Assembly: GCA_951828515.1 (NCBI GenBank)
Contig: OX639992.1
Coordinates: 2,458,217-2,522,216, forward strand
Reading direction: 5' to 3'
DNA: 64,000 nucleotides
Origin: an uncultured Poribacteria bacterium
Lineage (GTDB): Bacteria; Poribacteria; WGA-4E; WGA-3G
The translations under genes were made by a program, and so were the position numbers. The notes beneath the pieces are model-generated. The model did no database searches. It was not told the DNA's origin and saw only the letters and a list, made by a program, of their open reading frames with translations. Positions 1-64,000 of this stretch are shown one piece after another. The number at the start of each line of letters is the position of its first letter. Within the stretch, counting starts at the first letter, position 1.

Positions 1-1317
1 CCCAACCCTTTTGAACACATCGTCACCGGAAAATAGAAACTTGCTCAAGAAGCTACGTATTTCGCCGTGTGTGTGCTTTGGTCGAAGTGCCCAGATTTCG
101 TCGATAATTTCGTTGTCTGGGTTGAGTCCTTCCAATTCTTGTGCGTAGTACCCGAACTTGAGCGTGGGGCCTACCCACATTTCGCCGTCGGTTGATGCTT
201 CGTCGCCTAAGATCATCCGGAAGAACGTTGTTTTTCCAGTACCGTTCGCCCCGACAATTCCGATAACATCGCGGCGGTATACCTCAAAATTCAGATCCCT
301 GAAAATGACCTTGCCGCCGAACGTTTTACCGACATTTTGACATCGGAGAATATCATTTCCACCGCGAGTTTCAGGTGTAAAATTAAGGTTGAGAGTAGGG
401 TCATCGGATTTCGGTTTCTCGACTCTTTCCAAGCGGTTCAGTTTTTTCTGTCTGCCTTGTGCCTCTCGTGTACGTTGCCCTGCCATATTGCGGCGAATAA
501 AGTCCTCTTCGTGTTCAATGAATGCGCGTTGTTTTTTGAATGCTCGTTCTGCGACTAACGCCTCAACCCTTTTCGTTTCGATGTACTTTGAATAATTCCC
601 GCGATAAACTTTTATTTTATGGTCTTCGAGTTCCCAAACTTTTCGGACAACCTTGTCTAAGAAATACCGGTCGTGAGAAACGACGAGGACTGCGCCGTTA
701 TATTCGATGTTGAGGTAGTTTTCGAGCCACTCAATCCCGTTGATGTCAAGATGATTCGTCGGTTCATCAAAAAGCAGTAGGTCTGGTTTTTCAAGGAGTA
801 GTTTCGCGAGTGTTGCTCGGCTTTTTTGTCCACCGCTCAGGACGCGAATCGGGAGATTGAAGTCCAGTTCGCTGAAGCCTAAACCACCGAGAATACGATT
901 AATCTCGTGTTCATAATTGTAGCCTCCGAGTTGTTCGTGCTGTTCTTGAATCCGAGCGTACGCTGCTAAGAGGTGTGGTGCCTCTTCTGTCTCCATTTCC
1001 TCGGCGAGTCGGAGCATTTTATCTTCAAGCGCGCGCCGTTTTTCAAAAACCTTAAGCATTTCCTGCCTTAGGGTGCAGTCGCGTGCCAGTTCCGGCTCTT
1101 GACTGAGGTATCCGATGCGTAACCCCTTGGCAGCTACTACTTTCCCCTTAAAATTGGAGAGTAGACCATTTATAATCTTAAGTAACGTTGTTTTTCCGGT
1201 TCCGTTACGGCCAATTAATCCAAGTCGGTCGCCATGCGCAATTGAGACCGAAATATCGTCGAGAATCAGGTCTGGATCGTATAATTTGGTGACGTGTTCT
1301 AATCGTATTAAAGACAT
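1..1317 (-). CDS. ABC-F family ATPase (C-terminus beyond window)
   Basis: This minus-strand frame is open to the window edge, so the C-terminus is missing. About 439 residues are visible. It begins MSLIRLEHVTKLYDPDL. The first ABC domain has Walker A GRNGTGKTT (about residues 36-44), signature LSGGQKSRATLAKLLL and Walker B LLLFDEPTNHLD followed by the SHDR switch. A charged linker (KKQRAFIEHEEDFIRRNMAGQ) leads to a second ABC domain with Walker A GANGTGKTT. Two ABC domains, no membrane segments and an arm-like linker are diagnostic of ABC-F proteins (Uup/EttA/YdiF type), which act on ribosomes in translation or antibiotic protection. The subfamily cannot be assigned without the C-terminus. 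The start ATG lies inside the 3' end of the upstream kinase gene (10-nt overlap, positions 1308-1317), so translational coupling is likely. Confidence 0.92.
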   Translation of the reverse strand, partial: MSLIRLEHVTKLYDPDLILDDISVSIAHGDRLGLIGRNGTGKTTLLKIINGLLSNFKGKVVAAKGLRIGYLSQEPELARDCTLRQEMLKVFEKRRALEDKMLRLAEEMETEEAPHLLAAYARIQEQHEQLGGYNYEHEINRILGGLGFSELDFNLPIRVLSGGQKSRATLAKLLLEKPDLLLFDEPTNHLDINGIEWLENYLNIEYNGAVLVVSHDRYFLDKVVRKVWELEDHKIKVYRGNYSKYIETKRVEALVAERAFKKQRAFIEHEEDFIRRNMAGQRTREAQGRQKKLNRLERVEKPKSDDPTLNLNFTPETRGGNDILRCQNVGKTFGGKVIFRDLNFEVYRRDVIGIVGANGTGKTTFFRMILGDEASTDGEMWVGPTLKFGYYAQELEGLNPDNEIIDEIWALRPKHTHGEIRSFLSKFLFSGDDVFKRVG

Positions 1318-2264
1318 GTTTTAATTTTACCATAAATGTCCGACTTACGACGTTTAAATTGAGTGCTGCGGGTAATCATCTCTTGATACGTGTTAGCGCG
1401 GTGTGCGTCTGGACGCCGTATGTTAAATTGCCTGAATCGCCAGAACGCTATGGAGAGAGCGGCGTAATGAACGAAGCCGTCTAAGGACTGCCACTCGCTT
1501 TCTGTCAAAGGACGCGAGGCGTTATAAGCCTCTAAAAATCGTTGTGCCGCCTCGATATTTAGCTGATGCTGCGGTGTATAACAACAACCAATAAGCGTCA
1601 TTCCAACATCGATTAACAATGTATCATAACATCCCTCCTCGAAATCGAGGATCGCAACCATCTGATCGCCATCGAAAAGGGTATTATCCAAAAAAAGGTC
1701 TCCGTGTAGAAGCCCCATCGGAAGTGAGGCATTGAGTTGTGGTTCCATTGATTCCAATTGCGATTTCAACGATTCAACAAAGGGATGCGTGGCGAATTGT
1801 GTGCCTTGGACCTCCTCGAAAAAAGGGGTCATTTGTGAAATCCCCATCGCAAAACGAGGCAGCCCGGCGATTGGTGGAATGCAGTGCAGTTTTGCCAACG
1901 CCGCACCGAGTTTTGCCAACGTATCTGGTGAGGATTGTGGTTGTTCCCCTGGCAGGAACGGATAGAGCATCACACTGCCAAATGTTTCGTGTATGAGGTG
2001 TTTCTGGTCTTTCGTCGGGATGGGGTATACCGTGGGGTAAGCATGCTGCTGGAGGTGTTGCAACAGTGCGATTTGCATGTTGAGTTCTGCTGAGTCTTTT
2101 TCATCGCAAATTTTTAGCAGAAATTCCCCCTCTGTGGTCATCAGTTTAAAGTTACTGTTCCCAAATCCACCAGGGATTTCCTCAAGTTTCAGCGGTGTGC
2201 CGATCGAGTATTGTGCGACAATGTGCGCGAGTTCTGTGGGTGAAAGGGTTGTGTAGCGTGCCAT
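1308..2264 (-). CDS. Homoserine kinase type II / aminoglycoside phosphotransferase-fold kinase
   Basis: This 318-residue protein has the APH/choline kinase fold and is closest in layout to ThrB2-type homoserine kinases. The N-terminus (YTTLSPTELAHIVAQYSIG, then GGFGNSNFKL) matches the ThrB2 opening, with EFLLKICDEK supplying the ATP-binding lysine. The catalytic loop is HGDLFLDNTLF (about residues 186-196), and ILDFEEGCYD supplies the metal-binding aspartate. In ThrB2 the reaction is ATP-dependent phosphorylation of homoserine. Related Poribacteria-type paralogs may act on other small alcohols or amino sugars, so the substrate is inferred. The gene overlaps the downstream ABC-F gene and lies 20 nt after the TPR lipoprotein gene, so the three are probably one transcript. 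Confidence 0.85.
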   Translation of the reverse strand: MARYTTLSPTELAHIVAQYSIGTPLKLEEIPGGFGNSNFKLMTTEGEFLLKICDEKDSAELNMQIALLQHLQQHAYPTVYPIPTKDQKHLIHETFGSVMLYPFLPGEQPQSSPDTLAKLGAALAKLHCIPPIAGLPRFAMGISQMTPFFEEVQGTQFATHPFVESLKSQLESMEPQLNASLPMGLLHGDLFLDNTLFDGDQMVAILDFEEGCYDTLLIDVGMTLIGCCYTPQHQLNIEAAQRFLEAYNASRPLTESEWQSLDGFVHYAALSIAFWRFRQFNIRRPDAHRANTYQEMITRSTQFKRRKSDIYGKIKTCL

Positions 2265-2284
2265 ATTTTGCCGCTGAGGCTTTG

Positions 2285-2821
2285 CTAATCTGATTCAGTG
2301 TCTTTCTCTAATTCTTGGAATTCCGGGGAGTTACGGATGTTATCAAATGCGGGTTCCGTTTTCGCAGCGGAAAATGCCGCCTTGTCGACACGAATTGCCT
2401 CACGCAACGCGGCAATTGAGAGACCTTTCTCTGCCTGATGTGAGTAGGCAACCGCGAGGTTGTAATGTGCTTTCGCGAAGTCAACATCTAACTGCGTGGC
2501 GCGCTCCCACGCTTGGATGGCTTTGTCGAGTTCTCCCAAATTTCCATAGACAACACCCAATGTGAAAAACGGCATTACCCACCCCGGTTCATTCTCGATT
2601 GCCAAGCTGAGTTCCATGATGGCTTGTCCAAAATTACCGTCGTTGGCGTATGCCATACCCCAATTATAGTGAGCGACGGCGACATCGTTCGGTTCGGGTG
2701 CGTCCGTGCTTTGTGAATAACGGATCGCTTTCGGACCGCATGCAGTCAAACAAAGCATCAAACCTATAATTAACAGTAACCCACCGAGGCGTAATTTGTT
2801 CAGTCCATATAGAAAACTCAT
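2285..2821 (-). CDS. TPR-repeat lipoprotein
   Basis: This 178-residue protein has a lipoprotein signal: a hydrophobic stretch (GGLLLIIGLMLCLTAC) ending in lipobox LTAC with Cys about residue 28. The mature part carries three tetratricopeptide repeats (about residues 47-150), with helix patterns such as NWGMAYANDGNFGQAIMEL, FTLGVVYGNLGELDKAIQAW and YNLAVAYSHQAEKGLSIAAL. It ends with FDNIRNSPEFQELEK, common in envelope TPR scaffold proteins. A membrane-anchored, periplasmic protein-interaction role is expected. The partner is not evident. It is the first gene of the minus-strand group that continues into the kinase and ABC-F genes. No enzyme domain is present. Confidence 0.85.
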   Translation of the reverse strand: MSFLYGLNKLRLGGLLLIIGLMLCLTACGPKAIRYSQSTDAPEPNDVAVAHYNWGMAYANDGNFGQAIMELSLAIENEPGWVMPFFTLGVVYGNLGELDKAIQAWERATQLDVDFAKAHYNLAVAYSHQAEKGLSIAALREAIRVDKAAFSAAKTEPAFDNIRNSPEFQELEKDTESD

Positions 2822-2842
2822 AATTTCCCTCCCTCTCTCGAT

Positions 2843-2958
2843 TATAGTAGAACCCGTAATTACTTATACACCGACAGAGAGGCGAGGTTAGAAACCTCGC
2901 CAGCGAAACGGTGGGACCTGTTTATCAAAATGTAAACTTATTTTCAGAAACTACTATA
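2843..2958. repeat. TATAGTA-type palindromic element, copy 1
   Basis: This 116-bp element has ends TATAGTAG and CTACTATA. Its inner arms (CCCGTAATTACTTATACACC and TGTAAACTTATTTTC) recur at 49298-50021. The centre carries a perfect hairpin, GGCGAGGTT-AGA-AACCTCGCC. It fills the spacer upstream of the TPR lipoprotein gene. No ORF is supported inside it. Confidence 0.75.
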
Positions 2959-2984
2959 AATATTAGCAGAAGGTCGCATTGAAA

Positions 2985-4442
2985 TCAAGGTGTCTCTGAT
3001 TTTTCCACGTAAATGGCGTAGACCTTTGGATCTTCTGGACGGATGCCGGTGTAATTCAACCTGATTCGGATTATACCGTTTCTCCCGTCAATCCGTTCTC
3101 CATTTTTCCACGCCACCGTCTGATGAAAGCCTGACGTGAGGGGGAGGCAGTCTTCTCTGGTATGCCCTTCGATTGGTTGAAAACGCTCGTCTAAGATGTC
3201 AAGTGTAACCTGACTGTATTCCGACAAACCGTCGATATTCAGTGCCACTGTGCAAGACTGTCCTTCAAGATCAATGGGTGCCGAAATCACGTGACGAGGT
3301 TGTTCTGTTTTGCGATTCATGTCCGCTGCTTGGAAGTAGCCGAGTCGATCGCGTTTCCACGTTGCGATCCGGACCCCGTTACTCAGCTGCTCCGGCCAGG
3401 GAGCATACCAGAAAAGTGTCTCATCGCCGACATTCTCAAAACCTTGTCCCTGCATAAGCGCGGCGTGTTTGAAATTCATCGGTGTTGGTAGGTGTTCAAA
3501 GTCGTCTTCTGCCGCTTCTACCATTTGAAAATCCGGAATCGGTTCGCGATAGTGCAGCGCGTCGGTGCTGACGACGAAGCCGAGATCCATCGTCACGTGT
3601 CGACGGTCATTATTTTCCGGTCCGTGCCACTGTCCATATAAACCGAGAATCACATTCCCACGATTCCATAATGCCGCACCGAGATGGACCTGTTCGCCTT
3701 GGTGTGCCCCCGACACCACGGGTCTTGGTGGGATGTTACCCCGCCTGAACCCTAAGCATGAGGCTTCAATCCAGTGTTCAAAATCGTAGGACACATACAA
3801 TACCATCTGTCGTGTAGGACCGACGTGGCTTCCACCGTGGGCACTCAGATAGTAGCATCCATTGAATTTCGTAACACCCGACATTTCACAGGAGGGTGGA
3901 TTCGGGTGCCGTTCAGTTTCGTGCCATTGAAGTCCGTCTTCACTAAACATAACTGCGAATTTTGGGGAATATTTGGACGTTTCAATAATGGCTTTGAACC
4001 GACGTGTCGGATCAGGGTCATCTGGCTCATAATACACCACACACGCCTGAATGTGGTACCCTCCGCCTTGTATATCGACGAGATTGTTTCGGGTGGAACC
4101 GTTATATTCCACCAATCCGAGTTCCGGTTTTTCCCAATTATATCCATCACGACTTTTTGCGAAACACACCCGTTGGTGCCACCTATCGTCATCTCCGTGT
4201 CCGAGATACCACATCCAAAGTTCGTCGCCGACGCGATGGACGGATCCGTAGTAGATGACGCAGGTACTATCTGGCGCGCCAGGCGGACCCGGAGACACCA
4301 CAATTCGGGTCCGATCGACTCCAGCTCTATAAGGCACAAGTTGTAAACGGACACCGTGTTGAAACGGGATGCTGTAGTCGTCGAACGGAAACAGCACTAT
4401 CTGATCTGTACTGACGTGTTCAGGGTTGTTTTTGATAATCAT
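2985..4442 (-). CDS. GH43/GH32-like five-bladed beta-propeller protein
   Basis: This 485-residue cytosolic-looking protein has no signal peptide. It reads as a five-bladed beta-propeller of the GH43/GH32/GH62 type. Blade-like strings are CVIYYGSVHRVGDELWMWYL, CFAKSRDGYNWEKPELGLVE, VMFSEDGLQWHETE, MVLYVSYDFEHWIEA and GFVVSTDALHYREPIPDF (SxDGxxW strands). A C-terminal beta-rich part (about residues 390-480, APIDLEGQSCTVALNID...) resembles a jelly-roll accessory domain. Sugar hydrolysis or phosphorolysis is possible, but I cannot identify the three catalytic acids. A GH130-like phosphorylase or a non-catalytic relative cannot be excluded. It stands alone between repeat-filled spacers. Confidence 0.6.
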   Translation of the reverse strand: MIIKNNPEHVSTDQIVLFPFDDYSIPFQHGVRLQLVPYRAGVDRTRIVVSPGPPGAPDSTCVIYYGSVHRVGDELWMWYLGHGDDDRWHQRVCFAKSRDGYNWEKPELGLVEYNGSTRNNLVDIQGGGYHIQACVVYYEPDDPDPTRRFKAIIETSKYSPKFAVMFSEDGLQWHETERHPNPPSCEMSGVTKFNGCYYLSAHGGSHVGPTRQMVLYVSYDFEHWIEASCLGFRRGNIPPRPVVSGAHQGEQVHLGAALWNRGNVILGLYGQWHGPENNDRRHVTMDLGFVVSTDALHYREPIPDFQMVEAAEDDFEHLPTPMNFKHAALMQGQGFENVGDETLFWYAPWPEQLSNGVRIATWKRDRLGYFQAADMNRKTEQPRHVISAPIDLEGQSCTVALNIDGLSEYSQVTLDILDERFQPIEGHTREDCLPLTSGFHQTVAWKNGERIDGRNGIIRIRLNYTGIRPEDPKVYAIYVEKSETP

Positions 4443-4519
4443 GTTGTAGGTATCGGTTGTCGGTTCTCAGTTATCGGTTAAAGAAGTTTTCAAGACACTT
4501 TAAACGTTTCATTTTATAC

Positions 4520-4609
4520 AGGACTTACGCAAAATCAGTAAATTCCATCTATTTGGACGCATTCGGTGCGGTTGGGAAACCGCACCTACCAGGGAAGTGC
4601 GTAAGTCCT
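4520..4609. repeat. 90-bp palindromic element (AGGACTTACGCA ends), copy a
   Basis: The ends AGGACTTACGCA and TGCGTAAGTCCT are a perfect 12-bp inverted repeat. The middle holds a REP hairpin (GTGCGGTT-loop-AACCGCAC followed by CTACC). Near-identical units occur at 8056-8144 and 14409-14498, with a divergent one at 19549-19667. It carries no coding potential. Confidence 0.85.
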
Positions 4610-4755
4610 ATTATAACCCAAGTTGCCACCTATTCATAGACATAGCACCCCTACGGGGTGCGGTTGCTTAAATATGCCATTTTCTATAGATATAGCACCC
4701 CTACGGGGTGAAAAAGCACCCGAAAATCTACTTAAAACGTTCAAAACTCATTAGT
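4566..4755 (+). repeat. 190-bp direct repeat, left copy
   Basis: The sequence is repeated, apparently without change, at 5033-5222 (offset 467). It contains the REP half of the 90-bp element and two short palindromes AGCACCCCTACGGGGTG (4646 and 4690 region). The two copies flank MITE copy A. Confidence 0.85.
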
Positions 4756-4757
4756 CT

Positions 4758-5003
4758 CGTAGGTTGGGTAGAACGGATGCCACCAAACCCGTAAATATCA
4801 TAGAAAGCGAAGGTCGCTCCATACACGCCCCATTGATCAGAAACCGAGAGAAACCCAACGCTTTCGGCATCAAGTGCCGGCACCTCTGCGGGTATGACGT
4901 TGGGTTTCGCTGGGGTATTGAGTGGGTATGCCGGCATGTCGTATTTCAGGCGTATTTGGCACCCCTACGTCTTCTTTTTGCGTTCCGCTCTACCCAACCT
5001 ACG
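4758..5003. mobile_element. 247-bp MITE family, copy A (diverged)
   Basis: This 246-bp element is bounded by CGTAGGTTGGGTAGAACGG and its inverted copy with one mismatch. An internal inverted pair, GAAACCCAACG...TTGGGTTTC, allows a branched fold. It is a diverged relative of the copies at 37280-37526 and 48646-48892 in the same orientation. It encodes no convincing protein, so it is non-autonomous. The short ORFs across it are not conserved in the other copies. Confidence 0.75.
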
Positions 5004-5032
5004 GGACCCGAAACCGCTAAATTGACACCTAT

Positions 5033-5222
5033 GTGCGGTTGGGAAACCGCACCTACCAGGGAAGTGCGTAAGTCCTATTATAACCCAAGTTGCCACCTAT
5101 TCATAGACATAGCACCCCTACGGGGTGCGGTTGCTTAAATATGCCATTTTCTATAGATATAGCACCCCTACGGGGTGAAAAAGCACCCGAAAATCTACTT
5201 AAAACGTTCAAAACTCATTAGT
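5033..5222 (+). repeat. 190-bp direct repeat, right copy
   Basis: This is an apparently exact copy of 4566-4755 on the far side of MITE copy A. It lacks the left arm of the 90-bp element, so the duplication starts inside that element's REP. Confidence 0.85.
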
Positions 5223-5237
5223 AGCAACTTGGGTTAT

Positions 5238-5382
5238 TATAGTAAAGTTTAGAATTAATAGGACACTTTGTGCCGGTTCGGTTAGGGGATTTAGTCTACG
5301 AATAGACTAAATCCGTTCCTTGTATTACATTCCGAACCTACCGGGGGATGCAAGTGTCTCTTTATTTTTCGGTTTTACTATA
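5238..5382. repeat. TATAGTA-type element with a perfect 12-bp hairpin
   Basis: The ends TATAGTAAA and TTTACTATA are a perfect 9-bp inverted repeat. Inside, 5287-5314 forms a perfect hairpin: GGATTTAGTCTA, loop CGAA, TAGACTAAATCC. The remaining sequence differs from the other TATAGTA elements. It lies just past the 3' end of the serine hydrolase gene and could fold in that transcript. Confidence 0.7.
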
Positions 5383-5390
5383 GCCAAAGA

Positions 5391-6647
5391 CTATTCTTTT
5401 GAGATTGCCGCGTAGACGAGTGGTTTAACCTTCTCGCTCAGTTCGGAAAACGGAATATGCTGGGCAAGGGTGATTGCCACCAATTCGTCTCGCGGTGAAA
5501 TCCAGAATTCGGTGCTTGTCCCGCCAATCCAGCCGTATTCACCGACTCGGGAAGCCGGTATCCAGCCTGTTTGCTCGACACGAACCGAGACACCCAGTCC
5601 GAAACCGAGTCCTGCATAACGTTCCTCCGGTTTTTTGTCGAGCGGTATCAAATGCTTTGGTAAATGATTGTGCGTCATCAATTCGACAGATTCCGATGTC
5701 ATCAGCCGTTCGCCTTCAAGTACACCTTTGCCTGAGAGCATCAGACAAAAGCGAGCAAAATCAGCAGCGGTAGAGACCAAGCCGCCACCGGCAGATAGAA
5801 ATTTCGGTTTCTGTATAAAACTATTTTTCGATGCGTGACCCGTTCCGCCCTCTGGGGCATCAATGGTTTGCAAACCTCCCTCCGGTTTTGGACCGTACAT
5901 ACTCGCGAAACGCTCTATTTTTTCCTTCGGCACATAGAAACCGGTATCATGCATACCTAACGGTTGAAAGATCCGTTCTGCTAAAAACGCATCGAAAGAC
6001 TGACCGGAAGTTACTTCAATCAATCTTCCCAAAACATCTGCGGCGATGCTATAGTGCCATTTCGTTCCGGGTTGGTACAACAACGGAATCCTACCAAGTC
6101 TCTCAACCATTTCTTGCAGATCGCATTCATGCAGGAGGTGTAGACCCGCCTCGCGATAGCGTTTGTCGATCGCTGTTTGTCCTGCCATGTATCGGGCGGC
6201 ACCGGGCAGTCCGGCGGTGTGGCGCATCAGATCACAAACAGTCATGTCCCGATCCGCTTCAACCAACGTGAGCGGTTCTCCATCTGTATCCGCTGCTACT
6301 TTCAGCCCACCTAATTCGGGTAGGTACGTCGAAGCCGGGGCATCCAGTTTTAGTTCTCCTGCCTCACAGAGCATCATAACTGCAGCAGCAGCGATCGGCT
6401 TTGTCATTGAATAGATACGGAAGATGGTGTCTCTTTGCATCGGCTTATCCGTTTCGATGTCCATCATGCCGAATGCCTCGAAGTGTGCTACTTTACCACG
6501 CCGTGCCACAACCGTGACTGCACCCGCGAGTCGCTTTTGGTCAATAAACTTTTGCGAAGTCGTAGAGATACACGCAAGCCGTTTTGCTGAGAGTCCCACT
6601 TCGTGCGGTGCTGCGATTAGGTTGGGATTTAATGTTCCGGTCTTCAT
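5391..6647 (-). CDS. Serine hydrolase, class C beta-lactamase / EstB family
   Basis: This 418-residue protein belongs to the beta-lactamase / penicillin-binding-protein transpeptidase superfamily (Pfam Beta-lactamase). The nucleophile motif SxxK is in FRIYSMTKPIAAAAVMML (Ser about residue 81). The second motif is YSI in KWHYSIAADVLGRLIEVTSG (about residue 198). The third-motif region is GWIGGTSTEFWISP (about residue 373), with GGTS where beta-lactamases have KTG, as in EstB-type esterases. Supporting segments are LMRHTAGLPG and FQPLGMHDTGFYVP. No signal peptide is seen, which suggests a cytoplasmic esterase or amidase rather than a resistance beta-lactamase. The natural substrate is unknown. 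It is monocistronic, with repeats on its 3' side. Confidence 0.88.
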   Translation of the reverse strand: MKTGTLNPNLIAAPHEVGLSAKRLACISTTSQKFIDQKRLAGAVTVVARRGKVAHFEAFGMMDIETDKPMQRDTIFRIYSMTKPIAAAAVMMLCEAGELKLDAPASTYLPELGGLKVAADTDGEPLTLVEADRDMTVCDLMRHTAGLPGAARYMAGQTAIDKRYREAGLHLLHECDLQEMVERLGRIPLLYQPGTKWHYSIAADVLGRLIEVTSGQSFDAFLAERIFQPLGMHDTGFYVPKEKIERFASMYGPKPEGGLQTIDAPEGGTGHASKNSFIQKPKFLSAGGGLVSTAADFARFCLMLSGKGVLEGERLMTSESVELMTHNHLPKHLIPLDKKPEERYAGLGFGLGVSVRVEQTGWIPASRVGEYGWIGGTSTEFWISPRDELVAITLAQHIPFSELSEKVKPLVYAAISKE

Positions 6648-6764
6648 AATGGCGTTTTCTTTTTCAGGAGAGTTTCGGGTGCTAAGGATTTAGGGGTTTC
6701 TTCCGTTAAGGATACCACATCAGCGATAGAATGTCACATTTTTTGCGCGATATGCTTTGTTGGG

Positions 6765-8039
6765 CTACACAAGTGCGTTCAGGATTGGGAGCAGGGTACG
6801 TATAGTTGGGACATCTCGAAATGTGAAGCCGAACTGCGAGAAATACACAGATGCTGCGAGTGCATCCGCGATAAGTGGTTCTTTTTCCAACTCCTTTGAG
6901 ACACCGAGGATAAGGGACACATCCGTCTGTTCAGCGAGGGTGTTGAGTCGCGCAATGAGGTGTCCTTGATGCCATGGATGAAATAATTCAATGGCGGTCT
7001 CTACACCGCTTTTGTGAACGAGTTGATAGTCTGGAAAGCAGTAGAAGTCCCCCGGTAAAGGGATGAACTGACTTCCGGGACGGATCTGCCAGTCATCGGT
7101 TTTGTTACGGAGCATCGTCTGGAAGAGTTGGATATCTTCAGGGATATAGGCGAGGAACTGTCGTGAAATCGGTTTAATGCCACACGACTCATTGAGCGAT
7201 AACCCATAACGCTGTTTATTTCGGAACTGGATCTCCGCTGTAAGTTCCCATTTGGGTTGATGCAGCACCGCAAGGAAAAAATTCGCCAAATTCATGCCGT
7301 ACCGTTTTGTTTTATAAAAGAGATTGAGCGGTCCGTCCACCGTAATCTGATAGACTTCGTTGTTTTCGGTTTTCTCTTTCTGGATTGTGGAGAGGAGTTG
7401 GTTGAATCTGAGGTACTTGAACAGTTGACGAAGTTCGGCTGTCATAGAGTCAGCGAGTTTTAGCGTGAGACTGTTGCTATGGAGAAGCAACCCTTGAACC
7501 TGTGCGGTGTTATAACGGTGGAGCAAATGTTCAGCAGAAAGCGTCTTGAATGCCAAAACGGGTTGGCAACTCGGTAGGTCTGCATAGAGTTTAGCAGTCA
7601 GATCCGCCACTTCTATCGGAGCACCCTCTGGTCGCGATTCTTCTGTCGTCCCTAACACTTTACATTGTCCTGCAAGCCCACACGCGGCTTGCGTATAATC
7701 TGTGTAATTTTCAAACTGTTCTTGTGAAAGCAAGCGGCTCGTCTCCGTGAAGAGTTTTTGTCGAAACGCAATCAGTTCCTCGTTGGGTGTAGTATCAAAC
7801 TCTGTCCGATCTAACAGGAGTTTTTCGAGTCCGCGTTTGATTATGAGCGGTCCCGCTGTGCTATCAATGATGTGCTTGCTGGTCTCTAAGAGCGTCGCGC
7901 GTGGCTTATCTGGTGATTCTTCAAAAACTGCGATCAATTGCTCAGCGATTGCCAATAATTTCGTATCGGTAGGCTTTACAAATTGTGGGTGAATTTGCCC
8001 GTTTTGAGTTTTGTAACGGAGTAGGTCTTTGGTGAGCAT
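6765..8039 (-). CDS. DUF790 / Bax1-like nuclease, partner of XPB helicase
   Basis: This 424-residue protein opens MLTKDLLRYKTQNGQIHPQF, the hallmark of the DUF790 (Bax1) family. In archaea Bax1 is a structure-specific endonuclease that binds XPB helicase in nucleotide excision repair. The C-terminal PD-(D/E)XK-like core is visible as DFYCFPDYQLVHKSG (Asp) followed by VETAIELFHPWHQ (Glu), about residues 333-362. An arginine (LIARL) stands where archaeal forms typically carry the catalytic lysine. Bacterial members may use this ELFH-x-WH variant normally, but I cannot confirm that. The helicase gene lies immediately upstream on the same strand, supporting a two-gene repair unit. The 83-bp gap between them is mostly a 90-bp palindromic element. 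Confidence 0.82.
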   Translation of the reverse strand: MLTKDLLRYKTQNGQIHPQFVKPTDTKLLAIAEQLIAVFEESPDKPRATLLETSKHIIDSTAGPLIIKRGLEKLLLDRTEFDTTPNEELIAFRQKLFTETSRLLSQEQFENYTDYTQAACGLAGQCKVLGTTEESRPEGAPIEVADLTAKLYADLPSCQPVLAFKTLSAEHLLHRYNTAQVQGLLLHSNSLTLKLADSMTAELRQLFKYLRFNQLLSTIQKEKTENNEVYQITVDGPLNLFYKTKRYGMNLANFFLAVLHQPKWELTAEIQFRNKQRYGLSLNESCGIKPISRQFLAYIPEDIQLFQTMLRNKTDDWQIRPGSQFIPLPGDFYCFPDYQLVHKSGVETAIELFHPWHQGHLIARLNTLAEQTDVSLILGVSKELEKEPLIADALAASVYFSQFGFTFRDVPTIRTLLPILNALV

Positions 8040-8055
8040 TTTTTAATTATACCTT

Positions 8056-8144
8056 AGGACTTACGCACTTCCCCGGTAGGTGCGGTTTCCAACCGCACCG
8101 AATGCGTCCGAATAGATGAAATTTAGTGATTTTGCGTAAGTCCT
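8056..8144. repeat. 90-bp palindromic element (AGGACTTACGCA ends), copy b
   Basis: This 89-bp unit has the same 12-bp inverted ends and central REP as 4520-4609. One arm lies inside the XPB helicase reading frame and supplies its last six codons and the stop (8123-8140). The rest sits between the helicase and DUF790 genes. Confidence 0.88.
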
Positions 8145-9532
8145 GTATACCTTTTAGAAGACTGGTAAGCGTCGTGTTGTCTGCGTCGCTTGTTAACAAA
8201 ATGTTCGCTGGTCTGTTTGGAGATGAGTTCGTAAAGCACTGCCTGTTTGCCTTCCTGCTTGCGGAGGATGCGCCCTAATCGTTGAACGTGTTCTCGGACG
8301 CTTCCACTTCCTGAGACGATGATGCCAACATTCGCTTCCGGGACATCTACACCTTCGTTTAGGACTTTTGAGGTGACGAGGATAGAATAGGTGCCATCGC
8401 GAAACTTGTTCAAAAAATCATTGCGTTCCTTGGGTTTCGTCTGATGCGTTAGCACCGGTAGCAAGAAACGCGTGCCAAGCTGATACGCCGTATCGTTGTC
8501 CTGTGTAAAAATGAGGATCCGATCGCCACTGTGCCTTTGAATGAGTTTCCAGACCCATTCCTGTTTTGTAGTTGAAGCAAAACTGAGTTGCTTCTGGGCG
8601 AGATACGCTTTAAAGACGGCACGTCCTTCCTCCGTTCGTGAGGTTTTCCAGAGAAAATGGTGCCAGCCGCGGGGTGACCCCATATTAATGCGCTCCTGTT
8701 TGAGGAAGTCTAAATAGATGCGGCGGGCTTCTTCGTACTGAACCCGTTCTGTGTCTTCCATGTCAACCGCTATGGTGACAACCCGATACTCGGAGAGCGT
8801 TTTCCCAGAGAGTTCTTGTACCTTTATATCGTAACAGGGTTCGCCAACGAGCGCATAGAGTCGGCTCTCTTTCCCATCAACGCGTTCCGGTGTGGCTGTC
8901 AATCCCAATCGAAAAGGCGCAATGCTGCTGATTGCTGCATACTGATATTGATCGCTCGGTAGGTGGTGGCATTCGTCGAAAATGGCGAAGCCGAATCGAT
9001 TTCCGTAATATGGCGCGTGCATGACAGCGGATTGATACGTCGTTACAGTGAGATCTTTCAGCTCGTGATAGCCACCCCCATAAAGTCCTACCTCTTGTCC
9101 GAAGTGTTCTTTCAACACGGAGCACCACTGGTGCATTAAGTCGATTGTTGGCACATGTATGAGTGTCGGACGCTGCGTGTCAGCGATAAGCAGAATCGCG
9201 ATAAAGGTTTTACCCGCACCGGTGGGGAGAGTCACTACGCCGCGTTTGCCGTTGGCGTGCCATGCGTCTATTGCCTCGGTCTGGTAAGGATAAGGAGACA
9301 CTGTTTTTTCATCCGTGAAGGGGCTGACTGTGAACTCCCGTGCTGTGTCCTGATACGCGATGTCGTGTGCGCGTAGTTGCGAAACGATATGCCGGTAGCG
9401 GTAGGCGGGTGCACGGAAGGTGAGTGTGCGTTCGTCCCAGAGGAGATCTGGTAAGCGTGTTTGGAGTGTCTCTGGGACGTTCTGTAGGATGAGGGTGCCT
9501 TTGTCAAAATTGATTTTAAGTGGCGAGGACAT
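8123..9532 (-). CDS. XPB-type DEAD/DEAH SF2 helicase
   Basis: This 469-residue helicase has the archaeal XPB layout. An N-terminal damage-recognition-like domain (about residues 1-75) precedes Walker A LPTGAGKT (102-109), motif II DECHH (186-190) and motif III LTATPERVDGKE. An insertion of thumb type (VQYEEARRIYLDFLKQERINMGSPRGWHHFL) follows, then RecA domain 2 with ILIFTQDNDTAYQL, TSKVLNEGVDVP and motif VI HVQRLGRILRKQ. It is a 3'-5' ATP-dependent DNA helicase or opener that, with the adjacent Bax1-like protein, would act in excision repair. The last residues, GLTQNH, and the stop codon come from the arm of a 90-bp repeat element, so the native C-terminus was replaced or extended by that insertion. 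Confidence 0.92.
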   Translation of the reverse strand: MSSPLKINFDKGTLILQNVPETLQTRLPDLLWDERTLTFRAPAYRYRHIVSQLRAHDIAYQDTAREFTVSPFTDEKTVSPYPYQTEAIDAWHANGKRGVVTLPTGAGKTFIAILLIADTQRPTLIHVPTIDLMHQWCSVLKEHFGQEVGLYGGGYHELKDLTVTTYQSAVMHAPYYGNRFGFAIFDECHHLPSDQYQYAAISSIAPFRLGLTATPERVDGKESRLYALVGEPCYDIKVQELSGKTLSEYRVVTIAVDMEDTERVQYEEARRIYLDFLKQERINMGSPRGWHHFLWKTSRTEEGRAVFKAYLAQKQLSFASTTKQEWVWKLIQRHSGDRILIFTQDNDTAYQLGTRFLLPVLTHQTKPKERNDFLNKFRDGTYSILVTSKVLNEGVDVPEANVGIIVSGSGSVREHVQRLGRILRKQEGKQAVLYELISKQTSEHFVNKRRRQHDAYQSSKRYTGLTQNH

Positions 9533-9598
9533 AATGGTTTCTCAGTGTTTTGACTTAGAATTTTCCATTGGTTACGAATAACTCTATTATATTGAAAT

Positions 9599-9732
9599 CC
9601 TATGGACATTCAAGTGTTTTTTATAGTGGATCCTGCAATTACTTTTACACCAAACTCGGTGCGGTTAGAAACCGCACCTACCGGGGGTGGGCAGATATTT
9701 TCGGGCCTATGGACATTCAAGTGTTTTTTAAT
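9599..9732. repeat. REP-containing insert flanked by 24-26-bp direct repeats
   Basis: CCTATGGACATTCAAGTG followed by a T-run and TA occurs at 9599 and again at 9706. Between the copies lies a TATAGTGGATCC arm like the TATAGTA elements, then a REP hairpin (GGTGCGGTT-AGA-AACCGCACC, 9657-9677 region) with the CTACC tail. The layout looks like an insert with a long target duplication, or a slipped duplication. It occupies the divergent spacer between the helicase and dehydrogenase genes. Confidence 0.7.
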
Positions 9733-9742
9733 AGAATAGGTC

Positions 9743-9771
9743 TTGATTTTCTGATGCAACTATGCTAAAAT
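9743..9771 (+). promoter_or_regulatory. Sigma-70-like promoter of the dehydrogenase gene
   Basis: TTGATT (9743-9748), a 17-nt spacer and TAAAAT (9766-9771) lie 43 nt before the GTG start. An AGAGAGGA ribosome-binding site (9798-9805) supports that start. Confidence 0.6.
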
Positions 9772-9814
9772 GGGCATATCTTAGACATAAAATTTACAGA
9801 GAGGAACAGAACCC

Positions 9815-10780
9815 GTGCCAAAACTTATAATTATGCCACCACAGGACGCGGAGTTACGCGAATGGGCTGAACGTCTCCAAAATGAATTGCCCGCATACAC
9901 CGTCGTTTTACCGGAGACAGACGCGGCAGTGGAGGAACACCTACCCGACGCAGATGCAGTCTACGGTTGGGTGTCACCGGAGCAATTACCCTTGGCGAAA
10001 AATCTAAAGTGGCTACAGAACCCTGCTGCAGGTCCTTTTCCAGGCTATTATTATCCGGCGTTGATCGAGCATCCCGTCGTCGCCTGTAACCCACGTGGCA
10101 TTTACAACGACCATATTGCGCAGCATATCATGATGTTCGTGCTTGCGCTTTCTCGTGGGCTACCCTATTATATGGATGCACAACGTGAAGGGGTCTGGGA
10201 GAAAGATGCCCGTAAAAGTGGATACATTGACCTCGCGCAGGCAACGGCGTTAATCGTCGGTGTTGGCGGTATCGGGCATGAGACCGCGCGACTCTGCGAT
10301 CAATTCGGAATGAAGGTGATCGGTGTTGATCCGAGGTGGGAGTATGAAGTGCCTTTTGTAGAGAAACACGAATCCACAGAACTCGACACGCTCCTTCCAC
10401 TCGCCGATTTTGTGATAGCCACGACCCCACATACACCTGAAACCGAAGGAATGTGGCACAAAGATCGCTTCGCGCGGATGAAACAGACGGCTTACTTCAT
10501 TAACATCGGACGCGGTAAGACGACGAAACTCGCTGACCTTGTTGAGGCACTTGAGCAGAGGATCATCGCGGGCTGCGGCTTGGATGTATTTGAAATTGAG
10601 CCTTTACCTGCTGAAAGTCGGTTGTGGCATCTGCCCAATGTGTTAATAACGCCACACATCGCTGTGAAAGACGCAGAAAACCTTCCAGCACGACGGTTTG
10701 AAATTCTCTTGGAAAATGCACGTCGGTTCGCCGAAGGTGCACCGTTGCAGAACGTTGTTAATAAAGCGGCGTGGTATTAG
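9815..10780 (+). CDS. D-isomer-specific 2-hydroxyacid dehydrogenase
   Basis: This 321-residue NAD(P)-dependent dehydrogenase starts at GTG, preceded by AGAGAGGA at nine bases. The Rossmann motif is VGVGGIGHETARLCDQFGMKVIGVD (about residues 147-171). The catalytic Arg is in INIGRGK (about residue 231), Glu in DVFEIEPLP (about 260), and His in NVLITPHIAV (about 281). That completes the R-E-H set of the family. The N-terminal substrate domain includes WLQNPAAGPFPGY and CNPRGIYNDHIAQHIM. The family interconverts 2-oxo acids and D-2-hydroxy acids (glyoxylate/hydroxypyruvate reductase, phosphoglycerate dehydrogenase). Lacking extra C-terminal domains, it is more like a GhrA/SerA-core enzyme. The exact substrate is not readable from the sequence. 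It converges on the 1142-residue gene. Confidence 0.92.
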   Translation: MPKLIIMPPQDAELREWAERLQNELPAYTVVLPETDAAVEEHLPDADAVYGWVSPEQLPLAKNLKWLQNPAAGPFPGYYYPALIEHPVVACNPRGIYNDHIAQHIMMFVLALSRGLPYYMDAQREGVWEKDARKSGYIDLAQATALIVGVGGIGHETARLCDQFGMKVIGVDPRWEYEVPFVEKHESTELDTLLPLADFVIATTPHTPETEGMWHKDRFARMKQTAYFINIGRGKTTKLADLVEALEQRIIAGCGLDVFEIEPLPAESRLWHLPNVLITPHIAVKDAENLPARRFEILLENARRFAEGAPLQNVVNKAAWY

Positions 10781-10826
10781 AAAATTTTTATAGTAAAGCC
10801 CGAAAATACTTGAGTTGCTATTGTAT

Positions 10827-13800
10827 CTATGTTTTCGGCAGCGTATACATACTCCGCCGGACCTTCACAACCTCGCCGGCATCCACAAGCCGCTTGAGTT
10901 CATTTTTGATCGGGCTCGGATGTCCCGTAACAGCGGCAACGATTTCCGCTGTTTTTCTCTCACCCCCGGTAGCCAGTGCTGCGCGGATTTGCTCGTGCAA
11001 GGGAACCCGTAGGGGTCTTCCGCCCCTCATTTTTTGCAATATACGGTTTGCCTGCCGCGGTGAGCACCCTAAAACCCGCTCCACTTCTTTTCTCTTGGCG
11101 TCAGGGGTGAGTGCCTCACGTTCCGTTTCAAACCGTTGGCGGATAGCGATCGCCTCAGCAAGTGTATCGAGTCCACCGGCGACCTCAAGATCCTCCCAGT
11201 CGAAGAGGTGCGTCTCGGGTCTGTCAGTGATGTTCGGCAGCCGCACGCCAGTGATCAACACAACCTTTTTGCCGCTCCTGCGGTTCAACGTGATACACTC
11301 AAAAGCCTCTGCGAGCATGCTAACCATTTCCTGTTCATAAACGCTCTGGACGCGTGCGTCTGTATAAGTGTTCGACCCCGTTTCCGTCTCATAAGAGAGC
11401 GGTTGCTCGTGGTTGCCAAACAAAATCTGCGCGCGCCGCCAAATTAAACCGTGAGGTCGTTCGGGTGCGCCGAACATCCAAATGATGTCCGCCTCTTGGA
11501 AAGCCGCCTCCAACGTTTCTGCATTTTGGAAAGGAATGTCCCGGTTTATCAACTCTTGGAAATGCCTCAGGAAACAGATGTTCTCCTTTTCTGCGATATC
11601 CAGCAACTGTTTGATTATTTTTGAATCGGTGAGAATCGCATGCTTAACCTTCGGATCCCTCTCAATTTCCGCAAGGATACCGAGAAGAAACCGCTGCCCC
11701 GTTTTAGACGTGCCAATAACATCCCAGGTGTTATCGTAATCTAAAATTGTCTCTCGTGGATAGATGCCTGTGCGAATCTGAAAGACCTGGTTTCCAGCGA
11801 GCCATGCTGTCGGTTCGGTGCGAATCACTTCAATTTCTTCATCTGGGAACGCCTTGTGTAAGTGTCCTTCAGAGAGGGTTGAGGAGACGACCAAAAGCCG
11901 TTTGACGCTCGGATGTAGCACCGGTGGCACCCAGAAATGCAGCTCCTCTCCATTCCAGCGAATTGGTGCGTCAGCATCCCGCGTGTAATGTGCCAAGAAA
12001 CGCTTCAACTGATGCCAAAATGTCCAGTGTGGATCCGAATAGACTATCCGGAATTTTTGAAGGTCCTGGACAGTTTTCGTATCCAAGATACCCAACCCGA
12101 TGGCTTCTGCTATTTTCATTGGGATCTTCATGTCTTCGTTCATCACGAAGGTGTCGAGTCGAAAAAAAGGCAACCCCATTGCCTTGAGTCTATCTGCGGC
12201 GTTATCATCTAAAGGAATGTGAGCGGAGGCACCCCCCTCAAACTCGATACGCAGGTGTGCTAATTCCTTGCCGGTGTCGGTATCAACAACCCCGTCTGTC
12301 ACGACCTTGCCTTGGACATTGATTTGGCACATTTGTCGGATGAGTTCTGCTTCCTGCCATTCAAACGACTGTATCGCTGCGCGGACACCTTTGACGGCAT
12401 CACCATGGCGTTTCCCTTTAATGTCTAAGGCATTCAGTAAGGTTTTAGCAAAGTTCCCTAAGGCACTTCCTTGCCAGTTGACCCCCCATTTCTCCAACGT
12501 GTTTATTAATATCATACATTTGGGAAACACTTCAGGTACTGTTCTGACATGAACGATACAAAGTGGGTCTGTTTCACCGCCCGGCTCGAGCATTGCCTCG
12601 ACGATTTCGGCGTATTCTGGATCGAAAAACAGTTGCGGGATTGCCGATATCTGTGCCGTGGCGCCCTGTAATGCGAGCGGTTGCGATAGATACCCGCGGT
12701 CTTGACACTCGGTATAAACAGGGCACTGTGGGCAGATAGTTTCACTCGGATTGCCCCCTTTTTCCACGAGTGCATCACACCGCTCGGGATCCTCACAGAC
12801 GTTCCCGTGTTGAAAAGGGGATGCCATACGCACGTCAACAGGTATATCTTTCACCTGTTCCCAGAGGTGCATTCGATCTTTCCAGCGGGCGACCGATGGC
12901 ACGTTTCGTGCCTCAAAGAGGCGTTCTGCTTCTTCTGCTAACTTCGGGGTTGGGGTGTTTAAGCAGATAGCCCCGCTAGTGAGGAGAGAGGATTCTATTT
13001 CGTAGTTGTTCCCCACCCCTGTCTCGGAGACCATAAGTCCAACAACCCGTGCTGGACTCTGAAAAACACGGTGCATCTGAATCGCATTTTTTTCAACCGT
13101 CTCCTGAACCGTCTCGCTGGGTTCCGCCTTCTCAAGGATGGCGGGTGGACGTTTTATTGAGAGTGGGCTCAGCCCTTCCCGCACTGCGAGCACCTTCTCG
13201 GACACGGGCGAACCCGTAGCGGGTAACGGTGGCAGAATACCCGTATCGTCCCAGACATCTGTGATGGGTGTGTCAGTCGTGGGTATCCCAACGTCCGGCG
13301 TAGCTGCCCGCACCCAGACGATTTCCTTGTCTTCCCAGAGTGACACTTCTACAGCGTCACTCTCTTTGGCGCCGGATGGGGTCCAGTGGTGAAAACCGTT
13401 ATCTTGGCGGACGTAAGAGAAGCCGCGCTTCATAAACGCCTCTTTCGCGAGATCCAGTTGATACGAACCCAGACGTAATGGCGCAGCGGGGATCGTCGGT
13501 ATCTGGTTTATTTCTTCAGGGGCGGGTTGGTGAAGCACGGCGCGGAGGGCATCAACGGGTGCAAAGAGTGCCTCTTTGACAATGACAGGCGGGTCTAAGA
13601 GATTGCCGAGCAGAATCTCATAGCGGGCATCCCAACGACTATATCCCTTTTCTCCAAGGATTTCGAGATACACGTCGCGTTGCTGTGGGGTTCCCGCAGT
13701 CGGTGTATTGTTATAGATATACAACTTCTGGGGTTCGGTATCTGGATGCAGGTAACCTGGGACTCTACACGAAAAGCGGAGTCCCCCCGATTTTGAGAGC

Positions 13801-14255
13801 GTTAAGAGTGGGTTCGCTACACTACTGACAAGTGCCTCAATACACGCTAAAACCGCATCGGGTGCGGCACAGAGTGCCTGATACGTAAAATTCAGATCGT
13901 GCCATCGTGCGCCATAGCGTTCTGAAGGGATACCCGTATACACCTGAATGCCCCATGATGTGTTCCAGCGTCTGATGTCCCAGTCTTCCTTCCGGGTGCG
14001 CCTCGTGAATAACTCACCCCCAAAATGCCTCGGCCCGCGGTCATTATAAGGGGCGTGCCCTGTCGGCATAAATGAGATGTCCGCCGCCTCGAGATCATCG
14101 AGCAGCATAGGGTACTTGCGCCCACAATAAACCCTGTACTGATAAAAATGACCCTTGGTGTACATTGAAGGGATTGCCACTGTCTTGTGTTGCCGAAGTG
14201 GCTTGGCGTGCCGTTGATGGCAGCGTTGAATAATGTTTTTTAGGGGGTTCATCAT
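10827..14255 (-). CDS. Large helicase-like protein with degenerate ATPase motifs and a C-terminal winged helix
   Basis: I do not recognise this gene's family with certainty. The start at 14255 (MMNPLKN) is preferred over 14273 because AGAGGA lies six bases before it, giving 1142 residues. The N-terminal part (about 1-230) has TGIPSERYGARWHDLNFTY and LTLSKSGGLRFSCRVPGYLH, possibly primase/polymerase-like. The middle has SETGVGNNYEIES near residue 410, where a helicase Walker A (GxGKT) would be expected. A cysteine group follows near 490-520 (CEDPERC...CPQCPVYTEC), reminiscent of Fe-S or zinc sites. VHVRTVPEVF near 570 stands where a DExx motif might be. SSTLSEGHLHKAF near 792 looks like motif III. 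FGAPERPHGLIWRRAQILFG and QANRILQKM then lead to a winged helix (about 1085-1142). It may be an inactive replicase or regulator from a mobile element. Confidence 0.6.
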   Translation of the reverse strand: MMNPLKNIIQRCHQRHAKPLRQHKTVAIPSMYTKGHFYQYRVYCGRKYPMLLDDLEAADISFMPTGHAPYNDRGPRHFGGELFTRRTRKEDWDIRRWNTSWGIQVYTGIPSERYGARWHDLNFTYQALCAAPDAVLACIEALVSSVANPLLTLSKSGGLRFSCRVPGYLHPDTEPQKLYIYNNTPTAGTPQQRDVYLEILGEKGYSRWDARYEILLGNLLDPPVIVKEALFAPVDALRAVLHQPAPEEINQIPTIPAAPLRLGSYQLDLAKEAFMKRGFSYVRQDNGFHHWTPSGAKESDAVEVSLWEDKEIVWVRAATPDVGIPTTDTPITDVWDDTGILPPLPATGSPVSEKVLAVREGLSPLSIKRPPAILEKAEPSETVQETVEKNAIQMHRVFQSPARVVGLMVSETGVGNNYEIESSLLTSGAICLNTPTPKLAEEAERLFEARNVPSVARWKDRMHLWEQVKDIPVDVRMASPFQHGNVCEDPERCDALVEKGGNPSETICPQCPVYTECQDRGYLSQPLALQGATAQISAIPQLFFDPEYAEIVEAMLEPGGETDPLCIVHVRTVPEVFPKCMILINTLEKWGVNWQGSALGNFAKTLLNALDIKGKRHGDAVKGVRAAIQSFEWQEAELIRQMCQINVQGKVVTDGVVDTDTGKELAHLRIEFEGGASAHIPLDDNAADRLKAMGLPFFRLDTFVMNEDMKIPMKIAEAIGLGILDTKTVQDLQKFRIVYSDPHWTFWHQLKRFLAHYTRDADAPIRWNGEELHFWVPPVLHPSVKRLLVVSSTLSEGHLHKAFPDEEIEVIRTEPTAWLAGNQVFQIRTGIYPRETILDYDNTWDVIGTSKTGQRFLLGILAEIERDPKVKHAILTDSKIIKQLLDIAEKENICFLRHFQELINRDIPFQNAETLEAAFQEADIIWMFGAPERPHGLIWRRAQILFGNHEQPLSYETETGSNTYTDARVQSVYEQEMVSMLAEAFECITLNRRSGKKVVLITGVRLPNITDRPETHLFDWEDLEVAGGLDTLAEAIAIRQRFETEREALTPDAKRKEVERVLGCSPRQANRILQKMRGGRPLRVPLHEQIRAALATGGERKTAEIVAAVTGHPSPIKNELKRLVDAGEVVKVRRSMYTLPKT

Positions 14256-14408
14256 CAGGTTTCCTCTAACCAAGGCATTTGGAAAGAACTTTATGCCCGT
14301 CTACCTCCGCAACCTAAAGATAGCGGATTTGACGGGGCGGGTGCTAAAACCAAATGCGAAGTTCTCCAATCTTAGGAAATTTGATTTTTTCAAAAGTGTT
14401 ACTTAATC

Positions 14409-14498
14409 AGGACTTACGCAAAATCAGTAAATCTCGTCTATTCGGACGTATTCGGTGCGGTTAGGAAACCGCACCTACCAAGGAAGTGCGTAAGTCCT
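14409..14498. repeat. 90-bp palindromic element (AGGACTTACGCA ends), copy c
   Basis: Perfect 12-bp inverted ends enclose a REP hairpin, nearly identical to copy a. It lies upstream of the 1142-residue gene. The surrounding spacer (14256-14640) holds nothing else I can identify. Confidence 0.85.
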
Positions 14499-14646
14499 AT
14501 TAATTATGCTATATGATACCACAATTCCTCGTTTTTGTCAAGGTTTTAATGCGAGTAAAGTCAGTGATGGTATAACTTTACGTCTAATTCCCTAAATTTA
14601 GTGAAAATAGTTTTTTCGGTCAAATTACAGTTTTAAGCAATTTAAT

Positions 14647-14689
14647 TTGACTTTTGTGTCAAATATTGGTATAATCATCTTGTTAAGAC
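14647..14689 (+). promoter_or_regulatory. Array-type promoter plus dyad (orphan, upstream of relic)
   Basis: TTGACT (14647-14652), a 17-nt spacer and TATAAT (14670-14675) are followed by ATCTT-GTT-AAGAC. This is the conserved promoter-dyad unit of the array. The gene behind it is now only a relic (14874-15140). Confidence 0.7.
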
Positions 14690-14873
14690 AAATTAGTAAA
14701 AATTAGTAAATTTAATATATTGACTTAATAGGATTAATAGGTTAAAATAAGATGAATAGGTAATTTGATATTTTCCCGGGGTCTGACCCTAGACCAGTTT
14801 CTTGTGACAACGCTAAAATCTGCGAAATTTGAAAATCCGTGTCTATTCGCGATTCAGATGAGGACTCCTAAAC

Positions 14874-15140
14874 ATGAAACGCTTTTACGCACTTTTTATT
14901 CTATACCTCGCCTTCGGCAGCTGGATTTACGGTGTTGATGCCCAATTTCTTGTATATTTTATCTTATTAAGACAATTTTAGCAAATTTTTAAATTAAAAT
15001 AAATAGGCTTAATAAGATTTAGGGTGTTTGACCCACACAAAATGTGCGTCTACCAGCGTGCGATCGCGTTACTTGAAAGCGTCTTGGTGGCATTGTGTCC
15101 CGCCGAGACGTTGCTATTGGCGAGTTATCCGATTATCGCA
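14874..15140 (+). pseudogene. Relic of an LRR / sorting-domain gene
   Basis: ATG at 14874 reads MKRFYALFILYLAFGSWIYGVDAQ, a signal peptide close to that of the gene at 24651, then runs into a stop after FLVYFILLRQF. The breakpoint is at TTTCTTGTATATT, a copy of the array -10 region with its dyad (TCTT-ATT-AAGA). Further on, 15051-15140 encodes YQRAIALLESVLVALC and AETLLLASYP, the segment that precedes the YPNPFNP domain in intact genes. The relic thus joins a leader and signal peptide, a promoter fragment and a C-terminal fragment. It looks like the scar of recombination between array members. The upstream leader (14792-14873) matches the leader of the 24651 gene. Confidence 0.8.
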
Positions 15141-15163
15141 TCACTGCGTAAGTCCTAATTAAT

Positions 15164-15207
15164 TTGACTTTTATGTCTATTTCTTGTATAATTAGTCTTG
15201 TCAAGAC
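15164..15207 (+). promoter_or_regulatory. Array promoter and dyad, gene at 15740
   Basis: TTGACT (15164-15169), 17 nt, then TATAAT (15187-15192). Two bases later comes the perfect dyad GTCTT-GTC-AAGAC (15195-15207), which would overlap the transcription start. The implied leader is about 540 nt. Confidence 0.8.
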
Positions 15208-15486
15208 AAATTTTCAATATTTTATAAAATCATGAAAAATAGACCTAAAAGTATTGATGCGTTTAATAGGCGTTTTTTCTCACGAGTCAACTGAATGTGT
15301 ATGTATTGTTTGAAAGTATGGAAGTATGGAAGATAGGGGACATGGCGTTGCCTGCAGTCTTCCTGAGAACCTGACATTGATGTTCTAATATTGCTTAACG
15401 AACCTATTTTTTCTTTATTTTTTACTAAACTTTGGACAATTTTCAGTATTTTTCTTAGAGATACGGCATATCCTTTCAGGACACAT

Positions 15487-15620
15487 AGCACTCCGCTGGA
15501 GTGCGGGAGGGTGGATATACCGTTTTCTATAGACATAGCACTCCTCTGGAGTGCGGGAGGGTGGATATACCGTTTTCTATTCTCACTGCGAAGCAATACC
15601 ACGCCGCGGGAGTGCGGTAT
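15487..15620 (+). repeat. Palindromic repeats in the leader of the 15740 gene
   Basis: AGCACTCC-n-GGAGTGCGGG hairpins start at 15487 and 15537 (50-bp period, including GAGGGTGGATATACCG). A weaker third copy (CCACGCCGCGGGAGTGCGG) lies near 15600. They lie between promoter and start codon, so they would fold in the 5' leader RNA. Confidence 0.7.
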
Positions 15621-15739
15621 TTTTCTCAGAGTTCCGTGAGTGTTTGCAACCCTCGGAAAAACACACACGCCTTTGAAAACTCAACTCACATGCAACACGA
15701 ATTGTCCAAACTTTAGTATTTTTTATAAGGAGCAAAAAA

Positions 15740-18700
15740 ATGAGACGCTTTTATACGGTTTTAGTAATTTTCCTATCCTTGATGTATTGTGTTCCGTTGG
15801 TTTCCGTTGGACAGGATGAGGCCAATGTGGATGTAGATGCGCCGGCAGTCAGTATTTCCGTGCCGGAAGGTGTGCAGAACGGTGCGTTTGACGTAACGAT
15901 CACGTTCACGGAGGTCGTCGCCAAATTTCTTCGGTCGGGTGTATCGCTTTCAGGGACGGCAACGGCGAGCGTCACGGCGTTGGTAACGACAGACCATACC
16001 ATTTTTACCGCGACGATTACGCCGACGACGAGTGGCGAGGTGACGCTGAGCGTTCCCGCAGATGTTGCCGAGGGTGCCGCAAACAATCGCAATACTGCCT
16101 CCGAACCACAGACCGTCACCGTAGATATGGATCCCCCGGCAGTCAGTATTTTGGTGCCACCAACTGCGCAGAAAAGAAGGTTTGATGTGGTGATCACGTT
16201 CAGCGAGCCGGTCTCCGATTTTGAGAAGACGGACCTACAGCTGACGGTCACCGAGGCGGAACCGGTTTCGGGCTTTGAATTACCGCTGCCGCCGGCACTT
16301 CCACCTCCACCTGAACTTGAAGCGTCTTTACTTAGTGCGGAGGATACCGCCGGCACACGGGTAGTGCTGCAAAGTGGACCTTCTGTCGAGATTCGGAGCT
16401 TAACCACCACAGACAACATCACCTATACCGCAAACATTAGTTTCACAGTCAGCGGCACCGTAGAATTTGACATTGCTGAAAATGTTGCGACCGATGCCGC
16501 CGGCAACGGAAACCTCGAGGCGTCAGAACAGATCGCCACCTTGGATAAGAACAAACCGCTGGTAAAAATTTCTGCGCCAGACACTACGCAGACGGGAGCG
16601 TTTGATGTGGTGATCACGTTCAGCGAGCCGGTCTCGGGTTTTGAAGAGACGGAACTGGGGATAGAGATAAGTAAGAACCCAGCGCAGCTTTCGGCAGCAC
16701 GGGATGTTGATGACTTCATAGATAGCGATGAAAGCACGGGGTCTTTCATCACGGCATGGGAGAGCGAGGACAATACAACCTATACTGCGACGATTACGCC
16801 GACGCTCAGTAGCAACCTGACCTTCAGCATTGCGGGTACTGTGGTGGCTGATGCCGCGGGCAACCTAAACTATGCCTTACCAGAAAAATCCGAACCCACC
16901 GTCAGCGTGGATATTGACCCGCCTCGGATACGGATTACTGTGCCAGATGGCGTGCAGAAAGATGCGTTTGATGTCAAAATCGGTATCGAGGAGAATCTTG
17001 AAGGTTTTGAACAAGCCGATTTCGTGCTCACTGACAACACAGCAGGCGCGACCATCACTGCGTGGCAGGATAGAATTATTTCGGGGCACCGTCTTTCAAT
17101 TGCAGACTACACGGCGACGATTACGCCGACGACGAGCGGTGCGGTCACGTTCAGTGTCGCGGAAGGTATCGTCACCGATGCCGCCGGCAACGACAACACG
17201 GCAGCAGAACCACAAACCGTCAGTGTGGACATGGATCCCCCGGGTGTCAGTATTTCTGTGCCAGAAGACGTTCAGGGCGGAGCGTCTGGTGTCGCAGCTA
17301 CCGTCTTTTATGTAACCGTCACGTTTACGGAGCCGGTCTCCGACTTTGCGCAAGCCGATCTGTCGCTTTCTGGGACAGCGAGTGCGAACATCACGTCGTG
17401 GTCCTCTACAGACGACACGGTCTTTACCGCCCAAATTGTGTCGACAACGAGTGGTGATATAGTGCTGAATATTGCCGCAGAGGTTGCGACGGATGCCGGA
17501 GGCAACGCCAACACGGCAGCGGAACCACAAACGGTCACGGTGGATGTAGATGCGCCGGCAGTCAGTATTTCGGTGCCGGAAGGTGTGCAGACCGAAACGT
17601 TTGATGTAACGATAACCTTCACGGAGCCGGTCTCCGATTTTCTGGAGACGGATCTCGTGATAGGGGGCGCGGGTCAGGTACTCATGACAGCAGGGAAGTC
17701 CACAGAGTATACCGTCTACACTGCCACCTTCGCGCTTGTGAGCAATGGAGCTGTGACGTTTCACATTCCCGCAGGTGCCGCCACCGATGCCGCCGGCAAC
17801 GAAAACACCGCCTCGGGCACAGAAAGTGTAACAGTGCAAGACACCGAAGCGGTAACAGACTGGATGCCGGATGCCAACCTCAGGGCTGATGTGCGGGATG
17901 CACTCGGGATCGCACCGAACGCTACGTTCACCAAGGCGATGGTGGGAAATCTGAAACACACCCTCGTTGCTGTTTATAGCCAGATAGCGAATCTCAAGGG
18001 GTTGGAATATGCCACCAGCCTTACGGGGCTATATCTGACAGGGAATAATTTGATAAAGGACTTGGAGCCGATTAAGATCTTAACCGACCTGACTCACTTA
18101 GAGATTAATATAAATAAAATAAGCGACGTGGGTCCTCTTTCTAACTTGACGAACCTGGAGACGTTAGATCTTGGCGATAATTCGGTAAGCGACATCGGGT
18201 CGCTTGAGAAGTTGACCCGTCTCACTCACTTATATCTGGATAGCAATTCAATAAGTGATATCAGTCCGCTTGAAGACTTAACGAGCCTTATGCATTTATA
18301 TCTGGAAAGCAATTCGATCGTCGACGTGAGTAAGCTTTCTAAGTTGACGAACCTGACGGTGTTAGATCTTAAAGAGAATTCGATAGAGGATGTGAGTCCA
18401 CTTGAGGGCTTAACGAGCCTGACAGCCTTATATCTTGATGGCAATCCGATTTTGGATACCTCCCCGCTTTATCTGCTCTTATCAGGGAACGGAGGCGGAG
18501 GCACAATTACGAGAATTGACATAGATGTATCTGAATATGCGCCGTGGGATGTCAATGAGGACGGTGCTGTGGATGCCAGCGATTCTGCGCTTGTCACCGC
18601 CGCCATAGGACAAAGTGGAGCGGACATATTGAATTCGCGGACGGATGTCAACGGCGATGGCACTGTGGATGCCGATGACCTGACGCTTGTCACCGAGAAT

Positions 18701-19186
18701 CTCGATGATGATGCGGCGGCACCGGCGGCGATGGGGGGTATAGCGTCCCTCTTGGATCGGGCGACGCTTGAATCCTTGGATCCAGATGTGATCGCTGCGC
18801 AGTTGTCGATCTTGCGTTCAAAGAGCGATGGCTCCCTGAAATATCAGCGTGCGATTGCGTTGCTTGAAAGCATGTTGGTAGCACTGCGTCCCGTCGAGAC
18901 GTTGCTATTGGCGAACTATCCGAATCCGTTCAACCCTGAGACGTGGCTCCCGTATCACTTAGCGGATGCCAGCGATGTGGTCATCACGATCTATGATATG
19001 CGTGGCACTGTTGTGCGGCGTTTGGAACTCGGACATCAGCGTGAGGGTTACTACACGAGTCGTGCCCGTGCGGCGTATTGGGATGGTCGCAACCATATCG
19101 GTGAACGCGTGGCGAGCGGTGTCTATTTCTACCAGTTGGAAGCAGACGATATGTCTCTCCTGCGTAAGATGGTAATTTTGAAGTAG
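15740..19186 (+). CDS. Secreted Ig-like / LRR / dockerin protein 1 (1148 aa)
   Basis: AAGGAG lies seven bases before the ATG. The signal peptide is MRRFYTVLVIFLSLMYCVPL. Six bacterial Ig-like (Big_12-type) repeats follow (about residues 32-705), each with a PxVSIxVPxxxQxxxFDVxITF start and a DAAGNxNTA end. An LRR cap begins WMPDANLR at 708, followed by about eight 22-residue internalin-like LRRs. A dockerin-type pair of EF-hand loops (DVNEDGAVDASD, DVNGDGTVDADD) spans about 933-995. The C-terminal FlgD-Ig / type IX sorting-like domain (YPNPFNPETW...MVILK) covers about 1058-1148. A secreted or surface-anchored binding protein is expected, with calcium binding by the dockerin. Its ligand is unknown. 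Repeats 2 and 3 carry proline-rich or acidic insertions absent from the paralogs. Confidence 0.9.
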   Translation: MRRFYTVLVIFLSLMYCVPLVSVGQDEANVDVDAPAVSISVPEGVQNGAFDVTITFTEVVAKFLRSGVSLSGTATASVTALVTTDHTIFTATITPTTSGEVTLSVPADVAEGAANNRNTASEPQTVTVDMDPPAVSILVPPTAQKRRFDVVITFSEPVSDFEKTDLQLTVTEAEPVSGFELPLPPALPPPPELEASLLSAEDTAGTRVVLQSGPSVEIRSLTTTDNITYTANISFTVSGTVEFDIAENVATDAAGNGNLEASEQIATLDKNKPLVKISAPDTTQTGAFDVVITFSEPVSGFEETELGIEISKNPAQLSAARDVDDFIDSDESTGSFITAWESEDNTTYTATITPTLSSNLTFSIAGTVVADAAGNLNYALPEKSEPTVSVDIDPPRIRITVPDGVQKDAFDVKIGIEENLEGFEQADFVLTDNTAGATITAWQDRIISGHRLSIADYTATITPTTSGAVTFSVAEGIVTDAAGNDNTAAEPQTVSVDMDPPGVSISVPEDVQGGASGVAATVFYVTVTFTEPVSDFAQADLSLSGTASANITSWSSTDDTVFTAQIVSTTSGDIVLNIAAEVATDAGGNANTAAEPQTVTVDVDAPAVSISVPEGVQTETFDVTITFTEPVSDFLETDLVIGGAGQVLMTAGKSTEYTVYTATFALVSNGAVTFHIPAGAATDAAGNENTASGTESVTVQDTEAVTDWMPDANLRADVRDALGIAPNATFTKAMVGNLKHTLVAVYSQIANLKGLEYATSLTGLYLTGNNLIKDLEPIKILTDLTHLEININKISDVGPLSNLTNLETLDLGDNSVSDIGSLEKLTRLTHLYLDSNSISDISPLEDLTSLMHLYLESNSIVDVSKLSKLTNLTVLDLKENSIEDVSPLEGLTSLTALYLDGNPILDTSPLYLLLSGNGGGGTITRIDIDVSEYAPWDVNEDGAVDASDSALVTAAIGQSGADILNSRTDVNGDGTVDADDLTLVTENLDDDAAAPAAMGGIASLLDRATLESLDPDVIAAQLSILRSKSDGSLKYQRAIALLESMLVALRPVETLLLANYPNPFNPETWLPYHLADASDVVITIYDMRGTVVRRLELGHQREGYYTSRARAAYWDGRNHIGERVASGVYFYQLEADDMSLLRKMVILK

Positions 19187-19204
19187 GTGCGTCCCCCGGT
19201 CCCG

Positions 19205-19228
19205 GTAGGTGCGGTTTGCAACCGCACC
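19205..19228 (+). repeat. 3' REP of the 15740 gene
   Basis: GTAG followed by the hairpin GTGCGGTT-loop-AACCGCAC, starting 19 nt after the stop codon. The stop itself lies in AAGTAGGTGCG, which repeats the REP head GTAGGTGCG. Confidence 0.85.
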
Positions 19229-19370
19229 ATAGGTGTCAATTTTAGAAAAAGATGCCCTGTTTATGGAGACATGTAGGTGTTCATCGTCTGAATCAGGATT
19301 TACAGGATTCAAGGATTTACAAGATGATGGAGTCTTCTTGATTCGTTTTCTATTCTCACTGCGAAGCAAT

Positions 19371-19436
19371 AGCACCCCTACGGGGTGCGGTTGCTGGCAT
19401 ACGCCGTTTTCTATAGACATAGCACCCCTACGGGGT
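19371..19436 (+). repeat. AGCACCCCTACGGGGT palindromes
   Basis: Two short palindromes (AGCACCCCTACGGGGTGC at 19371, and again at 19421) are preceded by the TTCTATAGACATAGC context seen near 4640-4700, 5100-5175 and 15480-15560. Confidence 0.65.
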
Positions 19437-19446
19437 TTGGTGGCAT

Positions 19447-19465
19447 CCGTTCTACCCAGCCTACG
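19447..19465. other. Solo end of the 247-bp MITE family
   Basis: CCGTTCTACCCAGCCTACG differs at one base from the MITE right inverted repeat. No matching left end is nearby, so it is probably a decayed or recombined copy. Confidence 0.55.
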
Positions 19466-19548
19466 AGACGACGACCAAGTGCTGTAAAATATCCCTAAAT
19501 TGACACCTATGGTGCGGTTTGCAACCGCACTGGATAGAGTTATGAGTA

Positions 19549-19667
19549 GAACTTACGCAGTTTCCCCGTTTTTGTGCGGTCTTTGGTTCGTAGTAGCGCA
19601 ATTCATTGCGCATTCTTGGGGAATATCCCCTCAATTTTGACATAGAATCCAATTTTGCGTAAGTCCT
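19549..19667. repeat. Divergent AGGACTTACGCA-ended element, copy d
   Basis: The ends AGAACTTACGCA and TGCGTAAGTCCT are inverted, but the 95-bp interior differs from copies a-c and has no REP. It contains GCGCAATTCATTGCGC and GGGGAATATCCCC palindromes. The rest of the spacer to 19820 holds degenerate REP-like pieces. Confidence 0.65.
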
Positions 19668-19825
19668 GATGAGCTGACCGCCCTATTTTATGAAACGTCA
19701 GGAGCCTGGCTTGGCTTCTGTGGGCTGGGTTTTTTTGAAGTCTTTGTCGTTTCTGGTTAAAAATCCGGCGCAGTTTCAAACAGTGCCTACCGGGACCGGG
19801 GGAAAACAGATATTTTATTATTAAT

Positions 19826-19869
19826 TTGACTTTACAATCTATTTCTTGTATAATTGGTCTTTTAAAGAC
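19826..19869 (+). promoter_or_regulatory. Array promoter and dyad, gene at 20067
   Basis: TTGACT (19826-19831), 17 nt, TATAAT (19849-19854), TG, then the perfect dyad GTCTT-TTA-AAGAC (19857-19869). The leader is about 205 nt. Confidence 0.82.
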
Positions 19870-20066
19870 AAATTTTCAATATTTTATGAAATTGGATTAA
19901 ATAGACCTAAAAGTATTAATGCGTTTAATAGGCGTTTTTTCTCAAGGGTCAACTGAATACGTATGTTGGGTTTTCCGTGTGTTTACGCTAACTCCAAATG
20001 TGTTTCCGTATCTCTATTCTTAGATTTTATGATAACGAACCTATTTTCTTATAAGGAGTTGAAAAA

Positions 20067-23000
20067 ATGAGACGCTTTTATACGATTCTATTCATTTTCC
20101 TATCCTTGATGTATTGGCTTCCGTTTGCTATTGGACAGGAGGTCGTCGATGAAGTTCGACCGGATGTTAGCCTTTCAGTGCCGGAAGGTGCGCAGAACAG
20201 TGCGTTTGATGTAACGATCACGTTCACAGAGGTGGTTTCCGACTTTGCACAAGCCGACCTGACGGTCTCCGGGACAGCCACGGCGAGTATCACGGCATGG
20301 ACAACGACGGATAACACCGTCTTTACTGCGACGATTACACCGACGACGAGTGGTGACGTGACACTCAGCGTTGCGGCAGATGTTGCCACCGATGCCGCAA
20401 GCAACAACAATACTGCCTCCGAAACGCAAACTGTCAGCGTAGATATAGACGCGCCAGAAGTTAGTATTTCGGTGCCAGAAGGTGCGCAGACCGCTGCGTT
20501 TGATGTGGTGATCACGTTCACGGAGTCGGTGTCCGGCTTTGAGCAATCCGACCTGACGTTTTCAGGGACAGCCGCAGCGAACATTACGGCATTGACATCT
20601 ACAGACGACACGATTTACACGGCGACGCTCACGCCGACGACGGGTGGCAGATTGACACTCAGCGTTGCGGCAGATGTTGCCACCGATGCCGCAAGCAACA
20701 ACAATACTGCCGCCGAACAGACCGTCACGGTGGATCTCTCTGCGACCTGGATGCCGGATGAAAGCCTCAGAAACATTATCCGTGCGTTCCACATCCGGCC
20801 CGGATCGAACGAACCACTCACCCAGTTGAAAATGTTAGAAGTAACCTCGCTGGGTGCACCAGGTGGGTATAAAGGTATCAAGATAAACGACATCACAGGG
20901 TTGGAATATGCCACGAACCTTACGGTGTTATCTCTGGCAAAGAATTCGATAAGCGACCTGAGTCCGCTTAAGAAGTTGACCGGCCTGACGACGTTAGATA
21001 TGGAAGAGAATTCGATAAGCGACGTGGCTCCGCTTTCTAAGTTGACGAGCCTGACGGAGTTATGGCTATCGGACAACTCAATCAGTGCTATCAGTTTACT
21101 ATCAGACCTGACGAGCCTTCAGTCTTTAGGGCTTAGAAGGAATTCGATAAGTGACGTGTCTGAGCTTGCTAAGTTGACGAACCTTCAGGTGTTATGGCTT
21201 AATGGCAACTCAATAAGTGCTATCAGTGGGTTCGATGGTTTGGTCAACCTTAAGCGGTTAGATCTGGGAAGCAATTCGATCAGCGATGTGAATGGGCTTT
21301 CTAAGTTGAGCAGCCTTGAGTATTTATGGCTTGGAAGCAATTCGCTAAGTGACGTGACGAAACTTGGGGACCTGACGAGCCTGAAGTATCTAAATCTATC
21401 AAAGAATTCGGTAAGCAATCTGACCCCGCTTGAAGGCTTGACCAGCCTGACGGAGTTATATCTCTCGGAGAATTCGCTAAGCGATCTGACCTCGCTTTCT
21501 AAGTTGACGAATCTTTTCCTGTTATATCTGTCAAAGAATGAGATCAGAGACGTGAGTCCGCTTAAAGACTTGACGAGTATTAAGTATTTGCGGCTTTCTG
21601 GCAATCCGATTCTGGATACGTCTCCGCTTTACGATCTTTTGTCGGCGAATGACGGCAGCATTACGAGTATTGACATAACCGTGTCTAAATATGCGCCGTG
21701 GGATGTCAATAAGGACGAGAGTGTGGATGCCAGGGATGTGGCACTCGTCACCGCCGCTATAGGACAAAGTGGGGGTGGCATCTTGAATTCCCGGACGGAT
21801 GTCAACAGGGATGGCACGGTGGATAATGCCGACCTGACGCAGGTCACCGATAACGTTACGGATCCGGATGTGTTGAGTGTCATTATTTCTGTGCCAGAAG
21901 GCGTTCAGACGGGTATCTTTGATGTCGTGATCACGTTCACGCAGGTAGTTTCCGACTTTGCGCAATCAGATGTGTCGGTCTCCGGGACGGCAAACGCGAG
22001 TATCACGGCGTGGGCTTCGACGAGCGATATTACTTACACGGCGACGCTCACACCGACGACGGATGGTGAAGTGGTGCTGAACGTTGCGGCAGCTGTCGCT
22101 ACGGATGCTTCAAGCAACTCCAACACGGCTTCCGACTTGCAGACTGTCGATGTAGATATAGAGGTGCCGGAGGTTAGCCTTGCTGTGCCAGAAGACGTAA
22201 AAAACGGTGCGTTTGATGTGGTGATCACGTTCACGGAGTCGGTGTCCGGCTTTGAGCAATCAGAGGTATCGGTCTCCGGGACAGCCACGGCAAGCATCAC
22301 GGCATGGGAAACGACAGATAACACCGTCTTTACCGCCACACTCACACCGACGACGAGTGGCGAGGTAACGCTGGGCGTTGCGGCAGCTGTCGCCACGGAT
22401 GTTGAAGGTTATTCCAACACGGCTTCTGACGCTCAGACTGTCGATATAGATATGGATGCACCGAGTGTTAGCCTTGCTGTGCCAGAGGACGCGCAATATG
22501 ATACGTTTGATGTCGTGATTACGTTCACGGAGTCGGTGTCCGGCTTTGAGCAATCGGAGGTATCGGTCTCAGGAACAGCGATGGCGAGCATCACGGCATG
22601 GGCAACGACAGACGACACCGTCTTTACCGCCACACTCACACCGACGACGGATGGGACGGTGGTGGTGAGTGTTGCCGCAGATGTCGCGACAGATGTTGCA
22701 GGTAACAACAACACGGCTTCTGACTCACAGACTGTGTCAGTGCCAGAAGTTGCAACCGAATGGATGCCGGATGGCGGCCTCAGAACTGTCGTTCGAAGCA
22801 CACTTGGGCTTGGCCAAAACAATCCACTTACCCAGGCGAAAATGACAAAACTTACCACGTTAGAGGCCGATGCGCTCTGGATAAGGGACATCACTGGGTT
22901 GGAATATGCCACCAACCTGAAGGAGTTAGATCTTAGCAGGAATGGGGTAAGCGTCCTGACTCCGCTTGAAGGTTTGACGAGCCTGACGAAGTTAGAGCTG

Positions 23001-24230
23001 ATATATAATGGAATAAGCGACGTGAATCCGCTTTCTAAGTTGACGAACCTGACGATGTTAACTCTGTCAGAGAATGGGATAAGCGACGTGAATCCGCTTT
23101 CTAAGTTGACGAGCCTGATGACGTTATATCTGAGAGAAAATACGATAAGCGACGTGAGTCCGCTTTCTAAGTTGACGAACCTGACGCAGTTAAATCTTCA
23201 TGACAACTCGGTAAGCGACGTGAGTGCGCTTTCTGACGTGTCTGAGCTTTCTAAGTTGACGAGCCTTCAGGTGTTATGGCTTGGAGAGAATGAGATAAGC
23301 GACGTGAGTGCGCTTGCTAAGTTGACGAACCTGGGGTCGTTATATCTGCATGAGAATGAGATAAGTGACGTGAGTCATCTGAAAGGCTTGACGAACCTTA
23401 AGTCGTTGGCTCTGGACGAGAATGAGATAAGCGATGTGAGTGCGCTTGAGAAGTTGACGGACCTTAAGTGGTTATCTCTTAAGGGCAATCCGATTTCGGA
23501 TACGTCCCCGCTTTATGATCTCTTGTCGGCGAACGGGGGCAGTCTCGTGATTATTGACATAAGTGTATCTCAATATGCACCCTGGGATGTCAATAAGGAC
23601 GGTGTTGTGGATGCCAGCGATGTGGCACTCGTCACCGCCGCCATAGGACAAAGTGGAGCGGACATCTTGAATTCGCGGACGGATGTCAACGGCGACGGCA
23701 CGGTAGATAATAAAGACCTGACGCTGGTCACCGATAACCTTGATACTGATGATGATGCGGCGGCACCGTTGGCGATGGCGGGGATAGCGTCCCTTTTAGA
23801 TCGGGCGACGCTTGAATCCTTGGATCCAGAGGTGATCGCTGCGCAGTTGTCGATCTTGCGTTCAAAGAGCGATGGCTCCCTGAAATATCAGCGTGCGATC
23901 GCGTTGCTTGAAAGTGTGTTGGTAGCACTGCGTCCCGTTGAAACGTTGCTATTGGCGAACTATCCGAATCCGTTCAACCCTGAAACGTGGCTCCCGTATC
24001 ACTTAGCGGATGCCAGCGATGTGGTCATCACGATCTATGATATGCGTGGCACTGTTGTGCGGCGTTTGGAGCTCGGACATCAGCGTGAAGGCTACTACAC
24101 GAGTCGTGCCCGTGCGGCGTATTGGGATGGTCGCAACCATATCGGTGAACGTGTTGCGAGCGGTGTCTATTTCTACCAGTTGGAAGCAGACGATATGTCT
24201 CTCCTGCGTAAGATGGTCATTTTGAAGTAG
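20067..24230 (+). CDS. Secreted Ig-like / LRR / dockerin protein 2 (1387 aa)
   Basis: ATAAGGAG lies eight bases before the ATG. The signal peptide is MRRFYTILFIFLSLMYWLPFAIG. The order is: two Ig-like repeats (about 30-225); LRR block 1 from WMPDESLR at 227 (about 13 repeats of 22 residues); dockerin-like pair 1 (541-605, DVNKDESVDARD and DVNRDGTVDNAD); three Ig-like repeats (606-895); LRR block 2 from WMPDGGLR at 898; dockerin-like pair 2 (about 1169-1230); and the YPNPFNPETW C-terminal domain (1297-1387). Two full Ig-LRR-dockerin rounds in one chain show growth by module duplication. A secreted binding scaffold is likely, with no enzyme motif. One LRR in block 2 carries a short internal duplication (VSALSDVSELSKL). 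Confidence 0.9.
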   Translation: MRRFYTILFIFLSLMYWLPFAIGQEVVDEVRPDVSLSVPEGAQNSAFDVTITFTEVVSDFAQADLTVSGTATASITAWTTTDNTVFTATITPTTSGDVTLSVAADVATDAASNNNTASETQTVSVDIDAPEVSISVPEGAQTAAFDVVITFTESVSGFEQSDLTFSGTAAANITALTSTDDTIYTATLTPTTGGRLTLSVAADVATDAASNNNTAAEQTVTVDLSATWMPDESLRNIIRAFHIRPGSNEPLTQLKMLEVTSLGAPGGYKGIKINDITGLEYATNLTVLSLAKNSISDLSPLKKLTGLTTLDMEENSISDVAPLSKLTSLTELWLSDNSISAISLLSDLTSLQSLGLRRNSISDVSELAKLTNLQVLWLNGNSISAISGFDGLVNLKRLDLGSNSISDVNGLSKLSSLEYLWLGSNSLSDVTKLGDLTSLKYLNLSKNSVSNLTPLEGLTSLTELYLSENSLSDLTSLSKLTNLFLLYLSKNEIRDVSPLKDLTSIKYLRLSGNPILDTSPLYDLLSANDGSITSIDITVSKYAPWDVNKDESVDARDVALVTAAIGQSGGGILNSRTDVNRDGTVDNADLTQVTDNVTDPDVLSVIISVPEGVQTGIFDVVITFTQVVSDFAQSDVSVSGTANASITAWASTSDITYTATLTPTTDGEVVLNVAAAVATDASSNSNTASDLQTVDVDIEVPEVSLAVPEDVKNGAFDVVITFTESVSGFEQSEVSVSGTATASITAWETTDNTVFTATLTPTTSGEVTLGVAAAVATDVEGYSNTASDAQTVDIDMDAPSVSLAVPEDAQYDTFDVVITFTESVSGFEQSEVSVSGTAMASITAWATTDDTVFTATLTPTTDGTVVVSVAADVATDVAGNNNTASDSQTVSVPEVATEWMPDGGLRTVVRSTLGLGQNNPLTQAKMTKLTTLEADALWIRDITGLEYATNLKELDLSRNGVSVLTPLEGLTSLTKLELIYNGISDVNPLSKLTNLTMLTLSENGISDVNPLSKLTSLMTLYLRENTISDVSPLSKLTNLTQLNLHDNSVSDVSALSDVSELSKLTSLQVLWLGENEISDVSALAKLTNLGSLYLHENEISDVSHLKGLTNLKSLALDENEISDVSALEKLTDLKWLSLKGNPISDTSPLYDLLSANGGSLVIIDISVSQYAPWDVNKDGVVDASDVALVTAAIGQSGADILNSRTDVNGDGTVDNKDLTLVTDNLDTDDDAAAPLAMAGIASLLDRATLESLDPEVIAAQLSILRSKSDGSLKYQRAIALLESVLVALRPVETLLLANYPNPFNPETWLPYHLADASDVVITIYDMRGTVVRRLELGHQREGYYTSRARAAYWDGRNHIGERVASGVYFYQLEADDMSLLRKMVILK

Positions 24231-24248
24231 GTCCGGCCCCCGGTCCCG

Positions 24249-24272
24249 GTAGGTGCGGTTTGCAACCGCACC
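24249..24272 (+). repeat. 3' REP of the 20067 gene
   Basis: GTAG plus hairpin GTGCGGTT-loop-AACCGCAC begins 19 nt after the stop. The stop context AAGTAGGT again imitates the REP head. Confidence 0.85.
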
Positions 24273-24493
24273 ATAACTGTCAATTTAGGGATTTTATAGG
24301 ACTTTAGCAGTGATAAACATGCCGCCCTTACAGGGCTCAGCTCTTCTTTTCAACGAATTTCTATAAACATGGCGTCCCTACGGGACTAAAGAGGCAACCT
24401 CCTTCATGTTTTTTGTAGGAAGTGTGAGTCGCTTTGCGCAAGAACATTTTCAAATCTAAAAAACTCGATGTTTTTTCTTAAATTGACACTTAT

Positions 24494-24517
24494 GGTGCGG
24501 TTTGCAACCGCACCTAC
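24494..24517 (-). repeat. REP, minus orientation
   Basis: The hairpin GTGCGGTT-loop-AACCGCAC is followed by CTAC, so the GTAG tetranucleotide is on the minus strand. The spacer between the two REPs (24273-24493) holds only short GCCCTTACAGGGC-like palindromes. Confidence 0.8.
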
Positions 24518-24568
24518 CGGGCCCGGGGTATCGGCTGAAGAAACGCCCCAGCAAATAACCGCACCGGA

Positions 24569-24650
24569 GACCTGTTTCTTGTGACAACGCTAAAATCTGC
24601 GAAATTTGAAAACCCGCGTTTATTCGTGATTCAGATGAGGAATTTTACAA
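24569..24650 (+). promoter_or_regulatory. Conserved leader of the second LRR gene type
   Basis: The sequence from ACCTGTTTCTTGTGACAACG to the start codon is closely repeated at 14792-14873 before the relic. It lacks the TTGACT/TATAAT-dyad unit, so this gene is probably regulated differently from the MRRFY genes. GAGGA lies nine bases before the ATG. Confidence 0.55.
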
Positions 24651-26009
24651 ATGAAAATGAAACACTTTTACACACTTTTTATGCTATACCTTGCCTTCGG
24701 CAGTTATATTTACGCTGTTGATGCCCAGACCGCGGTTAGCGAACGCACCGGGCAGGTGAAAAACGCGATCGTCGCGGCAGCCGGCGTAGATTCTGCAAAC
24801 GATGTGACTGACACGCATCTTGCCAGCATTAAGGTACTGTCTCTGAATCTTAAAGGAATTAAAACACTGAAATCCGGTGATTTCGATGGTCTGACTGCAT
24901 TGACAGAGCTTGTCCTGACGCGCAACCCCTTAACGACGTTGCCAGCGGATATATTCGATGAACTCACCGCATTGGAAGAGCTCTGGTTGTATGAGAACGA
25001 TTTGAGTGCGTTGCCGGCTGGCATCTTTGATGAACTCACCGCAGTGACGTATCTCAGTCTGCGAGACAACGATTTGAGTGCGTTGCCGGACGGTATCTTT
25101 GACGAACTCACCGCAATGAAAACACTCAATCTGCGAAAGAACAAGTTGACGTCGTTGCCGGACGGTATCTTTGACGAACTCACCGCACTGGTAACAATTG
25201 ACGTGGGGAATAATCAGTTGACGTCGTTGCCGGATGGACTCTTTGATGAAATCCCCTCAGTGTCATCCATCCTCTTGGACGAGAACAATTTGAGTACGTT
25301 GCCGGATGGTATCTTTGACGGACTCACGGGACTCGGTATCCTCACCTTAGGCGGAAACACGGTGAATCCCTTCCTTCTGAGCGTGTCCCTAAAGAAGGTT
25401 GAAGACGGAAAGTTTAAGGTTACAGTCCCGACAGGTGCCCCTTTCAGTATGACCCTGTCGCTGAGCGTTACAAATGGAAGCATCAGTGGTGGGGCTACGA
25501 GTCTCACAATTTCTACGGGTAGCACCGAAAGTGAGGCGTTAACCGTGACACGCACGGCTGGTGCTACGGATGCTGTTACCGTGGATATCGGAAATTCCTT
25601 GCCGGAACCGCCTTTCTTTTCGCATTCTGGCTACAAACTCGTGAAGTCTGAGGACCTGCCGATTGTGGTTCTTGCTCACCCTGGTGCGCCTGCCCTTGAT
25701 ACGGCGGAGACTCCTGATGAGACGGCACTCCTCGTGAACTATCCGAACCCATTCAACCCTGAAACATGGATACCCTATCACTTGGCGGCTGCCGGGGATG
25801 TGGTCATCACGATCTATGATATGCGTGGCAGGGTCGTGCGTCGCTTAGAGTTTGGGCATCAGCCTGCAGGCTACTACACGAGTCGTGCCCGTGCGGCGTA
25901 TTGGGACGGCAAAAACCATACCGGTGAACGCGTGGCGAGCGGTGTATATTTCTACCAGTTGGAGGCGGACACTATGTCCTTTCTACGCAAGATGGTCATT
26001 TTGAAGTAG
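24651..26009 (+). CDS. Secreted protein with 24-residue LPDGIFDELTAL leucine-rich repeats
   Basis: This 452-residue protein has signal peptide MKMKHFYTLFMLYLAFGSYIYAVDAQ. About seven LRRs follow (about residues 70-245), with a 24-residue consensus LPDGIFDELTAL-xx-L-x-L-xx-N-xLTS. This class resembles the modules of vertebrate Toll-like and lamprey VLR receptors, unlike the 22-residue LRRs of its neighbours. A beta-rich segment (about 245-335) precedes the C-terminal NYPNPFNPETW...MVILK sorting-like domain (about 363-452). There are no dockerin or Ig modules of the neighbouring type. A secreted binding role is inferred from architecture alone. The C-terminal domain is clearly shared with the array, so secretion probably follows the same route. 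Confidence 0.9.
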   Translation: MKMKHFYTLFMLYLAFGSYIYAVDAQTAVSERTGQVKNAIVAAAGVDSANDVTDTHLASIKVLSLNLKGIKTLKSGDFDGLTALTELVLTRNPLTTLPADIFDELTALEELWLYENDLSALPAGIFDELTAVTYLSLRDNDLSALPDGIFDELTAMKTLNLRKNKLTSLPDGIFDELTALVTIDVGNNQLTSLPDGLFDEIPSVSSILLDENNLSTLPDGIFDGLTGLGILTLGGNTVNPFLLSVSLKKVEDGKFKVTVPTGAPFSMTLSLSVTNGSISGGATSLTISTGSTESEALTVTRTAGATDAVTVDIGNSLPEPPFFSHSGYKLVKSEDLPIVVLAHPGAPALDTAETPDETALLVNYPNPFNPETWIPYHLAAAGDVVITIYDMRGRVVRRLEFGHQPAGYYTSRARAAYWDGKNHTGERVASGVYFYQLEADTMSFLRKMVILK

Positions 26010-26463
26010 GTGCGTCCCCCCGGTCCCGGTAGGTGCGCCCCCCGGTCCCGGTAGGTGCGGTTTGCAACCGCACCGGTCTCGGCACCCCAGACCCGGTAGG
26101 TGCGGTTTGCAACCGCACCGGGTATCGCTAGGAAATTACCGAGTTAAATTCTGAAATGTCATGAAACCGCCCCGGATTCTGGGGGATCGGTTGTTTTGAA
26201 GTCTTTGTGGTTTTTGGTTAAAAGTCGGGCGCAGTTTCAAACAGTGCCTACCAGTCTTGGGGTGCCGAAGTATCCGTGGTTTTTGGTAAAAGTCCGGTGC
26301 GGTTGCAAACCGCACCTACCGGGTCTGGGGTAGTGGTTTTTGGTAAAAGTCGGGCGCAGTTTCAAACAGTGAAGAAACACCCCAGCAAAAACCCTACCGG
26401 GACCGGGGTATCCGAAGTCTTTGTGGTTTTTGGTAAAAGTCGGGCGCGGTTTGCAACCGCGCC
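26010..26463. repeat. REP cluster on the left of the RAYT gene
   Basis: After the stop (AAGTAGGTGCG) come two truncated REP heads (GTAGGTGCG at 26012-26036, about 22-nt period). Complete REPs follow at 26051-26074 (+), 26096-26119 (+) and 26296-26319 (-), with a GGCGCGGTT...AACCGCGCC variant at 26443-26463. In between are repeats of GTTTTTGGTAAAAGTCGGGCGCAG with CAGTTTCAAACAGTG. No gene fits this spacer. Confidence 0.8.
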
Positions 26464-26527
26464 GGACTCGGTTCGCATTTGAATCTTCCTCGAACCGCGC
26501 CAACAGCCGCCGATGAAAGGAACCTAC

Positions 26528-27004
26528 ATGAACACTTCGCCAAAATACCGGAGTCAAGACTTACGCAAAGCCAGATGTTCCATACCCGGGGCATATTACC
26601 ACATCGTAATCGTCACGCATCGGCGGCAGCCGATCTTAGCGAACGACAACGCAGCACCAATTATTTTTAAGACCTTTGATTGGTTAGAGACCCAAAACCG
26701 TTTAGAATGGACATGTATCATGGTGATGCCCGACCATGTGCACACGGTCATCAAACTTGAAGAAGGACAGACGCTTGCGAAGATGCTGCATTCGTTGAAA
26801 CGGTTCTCTGCCCGTGAGATTAACAAACACTTATCGCAAAGCGGTCCCTTCTGGCAGAAAGGTTACACCGATTGGAACATTCGGACGGAAACAAGATTGA
26901 ACGACACCCTCCGCTATTGTTATATGAACCCTGTCAGGAAAAGACTGGTAGAACGCGCGAGGGAATACCCGTATTGGCGGTGTAAATATGAGATGGATTG
27001 GTAA
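26528..27004 (+). CDS. REP-associated tyrosine transposase (RAYT, Y1 HUH family)
   Basis: This 158-residue protein starts at 26528, because AAAGGA lies six bases upstream. The earlier in-frame ATG (26513) overlaps that ribosome-binding site. The HUH motif is MPDHVHTVIKL (about residues 70-80). The catalytic Tyr lies in the helix DTLRYCYMNPVRKRLV (about residues 131-146), matching the Y-x-x-x-NPV signature of IS200-like RAYTs. FWQKGYTDWNIR precedes it, as in the family. These enzymes cut and join single-stranded DNA at REP hairpins preceded by GTAG-type tetranucleotides. Here GTAG-headed REPs flank the gene on both sides (26051-26319 and 27049-27293), the typical arrangement. Codons 8-12 (CAAGACTTACGCAAA) resemble the end of the 90-bp repeat family. 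Confidence 0.9.
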   Translation: MNTSPKYRSQDLRKARCSIPGAYYHIVIVTHRRQPILANDNAAPIIFKTFDWLETQNRLEWTCIMVMPDHVHTVIKLEEGQTLAKMLHSLKRFSAREINKHLSQSGPFWQKGYTDWNIRTETRLNDTLRYCYMNPVRKRLVERAREYPYWRCKYEMDW

Positions 27005-27048
27005 TAAGGTTTCGGTTCGGTTTGATGAGACTCGTCCCCCCGGACCCG

Positions 27049-27293
27049 GTAGGTGCGGTTTGCAACCGCACCGGATATCATTCGGAAATTACCGAATTAA
27101 ATTCTGAAACTTCATGTAACCGCACCGGGCGTAGTTATAGGATTATCGGAATATGTGTTTCCCGAGGTCTGGTAGGTTCGGTTTGATGAGGTATCATAAA
27201 ATATGTCGGTAGTTCTATACCCGTATCCGGTGCGGTTGCAAACCGCACCTACCGGGTTTGGGGGGAACCGGTGCGGTTGCAAACCGCACCTAC
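27049..27293. repeat. REP cluster on the right of the RAYT gene
   Basis: REPs lie at 27049-27072 (+), 27229-27252 (-) and 27270-27293 (-). They are followed by GGGTTTTGGGAAGTTTGG tandem copies to about 27370. The mixture of orientations mirrors the left side. Confidence 0.82.
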
Positions 27294-27406
27294 CGGGTTT
27301 TGGGAAGTTTTTTGGGAACCGGGTTTTGGGAAGTTTGGAGGGAACCGGGTTTTGGGAAGTTTGGGGGAACCGACCAGGACTGGGAAAAAAATATTTTATT
27401 TTTAAT

Positions 27407-27450
27407 TTGACTTTGAAACCTATTGCTTGTATACTTCGTCTTATTAAGTC
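27407..27450 (+). promoter_or_regulatory. Array promoter and dyad, gene at 27585
   Basis: TTGACT (27407-27412), 17 nt, TATACT (27430-27435), TC, then GTCTT-ATT-AAGTC (27438-27450; one dyad position mismatched). The leader is about 140 nt, the shortest in the array. Confidence 0.75.
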
Positions 27451-27584
27451 AATATTCGATCAATTATGTAATATTTAATAAATAGACCTACAAGTATTTA
27501 TGCGTTGACTCGACGTTTTTTCTAGGTGGCAACTTGAGTTTTAACGAACCTGTTTTATCTTTCTCTTCTATAAGGAGCAAAAAA

Positions 27585-30500
27585 ATGAGACGTTTTTACA
27601 CGATTTTAGTAATTTTCCTATCCGTGATGTATTGGCTTCCGATGGTTTCCGTTGGACAGGATAAGGGCGTGGGCGAGGACGAGATAGCCGAAGTGGAAAC
27701 CGACTGGATGCCGGATGCCAACCTCAGGAGTCTTGTGCGGACTGAACTCGGGCTCCAGGAAGATGTGGCACTCACCACGGCGAATATGACAGAACTCACC
27801 ACGCTAAATGCCGAAAGTCGCCAGATAAGCAACATCAAGGGGTTGGAACATGCTACCAGCCTGACGGAGTTATTTTTGGCAAGGAATTCGGTAAGCGACG
27901 TGAGTCATCTTTCCGGTTTGACGAGCCTGACGCTGTTAAATCTGGCAAGGAATTCGGTAAGTGACGTGAGTCATCTTTCTAAGTTGACGAGCCTGACGAA
28001 GTTATGGCTTGGAGAGAACTCGGTAAGTGACGTGAGTGGGCTTTCTAACTTGACGAGCTTGTGGTCGTTATATCTGCAGGGCAACTCGATAAGCGACGTG
28101 AGTCATCTTTCCAGCTTGACGAGCCTGACGGTGTTAGACCTGTCAGCTAATTCGGTAATCGATATCAGTGATCTTGCTAAGTTGACGAGCCTTGGGGTGT
28201 TAGACCTGAGAAATAATTCGATAATCGATATCAGTGCGCTTGAGGACTTGACGAAGCTTCTGCAGGTATGGCTTTCTGGCAATCCGATTTCGGATACGTC
28301 TCCGCTTTATGGTCTTTTGTCGGTGAATGGCGGCAGTATTACGAGTATTGACATAGCCGTGGCTCAATATGCACCGTGGGATGTCAATGAGGACGAGGCT
28401 GTGGATGCCAGCGATGTGGCACTCGTGATCGCTGCCTTCGGACAAAGTGGTGCTGACATATTGAACTCGCGGACGGATGTTAACAGGGACGGCACGGTAG
28501 ATAATGTCGACCTGACGCTGGTCACTAATAACCTTGATATCCCTGATGATGGGGCTGCGCCGGGTGTTAGCCTTTCAGTGCCAACAGACGTTCAAAACGG
28601 TGCGTTTGAGGTAACGATCACGTTCACGGAGGTCGTCTCCGGCTTTGAGCAGACGGAGGTATCGGTCTCCGGGACAGCGAATGCGAGCATCACGGCGTGG
28701 GCAACGACAGATAACACCGTCTGGACGGCAACGCTCACACCGACGACGAGTGGTGACGTGACACTCAGCGTTGGGGCAAATATTGCCATCGATGCGGCGA
28801 ATAACAACAATACCGCCTCCGAAACGCAAACAGTGCGTGTAGATATGGATGCGCCGAGTGTCAGTCTTTCGGTGCCAACAGGCGTTCAAAACGGTGCGTT
28901 TGATGTCGTGATCACGTTCACGGAGGTAGCCTCCGACTTTGAACAATCGGAGGTATCAGTCTCCGGGACGGCGACGGCGAGCATCACGGCGTGGACAACG
29001 ACAGACGACAGGGACTTTACTGCCACGATCACACCGACGACGGATGGGACGGTGGTGGTGAGTGTTGCCGCAGATGTCGCCACGGATGCCGCAGGTAACA
29101 ACAACACGGCTTCGGACGCACAAACCGTCACCGTAGATATGACACCACCGACAGTCAGTCTTTCTCCGCCAGCAGGTTCGCAGACCGGTGCGTTTGCCGT
29201 CATAATCATTTTCTCGGAGGGTGTCTCCGATTTTGAGCAAGCAGACCTTATGGTCTCCGGGACGGCGACGGCGAGCATCACGGCATGGGCAGCGCCAGAC
29301 GATACCATCTTTACTGCCACGATCACACCGACGACGGATGGGACAGTGGTGGTGAGTGTTGCGGCAGATGTCGCCACGGATGCCGCAGGTAACAACAACA
29401 CGGCTTCCAATTCACGGACTGTGACGGTAACACTGGCAGCGGCAACAGTAGAAACCGAAGCGGAAACAGTAGAAACCGAAACCGAATGGATGCCGGATGC
29501 CAAGCTCAGAACTGCCGTTCGATCCGCACTTGGACTCGGAGCAGACGATGCGCTCACCACGGCGAAAATGACAGAACTGACGGAATTCAGTGCTTCACAT
29601 AAGGCGATCGTAAACGTCAAGGGGTTGGAACACGCGACCCAGCTGACCGATTTAAATCTTAGGGCTAACTCCATAAGTGATCTCACGCCACTTTCAGGTT
29701 TGATAAGCCTCACCGGGTTACAACTTGGGAACAACTCGATAAGCGACGTGAGTCATCTTTCCAGTTTGACGAGCCTTACACGTTTGTCTCTACCTAACAA
29801 CTTGATAAGCGACGTGACTCCACTTTCTAAGTTGACGAGTCTGACGGTGTTATTACTGGATAACAATTCGATAAGCGATGTCAGTCCCCTTTCTGACTTG
29901 GAAAAACTTCGCACAGTATTGCTTAATAACAATCCGATTTCGGATACGTCTCCGCTTTATGATCTTTTGTCGGCGAATGGGGGCAGCATTACGACGATTG
30001 ACATAGATGTCTACGCATTTTGGGATGTCAATCAGGACGGGAGTGTGGATGCCAGCGACTCGGCACTCGTCACCGCTGCCATAGGACAAAGTGGTGATGA
30101 CATCGTGGATCCCCGCACGGATGTCAACAGGGACGGCACGGTAGATAATGCCGATCTGACGCTCGTCACCGATAACATTACGGATACGGTTGCGCCGAGT
30201 GTTAGCCTTTCAGTGCCAACAGATGCTCAGACGGGTGCGTTTGATGTAACAATTACGTTCACGGAGTCGGTGTCCGGCTTTGAACAAGCAGATCTCACGG
30301 TGGCAGGAACAGCCACGGCGAGCATTACGGCATGGTCAACGACGGATAACACCGTCTTTACCGCCACGATTACACCGACGACGAGTGGGACAGTGGTGGT
30401 GAGTGTTGCGGCAGATGTCGCCACGGATGCGGCGAGTAACAACAACACGGCTTCCGATTCACAGACTGTGACGGTAACACTGGCAGCGGTAACACCGGCA

Positions 30501-33500
30501 GCGGCAACACCGGCAGCGACAACAGTAGAAACCGAAGCGGAAACCGAATGGATGCCGGATGCCAAGCTCAGAACTGCCGTTCGATCCGCACTTGGACTCG
30601 GAGCAGACGATGCGCTCACCACGGCGAAAATGACAGCACTGACGGAATTCAGTGCTTCACATAAGGCGATCGTAAACGTCAAGGGGTTGGAACACGCGAC
30701 CCAGCTGACCGATTTGAATCTGTACCGCAATACGATAAGCGACCTTACTCCCCTTAAAGACTTGACCCAGCTGACCGATTTGAATCTTAGGGCTAACTCC
30801 ATAAGTAATCTCACGCCACTTTCAGGTTTGGTAAACCTCACCGTGTTAAAACTTGGGAACAACTCGATAAGCGACCTGAGTCCTCTTTCCGGTTTGACGA
30901 GCCTTACAGGTTTGGCTCTACATAACAACTCGATAAGCGACATGAGTCATCTTGATGACTTGACCGCTCTTACTTGGTTAGACCTTGAGAACAACTCAAT
31001 AACCGATGTCAGTGCCCTATCAAAGCTGACGAGTCTTACGAATTTATTGCTTTTTGGCAATTCGATTTCGGATACGTCTCCGCTGTATTCGCGTCTTGCC
31101 GAGAACGGTGGTAGCATTACGAGTATTGACATAGAGGTATACGCATTTTGGGATGTTAATGAGGACGGGAGTGTGGATGCCAGCGACTCGGCACTCGTCA
31201 CCGCTGCCATAGGACAAAGTGGTGATGACATCGTGGATCCCCGCACGGATGTCAACAGGGACGGCACGGTAGATAATGCCGATCTGACGCTCGTCACCGA
31301 TAACATTACGGATACGGTTGCGCCGAGTGTTAGCCTTTCAGTGCCAACAGATGCTCAGACGGGTGCGTTTGATGTGACAATTACGTTCACGGAGTCGGTG
31401 TCCGGCTTTGAACAAGCAGATCTCACGGTCGCAGGGACGGCAACGGCGAGCATCACGGGATGGTCAACGACAGACGACACCGTCTTTACCGCTACCATCA
31501 CACCGACGACGGATGGGACGGTGGTGGTGAGTGTTGCCGCAGACGTTGCGACGGATGCGGCGAGTAACAACAACACGGCTTCCGATTCACAGACTGTGAC
31601 GGTAACACTGGCAGCGGCAACAGTAGAAACCGAAGCGGAAACAGTCGAAGCGGAAACCGACTGGATGCCGGATGCCAACCTCAGAAGTTTTGTTCGAACG
31701 GAACTTGGGCTTGAAGAAGGCGATGCACTCACCAAGGCGAAAATGACAGAACTCACCACGCTAAAGGTCGTCAGGCGCCAGATAAGCAACATCACCGGGT
31801 TGGAACATGCCACGGAGCTTACCAAGTTATCTCTTAATGGCAATTCGATAAGTGACCTCGGAGGTGAATCCGGTCCGCTTTCAAAATTGACCAACCTTAT
31901 CCTGTTATCTCTTGGTAGCAATTCGATAAGTGACCTCAGTTCGCTTTCAAACTTAACCAAGCTTATAAATTTAAGTATCAATGCGAATTCGATAAGCGAT
32001 CTCACGCCCCTTTCTAACTTGACAAACCTGGGAACGTTAGCGGCTTGGGAAAATTCGATAAGCGATATCAAGCCCCTTTCTGACTTGACAAACCTGACAA
32101 CGTTATATCTGCAGAGTAACTCGATAAGCGATGTCAGTCCCCTTTCTGACTTGGAAAAACTTCGCAGATTATCACTTAATAACAATCCGATTTCGGATAC
32201 GTCTCCGCTTTATGATCTTTTGTCGGCGAATGGCGGCAGCATTACGGGTATTGACATAGAAGTCTACGCATTTTGGGATGTCAATCAGGACGGGAGTGTG
32301 GATGCCAGTGATGTGGCACTCGTCACCGCTGCCATAGGACAAAGTGGCGATGACATCGTGAATTCTCGGACAGATGTCAACAGGGACGGCACGGTAGATA
32401 ATGCCGATCTGACGCTCGTCACCGATAACATTGCGGATACGGTTGCGCCGAGTGTTAGCCTTTCAGTGCCAACAGACGTTCAGAACGGGATGTTTGATGT
32501 AACGATAACATTCACAGAGTCGGTGTCCGACTTTGAACAAGCGGATCTCACGGTCGCAGGGACGGCCACGGCGAGCATCACGGGATGGTCAACGACAGAC
32601 GACACCGTCTTTACCGCTACCATCACACCCACGACGGATGGGACGGTGGTGGTGAGTGTTGCGGCGGATGTTGCCACAGATGCCGCAGACAACGCAAACA
32701 CGGCTTCCGACGCACAGACTGTGACGGTAGAAAACGCTTGGATGCTGGATGCCAACCTCAGAACCGCCGTTCGATCCGCACTTGGGCTTGGAGAAGAGGA
32801 GACACTCACCAAGGCGAAAATGACAGAACTCACCACGCTAAAGTCCGAAGGGTGGCAGGTGAGGAGGCGAATAAAGAACCTCACGGGGTTGGAACATGCC
32901 ACGAACCTGACATCGTTAGAACTTGATGACAATTCGATAAGTGCCCTGACGCCGCTTTCTGAGTTGACGAGCCTGACGAAGTTATCTCTGGGTGAGAATT
33001 CGATAAGCAACCTGACGCCGCTTTCTAAGTTGACGAGCCTGACGGAGTTAAGTCTGAATGACAATTTGGTAAGCGACGTGAGTGTGCTTTCTAAGTTGAC
33101 GAGCCTGACGGAGTTATACCTGTATGAGAATTCGATAAGCAACCTGAGTCCGCTTTCTAAGCTGACGAACCTGACGGAGTTAAGTCTGTATCAGAATTCG
33201 ATAAGCGACGTGAGTGATCTTTCTAAGTTGACGAACCTGACGAAGTTATCTCTGAATGAGAATTCGATAAGCAACCTGAGTCCGCTTTCTAAGCTGACGA
33301 ACCTGACGAATTTATATCTGGATGAGAATTCGATAATCGATGTGAGTCCACTTGAGAAGTTGACGAGCTTGACGAATTTGGGACTGAGCCAGAATTCGAT
33401 AAGCAATGTCAGTGCCCTATCAAAGCTGACGAATCTGACGGCTGTGTCGCTTTCAAGCAATCCGATTTCGGATACGTCTCCGCTTTATGATCTTTTGTCG

Positions 33501-36500
33501 GCGAATGGCGGCAGCATTACGAGTATTGACATAGAAGTCTCTCGGTATGCGCCGTGGGATGTCAATAAGGACGAGAGTGTGGATGCCAGCGATGTGGCAC
33601 TTGTCACCGCCGCCTTAGGACAAAGCGGTGATGACATACTGAATCCTCGCACGGATGTCAACGGCGATGGGGTTGTGGATGCCGATGACCTGGCACTCGT
33701 CACCGAGAACTTTCCGGATACGGTTGCGCCGGATGTCAGCATTTCTGTGCCAGAGGATACTCAAAACGGTGCGTTTGAGGTAACGATCACGTTCACGGAG
33801 TCGGTCTCCGGCTTTGAGCAGTCGGATGTATCGGTCTCCGGGACAGCGAATGCGAGGATCAGGACGTGGACAACGACGGATAACACCGTCTTTACTGCCA
33901 CAATCACACCCACGATGGGTGGCGCAGTGGTGCTCAGCGTTGCCGCTGGGGTCGCCACGGATGCCGCGAATAACGCCAATACGGCTTCTGATTCACAGAC
34001 TGTCACCGTAGATATGGTTGCACCGAGGGTTAGACTTTCACTGCCGACAGGCGTTCAGATGGGTGCGTTTGATGTCGTGATCACGTTCACGAAGTCGGTC
34101 TCCGGTTTTGCGCAATCAGACCTGACACTCTCAGGAACAGCCACGGCGAGCATCACGGCATGGGCAGCGACGGATAACACCGTCTTTACCGCCACCATCA
34201 CGCCGACGACGAATGGGACGGTGGTCCTCAGCGTTGCTGGCGGGAGCGCGACAGATGCGGCGGGGAACAACAATGCGGCTTCCGGGTCACAAACCGTCAC
34301 CGTAGATTTCTCCGCGACTTGGATGCCGGATGCCAACCTTAGAACTGCCGTTCGATCCGCACTTGGGCTTAACGCAGCCGATGCGCTCACCACGGCGAAA
34401 ATGACAGAACTCACAACGCTAAGGGCCAAAAGTCAGCAGATAAAGAACATCACCGGGTTGGAACATGCCACGAACTTGATATCGTTAGACCTTGGTGACA
34501 ATTCGATAAGCGACGTGAGTGCGCTTTCTAAGTTGACGAGCCTGACATCGTTATTTCTGAGAGATAACTCGATAAGTGACGTGTCTGCGCTTGAGAAGTT
34601 GACGAACCTGACGAAATTGTATCTGAATAACAACTCGATAAGTGACCTGACTGCGCTTGAGAAGTTGACGAGCCTGTGGACGTTAAGGCTGCCGGGCAAC
34701 TCGATAAGCAACCTGACACCGCTTTCTAAGTTGACGAGCCTGCATGTGTTATATCTGCATGACAACTCGATAAGTGACGTGTCTGCGCTTTCTGACTTGA
34801 CGAGTCTACTGTCGTTATATCTTAAGAACAATCCGATTTCGGATACGTCCCCGCTGTATGATCTCTTGTCGGCGAATGGTGGCACAATTACGACGATTGA
34901 CATAGCCGTGGCTCAGTATGCGCCGTGGGATGTCAATAAGGACGAGAGTGTGGATGCCAGCGATGTGGCACTTGTCACCGCCGCCTTAGGACAAAGCGGT
35001 GATGCCATACTGAATTCCCGCACGGATGTCAACGGCGATGGGGTTGTGGATGCCGATGACCTGGCACTCGTTACTGGAAACGTTACGGATGCGTCTGCCC
35101 TGAGTGTTAGCATTGCTGTGCCAGCAGGTGTTCAGAACGGTGCGTTTGATGTAACGATTACCTTTACAGAGTCGGTGTCCGACTTTGAACAAGCGGATCT
35201 CACGGTCGCAGGGACGGCAACGGCGAGCATTACGGCGTGGGCAACGACGGATAACACCGTCTTTACTGCCACGATTACACCCACGACGGGTGGGACGGTG
35301 GTGGTGAGCGTTGCGGCAGATGTCGCCACGGATGCCGTGAATAACGCCAATACGGCTTCTGATTCACAGACCGTCACCGTAGATATGGCTGCCCCGAGTG
35401 TTAGCCTCTCTGTGCCAGAAGGTTCACAGGTGGATGCGTTTGATGTAGAGATCACGTTCAGTGAAGTCGTCTCCGACTTTGCGCAAGCCGACCTGACGGT
35501 CTCCGGGACAGCGACGGCGAGCATTACGGGATGGGAAACGACGGATAACACCGTCTTTACCGCCACAATCACGGCGACGGTGGCTGGCGATGTAACACTC
35601 AGTGTTGCGGCAGATGTCGCCACGGATGCCGCGGGCAACAACAACACGGCTTCCGACGCTCAGACTGTGACGGTAACAGTGGAAGCGGAAGCCGACTGGA
35701 TGCCGGATGCCAACCTCAGAACTGTCGTTCGAGCAGCACTTGGGCTCGCGGCCGATGCAGCTCTCACCAAGACGGAAATGACAGAACTGACGAAAATAGG
35801 GGCTGCCTCTAAGGGTATAGCGGACCTCACGGGATTGGAGTATGCCACGAACCTGACATCGTTAAATCTGATGTCCAATCCGATAAGCGACGTGAGTGTG
35901 CTTAAGCCCTTGACGAAGTTGACGCTTTTACATCTGGGTAGCAATTCGGTAAGCGACGTGAGTGTGCTTTCTAACTTGACGAAACTGACGAATTTAAAGA
36001 TTCAGTCCAATTCGGTAAGCGACGTGAGTGTGCTTTCTAACTTGACGAAACTGACGATTTTATCTTTGGATAGCAATTCGGTAAGCGACGTGAGTGTGCT
36101 TTCTAAGTTGACGAACCTTGGATATTTATGGCTGTTTAGCAATTCGGTAAGCGACGTGAGTGTGCTTTCTAAGTTGACGAACCTGACGTTTTTATATCTG
36201 TCACGGACTTCAGTAAGCGATGTAAGTCCGCTTTCTAACTTGACGCGTCTAAAGTATTTACATCTGCCTGACAATTCGGTAAGCGACGTGAGTCATCTTG
36301 AGGGCTTGACGAACCTTGAGCACTTATATCTGACAGATAATTCGGTAATCGACGTGACTCCGCTTTCTAAGTTGACGAACCTTACGGAGTTAGGTCTAGT
36401 AAGGAATTCGGTAAGCAATGTGAGTCCACTTGAGAAGTTGACGAGTTTGACGCGGTTAAGCCTTTATGGCAACTCGATTTTGGATACCTCCCCGCTTTAT

Positions 36501-37208
36501 CCACTCTTGGAGGCGAATGGGGGCACAATCACGAGAATTGACATAGATGTCTACGCATTTTGGGATGTCAATGAGGACGGAAGTGTGGATGCCAACGATG
36601 TGGCACTCGTCACCGCCGCCTTGGGACAAAGCGGAGACGGTATCGTCAATTCCCGCACGGATGTCAACAGGGATGGCACCGTGGATAATGTCGACCTGAC
36701 GCTTGTCACCGATAACCTTGATGCGAATGATGATGCGGCGGCACCGTTGGCGATGGCAGGGATAGCGAGCCTCTTGGATCGGGCGACGCTTGAATCCTTG
36801 GATCCAGAGGTGATCGCTGCGCAGCTGTCGATATTGCGTTCAAAAAGCGACGGTTCCCTGAAATATCAGCGTGCGATTGCGTTGCTTGAGAGCATGTTGG
36901 TAGCACTGCGTCCCGTTGAAACGTTGCTGTTAGCGAACTATCCGAATCCGTTCAATCCTGAGACGTGGCTCCCGTATCACTTAGCGGATGCCAGTGATGT
37001 GGTCATCACGATCTATGATATGCGTGGCAGCGTTGTGCGGCGTTTGGAGCTCGGACATCAGCGTGAAGGGTACTACACGAGTCGTGCCCGTGCGGCGTAT
37101 TGGGATGGTCGCAACCATATCGGTGAACGTGTTGCGAGCGGCATCTATTTTTACCAGTTGGAGGCAGACGATATGTCCCTCCTACGCAAGATGGTCATTT
37201 TGAAATAG
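27585..37208 (+). CDS. Giant secreted LRR / dockerin / Ig-like protein (3207 aa)
   Basis: The ATG at 27585 is chosen over 27534 because AAGGAG lies seven bases before it and it gives the family signal peptide MRRFYTILVIFLSVMYW. The chain contains seven LRR blocks (caps near residues 39, 634, 988, 1359, 1718, 2245 and 2704). Seven dockerin-like EF-hand pairs lie near 261, 808, 1185, 1561, 1987, 2444 and 2988. Ten Ig-like repeats are placed 3,1,1,1,2,2 between them. The YPNPFNPETW C-terminal domain covers 3118-3207. Unlike its neighbours, it starts with an LRR block rather than an Ig repeat. Neighbouring rounds (for example from 29.5, 30.5 and 31.7 kb) are nearly identical DNA for hundreds of bases. 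A very long secreted or surface fibre with repeated binding faces is inferred. Ligands are unknown. Confidence 0.92.
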   Translation: MRRFYTILVIFLSVMYWLPMVSVGQDKGVGEDEIAEVETDWMPDANLRSLVRTELGLQEDVALTTANMTELTTLNAESRQISNIKGLEHATSLTELFLARNSVSDVSHLSGLTSLTLLNLARNSVSDVSHLSKLTSLTKLWLGENSVSDVSGLSNLTSLWSLYLQGNSISDVSHLSSLTSLTVLDLSANSVIDISDLAKLTSLGVLDLRNNSIIDISALEDLTKLLQVWLSGNPISDTSPLYGLLSVNGGSITSIDIAVAQYAPWDVNEDEAVDASDVALVIAAFGQSGADILNSRTDVNRDGTVDNVDLTLVTNNLDIPDDGAAPGVSLSVPTDVQNGAFEVTITFTEVVSGFEQTEVSVSGTANASITAWATTDNTVWTATLTPTTSGDVTLSVGANIAIDAANNNNTASETQTVRVDMDAPSVSLSVPTGVQNGAFDVVITFTEVASDFEQSEVSVSGTATASITAWTTTDDRDFTATITPTTDGTVVVSVAADVATDAAGNNNTASDAQTVTVDMTPPTVSLSPPAGSQTGAFAVIIIFSEGVSDFEQADLMVSGTATASITAWAAPDDTIFTATITPTTDGTVVVSVAADVATDAAGNNNTASNSRTVTVTLAAATVETEAETVETETEWMPDAKLRTAVRSALGLGADDALTTAKMTELTEFSASHKAIVNVKGLEHATQLTDLNLRANSISDLTPLSGLISLTGLQLGNNSISDVSHLSSLTSLTRLSLPNNLISDVTPLSKLTSLTVLLLDNNSISDVSPLSDLEKLRTVLLNNNPISDTSPLYDLLSANGGSITTIDIDVYAFWDVNQDGSVDASDSALVTAAIGQSGDDIVDPRTDVNRDGTVDNADLTLVTDNITDTVAPSVSLSVPTDAQTGAFDVTITFTESVSGFEQADLTVAGTATASITAWSTTDNTVFTATITPTTSGTVVVSVAADVATDAASNNNTASDSQTVTVTLAAVTPAAATPAATTVETEAETEWMPDAKLRTAVRSALGLGADDALTTAKMTALTEFSASHKAIVNVKGLEHATQLTDLNLYRNTISDLTPLKDLTQLTDLNLRANSISNLTPLSGLVNLTVLKLGNNSISDLSPLSGLTSLTGLALHNNSISDMSHLDDLTALTWLDLENNSITDVSALSKLTSLTNLLLFGNSISDTSPLYSRLAENGGSITSIDIEVYAFWDVNEDGSVDASDSALVTAAIGQSGDDIVDPRTDVNRDGTVDNADLTLVTDNITDTVAPSVSLSVPTDAQTGAFDVTITFTESVSGFEQADLTVAGTATASITGWSTTDDTVFTATITPTTDGTVVVSVAADVATDAASNNNTASDSQTVTVTLAAATVETEAETVEAETDWMPDANLRSFVRTELGLEEGDALTKAKMTELTTLKVVRRQISNITGLEHATELTKLSLNGNSISDLGGESGPLSKLTNLILLSLGSNSISDLSSLSNLTKLINLSINANSISDLTPLSNLTNLGTLAAWENSISDIKPLSDLTNLTTLYLQSNSISDVSPLSDLEKLRRLSLNNNPISDTSPLYDLLSANGGSITGIDIEVYAFWDVNQDGSVDASDVALVTAAIGQSGDDIVNSRTDVNRDGTVDNADLTLVTDNIADTVAPSVSLSVPTDVQNGMFDVTITFTESVSDFEQADLTVAGTATASITGWSTTDDTVFTATITPTTDGTVVVSVAADVATDAADNANTASDAQTVTVENAWMLDANLRTAVRSALGLGEEETLTKAKMTELTTLKSEGWQVRRRIKNLTGLEHATNLTSLELDDNSISALTPLSELTSLTKLSLGENSISNLTPLSKLTSLTELSLNDNLVSDVSVLSKLTSLTELYLYENSISNLSPLSKLTNLTELSLYQNSISDVSDLSKLTNLTKLSLNENSISNLSPLSKLTNLTNLYLDENSIIDVSPLEKLTSLTNLGLSQNSISNVSALSKLTNLTAVSLSSNPISDTSPLYDLLSANGGSITSIDIEVSRYAPWDVNKDESVDASDVALVTAALGQSGDDILNPRTDVNGDGVVDADDLALVTENFPDTVAPDVSISVPEDTQNGAFEVTITFTESVSGFEQSDVSVSGTANARIRTWTTTDNTVFTATITPTMGGAVVLSVAAGVATDAANNANTASDSQTVTVDMVAPRVRLSLPTGVQMGAFDVVITFTKSVSGFAQSDLTLSGTATASITAWAATDNTVFTATITPTTNGTVVLSVAGGSATDAAGNNNAASGSQTVTVDFSATWMPDANLRTAVRSALGLNAADALTTAKMTELTTLRAKSQQIKNITGLEHATNLISLDLGDNSISDVSALSKLTSLTSLFLRDNSISDVSALEKLTNLTKLYLNNNSISDLTALEKLTSLWTLRLPGNSISNLTPLSKLTSLHVLYLHDNSISDVSALSDLTSLLSLYLKNNPISDTSPLYDLLSANGGTITTIDIAVAQYAPWDVNKDESVDASDVALVTAALGQSGDAILNSRTDVNGDGVVDADDLALVTGNVTDASALSVSIAVPAGVQNGAFDVTITFTESVSDFEQADLTVAGTATASITAWATTDNTVFTATITPTTGGTVVVSVAADVATDAVNNANTASDSQTVTVDMAAPSVSLSVPEGSQVDAFDVEITFSEVVSDFAQADLTVSGTATASITGWETTDNTVFTATITATVAGDVTLSVAADVATDAAGNNNTASDAQTVTVTVEAEADWMPDANLRTVVRAALGLAADAALTKTEMTELTKIGAASKGIADLTGLEYATNLTSLNLMSNPISDVSVLKPLTKLTLLHLGSNSVSDVSVLSNLTKLTNLKIQSNSVSDVSVLSNLTKLTILSLDSNSVSDVSVLSKLTNLGYLWLFSNSVSDVSVLSKLTNLTFLYLSRTSVSDVSPLSNLTRLKYLHLPDNSVSDVSHLEGLTNLEHLYLTDNSVIDVTPLSKLTNLTELGLVRNSVSNVSPLEKLTSLTRLSLYGNSILDTSPLYPLLEANGGTITRIDIDVYAFWDVNEDGSVDANDVALVTAALGQSGDGIVNSRTDVNRDGTVDNVDLTLVTDNLDANDDAAAPLAMAGIASLLDRATLESLDPEVIAAQLSILRSKSDGSLKYQRAIALLESMLVALRPVETLLLANYPNPFNPETWLPYHLADASDVVITIYDMRGSVVRRLELGHQREGYYTSRARAAYWDGRNHIGERVASGIYFYQLEADDMSLLRKMVILK

Positions 37209-37226
37209 GTGCGTCCCCTAGACCCG

Positions 37227-37250
37227 GTAGGTGCGGTTTTCAACCGCACC
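37227..37250 (+). repeat. 3' REP of the 27585 gene
   Basis: GTAG plus hairpin GTGCGGTT-loop-AACCGCAC begins 19 nt after the stop (AAATAGGTGCG). ATAGGTGTCAATTTA follows, as after the 15740 and 44690 genes. Confidence 0.85.
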
Positions 37251-37279
37251 ATAGGTGTCAATTTAGCGGTTTCGGGTCC

Positions 37280-37526
37280 CGTAGGTTGGGTAGAACGGAT
37301 TCCATCAAATCCCGAAAAATTCATAAAAAAATGCAGTCTCGTCAGACACGCTATATCCAGCAGATACCGAGTGAAACCCAACGCTTTGGTTGTGAAGTTT
37401 CCGTGACTCTGCGGGTATGAAGTTGGGTTTCACTATGGTCTTGAGAGTATAGCGGAGTCTATCAGATTTCAGGTGTGTTTGGAACACCGATGTTCGCCTT
37501 CTCAAGACCGTTCTACCCAACCTACG
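37280..37526. mobile_element. 247-bp MITE family, copy B
   Basis: It has perfect 19-bp inverted ends, CGTAGGTTGGGTAGAACGG and CCGTTCTACCCAACCTACG. The interior holds AGTGAAACCCAACG and TTGGGTTTCACT as a second inverted pair. It is close to copy C (48646) and has the same right flank (GGCGCACTGTCCTTGGG). It has no conserved ORF. Confidence 0.82.
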
Positions 37527-37607
37527 GGCGCACTGTCCTTGGGTTAAGCCCGGTTCGGTTAGGAAACCGAACCTACCGGGCCTGGGGACCCCTAAATTGA
37601 CACTTAT

Positions 37608-37840
37608 GGTGCGGTTTGCAACCGCACCGGATAGAGTTATGAGCTTACCGCCCTATTTTATGACCGGCGCAGTTTCAAACAGCGCCTACCGGGGCGAGGG
37701 AGCAGAAGTCTCTATGGGTTTTGGTTAAAAGTCGGGCGCAGTTTCAAACAGTGCCTACCGGGGCGGGGGAGCAGAAGTCTTGATGGTTTTTTGGTAAAAG
37801 TCCGGCGCAGTTTCAAACAGCGCCTACCGGGGCGGGGGAA
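37608..37840. repeat. REP plus tandem GCGCAGTTTCAAACAGCGCC repeats
   Basis: A REP-like hairpin lacking GTAG (37608-37628) is followed by three GCGCAGTTTCAAACAGYGCCTACCGGGG units, roughly 65-70 bp apart, near 37672, 37735 and 37804. They are separated by AGCAGAAGTCT...GGTTTTTGG. The unit is a degenerate REP variant that also occurs near 19770, 26230, 26350 and 49470. Confidence 0.7.
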
Positions 37841-37861
37841 AACAGATATTTTATTATTAAT

Positions 37862-37906
37862 TTGACTTTACACACCTATTTCTTGTATAATTGGTCTTGT
37901 AAAGAC
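37862..37906 (+). promoter_or_regulatory. Array promoter and dyad, gene at 38103
   Basis: TTGACT (37862-37867), an 18-nt spacer, TATAAT (37886-37891), TG, then the perfect dyad GTCTT-GTA-AAGAC (37894-37906). The leader is about 200 nt. Confidence 0.82.
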
Positions 37907-38102
37907 AAATTTTCGATATTTTAGAAAATCATGAAAAATAGACCTAACAGTATTAATGCGTTTAATAGGCGTTTTTTCTCAAGGGTCAACTGAATGCGTA
38001 TGTTGGGTTTTCCGTGTGTTTACGCTAACTCCAAATGTGTTTCCGTATCTCTATTTTTAGATTTTATGATAACGAACCTATTTTCTGATAAGGAGCAAAA
38101 AA

Positions 38103-40046
38103 ATGAGACGCTTTTATACGATTTTATTGATTTTCCTATCCTTGATGTATTGGCTTCCGCTTGCCATTGGACAGGAGGTCGCCGATGAAGTTCGACCGGA
38201 TGTTAGCCTTTCTGTGCCGGAAGGTGCGCAGAACAGCGCATTTGATGTGGTAATCACGTTCACAGAGGTGGTTTCCGGCTTTGCGCAAGCCGACCTGACG
38301 GTCTCCGGGACAGCGAATGCGAGTATCACGGCATGGACAACGACGGATAACACCGTCTTTACTGCGACGATTACACCCACGACGAGTGGTGCCGTGACAC
38401 TCAGCGTTGCGGCAGATGTTGCTACGGATGCCGCAAGCAACAACAATACTGCCGCCGAAACGCAAACCGTCACCATAGATATGGACGCGCCGAGTGTCAG
38501 CCTTTCTGTGCCGGAAGATGTGCAGACGGATGCGTTTGATGTAACCATTACGTTTAGTGAAGCCGTCTCCGACTTTTTGCAAGCCGTCCTGACGGTCTCC
38601 GGGACAGCCACTGCGAGCATCACGGCATGGGAAACGACGGATAACACCGTCTTTACCGCCACAATCACACCCACAACGAGTGGAGACGTGACACTCAGCG
38701 TTGCCGCAGATGTTGCCACCGATGCCGCCGGCAATAACAACACGGCTTCTGACTCACAGACTGTGACTGTAACAGTGGAACCGGAAACCGAATGGATGCC
38801 GGATGAAAACCTCAGAAATATCGTTCGAGGAGTACTTGGGCTTGGAGAAGACGAGATACTCACCAAGACGATGGTGAGAAACCTGACATCCCTAAATGGT
38901 AATTATGGCGCGATAGAGAAGATTAAGGGATTGGAGCATGCCACGAGCCTTACGGCGTTACGTCTATCAGGTAATTCGATAAGCGATGTGAGTGCACTTT
39001 CTAAGTTGACGAGCCTGACGCAGTTAGATCTGCCTGATAATTCGATAAGCGACGTGAGTCATCTGAAAGACTTGACGAGCCTGACGCGGTTATACCTGGA
39101 TTTCAATTTGGTGAGCGATGTGAGTCATCTGAAAGACTTGACGAACCTGACGCTGTTATTACTGCATGAGAATTCGGTGAGCGATGTGAGTGGGCTTTCT
39201 AAGTTGACGAACTTGAACTATTTAGCTCTACGAGGCAATTCGATAAGCGACGTGAGTCCTCTGGAAGACTTGACGAATCTTATATTGTTATGGCTTAAAG
39301 GCAATCCGATTTCGGATACCTCACCGCTTTATGATCTTTTATCGGCGAACGGTGGCACAATTACCTATATTGACATAGATGTGGCTCAATATGCGCCGTG
39401 GGATGTCAATGAGGACGGGGATGTGGATGCCAGCGACTCGGCACTTGTCACCGCCGCCATAGGACAAAGTGGAGACGGTATCTTGAATTCGCGGACGGAT
39501 GTCAACGGCGACGGCACGGTAGATAATAAAGACCTGACGCTGGTCACCGATAACCTTGATGCGAATGATGATGCGGCGGCACCGTTGGCGATGGCGGGGA
39601 TAGTGTCCCTTTTAGATCGGGCGACGCTTGAATCCTTGGATCCGGAAGTGATCACTGCGCAGCTTTCGATATTGCGTGCCAAAAGCGACGGCTCCCTGAA
39701 ATATCAGCGTGCGATTGCGTTGCTTGAGAGCATGTTGGTAGCACTGCGTCCCGTTGAAACGTTGCTATTGGCGAACTATCCGAATCCGTTCAATCCTGAG
39801 ACGTGGCTCCCGTATCACTTAGCGGATGCCAGTGATGTGGTCATCACGATCTATGATATGCGTGGCACTGTTGTGCGGCGTTTGGAGCTCGGACATCAGC
39901 GTGAAGGCTACTACACGAGTCGTGCCCGTGCGGCGTATTGGGATGGTCGCAACCATATCGGTGAACGCGTAGCGAGCGGCATCTATTTTTACCAGTTGGA
40001 GGCAGACGATATGTCTCTCCTACGCAAGATGGTCATCCTGAAGTAG
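38103..40046 (+). CDS. Secreted Ig-like / LRR / dockerin protein 4 (647 aa)
   Basis: This is the minimal complete member. It has signal peptide MRRFYTILLIFLSLMYWLPLAIG, two Ig-like repeats (about 30-225), one LRR block from WMPDENLR at 230 (about seven 22-residue repeats), and one dockerin-like pair (about 429-490; DVNEDGDVDASD, DVNGDGTVDNKD). The YPNPFNPETW C-terminal domain covers 557-647. AAGGAG lies seven bases before the ATG. The N-terminal DNA is almost that of the 20067 gene (EVADEVRPDVSLSVPEGAQN), whereas the C-terminal DNA is near that of the 40433 gene. This mosaic relationship suggests exchange between neighbours. The product is inferred to be a secreted binding protein. Confidence 0.9.
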   Translation: MRRFYTILLIFLSLMYWLPLAIGQEVADEVRPDVSLSVPEGAQNSAFDVVITFTEVVSGFAQADLTVSGTANASITAWTTTDNTVFTATITPTTSGAVTLSVAADVATDAASNNNTAAETQTVTIDMDAPSVSLSVPEDVQTDAFDVTITFSEAVSDFLQAVLTVSGTATASITAWETTDNTVFTATITPTTSGDVTLSVAADVATDAAGNNNTASDSQTVTVTVEPETEWMPDENLRNIVRGVLGLGEDEILTKTMVRNLTSLNGNYGAIEKIKGLEHATSLTALRLSGNSISDVSALSKLTSLTQLDLPDNSISDVSHLKDLTSLTRLYLDFNLVSDVSHLKDLTNLTLLLLHENSVSDVSGLSKLTNLNYLALRGNSISDVSPLEDLTNLILLWLKGNPISDTSPLYDLLSANGGTITYIDIDVAQYAPWDVNEDGDVDASDSALVTAAIGQSGDGILNSRTDVNGDGTVDNKDLTLVTDNLDANDDAAAPLAMAGIVSLLDRATLESLDPEVITAQLSILRAKSDGSLKYQRAIALLESMLVALRPVETLLLANYPNPFNPETWLPYHLADASDVVITIYDMRGTVVRRLELGHQREGYYTSRARAAYWDGRNHIGERVASGIYFYQLEADDMSLLRKMVILK

Positions 40047-40064
40047 GTACGCCCCCCGGACCCG

Positions 40065-40088
40065 GTAGGTGCGGTTTGTAACCGCACC
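40065..40088 (+). repeat. 3' REP of the 38103 gene
   Basis: GTAG plus hairpin GTGCGGTT-loop-AACCGCAC begins 19 nt after the stop (AAGTAGGTACG). Confidence 0.83.
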
Positions 40089-40148
40089 GTATAGGGTTAT
40101 GGGCTGACCGCCCTATTTTATGAAATGATGTCCACTTAATTATTAATT

Positions 40149-40192
40149 TTGACTTTTATCTCTATTTTTTGTATAATTAGTCTTGTAACGAC
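40149..40192 (+). promoter_or_regulatory. Array promoter and dyad, gene at 40433
   Basis: TTGACT (40149-40154), 17 nt, TATAAT (40172-40177), TA, then GTCTT-GTA-ACGAC (40180-40192; one mismatch). The leader is about 250 nt. Confidence 0.8.
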
Positions 40193-40303
40193 AATTATAT
40201 ATATTTTTCAATTTATAATAAATTGACTTGACAGGATTTATATATGGACGCGGCGTTTTTTTCTTAAGCGTCAACTGAATGTGTATGTGTTGTTTGGAAA
40301 CAT

Positions 40304-40364
40304 GGAGGACTGGAAGATAGCGGACATGGCGTTGCCGCCAGGCTTCCTTCGCTTCCAGTCTTCC
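40304..40364 (+). promoter_or_regulatory. Long hairpin in the leader of the 40433 gene
   Basis: GGAGGACTGGAAG (40304-40316) pairs with CTTCCAGTCTTCC (40352-40364), 12 of 13 positions, in the 5' leader. The loop includes GACATGGCGTTGCC. The same element lies before the 44690 gene, and a reduced form before the 15740 gene. A role in RNA stability or attenuation is possible but unproven. Confidence 0.6.
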
Positions 40365-40432
40365 TGAGAACCTGACATTAGATTTCTAATATTGTTGAAC
40401 GAACCTATTTTACCTTTATAAGGAGATAAAAA

Positions 40433-43400
40433 ATGAGACGCTTTTACGCGATTTTAGTAATTTCCCTATCCTTGATGTATTGGCTTCCGATGGTTTCCGT
40501 TGGACAGGACGATGCCGATGTGACTTCCCCGGATGTCAGTATTTCTATACCCGCAGGTGTTCAAACCGGTGCGTTTGACGTGACGATCACGTTCACAGAG
40601 GCGGTCTCCGGCTTTGAGCAAGCAGACCTGACGCTTTCCGGGACAGCAGAGGTGAGCATCACGGCATGGGCGACGACAGACGACACCGTCTTTACCGCCA
40701 CGATCACACCGACGACAGGGGGTGCAGTGAAGGTGAGTGTTGCCGCAGACGTTGCGACGGATGCCGCAGACAATAACAATACTGCCTCCGGGACACAGAC
40801 TATCGGTGTGGATCTCTCTGAGACCTGGATGCCGGATGAAAACCTCAGGCAGGCTGTCCGAGAGCGTATCGGGGACCCAATCACCAAGACGGGTATGGCA
40901 GCTATGGTTGAACTAAATGCTGGGGGTCGCGGGATAACGGATCTCACAGGACTGGAACACGCCACGAACCTTACGTCGGCACTTCTGCCTGTGAATTTGA
41001 TAAGCGACGTGACGCCGCTTTCGGGCTTGACCAACCTTACGGAGTTATGGATTTTTGGCAACTCAATCAGCGATGTCAACCCCCTCTCTGGCTTGACAAA
41101 CCTTGTGTCGTTACAGATTGATGGGAATCCGATTTCGGATACGTCTCCGCTTTATAACCTCCTGGTGGCGAACGGTGGCAACATTAGGGATATTGACATA
41201 ATCGTGTCTCAATATGCGCCGTGGGATGTCAATGAGGACGGGGTTGTGGATGCCAGCGATTCTGCACTCGTCACTGCCGCCTTAGGCCAAATTGGTCGTG
41301 ACATTTTGGATCCCCGGACGGATGTCAACGGCGACGGTGGAGTGGATGCTAATGACTTGGCACTGATCACCGCCAACCTTTCGGTTTCAGATACGGTTGC
41401 ACCGGACGTCAGTATTTCTGTGCCAGAAGACGTTCAGAACGGGGAGTTTGATGTAACAATCACGTTCACGGAGCCGGTGTTGGACTTTGAGCAAGCAGAC
41501 CTTACGGTCACCGGGACAGCGACGGCGAGCATCACGGGATGGGTGTCTACAGCCGATGCCATCTTTACCGCTACGATTACGCCGACGACGGATGGTGATG
41601 TGGAGGTGAGTGTTGCTGCAGACGTTGCGACGGATGCCGCCGACAACAACAACACGGCTTCGGAAACACAGACCGTCACCGTAGATATGACACCACCGGA
41701 TGTCAGTATTTCTGTGCCAGAAGGTTCACAGAACACGCTGTTTGATGTAACGATCACGTTCACGGAGTCGGTGTCCGACTTTGAACAAGCAGACCTTATG
41801 GTCTCCGGGACAGCGAATGCGAGCGTCACGGTATGGTTGCCTGTAAATGACACCACCTTTACCGCGACGATTACACCGACGGCAGATGGAGATGTGGAGG
41901 TGAGTGTTGCGGCAGACGTTGCGACGGATGCCGCCGGCAACAACAACACGGCTTCCGACACACAAACCATCACCGTAGATATGACACCACCGGACGTCAG
42001 TATTTCTGCGCCACGTGGTGCTCAAAACAGTGCGTTTGACGTGACGATTACCTTCACGGAGGCAGTTTCAGACTTTGAGCAGTCCGACTTGACACTTTCA
42101 GGGACGGCGACAGCGAGCATTACGGCATGGACAACGACGGATAACACCGTCTTTACCGCCACGATTACACCGACGACGGGCGGAGGTGTGAATTCGAGCG
42201 TTGCCGCAGGTGTCGCCACCGATGCCGCAGGCAATAACAATACTGCCGCTGAGGTACTGACTGTCGATGTAGATATGATACCACCGGACGTTAGCATTTC
42301 TGTGCCAGAAGGTTCACACAACACTCCGTTTGATGTAACCATTACGTTTACGGAGTTGGTGTTCGGCTTTGAGGAGGCGGATTTATCGGTCTCCGAGACG
42401 GCAGCAGAGACGACTACAGATGATGCGTCCACTGGGGATGAGGCGTCGGTGGGTGAGACAGCAGTTGCCAACATTACGGCGTGGGCAACGACAGATAACA
42501 CCGTCTTTACCGCCACGTTCACGCCGACGGCGAACGGGACACTGACGCTCAGCGTTGCGGCGGGGGTTGCGACAGATGCCGCCGGTAACGCCAACACGGC
42601 TTCCGAGACACAGACTGCGACCATAGCCGTCCAAGCGGAAACCGAAACAGTCGAAGCGTTAGAGGTCTGGATGCCGGATGAAGACCTCAGAAACGTGATC
42701 AGAGGGAAAGTCGGGGCCCCAATCACCAAGGCGAAAGTGCGAGAAATGACGGCACTAATGGTTGTCAATCAGACCACGATAGAGAATCTCAAGGGGTTGG
42801 AATATGCCACCAGCCTTGCTGTGTTCTATCTTGGAAGCAGTTCGATAAGCGACCTGAACCCGCTTAAAGACTTGACCACTCTCACTCACTTATACCTGGG
42901 AAACAGTTCGGTAAGCGACCTGAACCCGCTTGCAAACTTGACGAACCTGGTTTTGTTATATCTGGAAGAGTGTGAGATAAGCGACCTGAGTGGGCTATCA
43001 ACTCTGACGAGCCTTGGTAACTTAAGTCTGAATAATAATAAGATAAGCGATCCGAGTGGGCTTGCGAACTTGACGAGCCTGACGCAGTTAAACCTGGGAA
43101 AGAATTCGATGAGCGACCTGAGTAAGGTCCCAACCCTATCAAATCTGCACACGTTAAGGCTGTCAAGTAATAAGATAAGCGACCTGACTGGGCTACCAAC
43201 CCTGACGAGCCTGCAGAATTTGTATCTGGAAAAGAATTCGATAAGCAACCTGACTGGGCTACCAGCTCTGACGAGCCTGAAGGTGTTATATCTGGAAGAG
43301 AATTCGATAAGCGACCTGAGCGGGCTTAACGGCTTGACGAGTCTGACATCGTTATATCTGAAAAAGAATTCGGTAAGCGACCTGACTGGGCTTGAAGGCG

Positions 43401-44302
43401 TGACGAGCCTGAAACGGTTATATCTGGAAGAGAATTCGGTAAGCGACGTGAGTCCGCTTGAGGACTTAACGAGCCTGACGCGGTTAAGTCTGAAAAGTAA
43501 TTCGGTAGAGGACGTAAGTTATCTTTCTAAGTTGACGAACCTGACGGGGTTATTTCTTAAGGGGAATCCGATTTCGGATACGTCTCCGCTTTATGACCTC
43601 TTGTCGGCGAATGATGGCAGCATTATCCATATTGACATAGCCGTGGCTCAATATGCGCCGTGGGATGTCAATAAGGATGGGAGTGTGGATGCCAGCGATG
43701 TGGCACTCGTCACCGCCGCCATAGGACAAAGTGGAGCGGACATATTGAATTCCCGCACGGATGTCAACAGGGATGGCACCGTGGATAATGATGACCTGAC
43801 GCTTGTCACCGATAACCTTGATGATGATGCGGGGGCACCGGCGGCGATGGCGGATATAGCGTCCCTTTTAGATCGGGCGACGCTTGAATCCTTGGATCCG
43901 GAAGTGATCACTGTGCAGCTTTCGATATTGCGTGCCAAAAGCGACGGCTCACTGAAATATCAGCGTGCGATTGCGTTGCTTGAGAGCATGTTGGTAGCAC
44001 TGCGTCCCGTTGAAACGTTGCTATTGGCGAACTATCCGAATCCGTTCAATCCTGAGACGTGGCTCCCGTATCACTTAGCGGATGCCAGTGATGTGGTCAT
44101 CACGATCTATGATATGCGTGGCACTGTTGTGCGGCGTTTGGAGCTCGGACATCAACGTGAGGGGTACTACACGAGTCGTGCCCGTGCGGCATATTGGGAC
44201 GGTCGCAACCATATCGGTGAACGTGTTGCGAGTGGCATCTATTTCTACCAGTTGGAGGCAGACGCTATGTCCCTCCTACGCAAGATGGTCATTTTGAAGT
44301 AG
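40433..44302 (+). CDS. Secreted Ig-like / LRR / dockerin protein 5 (1289 aa)
   Basis: The signal peptide is MRRFYAILVISLSLMYWLPMVSVG. The order is: one Ig-like repeat (28-130); a short LRR block from WMPDENLR at 132; dockerin-like pair 1 (about 260-320); four Ig-like repeats (about 320-740), the last with an acidic Thr/Ser-rich insertion (TTDDASTGDEASVGE); a long LRR block 2 from WMPDEDLR at 746 (about 13 repeats, several of SGLSTLTSL type); dockerin-like pair 2 (about 1073-1135); and the YPNPFNPETW domain (1199-1289). It is the left copy of a 4257-bp tandem duplication shared with the 44690 gene. A secreted binding function is inferred from architecture. Confidence 0.9.
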   Translation: MRRFYAILVISLSLMYWLPMVSVGQDDADVTSPDVSISIPAGVQTGAFDVTITFTEAVSGFEQADLTLSGTAEVSITAWATTDDTVFTATITPTTGGAVKVSVAADVATDAADNNNTASGTQTIGVDLSETWMPDENLRQAVRERIGDPITKTGMAAMVELNAGGRGITDLTGLEHATNLTSALLPVNLISDVTPLSGLTNLTELWIFGNSISDVNPLSGLTNLVSLQIDGNPISDTSPLYNLLVANGGNIRDIDIIVSQYAPWDVNEDGVVDASDSALVTAALGQIGRDILDPRTDVNGDGGVDANDLALITANLSVSDTVAPDVSISVPEDVQNGEFDVTITFTEPVLDFEQADLTVTGTATASITGWVSTADAIFTATITPTTDGDVEVSVAADVATDAADNNNTASETQTVTVDMTPPDVSISVPEGSQNTLFDVTITFTESVSDFEQADLMVSGTANASVTVWLPVNDTTFTATITPTADGDVEVSVAADVATDAAGNNNTASDTQTITVDMTPPDVSISAPRGAQNSAFDVTITFTEAVSDFEQSDLTLSGTATASITAWTTTDNTVFTATITPTTGGGVNSSVAAGVATDAAGNNNTAAEVLTVDVDMIPPDVSISVPEGSHNTPFDVTITFTELVFGFEEADLSVSETAAETTTDDASTGDEASVGETAVANITAWATTDNTVFTATFTPTANGTLTLSVAAGVATDAAGNANTASETQTATIAVQAETETVEALEVWMPDEDLRNVIRGKVGAPITKAKVREMTALMVVNQTTIENLKGLEYATSLAVFYLGSSSISDLNPLKDLTTLTHLYLGNSSVSDLNPLANLTNLVLLYLEECEISDLSGLSTLTSLGNLSLNNNKISDPSGLANLTSLTQLNLGKNSMSDLSKVPTLSNLHTLRLSSNKISDLTGLPTLTSLQNLYLEKNSISNLTGLPALTSLKVLYLEENSISDLSGLNGLTSLTSLYLKKNSVSDLTGLEGVTSLKRLYLEENSVSDVSPLEDLTSLTRLSLKSNSVEDVSYLSKLTNLTGLFLKGNPISDTSPLYDLLSANDGSIIHIDIAVAQYAPWDVNKDGSVDASDVALVTAAIGQSGADILNSRTDVNRDGTVDNDDLTLVTDNLDDDAGAPAAMADIASLLDRATLESLDPEVITVQLSILRAKSDGSLKYQRAIALLESMLVALRPVETLLLANYPNPFNPETWLPYHLADASDVVITIYDMRGTVVRRLELGHQREGYYTSRARAAYWDGRNHIGERVASGIYFYQLEADAMSLLRKMVILK

Positions 44303-44320
44303 GTACGCCCCCCGGACCCG

Positions 44321-44345
44321 GTAGGTGCGGTTGGGAAACCGCATC
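44321..44345 (+). repeat. 3' REP of the 40433 gene
   Basis: GTAG plus GTGCGGTT-GGG-AAACCGCATC begins 19 nt after the stop. The right arm carries one substitution (CAC to CAT), so the hairpin is slightly weakened. Confidence 0.78.
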
Positions 44346-44405
44346 GGATAGGGTTATGGGCTTACCGCCCTATTTTATGAAATGATGTCCACTTAATTAT
44401 TAATT

Positions 44406-44449
44406 TTGACTTTTATCTCTATTTTTTGTATAATTAGTCTTGTAACGAC
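44406..44449 (+). promoter_or_regulatory. Array promoter and dyad, gene at 44690
   Basis: TTGACT (44406-44411), 17 nt, TATAAT (44429-44434), TA, then GTCTT-GTA-ACGAC (44437-44449). It is nearly identical to the unit before the 40433 gene, as expected for a tandem duplicate. Confidence 0.8.
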
Positions 44450-44560
44450 AATATATAATATTTTTCAATTTATAATAAATTGACTTGACAGGATTTATAT
44501 ATGGACGCGGCGTTTTTTTCTTAAGCGTCAACTGAATGTGTATGTGTTGTTTGGAAACAT

Positions 44561-44621
44561 GGAGGACTGGAAGATAGGGGACATGGCGTTGCCGCCAGGC
44601 TTCCTTCGCTTCCAGTCTTCC
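44561..44621 (+). promoter_or_regulatory. Long hairpin in the leader of the 44690 gene
   Basis: GGAGGACTGGAAG (44561-44573) pairs with CTTCCAGTCTTCC (44609-44621). It is the duplicate of 40304-40364. Confidence 0.6.
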
Positions 44622-44689
44622 TGAGAACCTGACATTAGATTTCTAATATTGTTGAACGAACCTATTTTACCTTTATAAGGAGAAAAAAA

Positions 44690-47600
44690 ATGAGACGCTT
44701 TTACGCGATTTTAGCAATTTCCCTATCCTTGATGTATTGGCTTCCGATGGTTTCCGTTGGACAGGACGATGCCGATGTGACTTCCCCGGATGTCAGTATT
44801 TCTATACCCGCAGGTGTTCAAACCGGTGCGTTTGATGTAACGATCACGTTCACAGAGGCGGTCTCCGGCTTTGAGCAAGCCGACCTGACGCTTTCCGGGA
44901 CAGCAGAGGTGAGCATCACGGCATGGGCGACGACAGACGACACCGTCTTTACCGCCACGATCACACCCACGACGGGGGGTGCAGTGGAGGTGAGTATTGC
45001 CGCAGACGTTGCGACGGATGCCGCAGACAATAACAATACTGCCTCCGGGACACAGACTATCGGTGTGGATCTCTCTGAGACCTGGATGCCAGATGAAACC
45101 CTTAGGCAGGTTGTCCGAGGGTATATCGGGGACCCAATCACTAAGGCGGACATGGTAGATATATCGCGGCTAGATGGCTTTAATAGTAGGATAGCGGATC
45201 TCACAGGACTGGAATATGCCACGAACCTTCAGCAGGCATTGCTGTCATGGAATTCGATAAGCGACGTGACGCCACTTTCTAACTTGACCAGCCTTTTGGA
45301 GTTATGGCTTTTTGACAACTCAATCAGCGATGTCAGCCCCCTCTCTAACTTGACAAACCTTGAGTTGTTATTTCTTGATAGGAATCCGATTTTGGATACG
45401 TCTCCGCTTTATGATCTTTTGTCGGCGAATGGCGGCAGTATTATAGATATTGACATAACCGTGTCTCAATATGCGCCGTGGGATGTCAATGAGGACGATG
45501 TAGTGGATGCCAGCGATTTCGCACTCGTTACTGCCGCCTTAGGACAAAGTGGTGGTGCCATTCTGAATCTCCGGACGGATGTCAACGGCGATGGCACTGT
45601 GGATCCTAATGACTTGGCACTGATCACCGAGAACCTTTCGGTTTCAGATACGGTTGCACCGGACGTCAGTATTTCTGTGCCAGAAGACGTTCAGAACGGG
45701 GAGTTTGATGTAACAATCACGTTCACGGAGTCGGTCTCCGACTTTGCGCAAGCCGACCTGACGGTCTCTGGGACAGCGACTGCGAGCGTCACGGCGTGGG
45801 TGCATGTAAACGACACCACCTTTACCGCGACGATTACACCGACGACGGATGGTGATGTGGAGGTGAGTGTTGCCGCAGACGTTGCGAAGGATGCCGCCAG
45901 TAACAGCAATACGGCTTCGGAAACACAGACCGTCACCGTAGATATGACACCACCGGACGTCAGTATTTCTGTGCCAGAAGGTTCACAGAACACTCTGTTT
46001 GATGTAACAATCACGTTCACGGAGTCGGTGTCCGACTTTGACCAAGCAGACCTTATGGTCTCCGGGACAGCGACTGCGAGCGTCACGGTATGGTTGCCTG
46101 TAAATGACACCACCTTTACCGCGACGATTACACCGACGACGGATGGTGATGTGGAGGTGAGTGTTGCTGCAGACGTTGCGACGGATGCCGCCGGCAACAA
46201 CAACACGGCTTCCGACACACAAACCATCACCGTAGATATGACACCACCGGACGTCAGTATTTCTGCGCCACGTGGTGCTCAAAACAGTGCGTTTGACGTG
46301 ACGATTACCTTCACGGAGGCAGTTTCAGACTTTGAGCAGTCCGACTTGACACTTTCAGGGACGGCGACAGCGAGCATTACGGCATGGACAACGACGGATA
46401 ACACCGTCTTTACCGCCACGATTACACCGACGACGGGCGGAGGTGTGAATTCGAGCGTTGCCGCAGGTGTCGCCACCGATGCCGCAGGCAATAACAATAC
46501 TGCCGCTGAGGTACTGACTGTCGATGTAGATATGATACCACCGGACGTTAGCATTTCTGTGCCAGAAGGTTCACACAACACTCCGTTTGATGTAACCATT
46601 ACGTTTACGGAGTTGGTGTTCGGCTTTGAGGAGGCGGATTTATCGGTCTCCGAGACGGCAGCAGAGACGACTACAGATGATGCGTCCACTGGGGATGAGG
46701 CGTCGGTGGGTGAGACAGCAGTTGCCAACATTACGGCGTGGGCAACGACAGATAACACCGTCTTTACCGCCACGTTCACGCCGACGGCGAACGGGACACT
46801 GACGCTCAGCGTTGCGGCGGGTGTTGCGACAGATGCCGCCGGTAACGCCAACACGGCTTCCGAGACACAGACTGCGACCATAGCCGTCCAAGCGGAAACC
46901 GAAACAGTCGAAGCGTTAGAGGTCTGGATGCCGGATGAAGACCTCAGAAACGTGATCAGAGGGAAAGTCGGGGCCCCAATCACCAAGGCGAAAGTGCGAG
47001 AAATGACGACGCTAATGGTTGTCAATCAGACCGCGATAGAGAATCTCAAGGGGTTGGAATATGCCACCAGCCTGACTGTGTTCTATCTTGGAAGCAGTTC
47101 GATAAGCGACCTGAACCCGCTTAAAGACTTGACCACTCTCACTCACTTATACCTGGGAAACAGTTCGGTAAGCGACCTGAACCCGCTTGCAAACTTGACG
47201 AACCTGGTTTTGTTATATCTGGAAGAGTGTGAGATAAGCGACCTGAGTGGGCTATCAACTCTGACGAGCCTTGGTAACTTAAGTCTGAATAATAATAAGA
47301 TAAGCGATCCGAGTGGGCTTGCGAACTTGACGAGCCTGACGCAGTTAAACCTGGGAAAGAATTCGATAAGCGACCTGAGTAAGGTCCCAACCCTATCGAA
47401 CCTGCACACGTTAAGGCTGTCAAGTAATAAGATAAGCGCCCTGACTGGGTTCCCAACCCTGACGAGCCTGCAGAATTTGTATCTGGAAAAGAATTCGATA
47501 AGCGCCCTGACTGGGCTACCAGCTCTGACGAGCCTGAAGGTGTTATATCTGGAAGAGAATTCGATAAGCGGCCTGAGCGGGCTTAACGGCTTGACGAGTC

Positions 47601-48562
47601 TGACATCGTTATATCTGAAAAAGAATTCGGTAAGCGACCTGACTGGGCTTGAAGGCGTGACGAGCCTGAAACGGTTATATCTGGAAGAGAATTCGGTAAG
47701 CGACGTGAGTCCGCTTGAGGACTTAACGAGCCTGACGCGGTTAAGTCTGAAAAGTAATTCGGTAGAGGACGTAAGTTATCTTTCTGAGTTGACGAACCTG
47801 ACGGGGTTATTTCTTAAGGGCAATCCGATTTCGGATACGTCTCCGCTTTATGACCTCTTGTCGGCGAATGATGGCAGCATTATCCATATTGACATAGCCG
47901 TGGCTCAATATGCGCCGTGGGATGTCAATAAGGATGGGAGTGTGGATGCCAGCGATGTGGCACTCGTCACCGCCGCCATAGGACAAAGTGGAGCGGACAT
48001 ATTGAATTCCCGCACGGATGTCAACAGGGATGGCACCGTGGATAATGATGACCTGACGCTTGTCACCGATAACCTTGATGCGGATGATGCGGCGGCACCG
48101 TTGGCGATGGGGGGTATAGCGTCCCTGTTGGATCAGGCAACGTTGGATAAGTTGGATCCAACAGCGCTGGCAGCCCAACTCGACATCTTGCGTGCCAAAA
48201 GCGATGGTTCTCTGAAATACCTACGTGCGATTGCGTTGCTTGAGAGCATGTTAGCGGCACTGCGTCCCGTCGAGACGTTGCTATTGGCGAATTATCCGAA
48301 TCCGTTCAATCCTGAGACGTGGCTCCCGTATCACTTAGCGAATGCCAGCGATGTCGTCATCACGATCTATGATGCGCGTGGCACTGTTGTGCGGCGTTTG
48401 GAGCTCGGTCATCAGCGTGAAGGGTACTACACGAGTCGTGCCCGTGCGGCGTATTGGGATGGTCGCAACCATACCGGTGAACGCGTGGCGAGCGGTGTCT
48501 ATTTCTACCAGTTGGAGGCAGACGATATGTCCCTCCTGCGCAAGATGGTCATCCTGAAGTAG
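44690..48562 (+). CDS. Secreted Ig-like / LRR / dockerin protein 6 (1290 aa), tandem copy of protein 5
   Basis: It has the same domain order as the 40433 gene: Ig; LRR block 1 from about residue 132; dockerin; four Ig; long LRR block 2; dockerin; YPNPFNPETW domain. Most of the Ig region and LRR block 2 are almost identical to that copy. Two parts differ sharply. LRR block 1 with its dockerin (residues about 132-330) has many changed surface residues. The stretch before the C-terminal domain (LLDQATLDKLDPTALAAQLD) replaces LLDRATLESLDPEVITVQLS. Blockwise divergence inside a recent duplicate is better explained by gene conversion or module exchange than by uniform drift. The product is probably a secreted binding protein. 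The ligand is unknown. Confidence 0.9.
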   Translation: MRRFYAILAISLSLMYWLPMVSVGQDDADVTSPDVSISIPAGVQTGAFDVTITFTEAVSGFEQADLTLSGTAEVSITAWATTDDTVFTATITPTTGGAVEVSIAADVATDAADNNNTASGTQTIGVDLSETWMPDETLRQVVRGYIGDPITKADMVDISRLDGFNSRIADLTGLEYATNLQQALLSWNSISDVTPLSNLTSLLELWLFDNSISDVSPLSNLTNLELLFLDRNPILDTSPLYDLLSANGGSIIDIDITVSQYAPWDVNEDDVVDASDFALVTAALGQSGGAILNLRTDVNGDGTVDPNDLALITENLSVSDTVAPDVSISVPEDVQNGEFDVTITFTESVSDFAQADLTVSGTATASVTAWVHVNDTTFTATITPTTDGDVEVSVAADVAKDAASNSNTASETQTVTVDMTPPDVSISVPEGSQNTLFDVTITFTESVSDFDQADLMVSGTATASVTVWLPVNDTTFTATITPTTDGDVEVSVAADVATDAAGNNNTASDTQTITVDMTPPDVSISAPRGAQNSAFDVTITFTEAVSDFEQSDLTLSGTATASITAWTTTDNTVFTATITPTTGGGVNSSVAAGVATDAAGNNNTAAEVLTVDVDMIPPDVSISVPEGSHNTPFDVTITFTELVFGFEEADLSVSETAAETTTDDASTGDEASVGETAVANITAWATTDNTVFTATFTPTANGTLTLSVAAGVATDAAGNANTASETQTATIAVQAETETVEALEVWMPDEDLRNVIRGKVGAPITKAKVREMTTLMVVNQTAIENLKGLEYATSLTVFYLGSSSISDLNPLKDLTTLTHLYLGNSSVSDLNPLANLTNLVLLYLEECEISDLSGLSTLTSLGNLSLNNNKISDPSGLANLTSLTQLNLGKNSISDLSKVPTLSNLHTLRLSSNKISALTGFPTLTSLQNLYLEKNSISALTGLPALTSLKVLYLEENSISGLSGLNGLTSLTSLYLKKNSVSDLTGLEGVTSLKRLYLEENSVSDVSPLEDLTSLTRLSLKSNSVEDVSYLSELTNLTGLFLKGNPISDTSPLYDLLSANDGSIIHIDIAVAQYAPWDVNKDGSVDASDVALVTAAIGQSGADILNSRTDVNRDGTVDNDDLTLVTDNLDADDAAAPLAMGGIASLLDQATLDKLDPTALAAQLDILRAKSDGSLKYLRAIALLESMLAALRPVETLLLANYPNPFNPETWLPYHLANASDVVITIYDARGTVVRRLELGHQREGYYTSRARAAYWDGRNHTGERVASGVYFYQLEADDMSLLRKMVILK

Positions 48563-48582
48563 GTACGCCTCCCCCGGTCCCG

Positions 48583-48606
48583 GTAGGTGCGGTTTTCAAC
48601 CGCACC
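48583..48606 (+). repeat. 3' REP of the 44690 gene
   Basis: GTAG plus hairpin GTGCGGTT-loop-AACCGCAC begins 21 nt after the stop (AAGTAGGTACG). ATAGGTGTCAATTTA follows. A second hairpin without GTAG is at 48988-49008. Confidence 0.83.
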
Positions 48607-48645
48607 ATAGGTGTCAATTTAAGAAAAATATGTCCGTCGTGGCAG

Positions 48646-48892
48646 CGTAGGTTGGGTAGAACGGATTCCATCAAATCCCGAAAAAGTCATAAAAAAATGA
48701 AGTCTCGCCAGACACGCTATATCCATCAGATACCGAGTGAAACCCAACGCATTTGTTGTGAAGTTCGCGGGATTCTAACGCTATAAAGTTGGGTTTCCCT
48801 ATGGTCTTGAGAGTATATCAGCGTCTATCAGATTTCAGGTGTGTTTGGAACACCGATGTTCGCCTTCTCAAGACCGTTCAACCCAACCTACG
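48646..48892. mobile_element. 247-bp MITE family, copy C
   Basis: The inverted ends CGTAGGTTGGGTAGAACGG and CCGTTCAACCCAACCTACG have one mismatch. The interior and right flank are very close to copy B, including the same length. No protein is encoded. Confidence 0.82.
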
Positions 48893-49297
48893 GGCGCACT
48901 GTCCTTGGGTTAAGCCCGGTTCGGTTAGGAAACCGAACCTACCGGTCTTGGTCTGCGACAGTTGTTTTTTCTAAAATTGACACCCATGGTGCGGTTTTCA
49001 ACCGCACCGAACTCAGCCCCCGGTCCCGGTAGGTGCGGTTTGATGAAGATTAAGAATTCAATCGGGTAATGTAGGTGTTCATTGTCTGAATCAGGATTTT
49101 CAGGATTCAAGGATTTTCAGGATTGGATGTCCTTGTTGACTGAAATCTGCCCTCATAGAATTACCGAAATATTTATTGAAACTTCATGTAACCGCACCGG
49201 ATAGGGTTATGGGCTTACCGCTCTATTTTATGAAACGTCAGGAGCCTGCCCTGGATTCTGGGGGATCGGTTGTTTTGAAGTCTTTGTGGTTTTTGGT

Positions 49298-50021
49298 TAT
49301 AGTAGAGCCCGTAATTACTTATACACCCGTAGGAGAAGAGTCGGGAATCGGAGTTCCCTCCTACAGTAGGAGAAGAGTCGGGAATCGGAGTTCCCTCCTA
49401 CAGGGTTGATGAAGCAGGACGCGGGTTTTTGAAAATGTAAACTTATTTTCGGATTTTACTATAAAAGTCGGGCGCAGTTTCAAACAGTGAAGAAACACCC
49501 CAGCAAAAACCCTACCGGATCTTGGGTCGCAGAAGTCTCTATGGTTTTTGGATAAAAATCTTATACACCCGTAGGAGAAGAGTCGGGAATCGGAGTTCCC
49601 TCCTACAGTAGGAGAAGAGTCGGGAATCGGAGTTCCCTCCTACAGTAGGAGAAGAGTCGGGAATCGGAGTTCCCTCCTACAGGGTTGATGAAGCAGGACG
49701 CGGGTTTTTGAAAATGTAAACTTATTTTCGGATTTTACTATAAAAGTCGGGCGCAGTTTCAAACAGTGAAGAAACACCCCAGCAAAAACCCTACCGGATC
49801 TTGGGTCGCAGAAGTCTCTATGGTTTTTGGATAAAAATCTTATACACCCGTAGGAGAAGAGTCGGGAATCGGAGTTCCCTCCTACAGTAGGAGAAGAGTC
49901 GGGAATCGGAGTTCCCTCCTACAGTAGGAGAAGAGTCGGGAATCGGAGTTCCCTCCTACAGGGTTGATGAAGCAGGACGCGGGTTTTTGAAAATGTAAAC
50001 TTATTTTCGGATTTTACTATA
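49298..50021. repeat. Higher-order array of a 37-bp palindromic repeat inside TATAGTA-type arms
   Basis: A 37-bp unit, GTAGGAGAAGAGTCGGGAAT then CGGAGTTCCCTCCTACA, occurs eight times in clusters of two (49329-49402), three (49571-49681) and three (49850-49960). The clusters sit in a 279-bp super-repeat (the first is one unit shorter) with GGGTTGATGAAGCAGGACGC...TTTTACTATA. Each unit starts with GTAG and folds through GTAGGAG/CTCCTAC and GGGA/TCCC. There are no unique spacers, so it is not CRISPR. It fills most of the 1.6-kb spacer before the 2281-residue gene. Confidence 0.85.
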
Positions 50022-50107
50022 AAAGTCGGGCGCAGTTTCAAACAGCGCCTAGTTATAAGGTGTCGAATTAACGTTAAAGTCTACCAGAGTTACGCTCTAT
50101 ACGTTTC

Positions 50108-50126
50108 GGGCATTTCTCCAATGCCC
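50108..50126 (+). other. Hairpin upstream of the 50158 gene
   Basis: GGGCATT-TCTCC-AATGCCC is a perfect 7-bp stem located 32 nt before the start codon. It lies close to the IS200/IS605-like end at 50173 and may be part of the same remnant or a leader element. Confidence 0.5.
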
Positions 50127-50157
50127 AGGAACACTATCCGTAAAAGGGGGATTCAGA

Positions 50158-53100
50158 ATGACTCGCAGAGAATCCCACGACTTTAGGCGTGGGAGTGTCA
50201 AAGGTTTCCGCATATTTTGTGCCATCTTCATACTCCTCTGCAGCGGGGCGACCCTTGCCGAAGCACAGGGAGTCGATCTGACAGTAACTATTACGGATGT
50301 ACCAGACGGGACGCAGAACGGCGCGTTTTCTGTGACAATCACATTTTCAGAGGCGGTCTCCGGTTTTGAGGCAGCCGACATAGCTACCAACGACCTCGCA
50401 ACTGTTACAAGTTTGGAGAGTACTGACGATACAGTATATATAGCGGAAATCACACCCAATGAGGGTGCTGCTGGGGATGTGATTTTTTCCGTCCCCGAAA
50501 ATGTTGCCAAACCCGCAGCTGCTGCCCTGGGGACGCTGGATAACAATATCGCCTCCCAAGAACATACTGTTCCCGTAGATAGGGTGCTACCGGAAGTCGT
50601 GCCGATTCCTGATTTACCGACAACCCCGCAAAAGGATGAGTTCTCTGTTACGATCACGTTTACTGAAGTCGTCAAGGATTTTGCGGCATCGGACATTATT
50701 TTCAGTGGTGATGATCCACCCGCGACAGTGAAAGAGGTGACTGCTGACTCGAGCACTACGGAGACTATAGGCGATGATGACTATACCCTCACGTATACAG
50801 CGACGATCACACCCACTGCTGGCAAGGAAGGCGATGTAACCCTCGAAGTCGTTGCCAGTGCTGTGACGGATGCCGCCGGAAATGCGAATACCGCCTTTAC
50901 AGCCACGGATTCGGTGCGTATAGACACGATACCCCCGACGGTCGCAGTGAGCGGCTTGCCGGATGGCGAGCAGAAGGCTGCGTTTGACGTGACGATCACG
51001 TTCTCTGAAGATGTGACGGGGTTTGGTACAGATGACATCTCGGTCAGCGGAGAGGCGACGGCGACTGGGATATCCGGGAGTGGGAAGGACTACACGGCGA
51101 CGATCACACCCACTGCCGGCAAGGAAGACGATATAACCCTCCACGTCGCAGCGAATGGCGTGGAAGATAATGCCGGTAATGGCAATACCGCCTCGGTGGT
51201 AACACCTCAGATTCATATAGACACGATACTGCCGACAGTCGCGAGTATCGTTGTCCCGGAGGACGAGGAAAACGATGCCTTCGACATCACCCTCACGTTC
51301 TCTGAACCCGTCAAGGACTTTGAAGCCTCCGATATTGAATTGATTTTCAGTAATGGTGATGATGCAGTAGCGACGGTGACAGCACTGACTGAGGATTCAA
51401 GCACCACAGAGACCATAGGGGGTGATGCCTATACGCGCACGTATACAGCGACGATCACACCCACTGCTGGCAAGGAAGGCGATGTAACCCTCGAAGTCGT
51501 TGCAAGTGCTGTGACGGATGCCGCCGGAAATGCGAATACCACCTTTACAGCCGCGGATTCGGTGCGTATAGACACGATACCCCCGACGGTCGCAGTGAGC
51601 GGCTTGCCGGATGGCGAGCAGAAGGCTGCGTTTGACGTGACGATCACGTTCTCTGAAGATGTGACGGGGTTTGATACAGATGACATCTCGGTCAGCGGAG
51701 AGGCGACGGCGACTGGGATATCCGGGAGTGGGAAGGACTACACGGCGACGATCACACCGACCGACGGGAAGGAAGGCGATGTAACCCTCGAAGTCGTTGC
51801 CAGTGCTGTGACGGATGCCGCCGGAAATGCGAATACCGCTTTTACAGCCACGGATTCGGTGCGTATAGACACGATACCCCCGACGGTCGCAGTGAGCGAC
51901 TTGCCGGATGGCGAGCAGAAGGCTGCGTTTGACGTGACGATCACGTTCTCTGAAGATGTGACGGGGTTTGATACAGATGACATCTCGGTCAGCGGAGAGG
52001 CGACGGCGACTGGGATATCCGGGAGTGGGAAGGACTACACGGCGACGATCACACCCACTGCCGGCAAGGAAGACGATATAACCCTCCACGTCGCAGCGAA
52101 TGGCGTGGAAGATAATGCCGGTAATGGCAATACCGCCTCGGCAGTAACACCTCAGATTCATATAGACACGATACCGCCGACAGTCGCGAGTATCGTTGTC
52201 CCGGAGGACGAGGAAAACGATGCCTTCGACATCACCCTCACGTTCTCTGAACCCGTCAAGGACTTTGAAGCCTCCGATATTGAATTGATTTTCAGTAATG
52301 GTGATGATGCAGTAGCGACGGTGACAGCACTGACTGAGGATTCAAGCACCACAGAGACCATAGGGGGTGATGCCTATACGCGCACGTATACAGCGACGAT
52401 CACACCCACTGCTGGCAAGGAAGGCGATGTAACCCTCGAAGTCGTTGCAAGTGCTGTGACGGATGCCGCCGGAAATGCGAATACCGCCTTTACAGCCACG
52501 GATTCGGTGCATGTAGACACAATCGCCCCAACCGTCGAGATTAGCGGTGTGCCAGATATAGAAAAGAACGTTGCGTTTGACTTGACGATAACGTTCTCTG
52601 AAGAAGTCAACGGTTTTCAGGTGCCAGCCGACCTAACGGTCACGGGACCTGCGGAGGCGAGTCTGAAGTCCGGTGCTGCTGGCGGTGCCGTCTATATCGT
52701 GACGATCACACCCGCTGATGAGAAGGAAGGCGATGTGACTGTTCAAGTCAAGGCAGGTGCCGTCCAAGATATCGCACTGAATGCTAACACGGATGCCTCA
52801 GAAGTAACAGATTCGGTTCACGTAGACACAATCGCTCCGACAGTCGCCATTAGTGGAACACCCACGACAGAGCAAAAAGATGCGTTTGATTTGACGATCA
52901 CGTTCTCTGAAGCGGTCAACGGCTTTGAAGTGCCTGCCGACCTAACGGTCACGGGCCCTGCGGGTGCGAGTTTGAAGTCCGGCACTGCTGGTGATACCGT
53001 CTATGTCGTGACGATCACACCTGACGCTGCACAGGAAGGCGATGTGACCGTCCAAGTCAAAGCAAGTGCTGTCCAAGATGCCGCACTGAATGCGAATACG

Positions 53101-56100
53101 GATGCCTCAGAAGTAACACCCTCAGTTCACGTAGACACAATCGCCCCGACAGTCGTCATTACTGGCGCGCCGACGACAGAGCAAAAAGATGCGTTTGATC
53201 TGACGATCACGTTCTCTGAAGCGGTCAACGGCTTTGAAGTGCCTGACGACCTAACGGTCACGGGCCCTGCGGGTGCGAGTTTGAAGTCCGGCACTGCTGG
53301 CGGTGCCGTCTATGTCGTGACGATCACACCTGACGCTGCACAGGAAGGTGCTGTGACCGTCCAAGTCAAGGCAAGTGCTGTCCAAGATGCCGCACTGAAT
53401 GCGAATACGGATGCCTCAGAAGTAACACCCTCAGTTCACGTAGACACAATCGCCCCGACAGTCGTCATTACTGGCGCGCCGACGACAGAGCAAAAAGATG
53501 CGTTTGATTTGACGATCACGTTCTCCGAGGCAGTCAACGACTTTGAAGTGCCTGACGACCTAACGGTCACGGGCCCTGCGGGTGCGAGTTTGAAGTCCGG
53601 CGATGCTGGTGATACCGTCTATATCGTGACGATCACACCTGACGCTGCGGAGGAAGACGATGTGACCGTCCAAGTCAAGGCAAGTGCTGTCCAAGATGCC
53701 GCGCAAAATGACAATACTGCTTCCAATGTGGCTGACGTGCATATAGACACAATCGTTCCGGGGGTTGACGCAATTACCGGTATCCCAGATATAGAGAAAA
53801 ATAGTGCATTTGACATCACAATCACGTTTTCTGAAGAAGTCAACGACTTTCAGGCGAGTGGTCTAACGGTCACGGGCCCTGCGGGTGCGAGTCTGAAATC
53901 TGGCGATGCTGGTGATACCGTCTATGTCGTGACGATCACACCTGACGCTGCACAGGAAGGCGATGTGACCGTCCAAGTCAAGGCGGGGGCTGTGCGGGAT
54001 TTTGCGTTGAATGACAATACCATCTCAGAAGTAACAGATTCGGTTCATGTAGACACAATCGCCCCGACAGTCGAGATTAGCGGTGTGCCAGATATAGAGA
54101 AAAACGTTGCGTTTGACCTGACGATCACGTTCTCTGAAGCGGTCAACGGCTTTGAAGTGCCTGCTGACCTAACGGTCACGGGACCTGCGGGTGCGAGTTG
54201 GGAGTCCGGTGCTGCTGGTGATACCGTCTATATCGTGACGATCACACCCGCCGCTGCGGAGGAAGGCGATGTGACCGTCCAAGTCAAGGCGGGTGCCGTC
54301 CAAGACATGGCACTGAATGCGAATACGGATGCCTCAGAAGTAACAGATTCGGTTCATGTAGACACAATACCGCCAACCGTCGAGATTACCGATGTCCCAA
54401 CGGCGATTCAACTCGAAGCCTTTTCTGTGGCTATTATCTTCTCGGAGGTTGTCAATGAATTTGCGGCTGAAGATATTCAAATCACAGGGGATGCAGTCGT
54501 TGAGGGGATGACTTTGAGTGGGAGTGGCAATGTATATCTACTGAAGATTCTACCGGATGAGAATACCGATGGCGATATAATCATTAAAGTCCCTGAAGAC
54601 GTTGCCGAAGATGAAGCAACCAACGTGAACACCCCTTCATCCCTACAAACCGTCTTTGTCGCACCGAAGTGGATTCCGGATCCAAACCTCAGAACCGTCG
54701 TCAGAGAGGAACTTGGGCTTGACGAGGGAGAGGACTTCGCACCTGAGCAACTTGAGGTCCTAACAACTTTCGACGGTTTCTACCGTGATATAAACGACCT
54801 CACCGGGTTAGAATATGCGACCGAACTCTCTTCCGCAGGATTTACAGGCAACTTTATCAGCGATTTGATACCTTTGGCGGGTCTGACAACGCTGACAACG
54901 CTACTCCTTGATAACAACGCTATCGCGGACATTATGCCACTCGAAGGGTTGACAGACCTCACAGCCTTAAATCTGGCGGCAAATCGTATAGCCGACGTCA
55001 CACCGCTTGAAGCGTTGACAGCCCTACAAACGTTAAACCTCAGTGAAAATCTCATCAGCGACCTGGACCCGCTCGCCGGGTTAACCCTGCTCACCCATCT
55101 CTATCTCACCAGTAATGATATTCGCGATGTCTCTCCGCTCGTCGATTTGGAAAATCTCGAAGTTTTAGAAATTGCGGGGAATCCGATTCAGAATGTAGAC
55201 CTACTCGTTGGACTCGCCAAAGCGGTGAACGCGAAGGAAATTGTACCTTCGGTGATCCCAGATCAGATGTTCGCGTCTGCAGTCCGTCGGGCTTTGAAGT
55301 TAGGCGGAACAACCGCCATTACAATCGCCGAACTCCGGCACTTAACGACGCTCCTCGTCCCGCCAGGGGATGTCAGCTCCCTTGATGGCTTGGAACACGC
55401 AACCGCACTCACGACTTTAGTGCTCAGCGATAATTCCGTCACTGATATTACCGCACTCCAAGGACTGACGGAACTGAGGACTTTGAATCTCAGTGGCAAC
55501 GCTATCATCGACATTACACCGCTCGAAGACCTCACAGCACTGACGACTTTGAATCTCGATGGCAACGCTATCATCGACATTACACCGCTCGAAGACCTCA
55601 CAGAACTGACGGCATTGAATCTCGATGGCAACGCTATTATCGACATTATACCGCTCGAAGACCTCACAGAACTGAGGACTTTGAATCTCAGTGGCAATGC
55701 TATTATTGACATTACACCGCTCGAAGACTTCACAGAACTGACAATATTGAATCTCAGTGGCAACAGTATTACGGATATTGCCCCATTGGAAGACCTCACG
55801 GAACTCATCGCATTAAATCTCAGCAATAATCCGATTACGAACTTCGAGCGACTCGCAGGGTTTACGAACTTGACGGTGTTAGAACTCAGCGGGAACGCTA
55901 TCGGCGACTTGAACCCAATCTCTGGGCTGACGGAGTTAACCGCCCTCAATCTCAGCAGTAATGCTATTAGTGACGTGACCCCGCTCAGGCAGTTAACGCA
56001 GCTCACAGTATTAGACCTCAATGACAATGCCGTTGACAGTGTGACCCCACTTGCCGGTTTGACGAACCTAACCACCTTGGAATTGGCGGATAATACAATT

Positions 56101-57003
56101 AGCGTCCTGAACCCAATCACCTCTTTGACGCGGCTACGCGACTTAGATGTAAGGAGTAATACCATTAGTGATGTGCGTCCGCTGACTGCATTGATCCAAC
56201 TGACCACTTTAGATCTCGCCTTTAATGATATTCGCGATGTCCAACCGCTTGCGGGGTCCGTGAGTCTGGCGAGGCTACGTCTTGAAGGGAATCCGATCCT
56301 GGATACCACGCCGCTCTATCCGCTAACCCAACGCCTCCCGCCTGTTGATATTGATATCGTCGTTTCTCAGTACCCTCCTTGGGACGTTAATGCGGATGGC
56401 AGGGTAAACGCCGTCGATTCCGCACTTGTTACAGCGGCATTGGGACAAACGGGTGAGGCGATCGTCGATTCCCGGACAGATGTCAATGGGGATGGCACCG
56501 TCGATAACGCCGATCTCTTGATTGTTACAGACCACTTTGACGACGATTCGGCGGCACCCTCTGTCGCAAATCTCTTCGCGGGAGTCGGGTCAATGAATCG
56601 GGGGACGCTGGAAACGGCACTGAGACAGTTGATTGCTGAAAGCGACGGTTCGCTGAAATACCGGCGCGCCATCGCATTTTTAGAGAGTCTCTTGGCTGGC
56701 CTCTCCCCGCACGAAACGCGGTTACTCGCAAATTATCCAAATCCGTTCAACCCTGAAACCTGGATCCCCTATCAGTTGGCGAATGCCGGCACTGTAGTCA
56801 TCACGATCTATGATACGCGCGGCAGCGTCGTGCACCAACTGGTGCTCGGTCACCAGCAAGCTGGTTACTACACCGAGAAAACCCGTGCGGCATATTGGGA
56901 CGGCAGAAATCATGTCGGTGAACGCGTGGCGAGCGGTGTCTATTTCTATCAATTGGAGGCAGGTAATATTTCCCTCCTGCGGAAAATGGTCATCTTGAAA
57001 TAG
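50158..57003 (+). CDS. Secreted protein with 14 Ig-like repeats, LRRs and dockerin (2281 aa)
   Basis: AGGGGG lies just before the ATG. The N-terminus MTRRESHDFRRGSVKG precedes a hydrophobic signal segment (FRIFCAIFILLCSGATLAEAQ). Fourteen Ig-like repeats (about 38-1500) follow in two sequence families: LPDGEQKAAFDVTITFSEDV and TTEQKDAFDLTITFSEAVN. Two LRR blocks start at WIPDPNLR (1505) and at PDQMFASAVRRAL (about 1701), with consensus LTALTTLNLDGNAIIDITPL. A dockerin-like pair follows (about 2071-2135; DVNADGRVNAVD, DVNGDGTVDNAD), then the YPNPFNPETW domain (2191-2281). It lacks the MRRFY signal, the array promoter and the 3' REP, so it is a distinct branch of the family. Several Ig blocks (50.9-52.5 kb) are near-identical DNA. 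A secreted binding fibre is inferred. Confidence 0.9.
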   Translation: MTRRESHDFRRGSVKGFRIFCAIFILLCSGATLAEAQGVDLTVTITDVPDGTQNGAFSVTITFSEAVSGFEAADIATNDLATVTSLESTDDTVYIAEITPNEGAAGDVIFSVPENVAKPAAAALGTLDNNIASQEHTVPVDRVLPEVVPIPDLPTTPQKDEFSVTITFTEVVKDFAASDIIFSGDDPPATVKEVTADSSTTETIGDDDYTLTYTATITPTAGKEGDVTLEVVASAVTDAAGNANTAFTATDSVRIDTIPPTVAVSGLPDGEQKAAFDVTITFSEDVTGFGTDDISVSGEATATGISGSGKDYTATITPTAGKEDDITLHVAANGVEDNAGNGNTASVVTPQIHIDTILPTVASIVVPEDEENDAFDITLTFSEPVKDFEASDIELIFSNGDDAVATVTALTEDSSTTETIGGDAYTRTYTATITPTAGKEGDVTLEVVASAVTDAAGNANTTFTAADSVRIDTIPPTVAVSGLPDGEQKAAFDVTITFSEDVTGFDTDDISVSGEATATGISGSGKDYTATITPTDGKEGDVTLEVVASAVTDAAGNANTAFTATDSVRIDTIPPTVAVSDLPDGEQKAAFDVTITFSEDVTGFDTDDISVSGEATATGISGSGKDYTATITPTAGKEDDITLHVAANGVEDNAGNGNTASAVTPQIHIDTIPPTVASIVVPEDEENDAFDITLTFSEPVKDFEASDIELIFSNGDDAVATVTALTEDSSTTETIGGDAYTRTYTATITPTAGKEGDVTLEVVASAVTDAAGNANTAFTATDSVHVDTIAPTVEISGVPDIEKNVAFDLTITFSEEVNGFQVPADLTVTGPAEASLKSGAAGGAVYIVTITPADEKEGDVTVQVKAGAVQDIALNANTDASEVTDSVHVDTIAPTVAISGTPTTEQKDAFDLTITFSEAVNGFEVPADLTVTGPAGASLKSGTAGDTVYVVTITPDAAQEGDVTVQVKASAVQDAALNANTDASEVTPSVHVDTIAPTVVITGAPTTEQKDAFDLTITFSEAVNGFEVPDDLTVTGPAGASLKSGTAGGAVYVVTITPDAAQEGAVTVQVKASAVQDAALNANTDASEVTPSVHVDTIAPTVVITGAPTTEQKDAFDLTITFSEAVNDFEVPDDLTVTGPAGASLKSGDAGDTVYIVTITPDAAEEDDVTVQVKASAVQDAAQNDNTASNVADVHIDTIVPGVDAITGIPDIEKNSAFDITITFSEEVNDFQASGLTVTGPAGASLKSGDAGDTVYVVTITPDAAQEGDVTVQVKAGAVRDFALNDNTISEVTDSVHVDTIAPTVEISGVPDIEKNVAFDLTITFSEAVNGFEVPADLTVTGPAGASWESGAAGDTVYIVTITPAAAEEGDVTVQVKAGAVQDMALNANTDASEVTDSVHVDTIPPTVEITDVPTAIQLEAFSVAIIFSEVVNEFAAEDIQITGDAVVEGMTLSGSGNVYLLKILPDENTDGDIIIKVPEDVAEDEATNVNTPSSLQTVFVAPKWIPDPNLRTVVREELGLDEGEDFAPEQLEVLTTFDGFYRDINDLTGLEYATELSSAGFTGNFISDLIPLAGLTTLTTLLLDNNAIADIMPLEGLTDLTALNLAANRIADVTPLEALTALQTLNLSENLISDLDPLAGLTLLTHLYLTSNDIRDVSPLVDLENLEVLEIAGNPIQNVDLLVGLAKAVNAKEIVPSVIPDQMFASAVRRALKLGGTTAITIAELRHLTTLLVPPGDVSSLDGLEHATALTTLVLSDNSVTDITALQGLTELRTLNLSGNAIIDITPLEDLTALTTLNLDGNAIIDITPLEDLTELTALNLDGNAIIDIIPLEDLTELRTLNLSGNAIIDITPLEDFTELTILNLSGNSITDIAPLEDLTELIALNLSNNPITNFERLAGFTNLTVLELSGNAIGDLNPISGLTELTALNLSSNAISDVTPLRQLTQLTVLDLNDNAVDSVTPLAGLTNLTTLELADNTISVLNPITSLTRLRDLDVRSNTISDVRPLTALIQLTTLDLAFNDIRDVQPLAGSVSLARLRLEGNPILDTTPLYPLTQRLPPVDIDIVVSQYPPWDVNADGRVNAVDSALVTAALGQTGEAIVDSRTDVNGDGTVDNADLLIVTDHFDDDSAAPSVANLFAGVGSMNRGTLETALRQLIAESDGSLKYRRAIAFLESLLAGLSPHETRLLANYPNPFNPETWIPYQLANAGTVVITIYDTRGSVVHQLVLGHQQAGYYTEKTRAAYWDGRNHVGERVASGVYFYQLEAGNISLLRKMVILK
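50173..50194 (+). mobile_element. IS200/IS605-like terminal hairpin inside the 50158 reading frame
   Basis: TCCCACG-ACTTTAGG-CGTGGGA, followed by GTGTCAA, has the form of the subterminal right-end hairpin of IS200/IS605 elements near the tnpB 3' end. In frame it encodes RESHDFRRGSVK, similar in style to the C-terminal tail of TnpB proteins. No tnpA or tnpB gene remains nearby. Confidence 0.55.
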
Positions 57004-57024
57004 TATCATATGCCCTCATGATAG

Positions 57025-57054
57025 CTGGGAGGCTGATGTCTATTAGCTTCCCAG
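57025..57054 (+). terminator. Hairpin after the 50158 gene
   Basis: CTGGGAGGCT (57025-57034) pairs with AGCTTCCCAG (57045-57054), 10 positions with one G-T wobble, 22 nt after the stop. There is no U-run directly behind it. GGGT-GTCA-ACCCTATTTTT (57122-57140) could complete termination. Assignment as a terminator is tentative. Confidence 0.45.
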
Positions 57055-57139
57055 TGATCGCTGATGAGTGGAATGATGTGCTTGAAGGCACATTTGTCTG
57101 AAGTATAGCAATATCGGTAAGGGGTGTCAACCCTATTTT

Positions 57140-57997
57140 TCAAGTCAACTGCTCCTGTTTTGCTAAGTTCGCATCAAGGGTTTGGAGTTGATGCTGTGGA
57201 ATTAGGTCGAGATATTGCGTGATAACGCGTTTTGAAAGTCGTGTAATCTGTGAGATGTTGTCAATATCGGCAGTTGCCGCACGAACGACTTTCACGGACT
57301 CATAATCCCGAATGTATCGATCAACGGCCTCCTTGGAGTGCTTGGTCTTGGCAGCAATAGTCGGGGTAAGATACCCTTGAAGATAGAGCGTTATGATCTC
57401 TTTCTTGTGGGTAATGGCCCCCGATAAGTCATGGATATTGCCCCGAGTGGGTAAGATTTCTCCACTCGCTCTTTGCCACTCATTGACGTAATCGCTGACG
57501 ACAGCGTCACAGACGTTGAGTAAGACCGCCAAGTCGAGTTGTGTCAATAAGGCCCCTTGGTCATAAGCTTGATGACACCAACGAACCAAACGATTGATCC
57601 TGAGTTGTCGGGAGGTAAAGCCGTGGCGAAAGGATTCAACATCCTCTGTGGCAACGTATGTCAGGATGATAGGTTTCATCCGGGTATTGATGATGGCCTT
57701 GCCTCTCTCTGGATATTCATCAATCGGGACTGCCATCCACACAAGCTGTCCATAGTGGAGGAGTCGCTCCTGTGGAAGTTGGTCAGCCGTGGCGAGTTTC
57801 TCCAAAGGGAGGGTAATCACGAAGTAGTCCTCAACGGTCTTGAGAATGTCATCAACAATAGCAGTGGCAGTGACTTCGCCTTTGTCATACCCGTAGTCGT
57901 TGAGAAAGCGGTGGATCAACAACTGGCGTAGAGACTTATCGTTGATGCGTCTGACTTTCTTCTCATTGACTTGTGTGCGTGTCGAAGGTTTGCTCAT
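57140..57997 (-). CDS. DUF1670-type helix-turn-helix protein, second of pair
   Basis: This 285-residue protein is homologous along its length to the preceding gene product. Shared segments are the middle WCHQAYDQGALLTQLDLAVLL (about 140-160) and ITHKKEIITLYLQGYLTPTIAAKTKHSKEAVDRYIRDY (about 195-232). The latter is a helix-turn-helix typical of DUF1670 proteins. ISQITRLSKRVITQYLDL near the C-terminus is a second HTH-like segment. DNA binding is likely. Whether it regulates transcription or serves a mobile element is not known. Its ATG overlaps the stop of the upstream gene by one base (TGATG), so the two are translationally coupled and may form a heteromer. No nuclease or transposase catalytic motif is visible. 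Confidence 0.78.
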   Translation of the reverse strand: MSKPSTRTQVNEKKVRRINDKSLRQLLIHRFLNDYGYDKGEVTATAIVDDILKTVEDYFVITLPLEKLATADQLPQERLLHYGQLVWMAVPIDEYPERGKAIINTRMKPIILTYVATEDVESFRHGFTSRQLRINRLVRWCHQAYDQGALLTQLDLAVLLNVCDAVVSDYVNEWQRASGEILPTRGNIHDLSGAITHKKEIITLYLQGYLTPTIAAKTKHSKEAVDRYIRDYESVKVVRAATADIDNISQITRLSKRVITQYLDLIPQHQLQTLDANLAKQEQLT

Positions 57998-58794
57998 CAG
58001 AGATCCCCCTTTTTTTCATCCATGGGTTCGGGGTGAAGCAGTTGGGTCATGCGATCGGTGTGTTGGTATTGCTCATACAGCGAGAGATACTCGCGGATCA
58101 GCCGGTCAGAGAAATGAGAAATCAGGCGTATCTGTGCCTTAGGAAACCCTTGATGATGAAGCGTCGCCACTTGTGTGAAGTCTCTCAAATAGCGGTAGAC
58201 GGCCCGTTCGGAGTGGTTCGTCTTTTGCTCGATCTCGGTGAAGGTGTAGTCCTTGAAATACAAATCGAGAATCTGCGTCTTGTGAGACAGTCCCGGGCCC
58301 ATGTCGTGTTTCGCTCCGCGCGTCATCACGAAATACCCGTCGCGCTTCAAGTGGTGAATGTCGCGTTTCATTGTTGAAGGCGAGCTGGTTAATAACACCG
58401 CTAAATCCTCATAGCTCAGCAAGGCGTCTTGGTCGTATGCCTCTTTAGTCAATCGGAGGATGCGATGGCGTCTGAGACCTGCCAGACCATAGTTCGCTAA
58501 GACTTCCAAGTCGGTTTCGACATCATTGAGCGTCAACCGACAGGAGACTTTTCTCGCTAAGACGATGTGTTTGCCGGCGGGTTCTTCGGCACCGACGGCT
58601 TCATAACAGATTTGCCCTGAAGTGAGTTTCACATCCGCGTGTTCTGCGAAGTAGCTCGAAATCTGTTTATAGTAGGCTTCTGCCATTATGGGCATAAGAT
58701 TAAAGTCTGCTGCGATCTTCTGAATAATCGCGGCTCTGGCATTCTTGGATTCGAGTCGGTTGATACCGTAGGCGGTATCCTTCTTACGATTCAT
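57997..58794 (-). CDS. DUF1670-type helix-turn-helix protein, first of pair
   Basis: The start at 58794 (MNRKKDTAYGINRLESKNAR) is preferred because GGAGG lies six to seven bases upstream. The longer frame from 58851 lacks such a site. The protein has 265 residues. It carries LTKEAYDQDALLSYEDLAVLLTSSPSTMKRDIHHL (a winged-helix-like segment, about residues 115-150) and LSHKTQILDLYFKDYTFTEIEQKTNHSERAVYRYLRDF (HTH, about 175-215), the DUF1670 signature. The paralogous gene follows directly. Their location between inverted repeats and beside the surface-protein array allows two readings: mobile cassette, or array regulators. The sequence does not decide between these. Confidence 0.8.
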   Translation of the reverse strand: MNRKKDTAYGINRLESKNARAAIIQKIAADFNLMPIMAEAYYKQISSYFAEHADVKLTSGQICYEAVGAEEPAGKHIVLARKVSCRLTLNDVETDLEVLANYGLAGLRRHRILRLTKEAYDQDALLSYEDLAVLLTSSPSTMKRDIHHLKRDGYFVMTRGAKHDMGPGLSHKTQILDLYFKDYTFTEIEQKTNHSERAVYRYLRDFTQVATLHHQGFPKAQIRLISHFSDRLIREYLSLYEQYQHTDRMTQLLHPEPMDEKKGDL

Positions 58795-58918
58795 AGTAAC
58801 CTCCATGAGGAGAGTGTCGGTGATGCAAATACATCTACCTGTTAGATTCACTCATACTCTTAGTGTAACTCATGGGGGCATATGATACAAACTATAAGTG
58901 ACCCCTAACCCAGACCCG

Positions 58919-58942
58919 GTAGGAGCAGTTTCAAACCGCACC
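58919..58942 (+). repeat. Degenerate REP before the lamin-tail operon
   Basis: GTAGGAGCAGTTTC-AAACCGCACC keeps the GTAG head but has a mismatched left arm. It lies about 30 nt before the GTG start of the next gene. Confidence 0.55.
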
Positions 58943-58973
58943 ATCTGCATCAAGTTAAGGAAAAACATTTATA

Positions 58974-61733
58974 GTGCTATCACGTAAGTCGATATTTTTT
59001 TTCAACGTCTTAACACTGCTCCTCGCGGTCCTGCTCTGTTTCCCGGGGATAACCCCGGCGCAATTTCACGAACACAGATTAATACCGCTTGTGCAACCCA
59101 TAATCCCCTTCGGGGCTGAAGAAGAAAAAGAACAAGCCCTGCTAAGAAAAGAGGGTGCCCTCCTCGCAAATGACTTCGTTGTCTACGGGCGGGCGAAAAC
59201 AAATAAAGATGCAGGCATCACAGTCAACGTGGATTACCGACCCATCCTCTACTCGCGTGAATCGGAACTCAACGAGCAGCAGCAGCCGAATCTCAAGCGG
59301 ATGCCGAACTTAGAAACCTTCTTCGAGTTTGGCGGAACGCTCGAACTGTTTACAACCAACGCCTCACTGCAAAAATACGATATTGTCATGAGCGAAGTCA
59401 TGTGGGGCATTGATCAAGGACTCAGAGACACAACCGTTAGCGTAAAGATTGATGCCGTCGACAGCAGCGGAAATCTGACTACAGAAGATGTCGTCCTCCC
59501 CCAACTCGTTAGCCAAGAAGTCCAGTGGATCGAACTCTACAACACCAACAATAGAGATATAACCGCGGATCTCTACCTATTCTTTACACCTTTTGAGAGC
59601 CATCCCGTAAGGGAGAGCGTGGCGATCAACGGCAGGACTTACACGGTGCTCGACGCAGTCAGCACGCTGTTTACCGGACTCTGGCAATTGCCCGGGAAAA
59701 GCGGTAGAAGACCTACGACCGCCTTTGTCTCGGCATATCGGGACATCGACTACGAGAGAGTTGAGGATACACACTTAGAACGCCGTGCCCAATTAACAGG
59801 AATCCCGTTCGGATCGGATCCTGACAGTTGGGAAGAGACACCAGATAACGGCAGAAGAAACACGGAATTGAGAATCGTCACCGATTCCAAACTCGTGGAA
59901 CTCCCTTATATCAGCACGCCTGGGACAAAGCATGTCTCGGATGTGTTTACCCGCAGACTCAAAGCAACCGCCGTTCCCGCGAACACGCTTGTCATCAACG
60001 AGGTGCGCAACGATACATCGAAAGATAACCTTGACTGGGTCGAGGTGAAAAACGTCAGCGCCAGGGCAGTCGAACTTGAAGACTGGGAGTTGAGCGTTGT
60101 GACTGGCGTCGGAACGGATATCGATCTTGTGGATCTCCCGGCTTATGAACTCGGTAAGGGTGAAATTCTGCTCCTTCTCAACAAAACCCCCCGGCGGACC
60201 CCCTTCGCTGACGGTATCAACATCGCCGAAAGAAAATCGCGTCCAAAGGGCGCGCAACATCTCTACTTCGTGGATACAGGCTTACTGTTGCCAAATACCG
60301 GAAAATTCGTGCTACTCCTCAGGAACCAATCCGATAAGAATGGACAGGACGCAGCTATTGAGGATTACGCCGGCAACGGCTTCTTTCTCGATACCTCTCC
60401 GAAGTTTAGCACGGGGTTCTGGCCCCGAATCGGGCAACTGCCCCCAACGGATGTCGCCGATTTCGGGGAAAATTCTTTCGCATCCACCGCCACGGCTTGG
60501 ACACGGCGCCGCTATCAAAAAGATAATGGACATCACAAAAACGCATGGCGAGAAGTCGGCACACAGGGCGGACTCGGCTACGACCCAGGGGTCGATCGCA
60601 CCAGCGCGCCCGGCACACCCGGCTACGAGAACGATGCCCTGAAAACAAAAGCCGACGATAAAAATACCAAAACACCCGCTACCCAAGAATACACAGACGG
60701 CGAAATTAGCATCAGCGAAATTATGGTCGATGCCGGACCCCGACAGGACAAAGCACAGTGGGTCGAACTCTATAATAGCTCCATGACCCAGGCAGTCAAC
60801 CTCGCAGGCTGGACCCTGGAGATTCGCAACGCTACAGACGAGACTGACACTTATGTGGATGGCAGTTTCGTCTTCAAGGAGGCGATACTCTTGCCGAACC
60901 AGACGTTGCTCCTCGTCTCTAAGATCGCTGCGAATAACGTCGCATATAACCGCATCTATAATGTCTTCCGTCAGCATCGGCATGCGTTAGATGTACCGAG
61001 GCGGCGACGCTTCTTGAATCCGATGGGTTTCTATCTCAAATTGAGCTACATCCCCGATCCACGGTATAGTGAAGATGCTATCGTCATAGACGAGGCGGGC
61101 AACCTGAAAGTAGAGAGGGACCTCCGAACCCTTGTCTGGGACCTACCCGAACGGGCTCCCGAACTCCGCCAATCTTTAGTGCGTCAATATGGCGACCTTT
61201 TCAGACCGACTCAGAACGTGCGTAACGGCACGTCCGAACCGCCCGAGGACGGCACCAAGCAAGACGGATGGCGACACGCCGACAAGCATTATGTCGGTTC
61301 CACGTACTATGGAGATAGCGAGGATAGGGGCACCCCCGGCCATCGTTTCGGGGGTCCGCTCCCTGTCCAGTTATCCGCTTTTCACCCGAAACGCTCGGAA
61401 ACAGGGACGGTTCTCATCACGTGGACAACCGCATCTGAACTGGACAATGCAGGCTTCAACCTTCTGCGGAGTCAGCAACGGAACGGCACATTTGTCGTCA
61501 TCAATCCTACGCTGATTCCGGGTGCAGGCACGAGTGCCGAAAAACACATTTACGCGTTCACCGACACGACTGCCAAACCCGATGTCGTCTACTACTACCG
61601 GATCGAGGATGTCTCCTTCGCAGGCGTGCATCGGACGTTAACCACAATGCGCTTGAAGGGAGATATGTCGCCAGCAGGTAAACTCACCACGATGTGGAGC
61701 CATCTAAAAACGGAGAATTATGGTAGATTTTAG
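58974..61733 (+). CDS. Secreted lamin-tail-domain protein (919 aa)
   Basis: The start is GTG at 58974 with AAGGA about 11 bases upstream. The N-terminus has signal peptide SIFFFNVLTLLLAVLLCFPGITPAQ. Three lamin-tail (LTD) domains are visible: about 138-200 (IVMSEVMWGIDQG, then WIELYNTNNRD), about 340-410 (LVINEVRNDTSKD, WVEVKNVSARAVELEDWEL) and about 578-650 (ISISEIMVDAGPR, WVELYNSSMTQAVNLAGWTL). A fibronectin-III-like domain (about 798-895, LPVQLSAFHPKRSETGTVLITW) follows, then a short tail. LTDs in bacteria occur in secreted nucleases and surface proteins. No nuclease motif is seen here. It lies 35 nt before the next LTD gene, so an operon is likely. The YPNPFNP domain is absent. Confidence 0.85.
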   Translation: MLSRKSIFFFNVLTLLLAVLLCFPGITPAQFHEHRLIPLVQPIIPFGAEEEKEQALLRKEGALLANDFVVYGRAKTNKDAGITVNVDYRPILYSRESELNEQQQPNLKRMPNLETFFEFGGTLELFTTNASLQKYDIVMSEVMWGIDQGLRDTTVSVKIDAVDSSGNLTTEDVVLPQLVSQEVQWIELYNTNNRDITADLYLFFTPFESHPVRESVAINGRTYTVLDAVSTLFTGLWQLPGKSGRRPTTAFVSAYRDIDYERVEDTHLERRAQLTGIPFGSDPDSWEETPDNGRRNTELRIVTDSKLVELPYISTPGTKHVSDVFTRRLKATAVPANTLVINEVRNDTSKDNLDWVEVKNVSARAVELEDWELSVVTGVGTDIDLVDLPAYELGKGEILLLLNKTPRRTPFADGINIAERKSRPKGAQHLYFVDTGLLLPNTGKFVLLLRNQSDKNGQDAAIEDYAGNGFFLDTSPKFSTGFWPRIGQLPPTDVADFGENSFASTATAWTRRRYQKDNGHHKNAWREVGTQGGLGYDPGVDRTSAPGTPGYENDALKTKADDKNTKTPATQEYTDGEISISEIMVDAGPRQDKAQWVELYNSSMTQAVNLAGWTLEIRNATDETDTYVDGSFVFKEAILLPNQTLLLVSKIAANNVAYNRIYNVFRQHRHALDVPRRRRFLNPMGFYLKLSYIPDPRYSEDAIVIDEAGNLKVERDLRTLVWDLPERAPELRQSLVRQYGDLFRPTQNVRNGTSEPPEDGTKQDGWRHADKHYVGSTYYGDSEDRGTPGHRFGGPLPVQLSAFHPKRSETGTVLITWTTASELDNAGFNLLRSQQRNGTFVVINPTLIPGAGTSAEKHIYAFTDTTAKPDVVYYYRIEDVSFAGVHRTLTTMRLKGDMSPAGKLTTMWSHLKTENYGRF

Positions 61734-61768
61734 ACGGTTATTTTTTCTGAAAAGGATCACTCATATTG

Positions 61769-64000
61769 ATGCAATTAAATACATTAACAGTTTCTCTAAC
61801 ACGTTTCATCCTGATATTTCTGCTCATCTTCATACAAACATCAGCGTGGTCCGACCATGGCGGATTCACCGCAACCCTCTCCGCAATCGATGTCGTTGAC
61901 GACGGCACCAATAGCATTGAAGTCGAATCGAGAAGAGCAGAGACACCCTTTACTGCGGCGGTGCCGGCTGATGCGGCTCACAACGTAAATATAACCGTTT
62001 ACATTCGCTTTGATAAAGCGGCAAAGAAACCTAAAGGCTCCGATTTCACCACCTACCTTTTCGATAAAAACGATGAACTCATTGACGAAGGCATTCTGGA
62101 GTTCGACGATTCTGACGATTCCAAATATATAAACGGAAGTAGAAAAAATTACACACTCACAATCCCATCAGATGATATAATCTACAACGATGCCACAGTC
62201 ATTATCTTAAAACTAAACAAAAATGCAGTAGAGAGCGTGGAACGCGCAGATATTGAAGCCGAAATTGCTGGCAGAATCCGTTCAGTTCCAATGAATGAGG
62301 AGGCGACGATAACCCTGAATCTCGTCAGAAAAGAGCCATCATTCCCAGACAACATACCCAAAGTCGTCTCTATGACGAGATATGACAGTCGAGGTTTTGT
62401 AATCCCTAACGTCACAGGTCCCTTCACCGTCAAAATCGTCCTCACCGAAAAACCGAGAGCCTTCACACCCGAACACATTGCGGTTACCAACGGCAAAGCG
62501 ACCGCTATCCTCGTGGGACCCCCTTTTGATAGTACACCCCCTATCTCTGAAGGAAACTACGCGAACGATATACCCGAACCCAGCGGCAGAGATGGCAAGT
62601 ACTATCCATACTATGTCACGATCACCCCAGACTTCAGCAGCAGGGAGGACATCGTCGTAAAGGTGGATGTCTTCGAGGATACCGTCAAACCGCCAAACAG
62701 ATATATCCCTTCTCAATTGATCGAAGGACGGACGAAACTCACCGTGCGGGTCTCACCTTCAGCCACACTCAAGCCCAAACCGCCTGGATTTTCGGTAGCA
62801 CTGCCACACAATGACGGCGCAAGCATCCCCGCAAACGGATTCTACATCCTTACAAAGAACAGTGAGAACTCCGGTATCGACATCCCACCGCTTGAAGAGG
62901 GAACCAGACACCGCAGACCCACGCAATTGTCCTACAACGTCCGGGAAAACAGCGAGCTCCCCAACCTCGAAAGTTTTCTCCTCAACGCTGGGACCATCGA
63001 CCTTGTCGGTCCAACGCATATCCCCGCAGGGAGTGTCGTCATCAGCGAAATCATGTGGGGGAATGATCACAGCCTCGCGGATGCCACAGAGAGTCAATGG
63101 ATTGAGTTATACAATACGACCGGTGCGAGGATCCCGATTGATAAAGACACATGGTCACTCTATTTTTATAGTGCCAATGAACCCGTGCCACACCCGAAGA
63201 AATACGGTATCATTGACCGGATCGGCACCGTGGAACCCGCAAGTTATGCGTATCCGGCGAGTAACTGGTGGTCGATCGCTGGAAAGGGGCAAAGTGGACG
63301 CACAGACACCGGAGCGATACAGCCGCTTATCTCGATGGAGCGGGTCATCTATATCACCGGCGAAATTGTTGATGGCACAAAAGCGGGGGGTTGGATGGCT
63401 GCTACCCGTCCCAGCTTTAACTTTGACTTCACAAAAGCGAGGGTCTCGATCGGCACCCCAGGTGCCCTCAGTTTAACGCCCATACCGGAACCCGTTAGCA
63501 CCTCCGACCCGACCCTCTTTCCTGCCGGCGAGCCGGACATTCTCATCAGTGAAATCATGTATACTGTCGGGAGAAGTCAGTTGCCCCAATGGATTGAACT
63601 CCACAACAGAAGCCGTCGAGAGGTGAACCTCTTAGGGTGGGAGGTCCGTATCGAAAATCCGTCGGCAGATAAGACCGTCCTCGAAACAACCCTCTCCGCT
63701 ACTTTTTTAGATGACATATTCCTGGAGGCGGGTGAGGCAGTCCTCCTCGTCACGAAGCAGGGACGGCACTCTGGAGTCGGAGACGGCATCGGCGATCTCC
63801 GTCGGGAACGGGTCATCGGGCTAAACCAACTCCTCGATATACGAGCGGTGCGTTACAAACTTCTGAGTAACACCGCTTTCAAAATCAGCCTCATTTCCCC
63901 GTCCGCCACGGCACCTGTAGATATTGTCGGGAACCTCGGTGCGAAGCCGGTATGGGAGTTGCCGACCATAGAAGAAGGCGCGTCTCGCAGCTCCATCATC
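61769..64000 (+). CDS. Secreted lamin-tail-domain protein, C-terminus beyond window
   Basis: The frame runs open from ATG 61769 to the window end (744 codons). The ATG follows AAAAGGA about 12 bases upstream. The signal peptide is TRFILIFLLIFIQTSAWSD. A beta-rich region of about 390 residues (FTATLSAIDVVDDG..., PFTVKIVLTEKP...) precedes LTD 1 (about 424-500; VVISEIMWGNDHSL, WIELYNTTGARI) and LTD 2 (about 591-680; ILISEIMYTVGRSQ, WIELHNRSRREVNLLGWEV). The LTD style and the operon position match the preceding gene, so the two probably act together at the cell surface. Missing C-terminal domains may include the fibronectin-III-like module seen in its neighbour. Confidence 0.85.
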   Translation, partial: MQLNTLTVSLTRFILIFLLIFIQTSAWSDHGGFTATLSAIDVVDDGTNSIEVESRRAETPFTAAVPADAAHNVNITVYIRFDKAAKKPKGSDFTTYLFDKNDELIDEGILEFDDSDDSKYINGSRKNYTLTIPSDDIIYNDATVIILKLNKNAVESVERADIEAEIAGRIRSVPMNEEATITLNLVRKEPSFPDNIPKVVSMTRYDSRGFVIPNVTGPFTVKIVLTEKPRAFTPEHIAVTNGKATAILVGPPFDSTPPISEGNYANDIPEPSGRDGKYYPYYVTITPDFSSREDIVVKVDVFEDTVKPPNRYIPSQLIEGRTKLTVRVSPSATLKPKPPGFSVALPHNDGASIPANGFYILTKNSENSGIDIPPLEEGTRHRRPTQLSYNVRENSELPNLESFLLNAGTIDLVGPTHIPAGSVVISEIMWGNDHSLADATESQWIELYNTTGARIPIDKDTWSLYFYSANEPVPHPKKYGIIDRIGTVEPASYAYPASNWWSIAGKGQSGRTDTGAIQPLISMERVIYITGEIVDGTKAGGWMAATRPSFNFDFTKARVSIGTPGALSLTPIPEPVSTSDPTLFPAGEPDILISEIMYTVGRSQLPQWIELHNRSRREVNLLGWEVRIENPSADKTVLETTLSATFLDDIFLEAGEAVLLVTKQGRHSGVGDGIGDLRRERVIGLNQLLDIRAVRYKLLSNTAFKISLISPSATAPVDIVGNLGAKPVWELPTIEEGASRSSII

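Follow-up and report, generated by a model that had tools for sequence, protein, structure and literature searches.

The REPtrons of RAYT/TnpAREP groups 2 and 3 (classes 2.2 and 2.5) are the closest known system to the locus described here. TnpAREP acts strand-specifically on single-stranded REP DNA, in RAYT group 3 a short perfect palindrome stands next to the GTAG, and the mechanism of REP spreading is stated to be unresolved (PMC8266576); the catalytic Tyr of TnpAREP has the spacing Y-x3-N, with N119 four residues past it (PMC6006769). The IS200/IS605 elements (IS608, ISDra2) have their enzyme superfamily in common with RAYT, use the lagging-strand template for both excision and insertion, and have an orientation that recapitulates replication (PMC5371812). 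REP-like, intergenic palindromes of 18 nt are present in Caldithrix abyssi at ~40 copies, with an asymmetric centre that switches at the predicted origin; they differ from the REPs described below in having no reported GTAG head or RAYT tie (PMC5317091). According to the same study, which gives a hint of strand preference for the Caldithrix palindromes, no such preference was on record for REPs in 2017 (PMC5317091), and in the open-access literature we found no later report, nor any description of replichore orientation for RAYT-linked REPs. REPs are also targets of the insertion sequences IS1397, IS621 and ISRm22, the last an IS4 family member with 6-bp repeats at the palindrome axis (PMC1525189).

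The locus lies in the window, the 64,000-nucleotide stretch analysed here (G000:C1:2458217-2522216), within the 5.85 Mb, one-contig chromosome of a Poribacteria sponge symbiont. It adds a Poribacteria system, with a replication-linked orientation of its REPs, to the known RAYT/REP kind. With the REPtrons it shares the Y1 HUH fold, the HUH motif and Tyr/Asn spacing, GTAG hairpins in both orientations, dispersed intergenic REPs, and co-variation of the two components; the 9-bp stem resembles the group 3 palindrome, a likeness drawn from REP form. It differs in its host phylum, which is unmentioned in the REP survey PMC3733652, and in that its REPs are mostly singlets with one GTAG.

The RAYT gene (26513..27004, + strand) encodes a 163-aa protein that in profile searches scores 122.1 bits against the NCBIfam model for REP-associated tyrosine transposases (REP_Tyr_transpos, NF047646; cut-off 80) and 58 bits against Y1_Tnp (PF01797; cut-off 23). 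Its predicted fold, from a structure model of moderate confidence (pLDDT 61), matches E. coli TnpAREP with a REP hairpin (4er8; Foldseek E=1.3e-6, TM 0.62) and also the ISDra2 transposase, and the complete Y1 HUH RAYT reported in the earlier note is thus confirmed. The locus departs from the IS200/IS605 elements in that the protein falls under the cut-off of the IS200 model (NF033573, 47 vs 55 bits) and no LE/RE-bounded element is seen around the gene; no full-length dispersed copies in the IS200/IS605 style were found in the chromosome, where the nearest homologue shares 67% identity. Three RAYT homologues were found when the genome was searched (100, 67 and 54% identity), and not the single RAYT family that the earlier note had proposed to look for; the 67% copy (G000:C1:2880651-2881121, L028) has REPs of another family, GTAGGCGAGGTT, at its flanks, and the 54% copy is located at G000:C1:2854448-2854891 (L029). 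Close relatives of the 163-aa protein are all encoded in MAGs named Candidatus or uncultured Poribacteria. In an alignment with 18 relatives, H75 and H77 of the HUH motif (H75-V-H77) are invariant, as the HVH reading of the earlier note had it, and Y135 is Tyr in 18 of the 19 sequences, with Cys in one relative (L218). Since Y135-x3-N139 (within RYCYMNPV) is spaced as in TnpAREP, the likely nucleophile and catalytic Tyr should, judging by the alignment, be Y135, and not Y137 as implied by the note's 'Y-M-NPV'.

Six perfect hairpins of the form GTAGGTGCGGTT-TGC-AACCGCACC are present around the RAYT gene within 1.3 kb, each with a GTAG head, the 9-bp stem GGTGCGGTT and the loop TGC, and in agreement with the earlier description they occur in both orientations: three on the + strand (26051..26074, 26096..26119 and 27049..27072) and three on the - strand (26296..26319, 27229..27252 and 27270..27293). 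As single-strand DNA the hairpin has a computed folding energy of -13.2 kcal/mol (z -4.5). A related palindrome without the GTAG head, GGCGCGGTT-TGC-AACCGCGCC, to which no strand is assigned, is located at 26443..26463, and two tandem partial REP heads, GTAGGTGCG(T/C)CCCCC, at 26006..26050 (+). The TAG stop codon of the upstream LRR/FlgD_ig array gene (24651-26009) falls within the first GTAGGTGCG head (26006-26011), and this REP-like head is tandemly repeated at 26029. When the REPs of this region were considered as terminators, four terminator-like sites were found vs 2.3 in shuffles, which is no claimable excess.

The same REP recurs many times in the window, as had been claimed, with 22 matches to GTAGGTGCGGTT at ≤1 mismatch vs 0.31 expected and a maximum of 3 in 100 shuffles. 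In the whole genome exact GTAGGTGCGGTT occurs 161 times (75 forward, 86 reverse; reversed control 1), and 105 copies have the complete palindrome. Among 9-bp hairpins the GTAG head is specific: GTAG with a perfect 9-bp stem is found in 116 hairpins, and nine control heads in 0-15, in a 2.4 Mb sample of genomic stretches. Past the first 1.3 Mb this sample was taken largely at REP sites, which leaves the family counts not free of bias. REP stems are a perfect 9 bp and loops mostly 3-4 nt, chiefly TCCT, TGC, TCT and TCCC, the TGC type being that which adjoins the RAYT, where 6 of the 25 genomic copies of the TGC-loop 24-mer lie within 1.3 kb. The REPs are intergenic and varied in loop and stem, and they are often central in larger inverted-repeat elements, including type A (TAGGACTTACGCA ends), type B (TATAGT ends), type C (ATGAAGTTTAAT ends) and others. 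Within the window, REPs lie in type A elements at 4565..4589 (-), 8076..8099 (+) and 14454..14478 (-), and in a type B element at 9658..9681 (-). At five chromosomal positions (G000:C1 1265, 623536, 672306, 5158315 and 5839108) the GTAGGTGCGGTT head is followed by a common insertion beginning TTGCGGCGTACTCGCCC, several of these lying within the REP loop. In a search for empty sites, in which the joined flanks of 100 REPs were compared with the 2.4 Mb of fetched DNA, no empty-site pair or new REP insertion was found, and no clean empty site is among the matches listed, all of which are the original sites, chimeras or paralogues that carry a REP.

RAYT and REPs co-vary among relatives, by statistics that ignore phylogeny. 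A RAYT homologue (at 1e-10) is present in 41 of 85 genomes of the phylum and the REP head in 72, and most relatives with a RAYT of >~60% identity have 9-bp-stem GTAG hairpins close to the gene, whereas distant RAYT relatives (~50% identity) have none alongside. From genome to genome the stems near close RAYTs vary, a change in one arm being matched in the other (GGTGCGGTT, GGTTCGGTT, GGTGCGATT, GGCACGGTT and others). How far GGTGCGGTT heads outweigh GGTTCGGTT heads beside the RAYT is predictive of their balance elsewhere in the same genome (Spearman rho 0.69, n=17, 34/20000 permutations). The earlier note held that REPs abundant in genomes lacking a RAYT would weaken the link, and genomes rich in REPs in which no close RAYT was detected do occur (for example G058, G039, G021 and G062, mostly drafts; G058 has 114 GTGC-type and 69 GTTC-type heads), yet genomes with a close RAYT average more REPs than those without (median 128 vs 70, p=0.0075). 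The assignment of the locus as a RAYT with its own REPs, in the REPtron arrangement, is supported by profile, fold and cross-genome co-variation.

Across the chromosome the REPs mostly share one orientation relative to replication, with GTAG on the lagging-strand template. The dnaA gene is at 2.348 Mb, and the origin was taken as dnaA and the terminus as its antipode. The REPs being mostly singlets with one GTAG, their orientation is readable: GTAG heads are +53/-22 in the right arm and +15/-58 in the left arm, such that GTAG falls on the template of the lagging strand in 111 of 148 located REPs (p=9e-10), or 96 of 129 after neighbours within 2 kb are merged. Only 51% of ORFs are co-directional with replication, the arm effect persists with a gene-strand control (logistic regression on merged sites outside the window, n=98; p=6.6e-10), and REPs between convergent genes are concordant in 17 of 18 cases (right +8/-1, left 0/-9). 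Gene direction as the cause of REP orientation is ruled out by the regression and by these convergent sites. GC skew barely separates the replichore arms (p=0.14) and no match to a dif-like motif was found in the fetched stretches of the chromosome; as GC skew is weak, the placement of origin and terminus rests on dnaA and symmetry. The best-fit axis of REP orientation (2.24-2.72 Mb) includes dnaA, and holding dnaA in place puts the optimal terminus at a chromosome fraction of 0.49. In 1000 shuffles of the signs, a concordance as high as the one observed never arose, whichever axis was tried.

The bias extends to other genomes in part. The finished relative G081 has 42 of 60 REPs concordant (p=0.003; p=0.004 with gene control), and G082 is biased only on the arm left of dnaA (-29/+10 vs +24/-27). 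No orientation bias is seen in G083 (57/100) or G047 (11/27); a close RAYT is undetected in both, two genomes being too few for a test. In draft genomes, regional coherence is suggestive in G068 (17 same/6 opposite) and weak in G074 and G080.

We consider it fairly probable that the locus is a REPtron whose RAYT recognises these REPs, and that their spread via the lagging-strand template imprints replication direction. The observations joined in this explanation are the RAYT-class protein, the GTAG hairpin family, the co-variation of flank and genome, and the replichore orientation, and the step added to them is that RAYT would move or copy REPs through lagging-strand DNA. RAYT would bind the GTAG hairpin folded in single-stranded stretches of the lagging-strand template and cut the REP with Y135; strand transfer or copying would then deliver REP copies to further exposed sites on that template, and such placement would imprint the direction of replication on the REP population. 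The sign of the bias, shared by every REP context class, is that predicted by single-strand, lagging-strand mobilisation in the manner of IS608 and other IS200/IS605 elements. Against this explanation are the partial or absent bias in relatives, the many REPs central in TIR elements potentially mobile by way of a DDE transposase, a GC skew too weak to place origin and terminus, the failure to find an empty-site pair, the REP-rich genomes in which no close RAYT was detected, and the moderate confidence of the structure model. The stronger proposition, that one-headed REPs carry a chromosome-wide replication imprint independent of gene direction and so reveal RAYT dissemination via single-stranded DNA at the fork, is put forward tentatively, with a little less than an even chance of being correct. 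An orientation that follows the replichore links the spreading of REPs to the lagging-strand template in a way that is checkable in any finished genome with asymmetric REPs and, if the imprint is kept, REPs would mark origin, terminus and past inversions in genomes of weak GC skew, this one included.

Selection could also keep REP orientation, if REPs inserted without preference and were harmful or useful relative to the fork, like Chi or KOPS. A lean toward the lagging-strand template in every REP context class (A 21/23, C-left 26/34, B 8/11, F 5/6, other 35/50; individually significant only for A, C and the unclassified), including TIR elements possibly moved by another transposase, would fit this, as would the C. 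abyssi palindrome, for which a Chi-like function is suggested by the authors reporting its strand preference (PMC5317091). A conserved function would not, however, be expected to leave two relatives (27-105 REPs) unbiased, nor does selection sit easily with intergenic REPs so varied in loop and stem, and the lagging-template sign is the prediction of the IS200/IS605 mechanism (PMC5371812); we regard selection as an unlikely explanation.

A further reading makes the REPs cargo of TIR-bearing, MITE-like elements (A, B and D) that are moved by a DDE transposase and oriented by replication, with RAYT a bystander. The central position of REPs in A and B elements and the bias of type A, the strongest of all classes, speak for it, as does the beta clamp, which orients other IS families (review PMC5371812), and an IS4-type element does duplicate REPs as direct repeats. 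These D elements (TIR ATAGGTGTCAATTTA, 220-1467 bp) abut REPs, and 13 of 19 complete copies lie between direct repeats of 21 or 22 bp, which at REPs are the whole palindrome (21 bp with a 3-nt loop, 22 bp with a 4-nt loop), so that every such insertion duplicates the REP. They insert into REPs as IS1397, IS621 and ISRm22 do and are of the same IS4 family as ISRm22, differing from the latter in the length and position of their repeats. The 1467-bp copy encodes an IS4-family transposase (G000:C1:1282164-1283631; L131:14664-16130). Yet REPs outside A, B, C and F elements are biased too, the exact GTAG REP core is common to several unrelated element families, and the REP type beside the RAYT goes with that of the genome, all of which makes this reading rather improbable. 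Chimeric repeats in which left and right modules are swapped exactly at the REP are found at 1694320 (L137; A-left with C-right), 4855879 (L184; C-left with F-right), 1655748 (L135) and 3199275 (L164), and this exchange indicates that REPs mark recombination or insertion junctions. In the window, a 48-bp flank, a type A left end and a REP are directly repeated either side of a D element (4565-5104), a duplication exceeding the usual 21-22 bp. Least probable is that RAYT has been domesticated for another role and that present REPs are fossils of past activity, which the plentiful REPs in genomes without a close RAYT and the Tyr lost in L218 would allow, although identical TGC-loop REPs crowd the RAYT and compensatory stem changes follow it across genomes.

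The RAYT lies in an array of surface-protein genes with FlgD_ig/Por_Secre_tail-like C-termini (profile search), and the earlier note suggested that it could help explain the turnover of these genes. In seven array genes a REP head begins 19-42 nt past the stop codon, and in six of them at 19-21 nt, the exception being the gene adjoining the RAYT (42 nt). All six REPs are on the + strand; five begin 19 nt past the stop, at 19205..19228 (gene 15740-19186), 24249..24272 (gene 20067-24230), 37227..37250 (loop TTC; gene 27534-37208), 40065..40088 (loop TGT; gene 38103-40046) and, in degenerate form, 44321..44345 (gene 40433-44302), and one at 21 nt, at 48583..48606 (loop TTC; gene 44690-48562). The stop-to-REP spacer is conserved, as often is the sequence on the far side. 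Given the fixed distance and shared flanks, the array REPs were most likely copied along with the genes, and would mostly be passengers of gene duplication. In relatives the RAYT orthologues mostly stand among unrelated neighbours, and no conserved array context was found save at L219 and L224, where an LRR-like gene lies close by. The evident newcomers in the array are IS4-type elements inserting into REPs: D elements (IS4-family or MITE derivatives) follow array-gene REPs at 19229-19510, 24273-24493 and 37251-37607, the second having at its far side a REP (24494..24517, -) that is a direct repeat of 24252-24272. With REPs that most likely travelled with genes, unrelated orthologue neighbours and IS4-type insertions that duplicate array REPs, a role of RAYT in surface-array turnover is unsupported. 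Several other array genes end in AAGTAGGTNCG. A 1148-aa ORF at 10827-14273 (-) has no Pfam match at 1e-3, and two adjoining DUF1670 genes lie beside the array at 57140-58851 (-).
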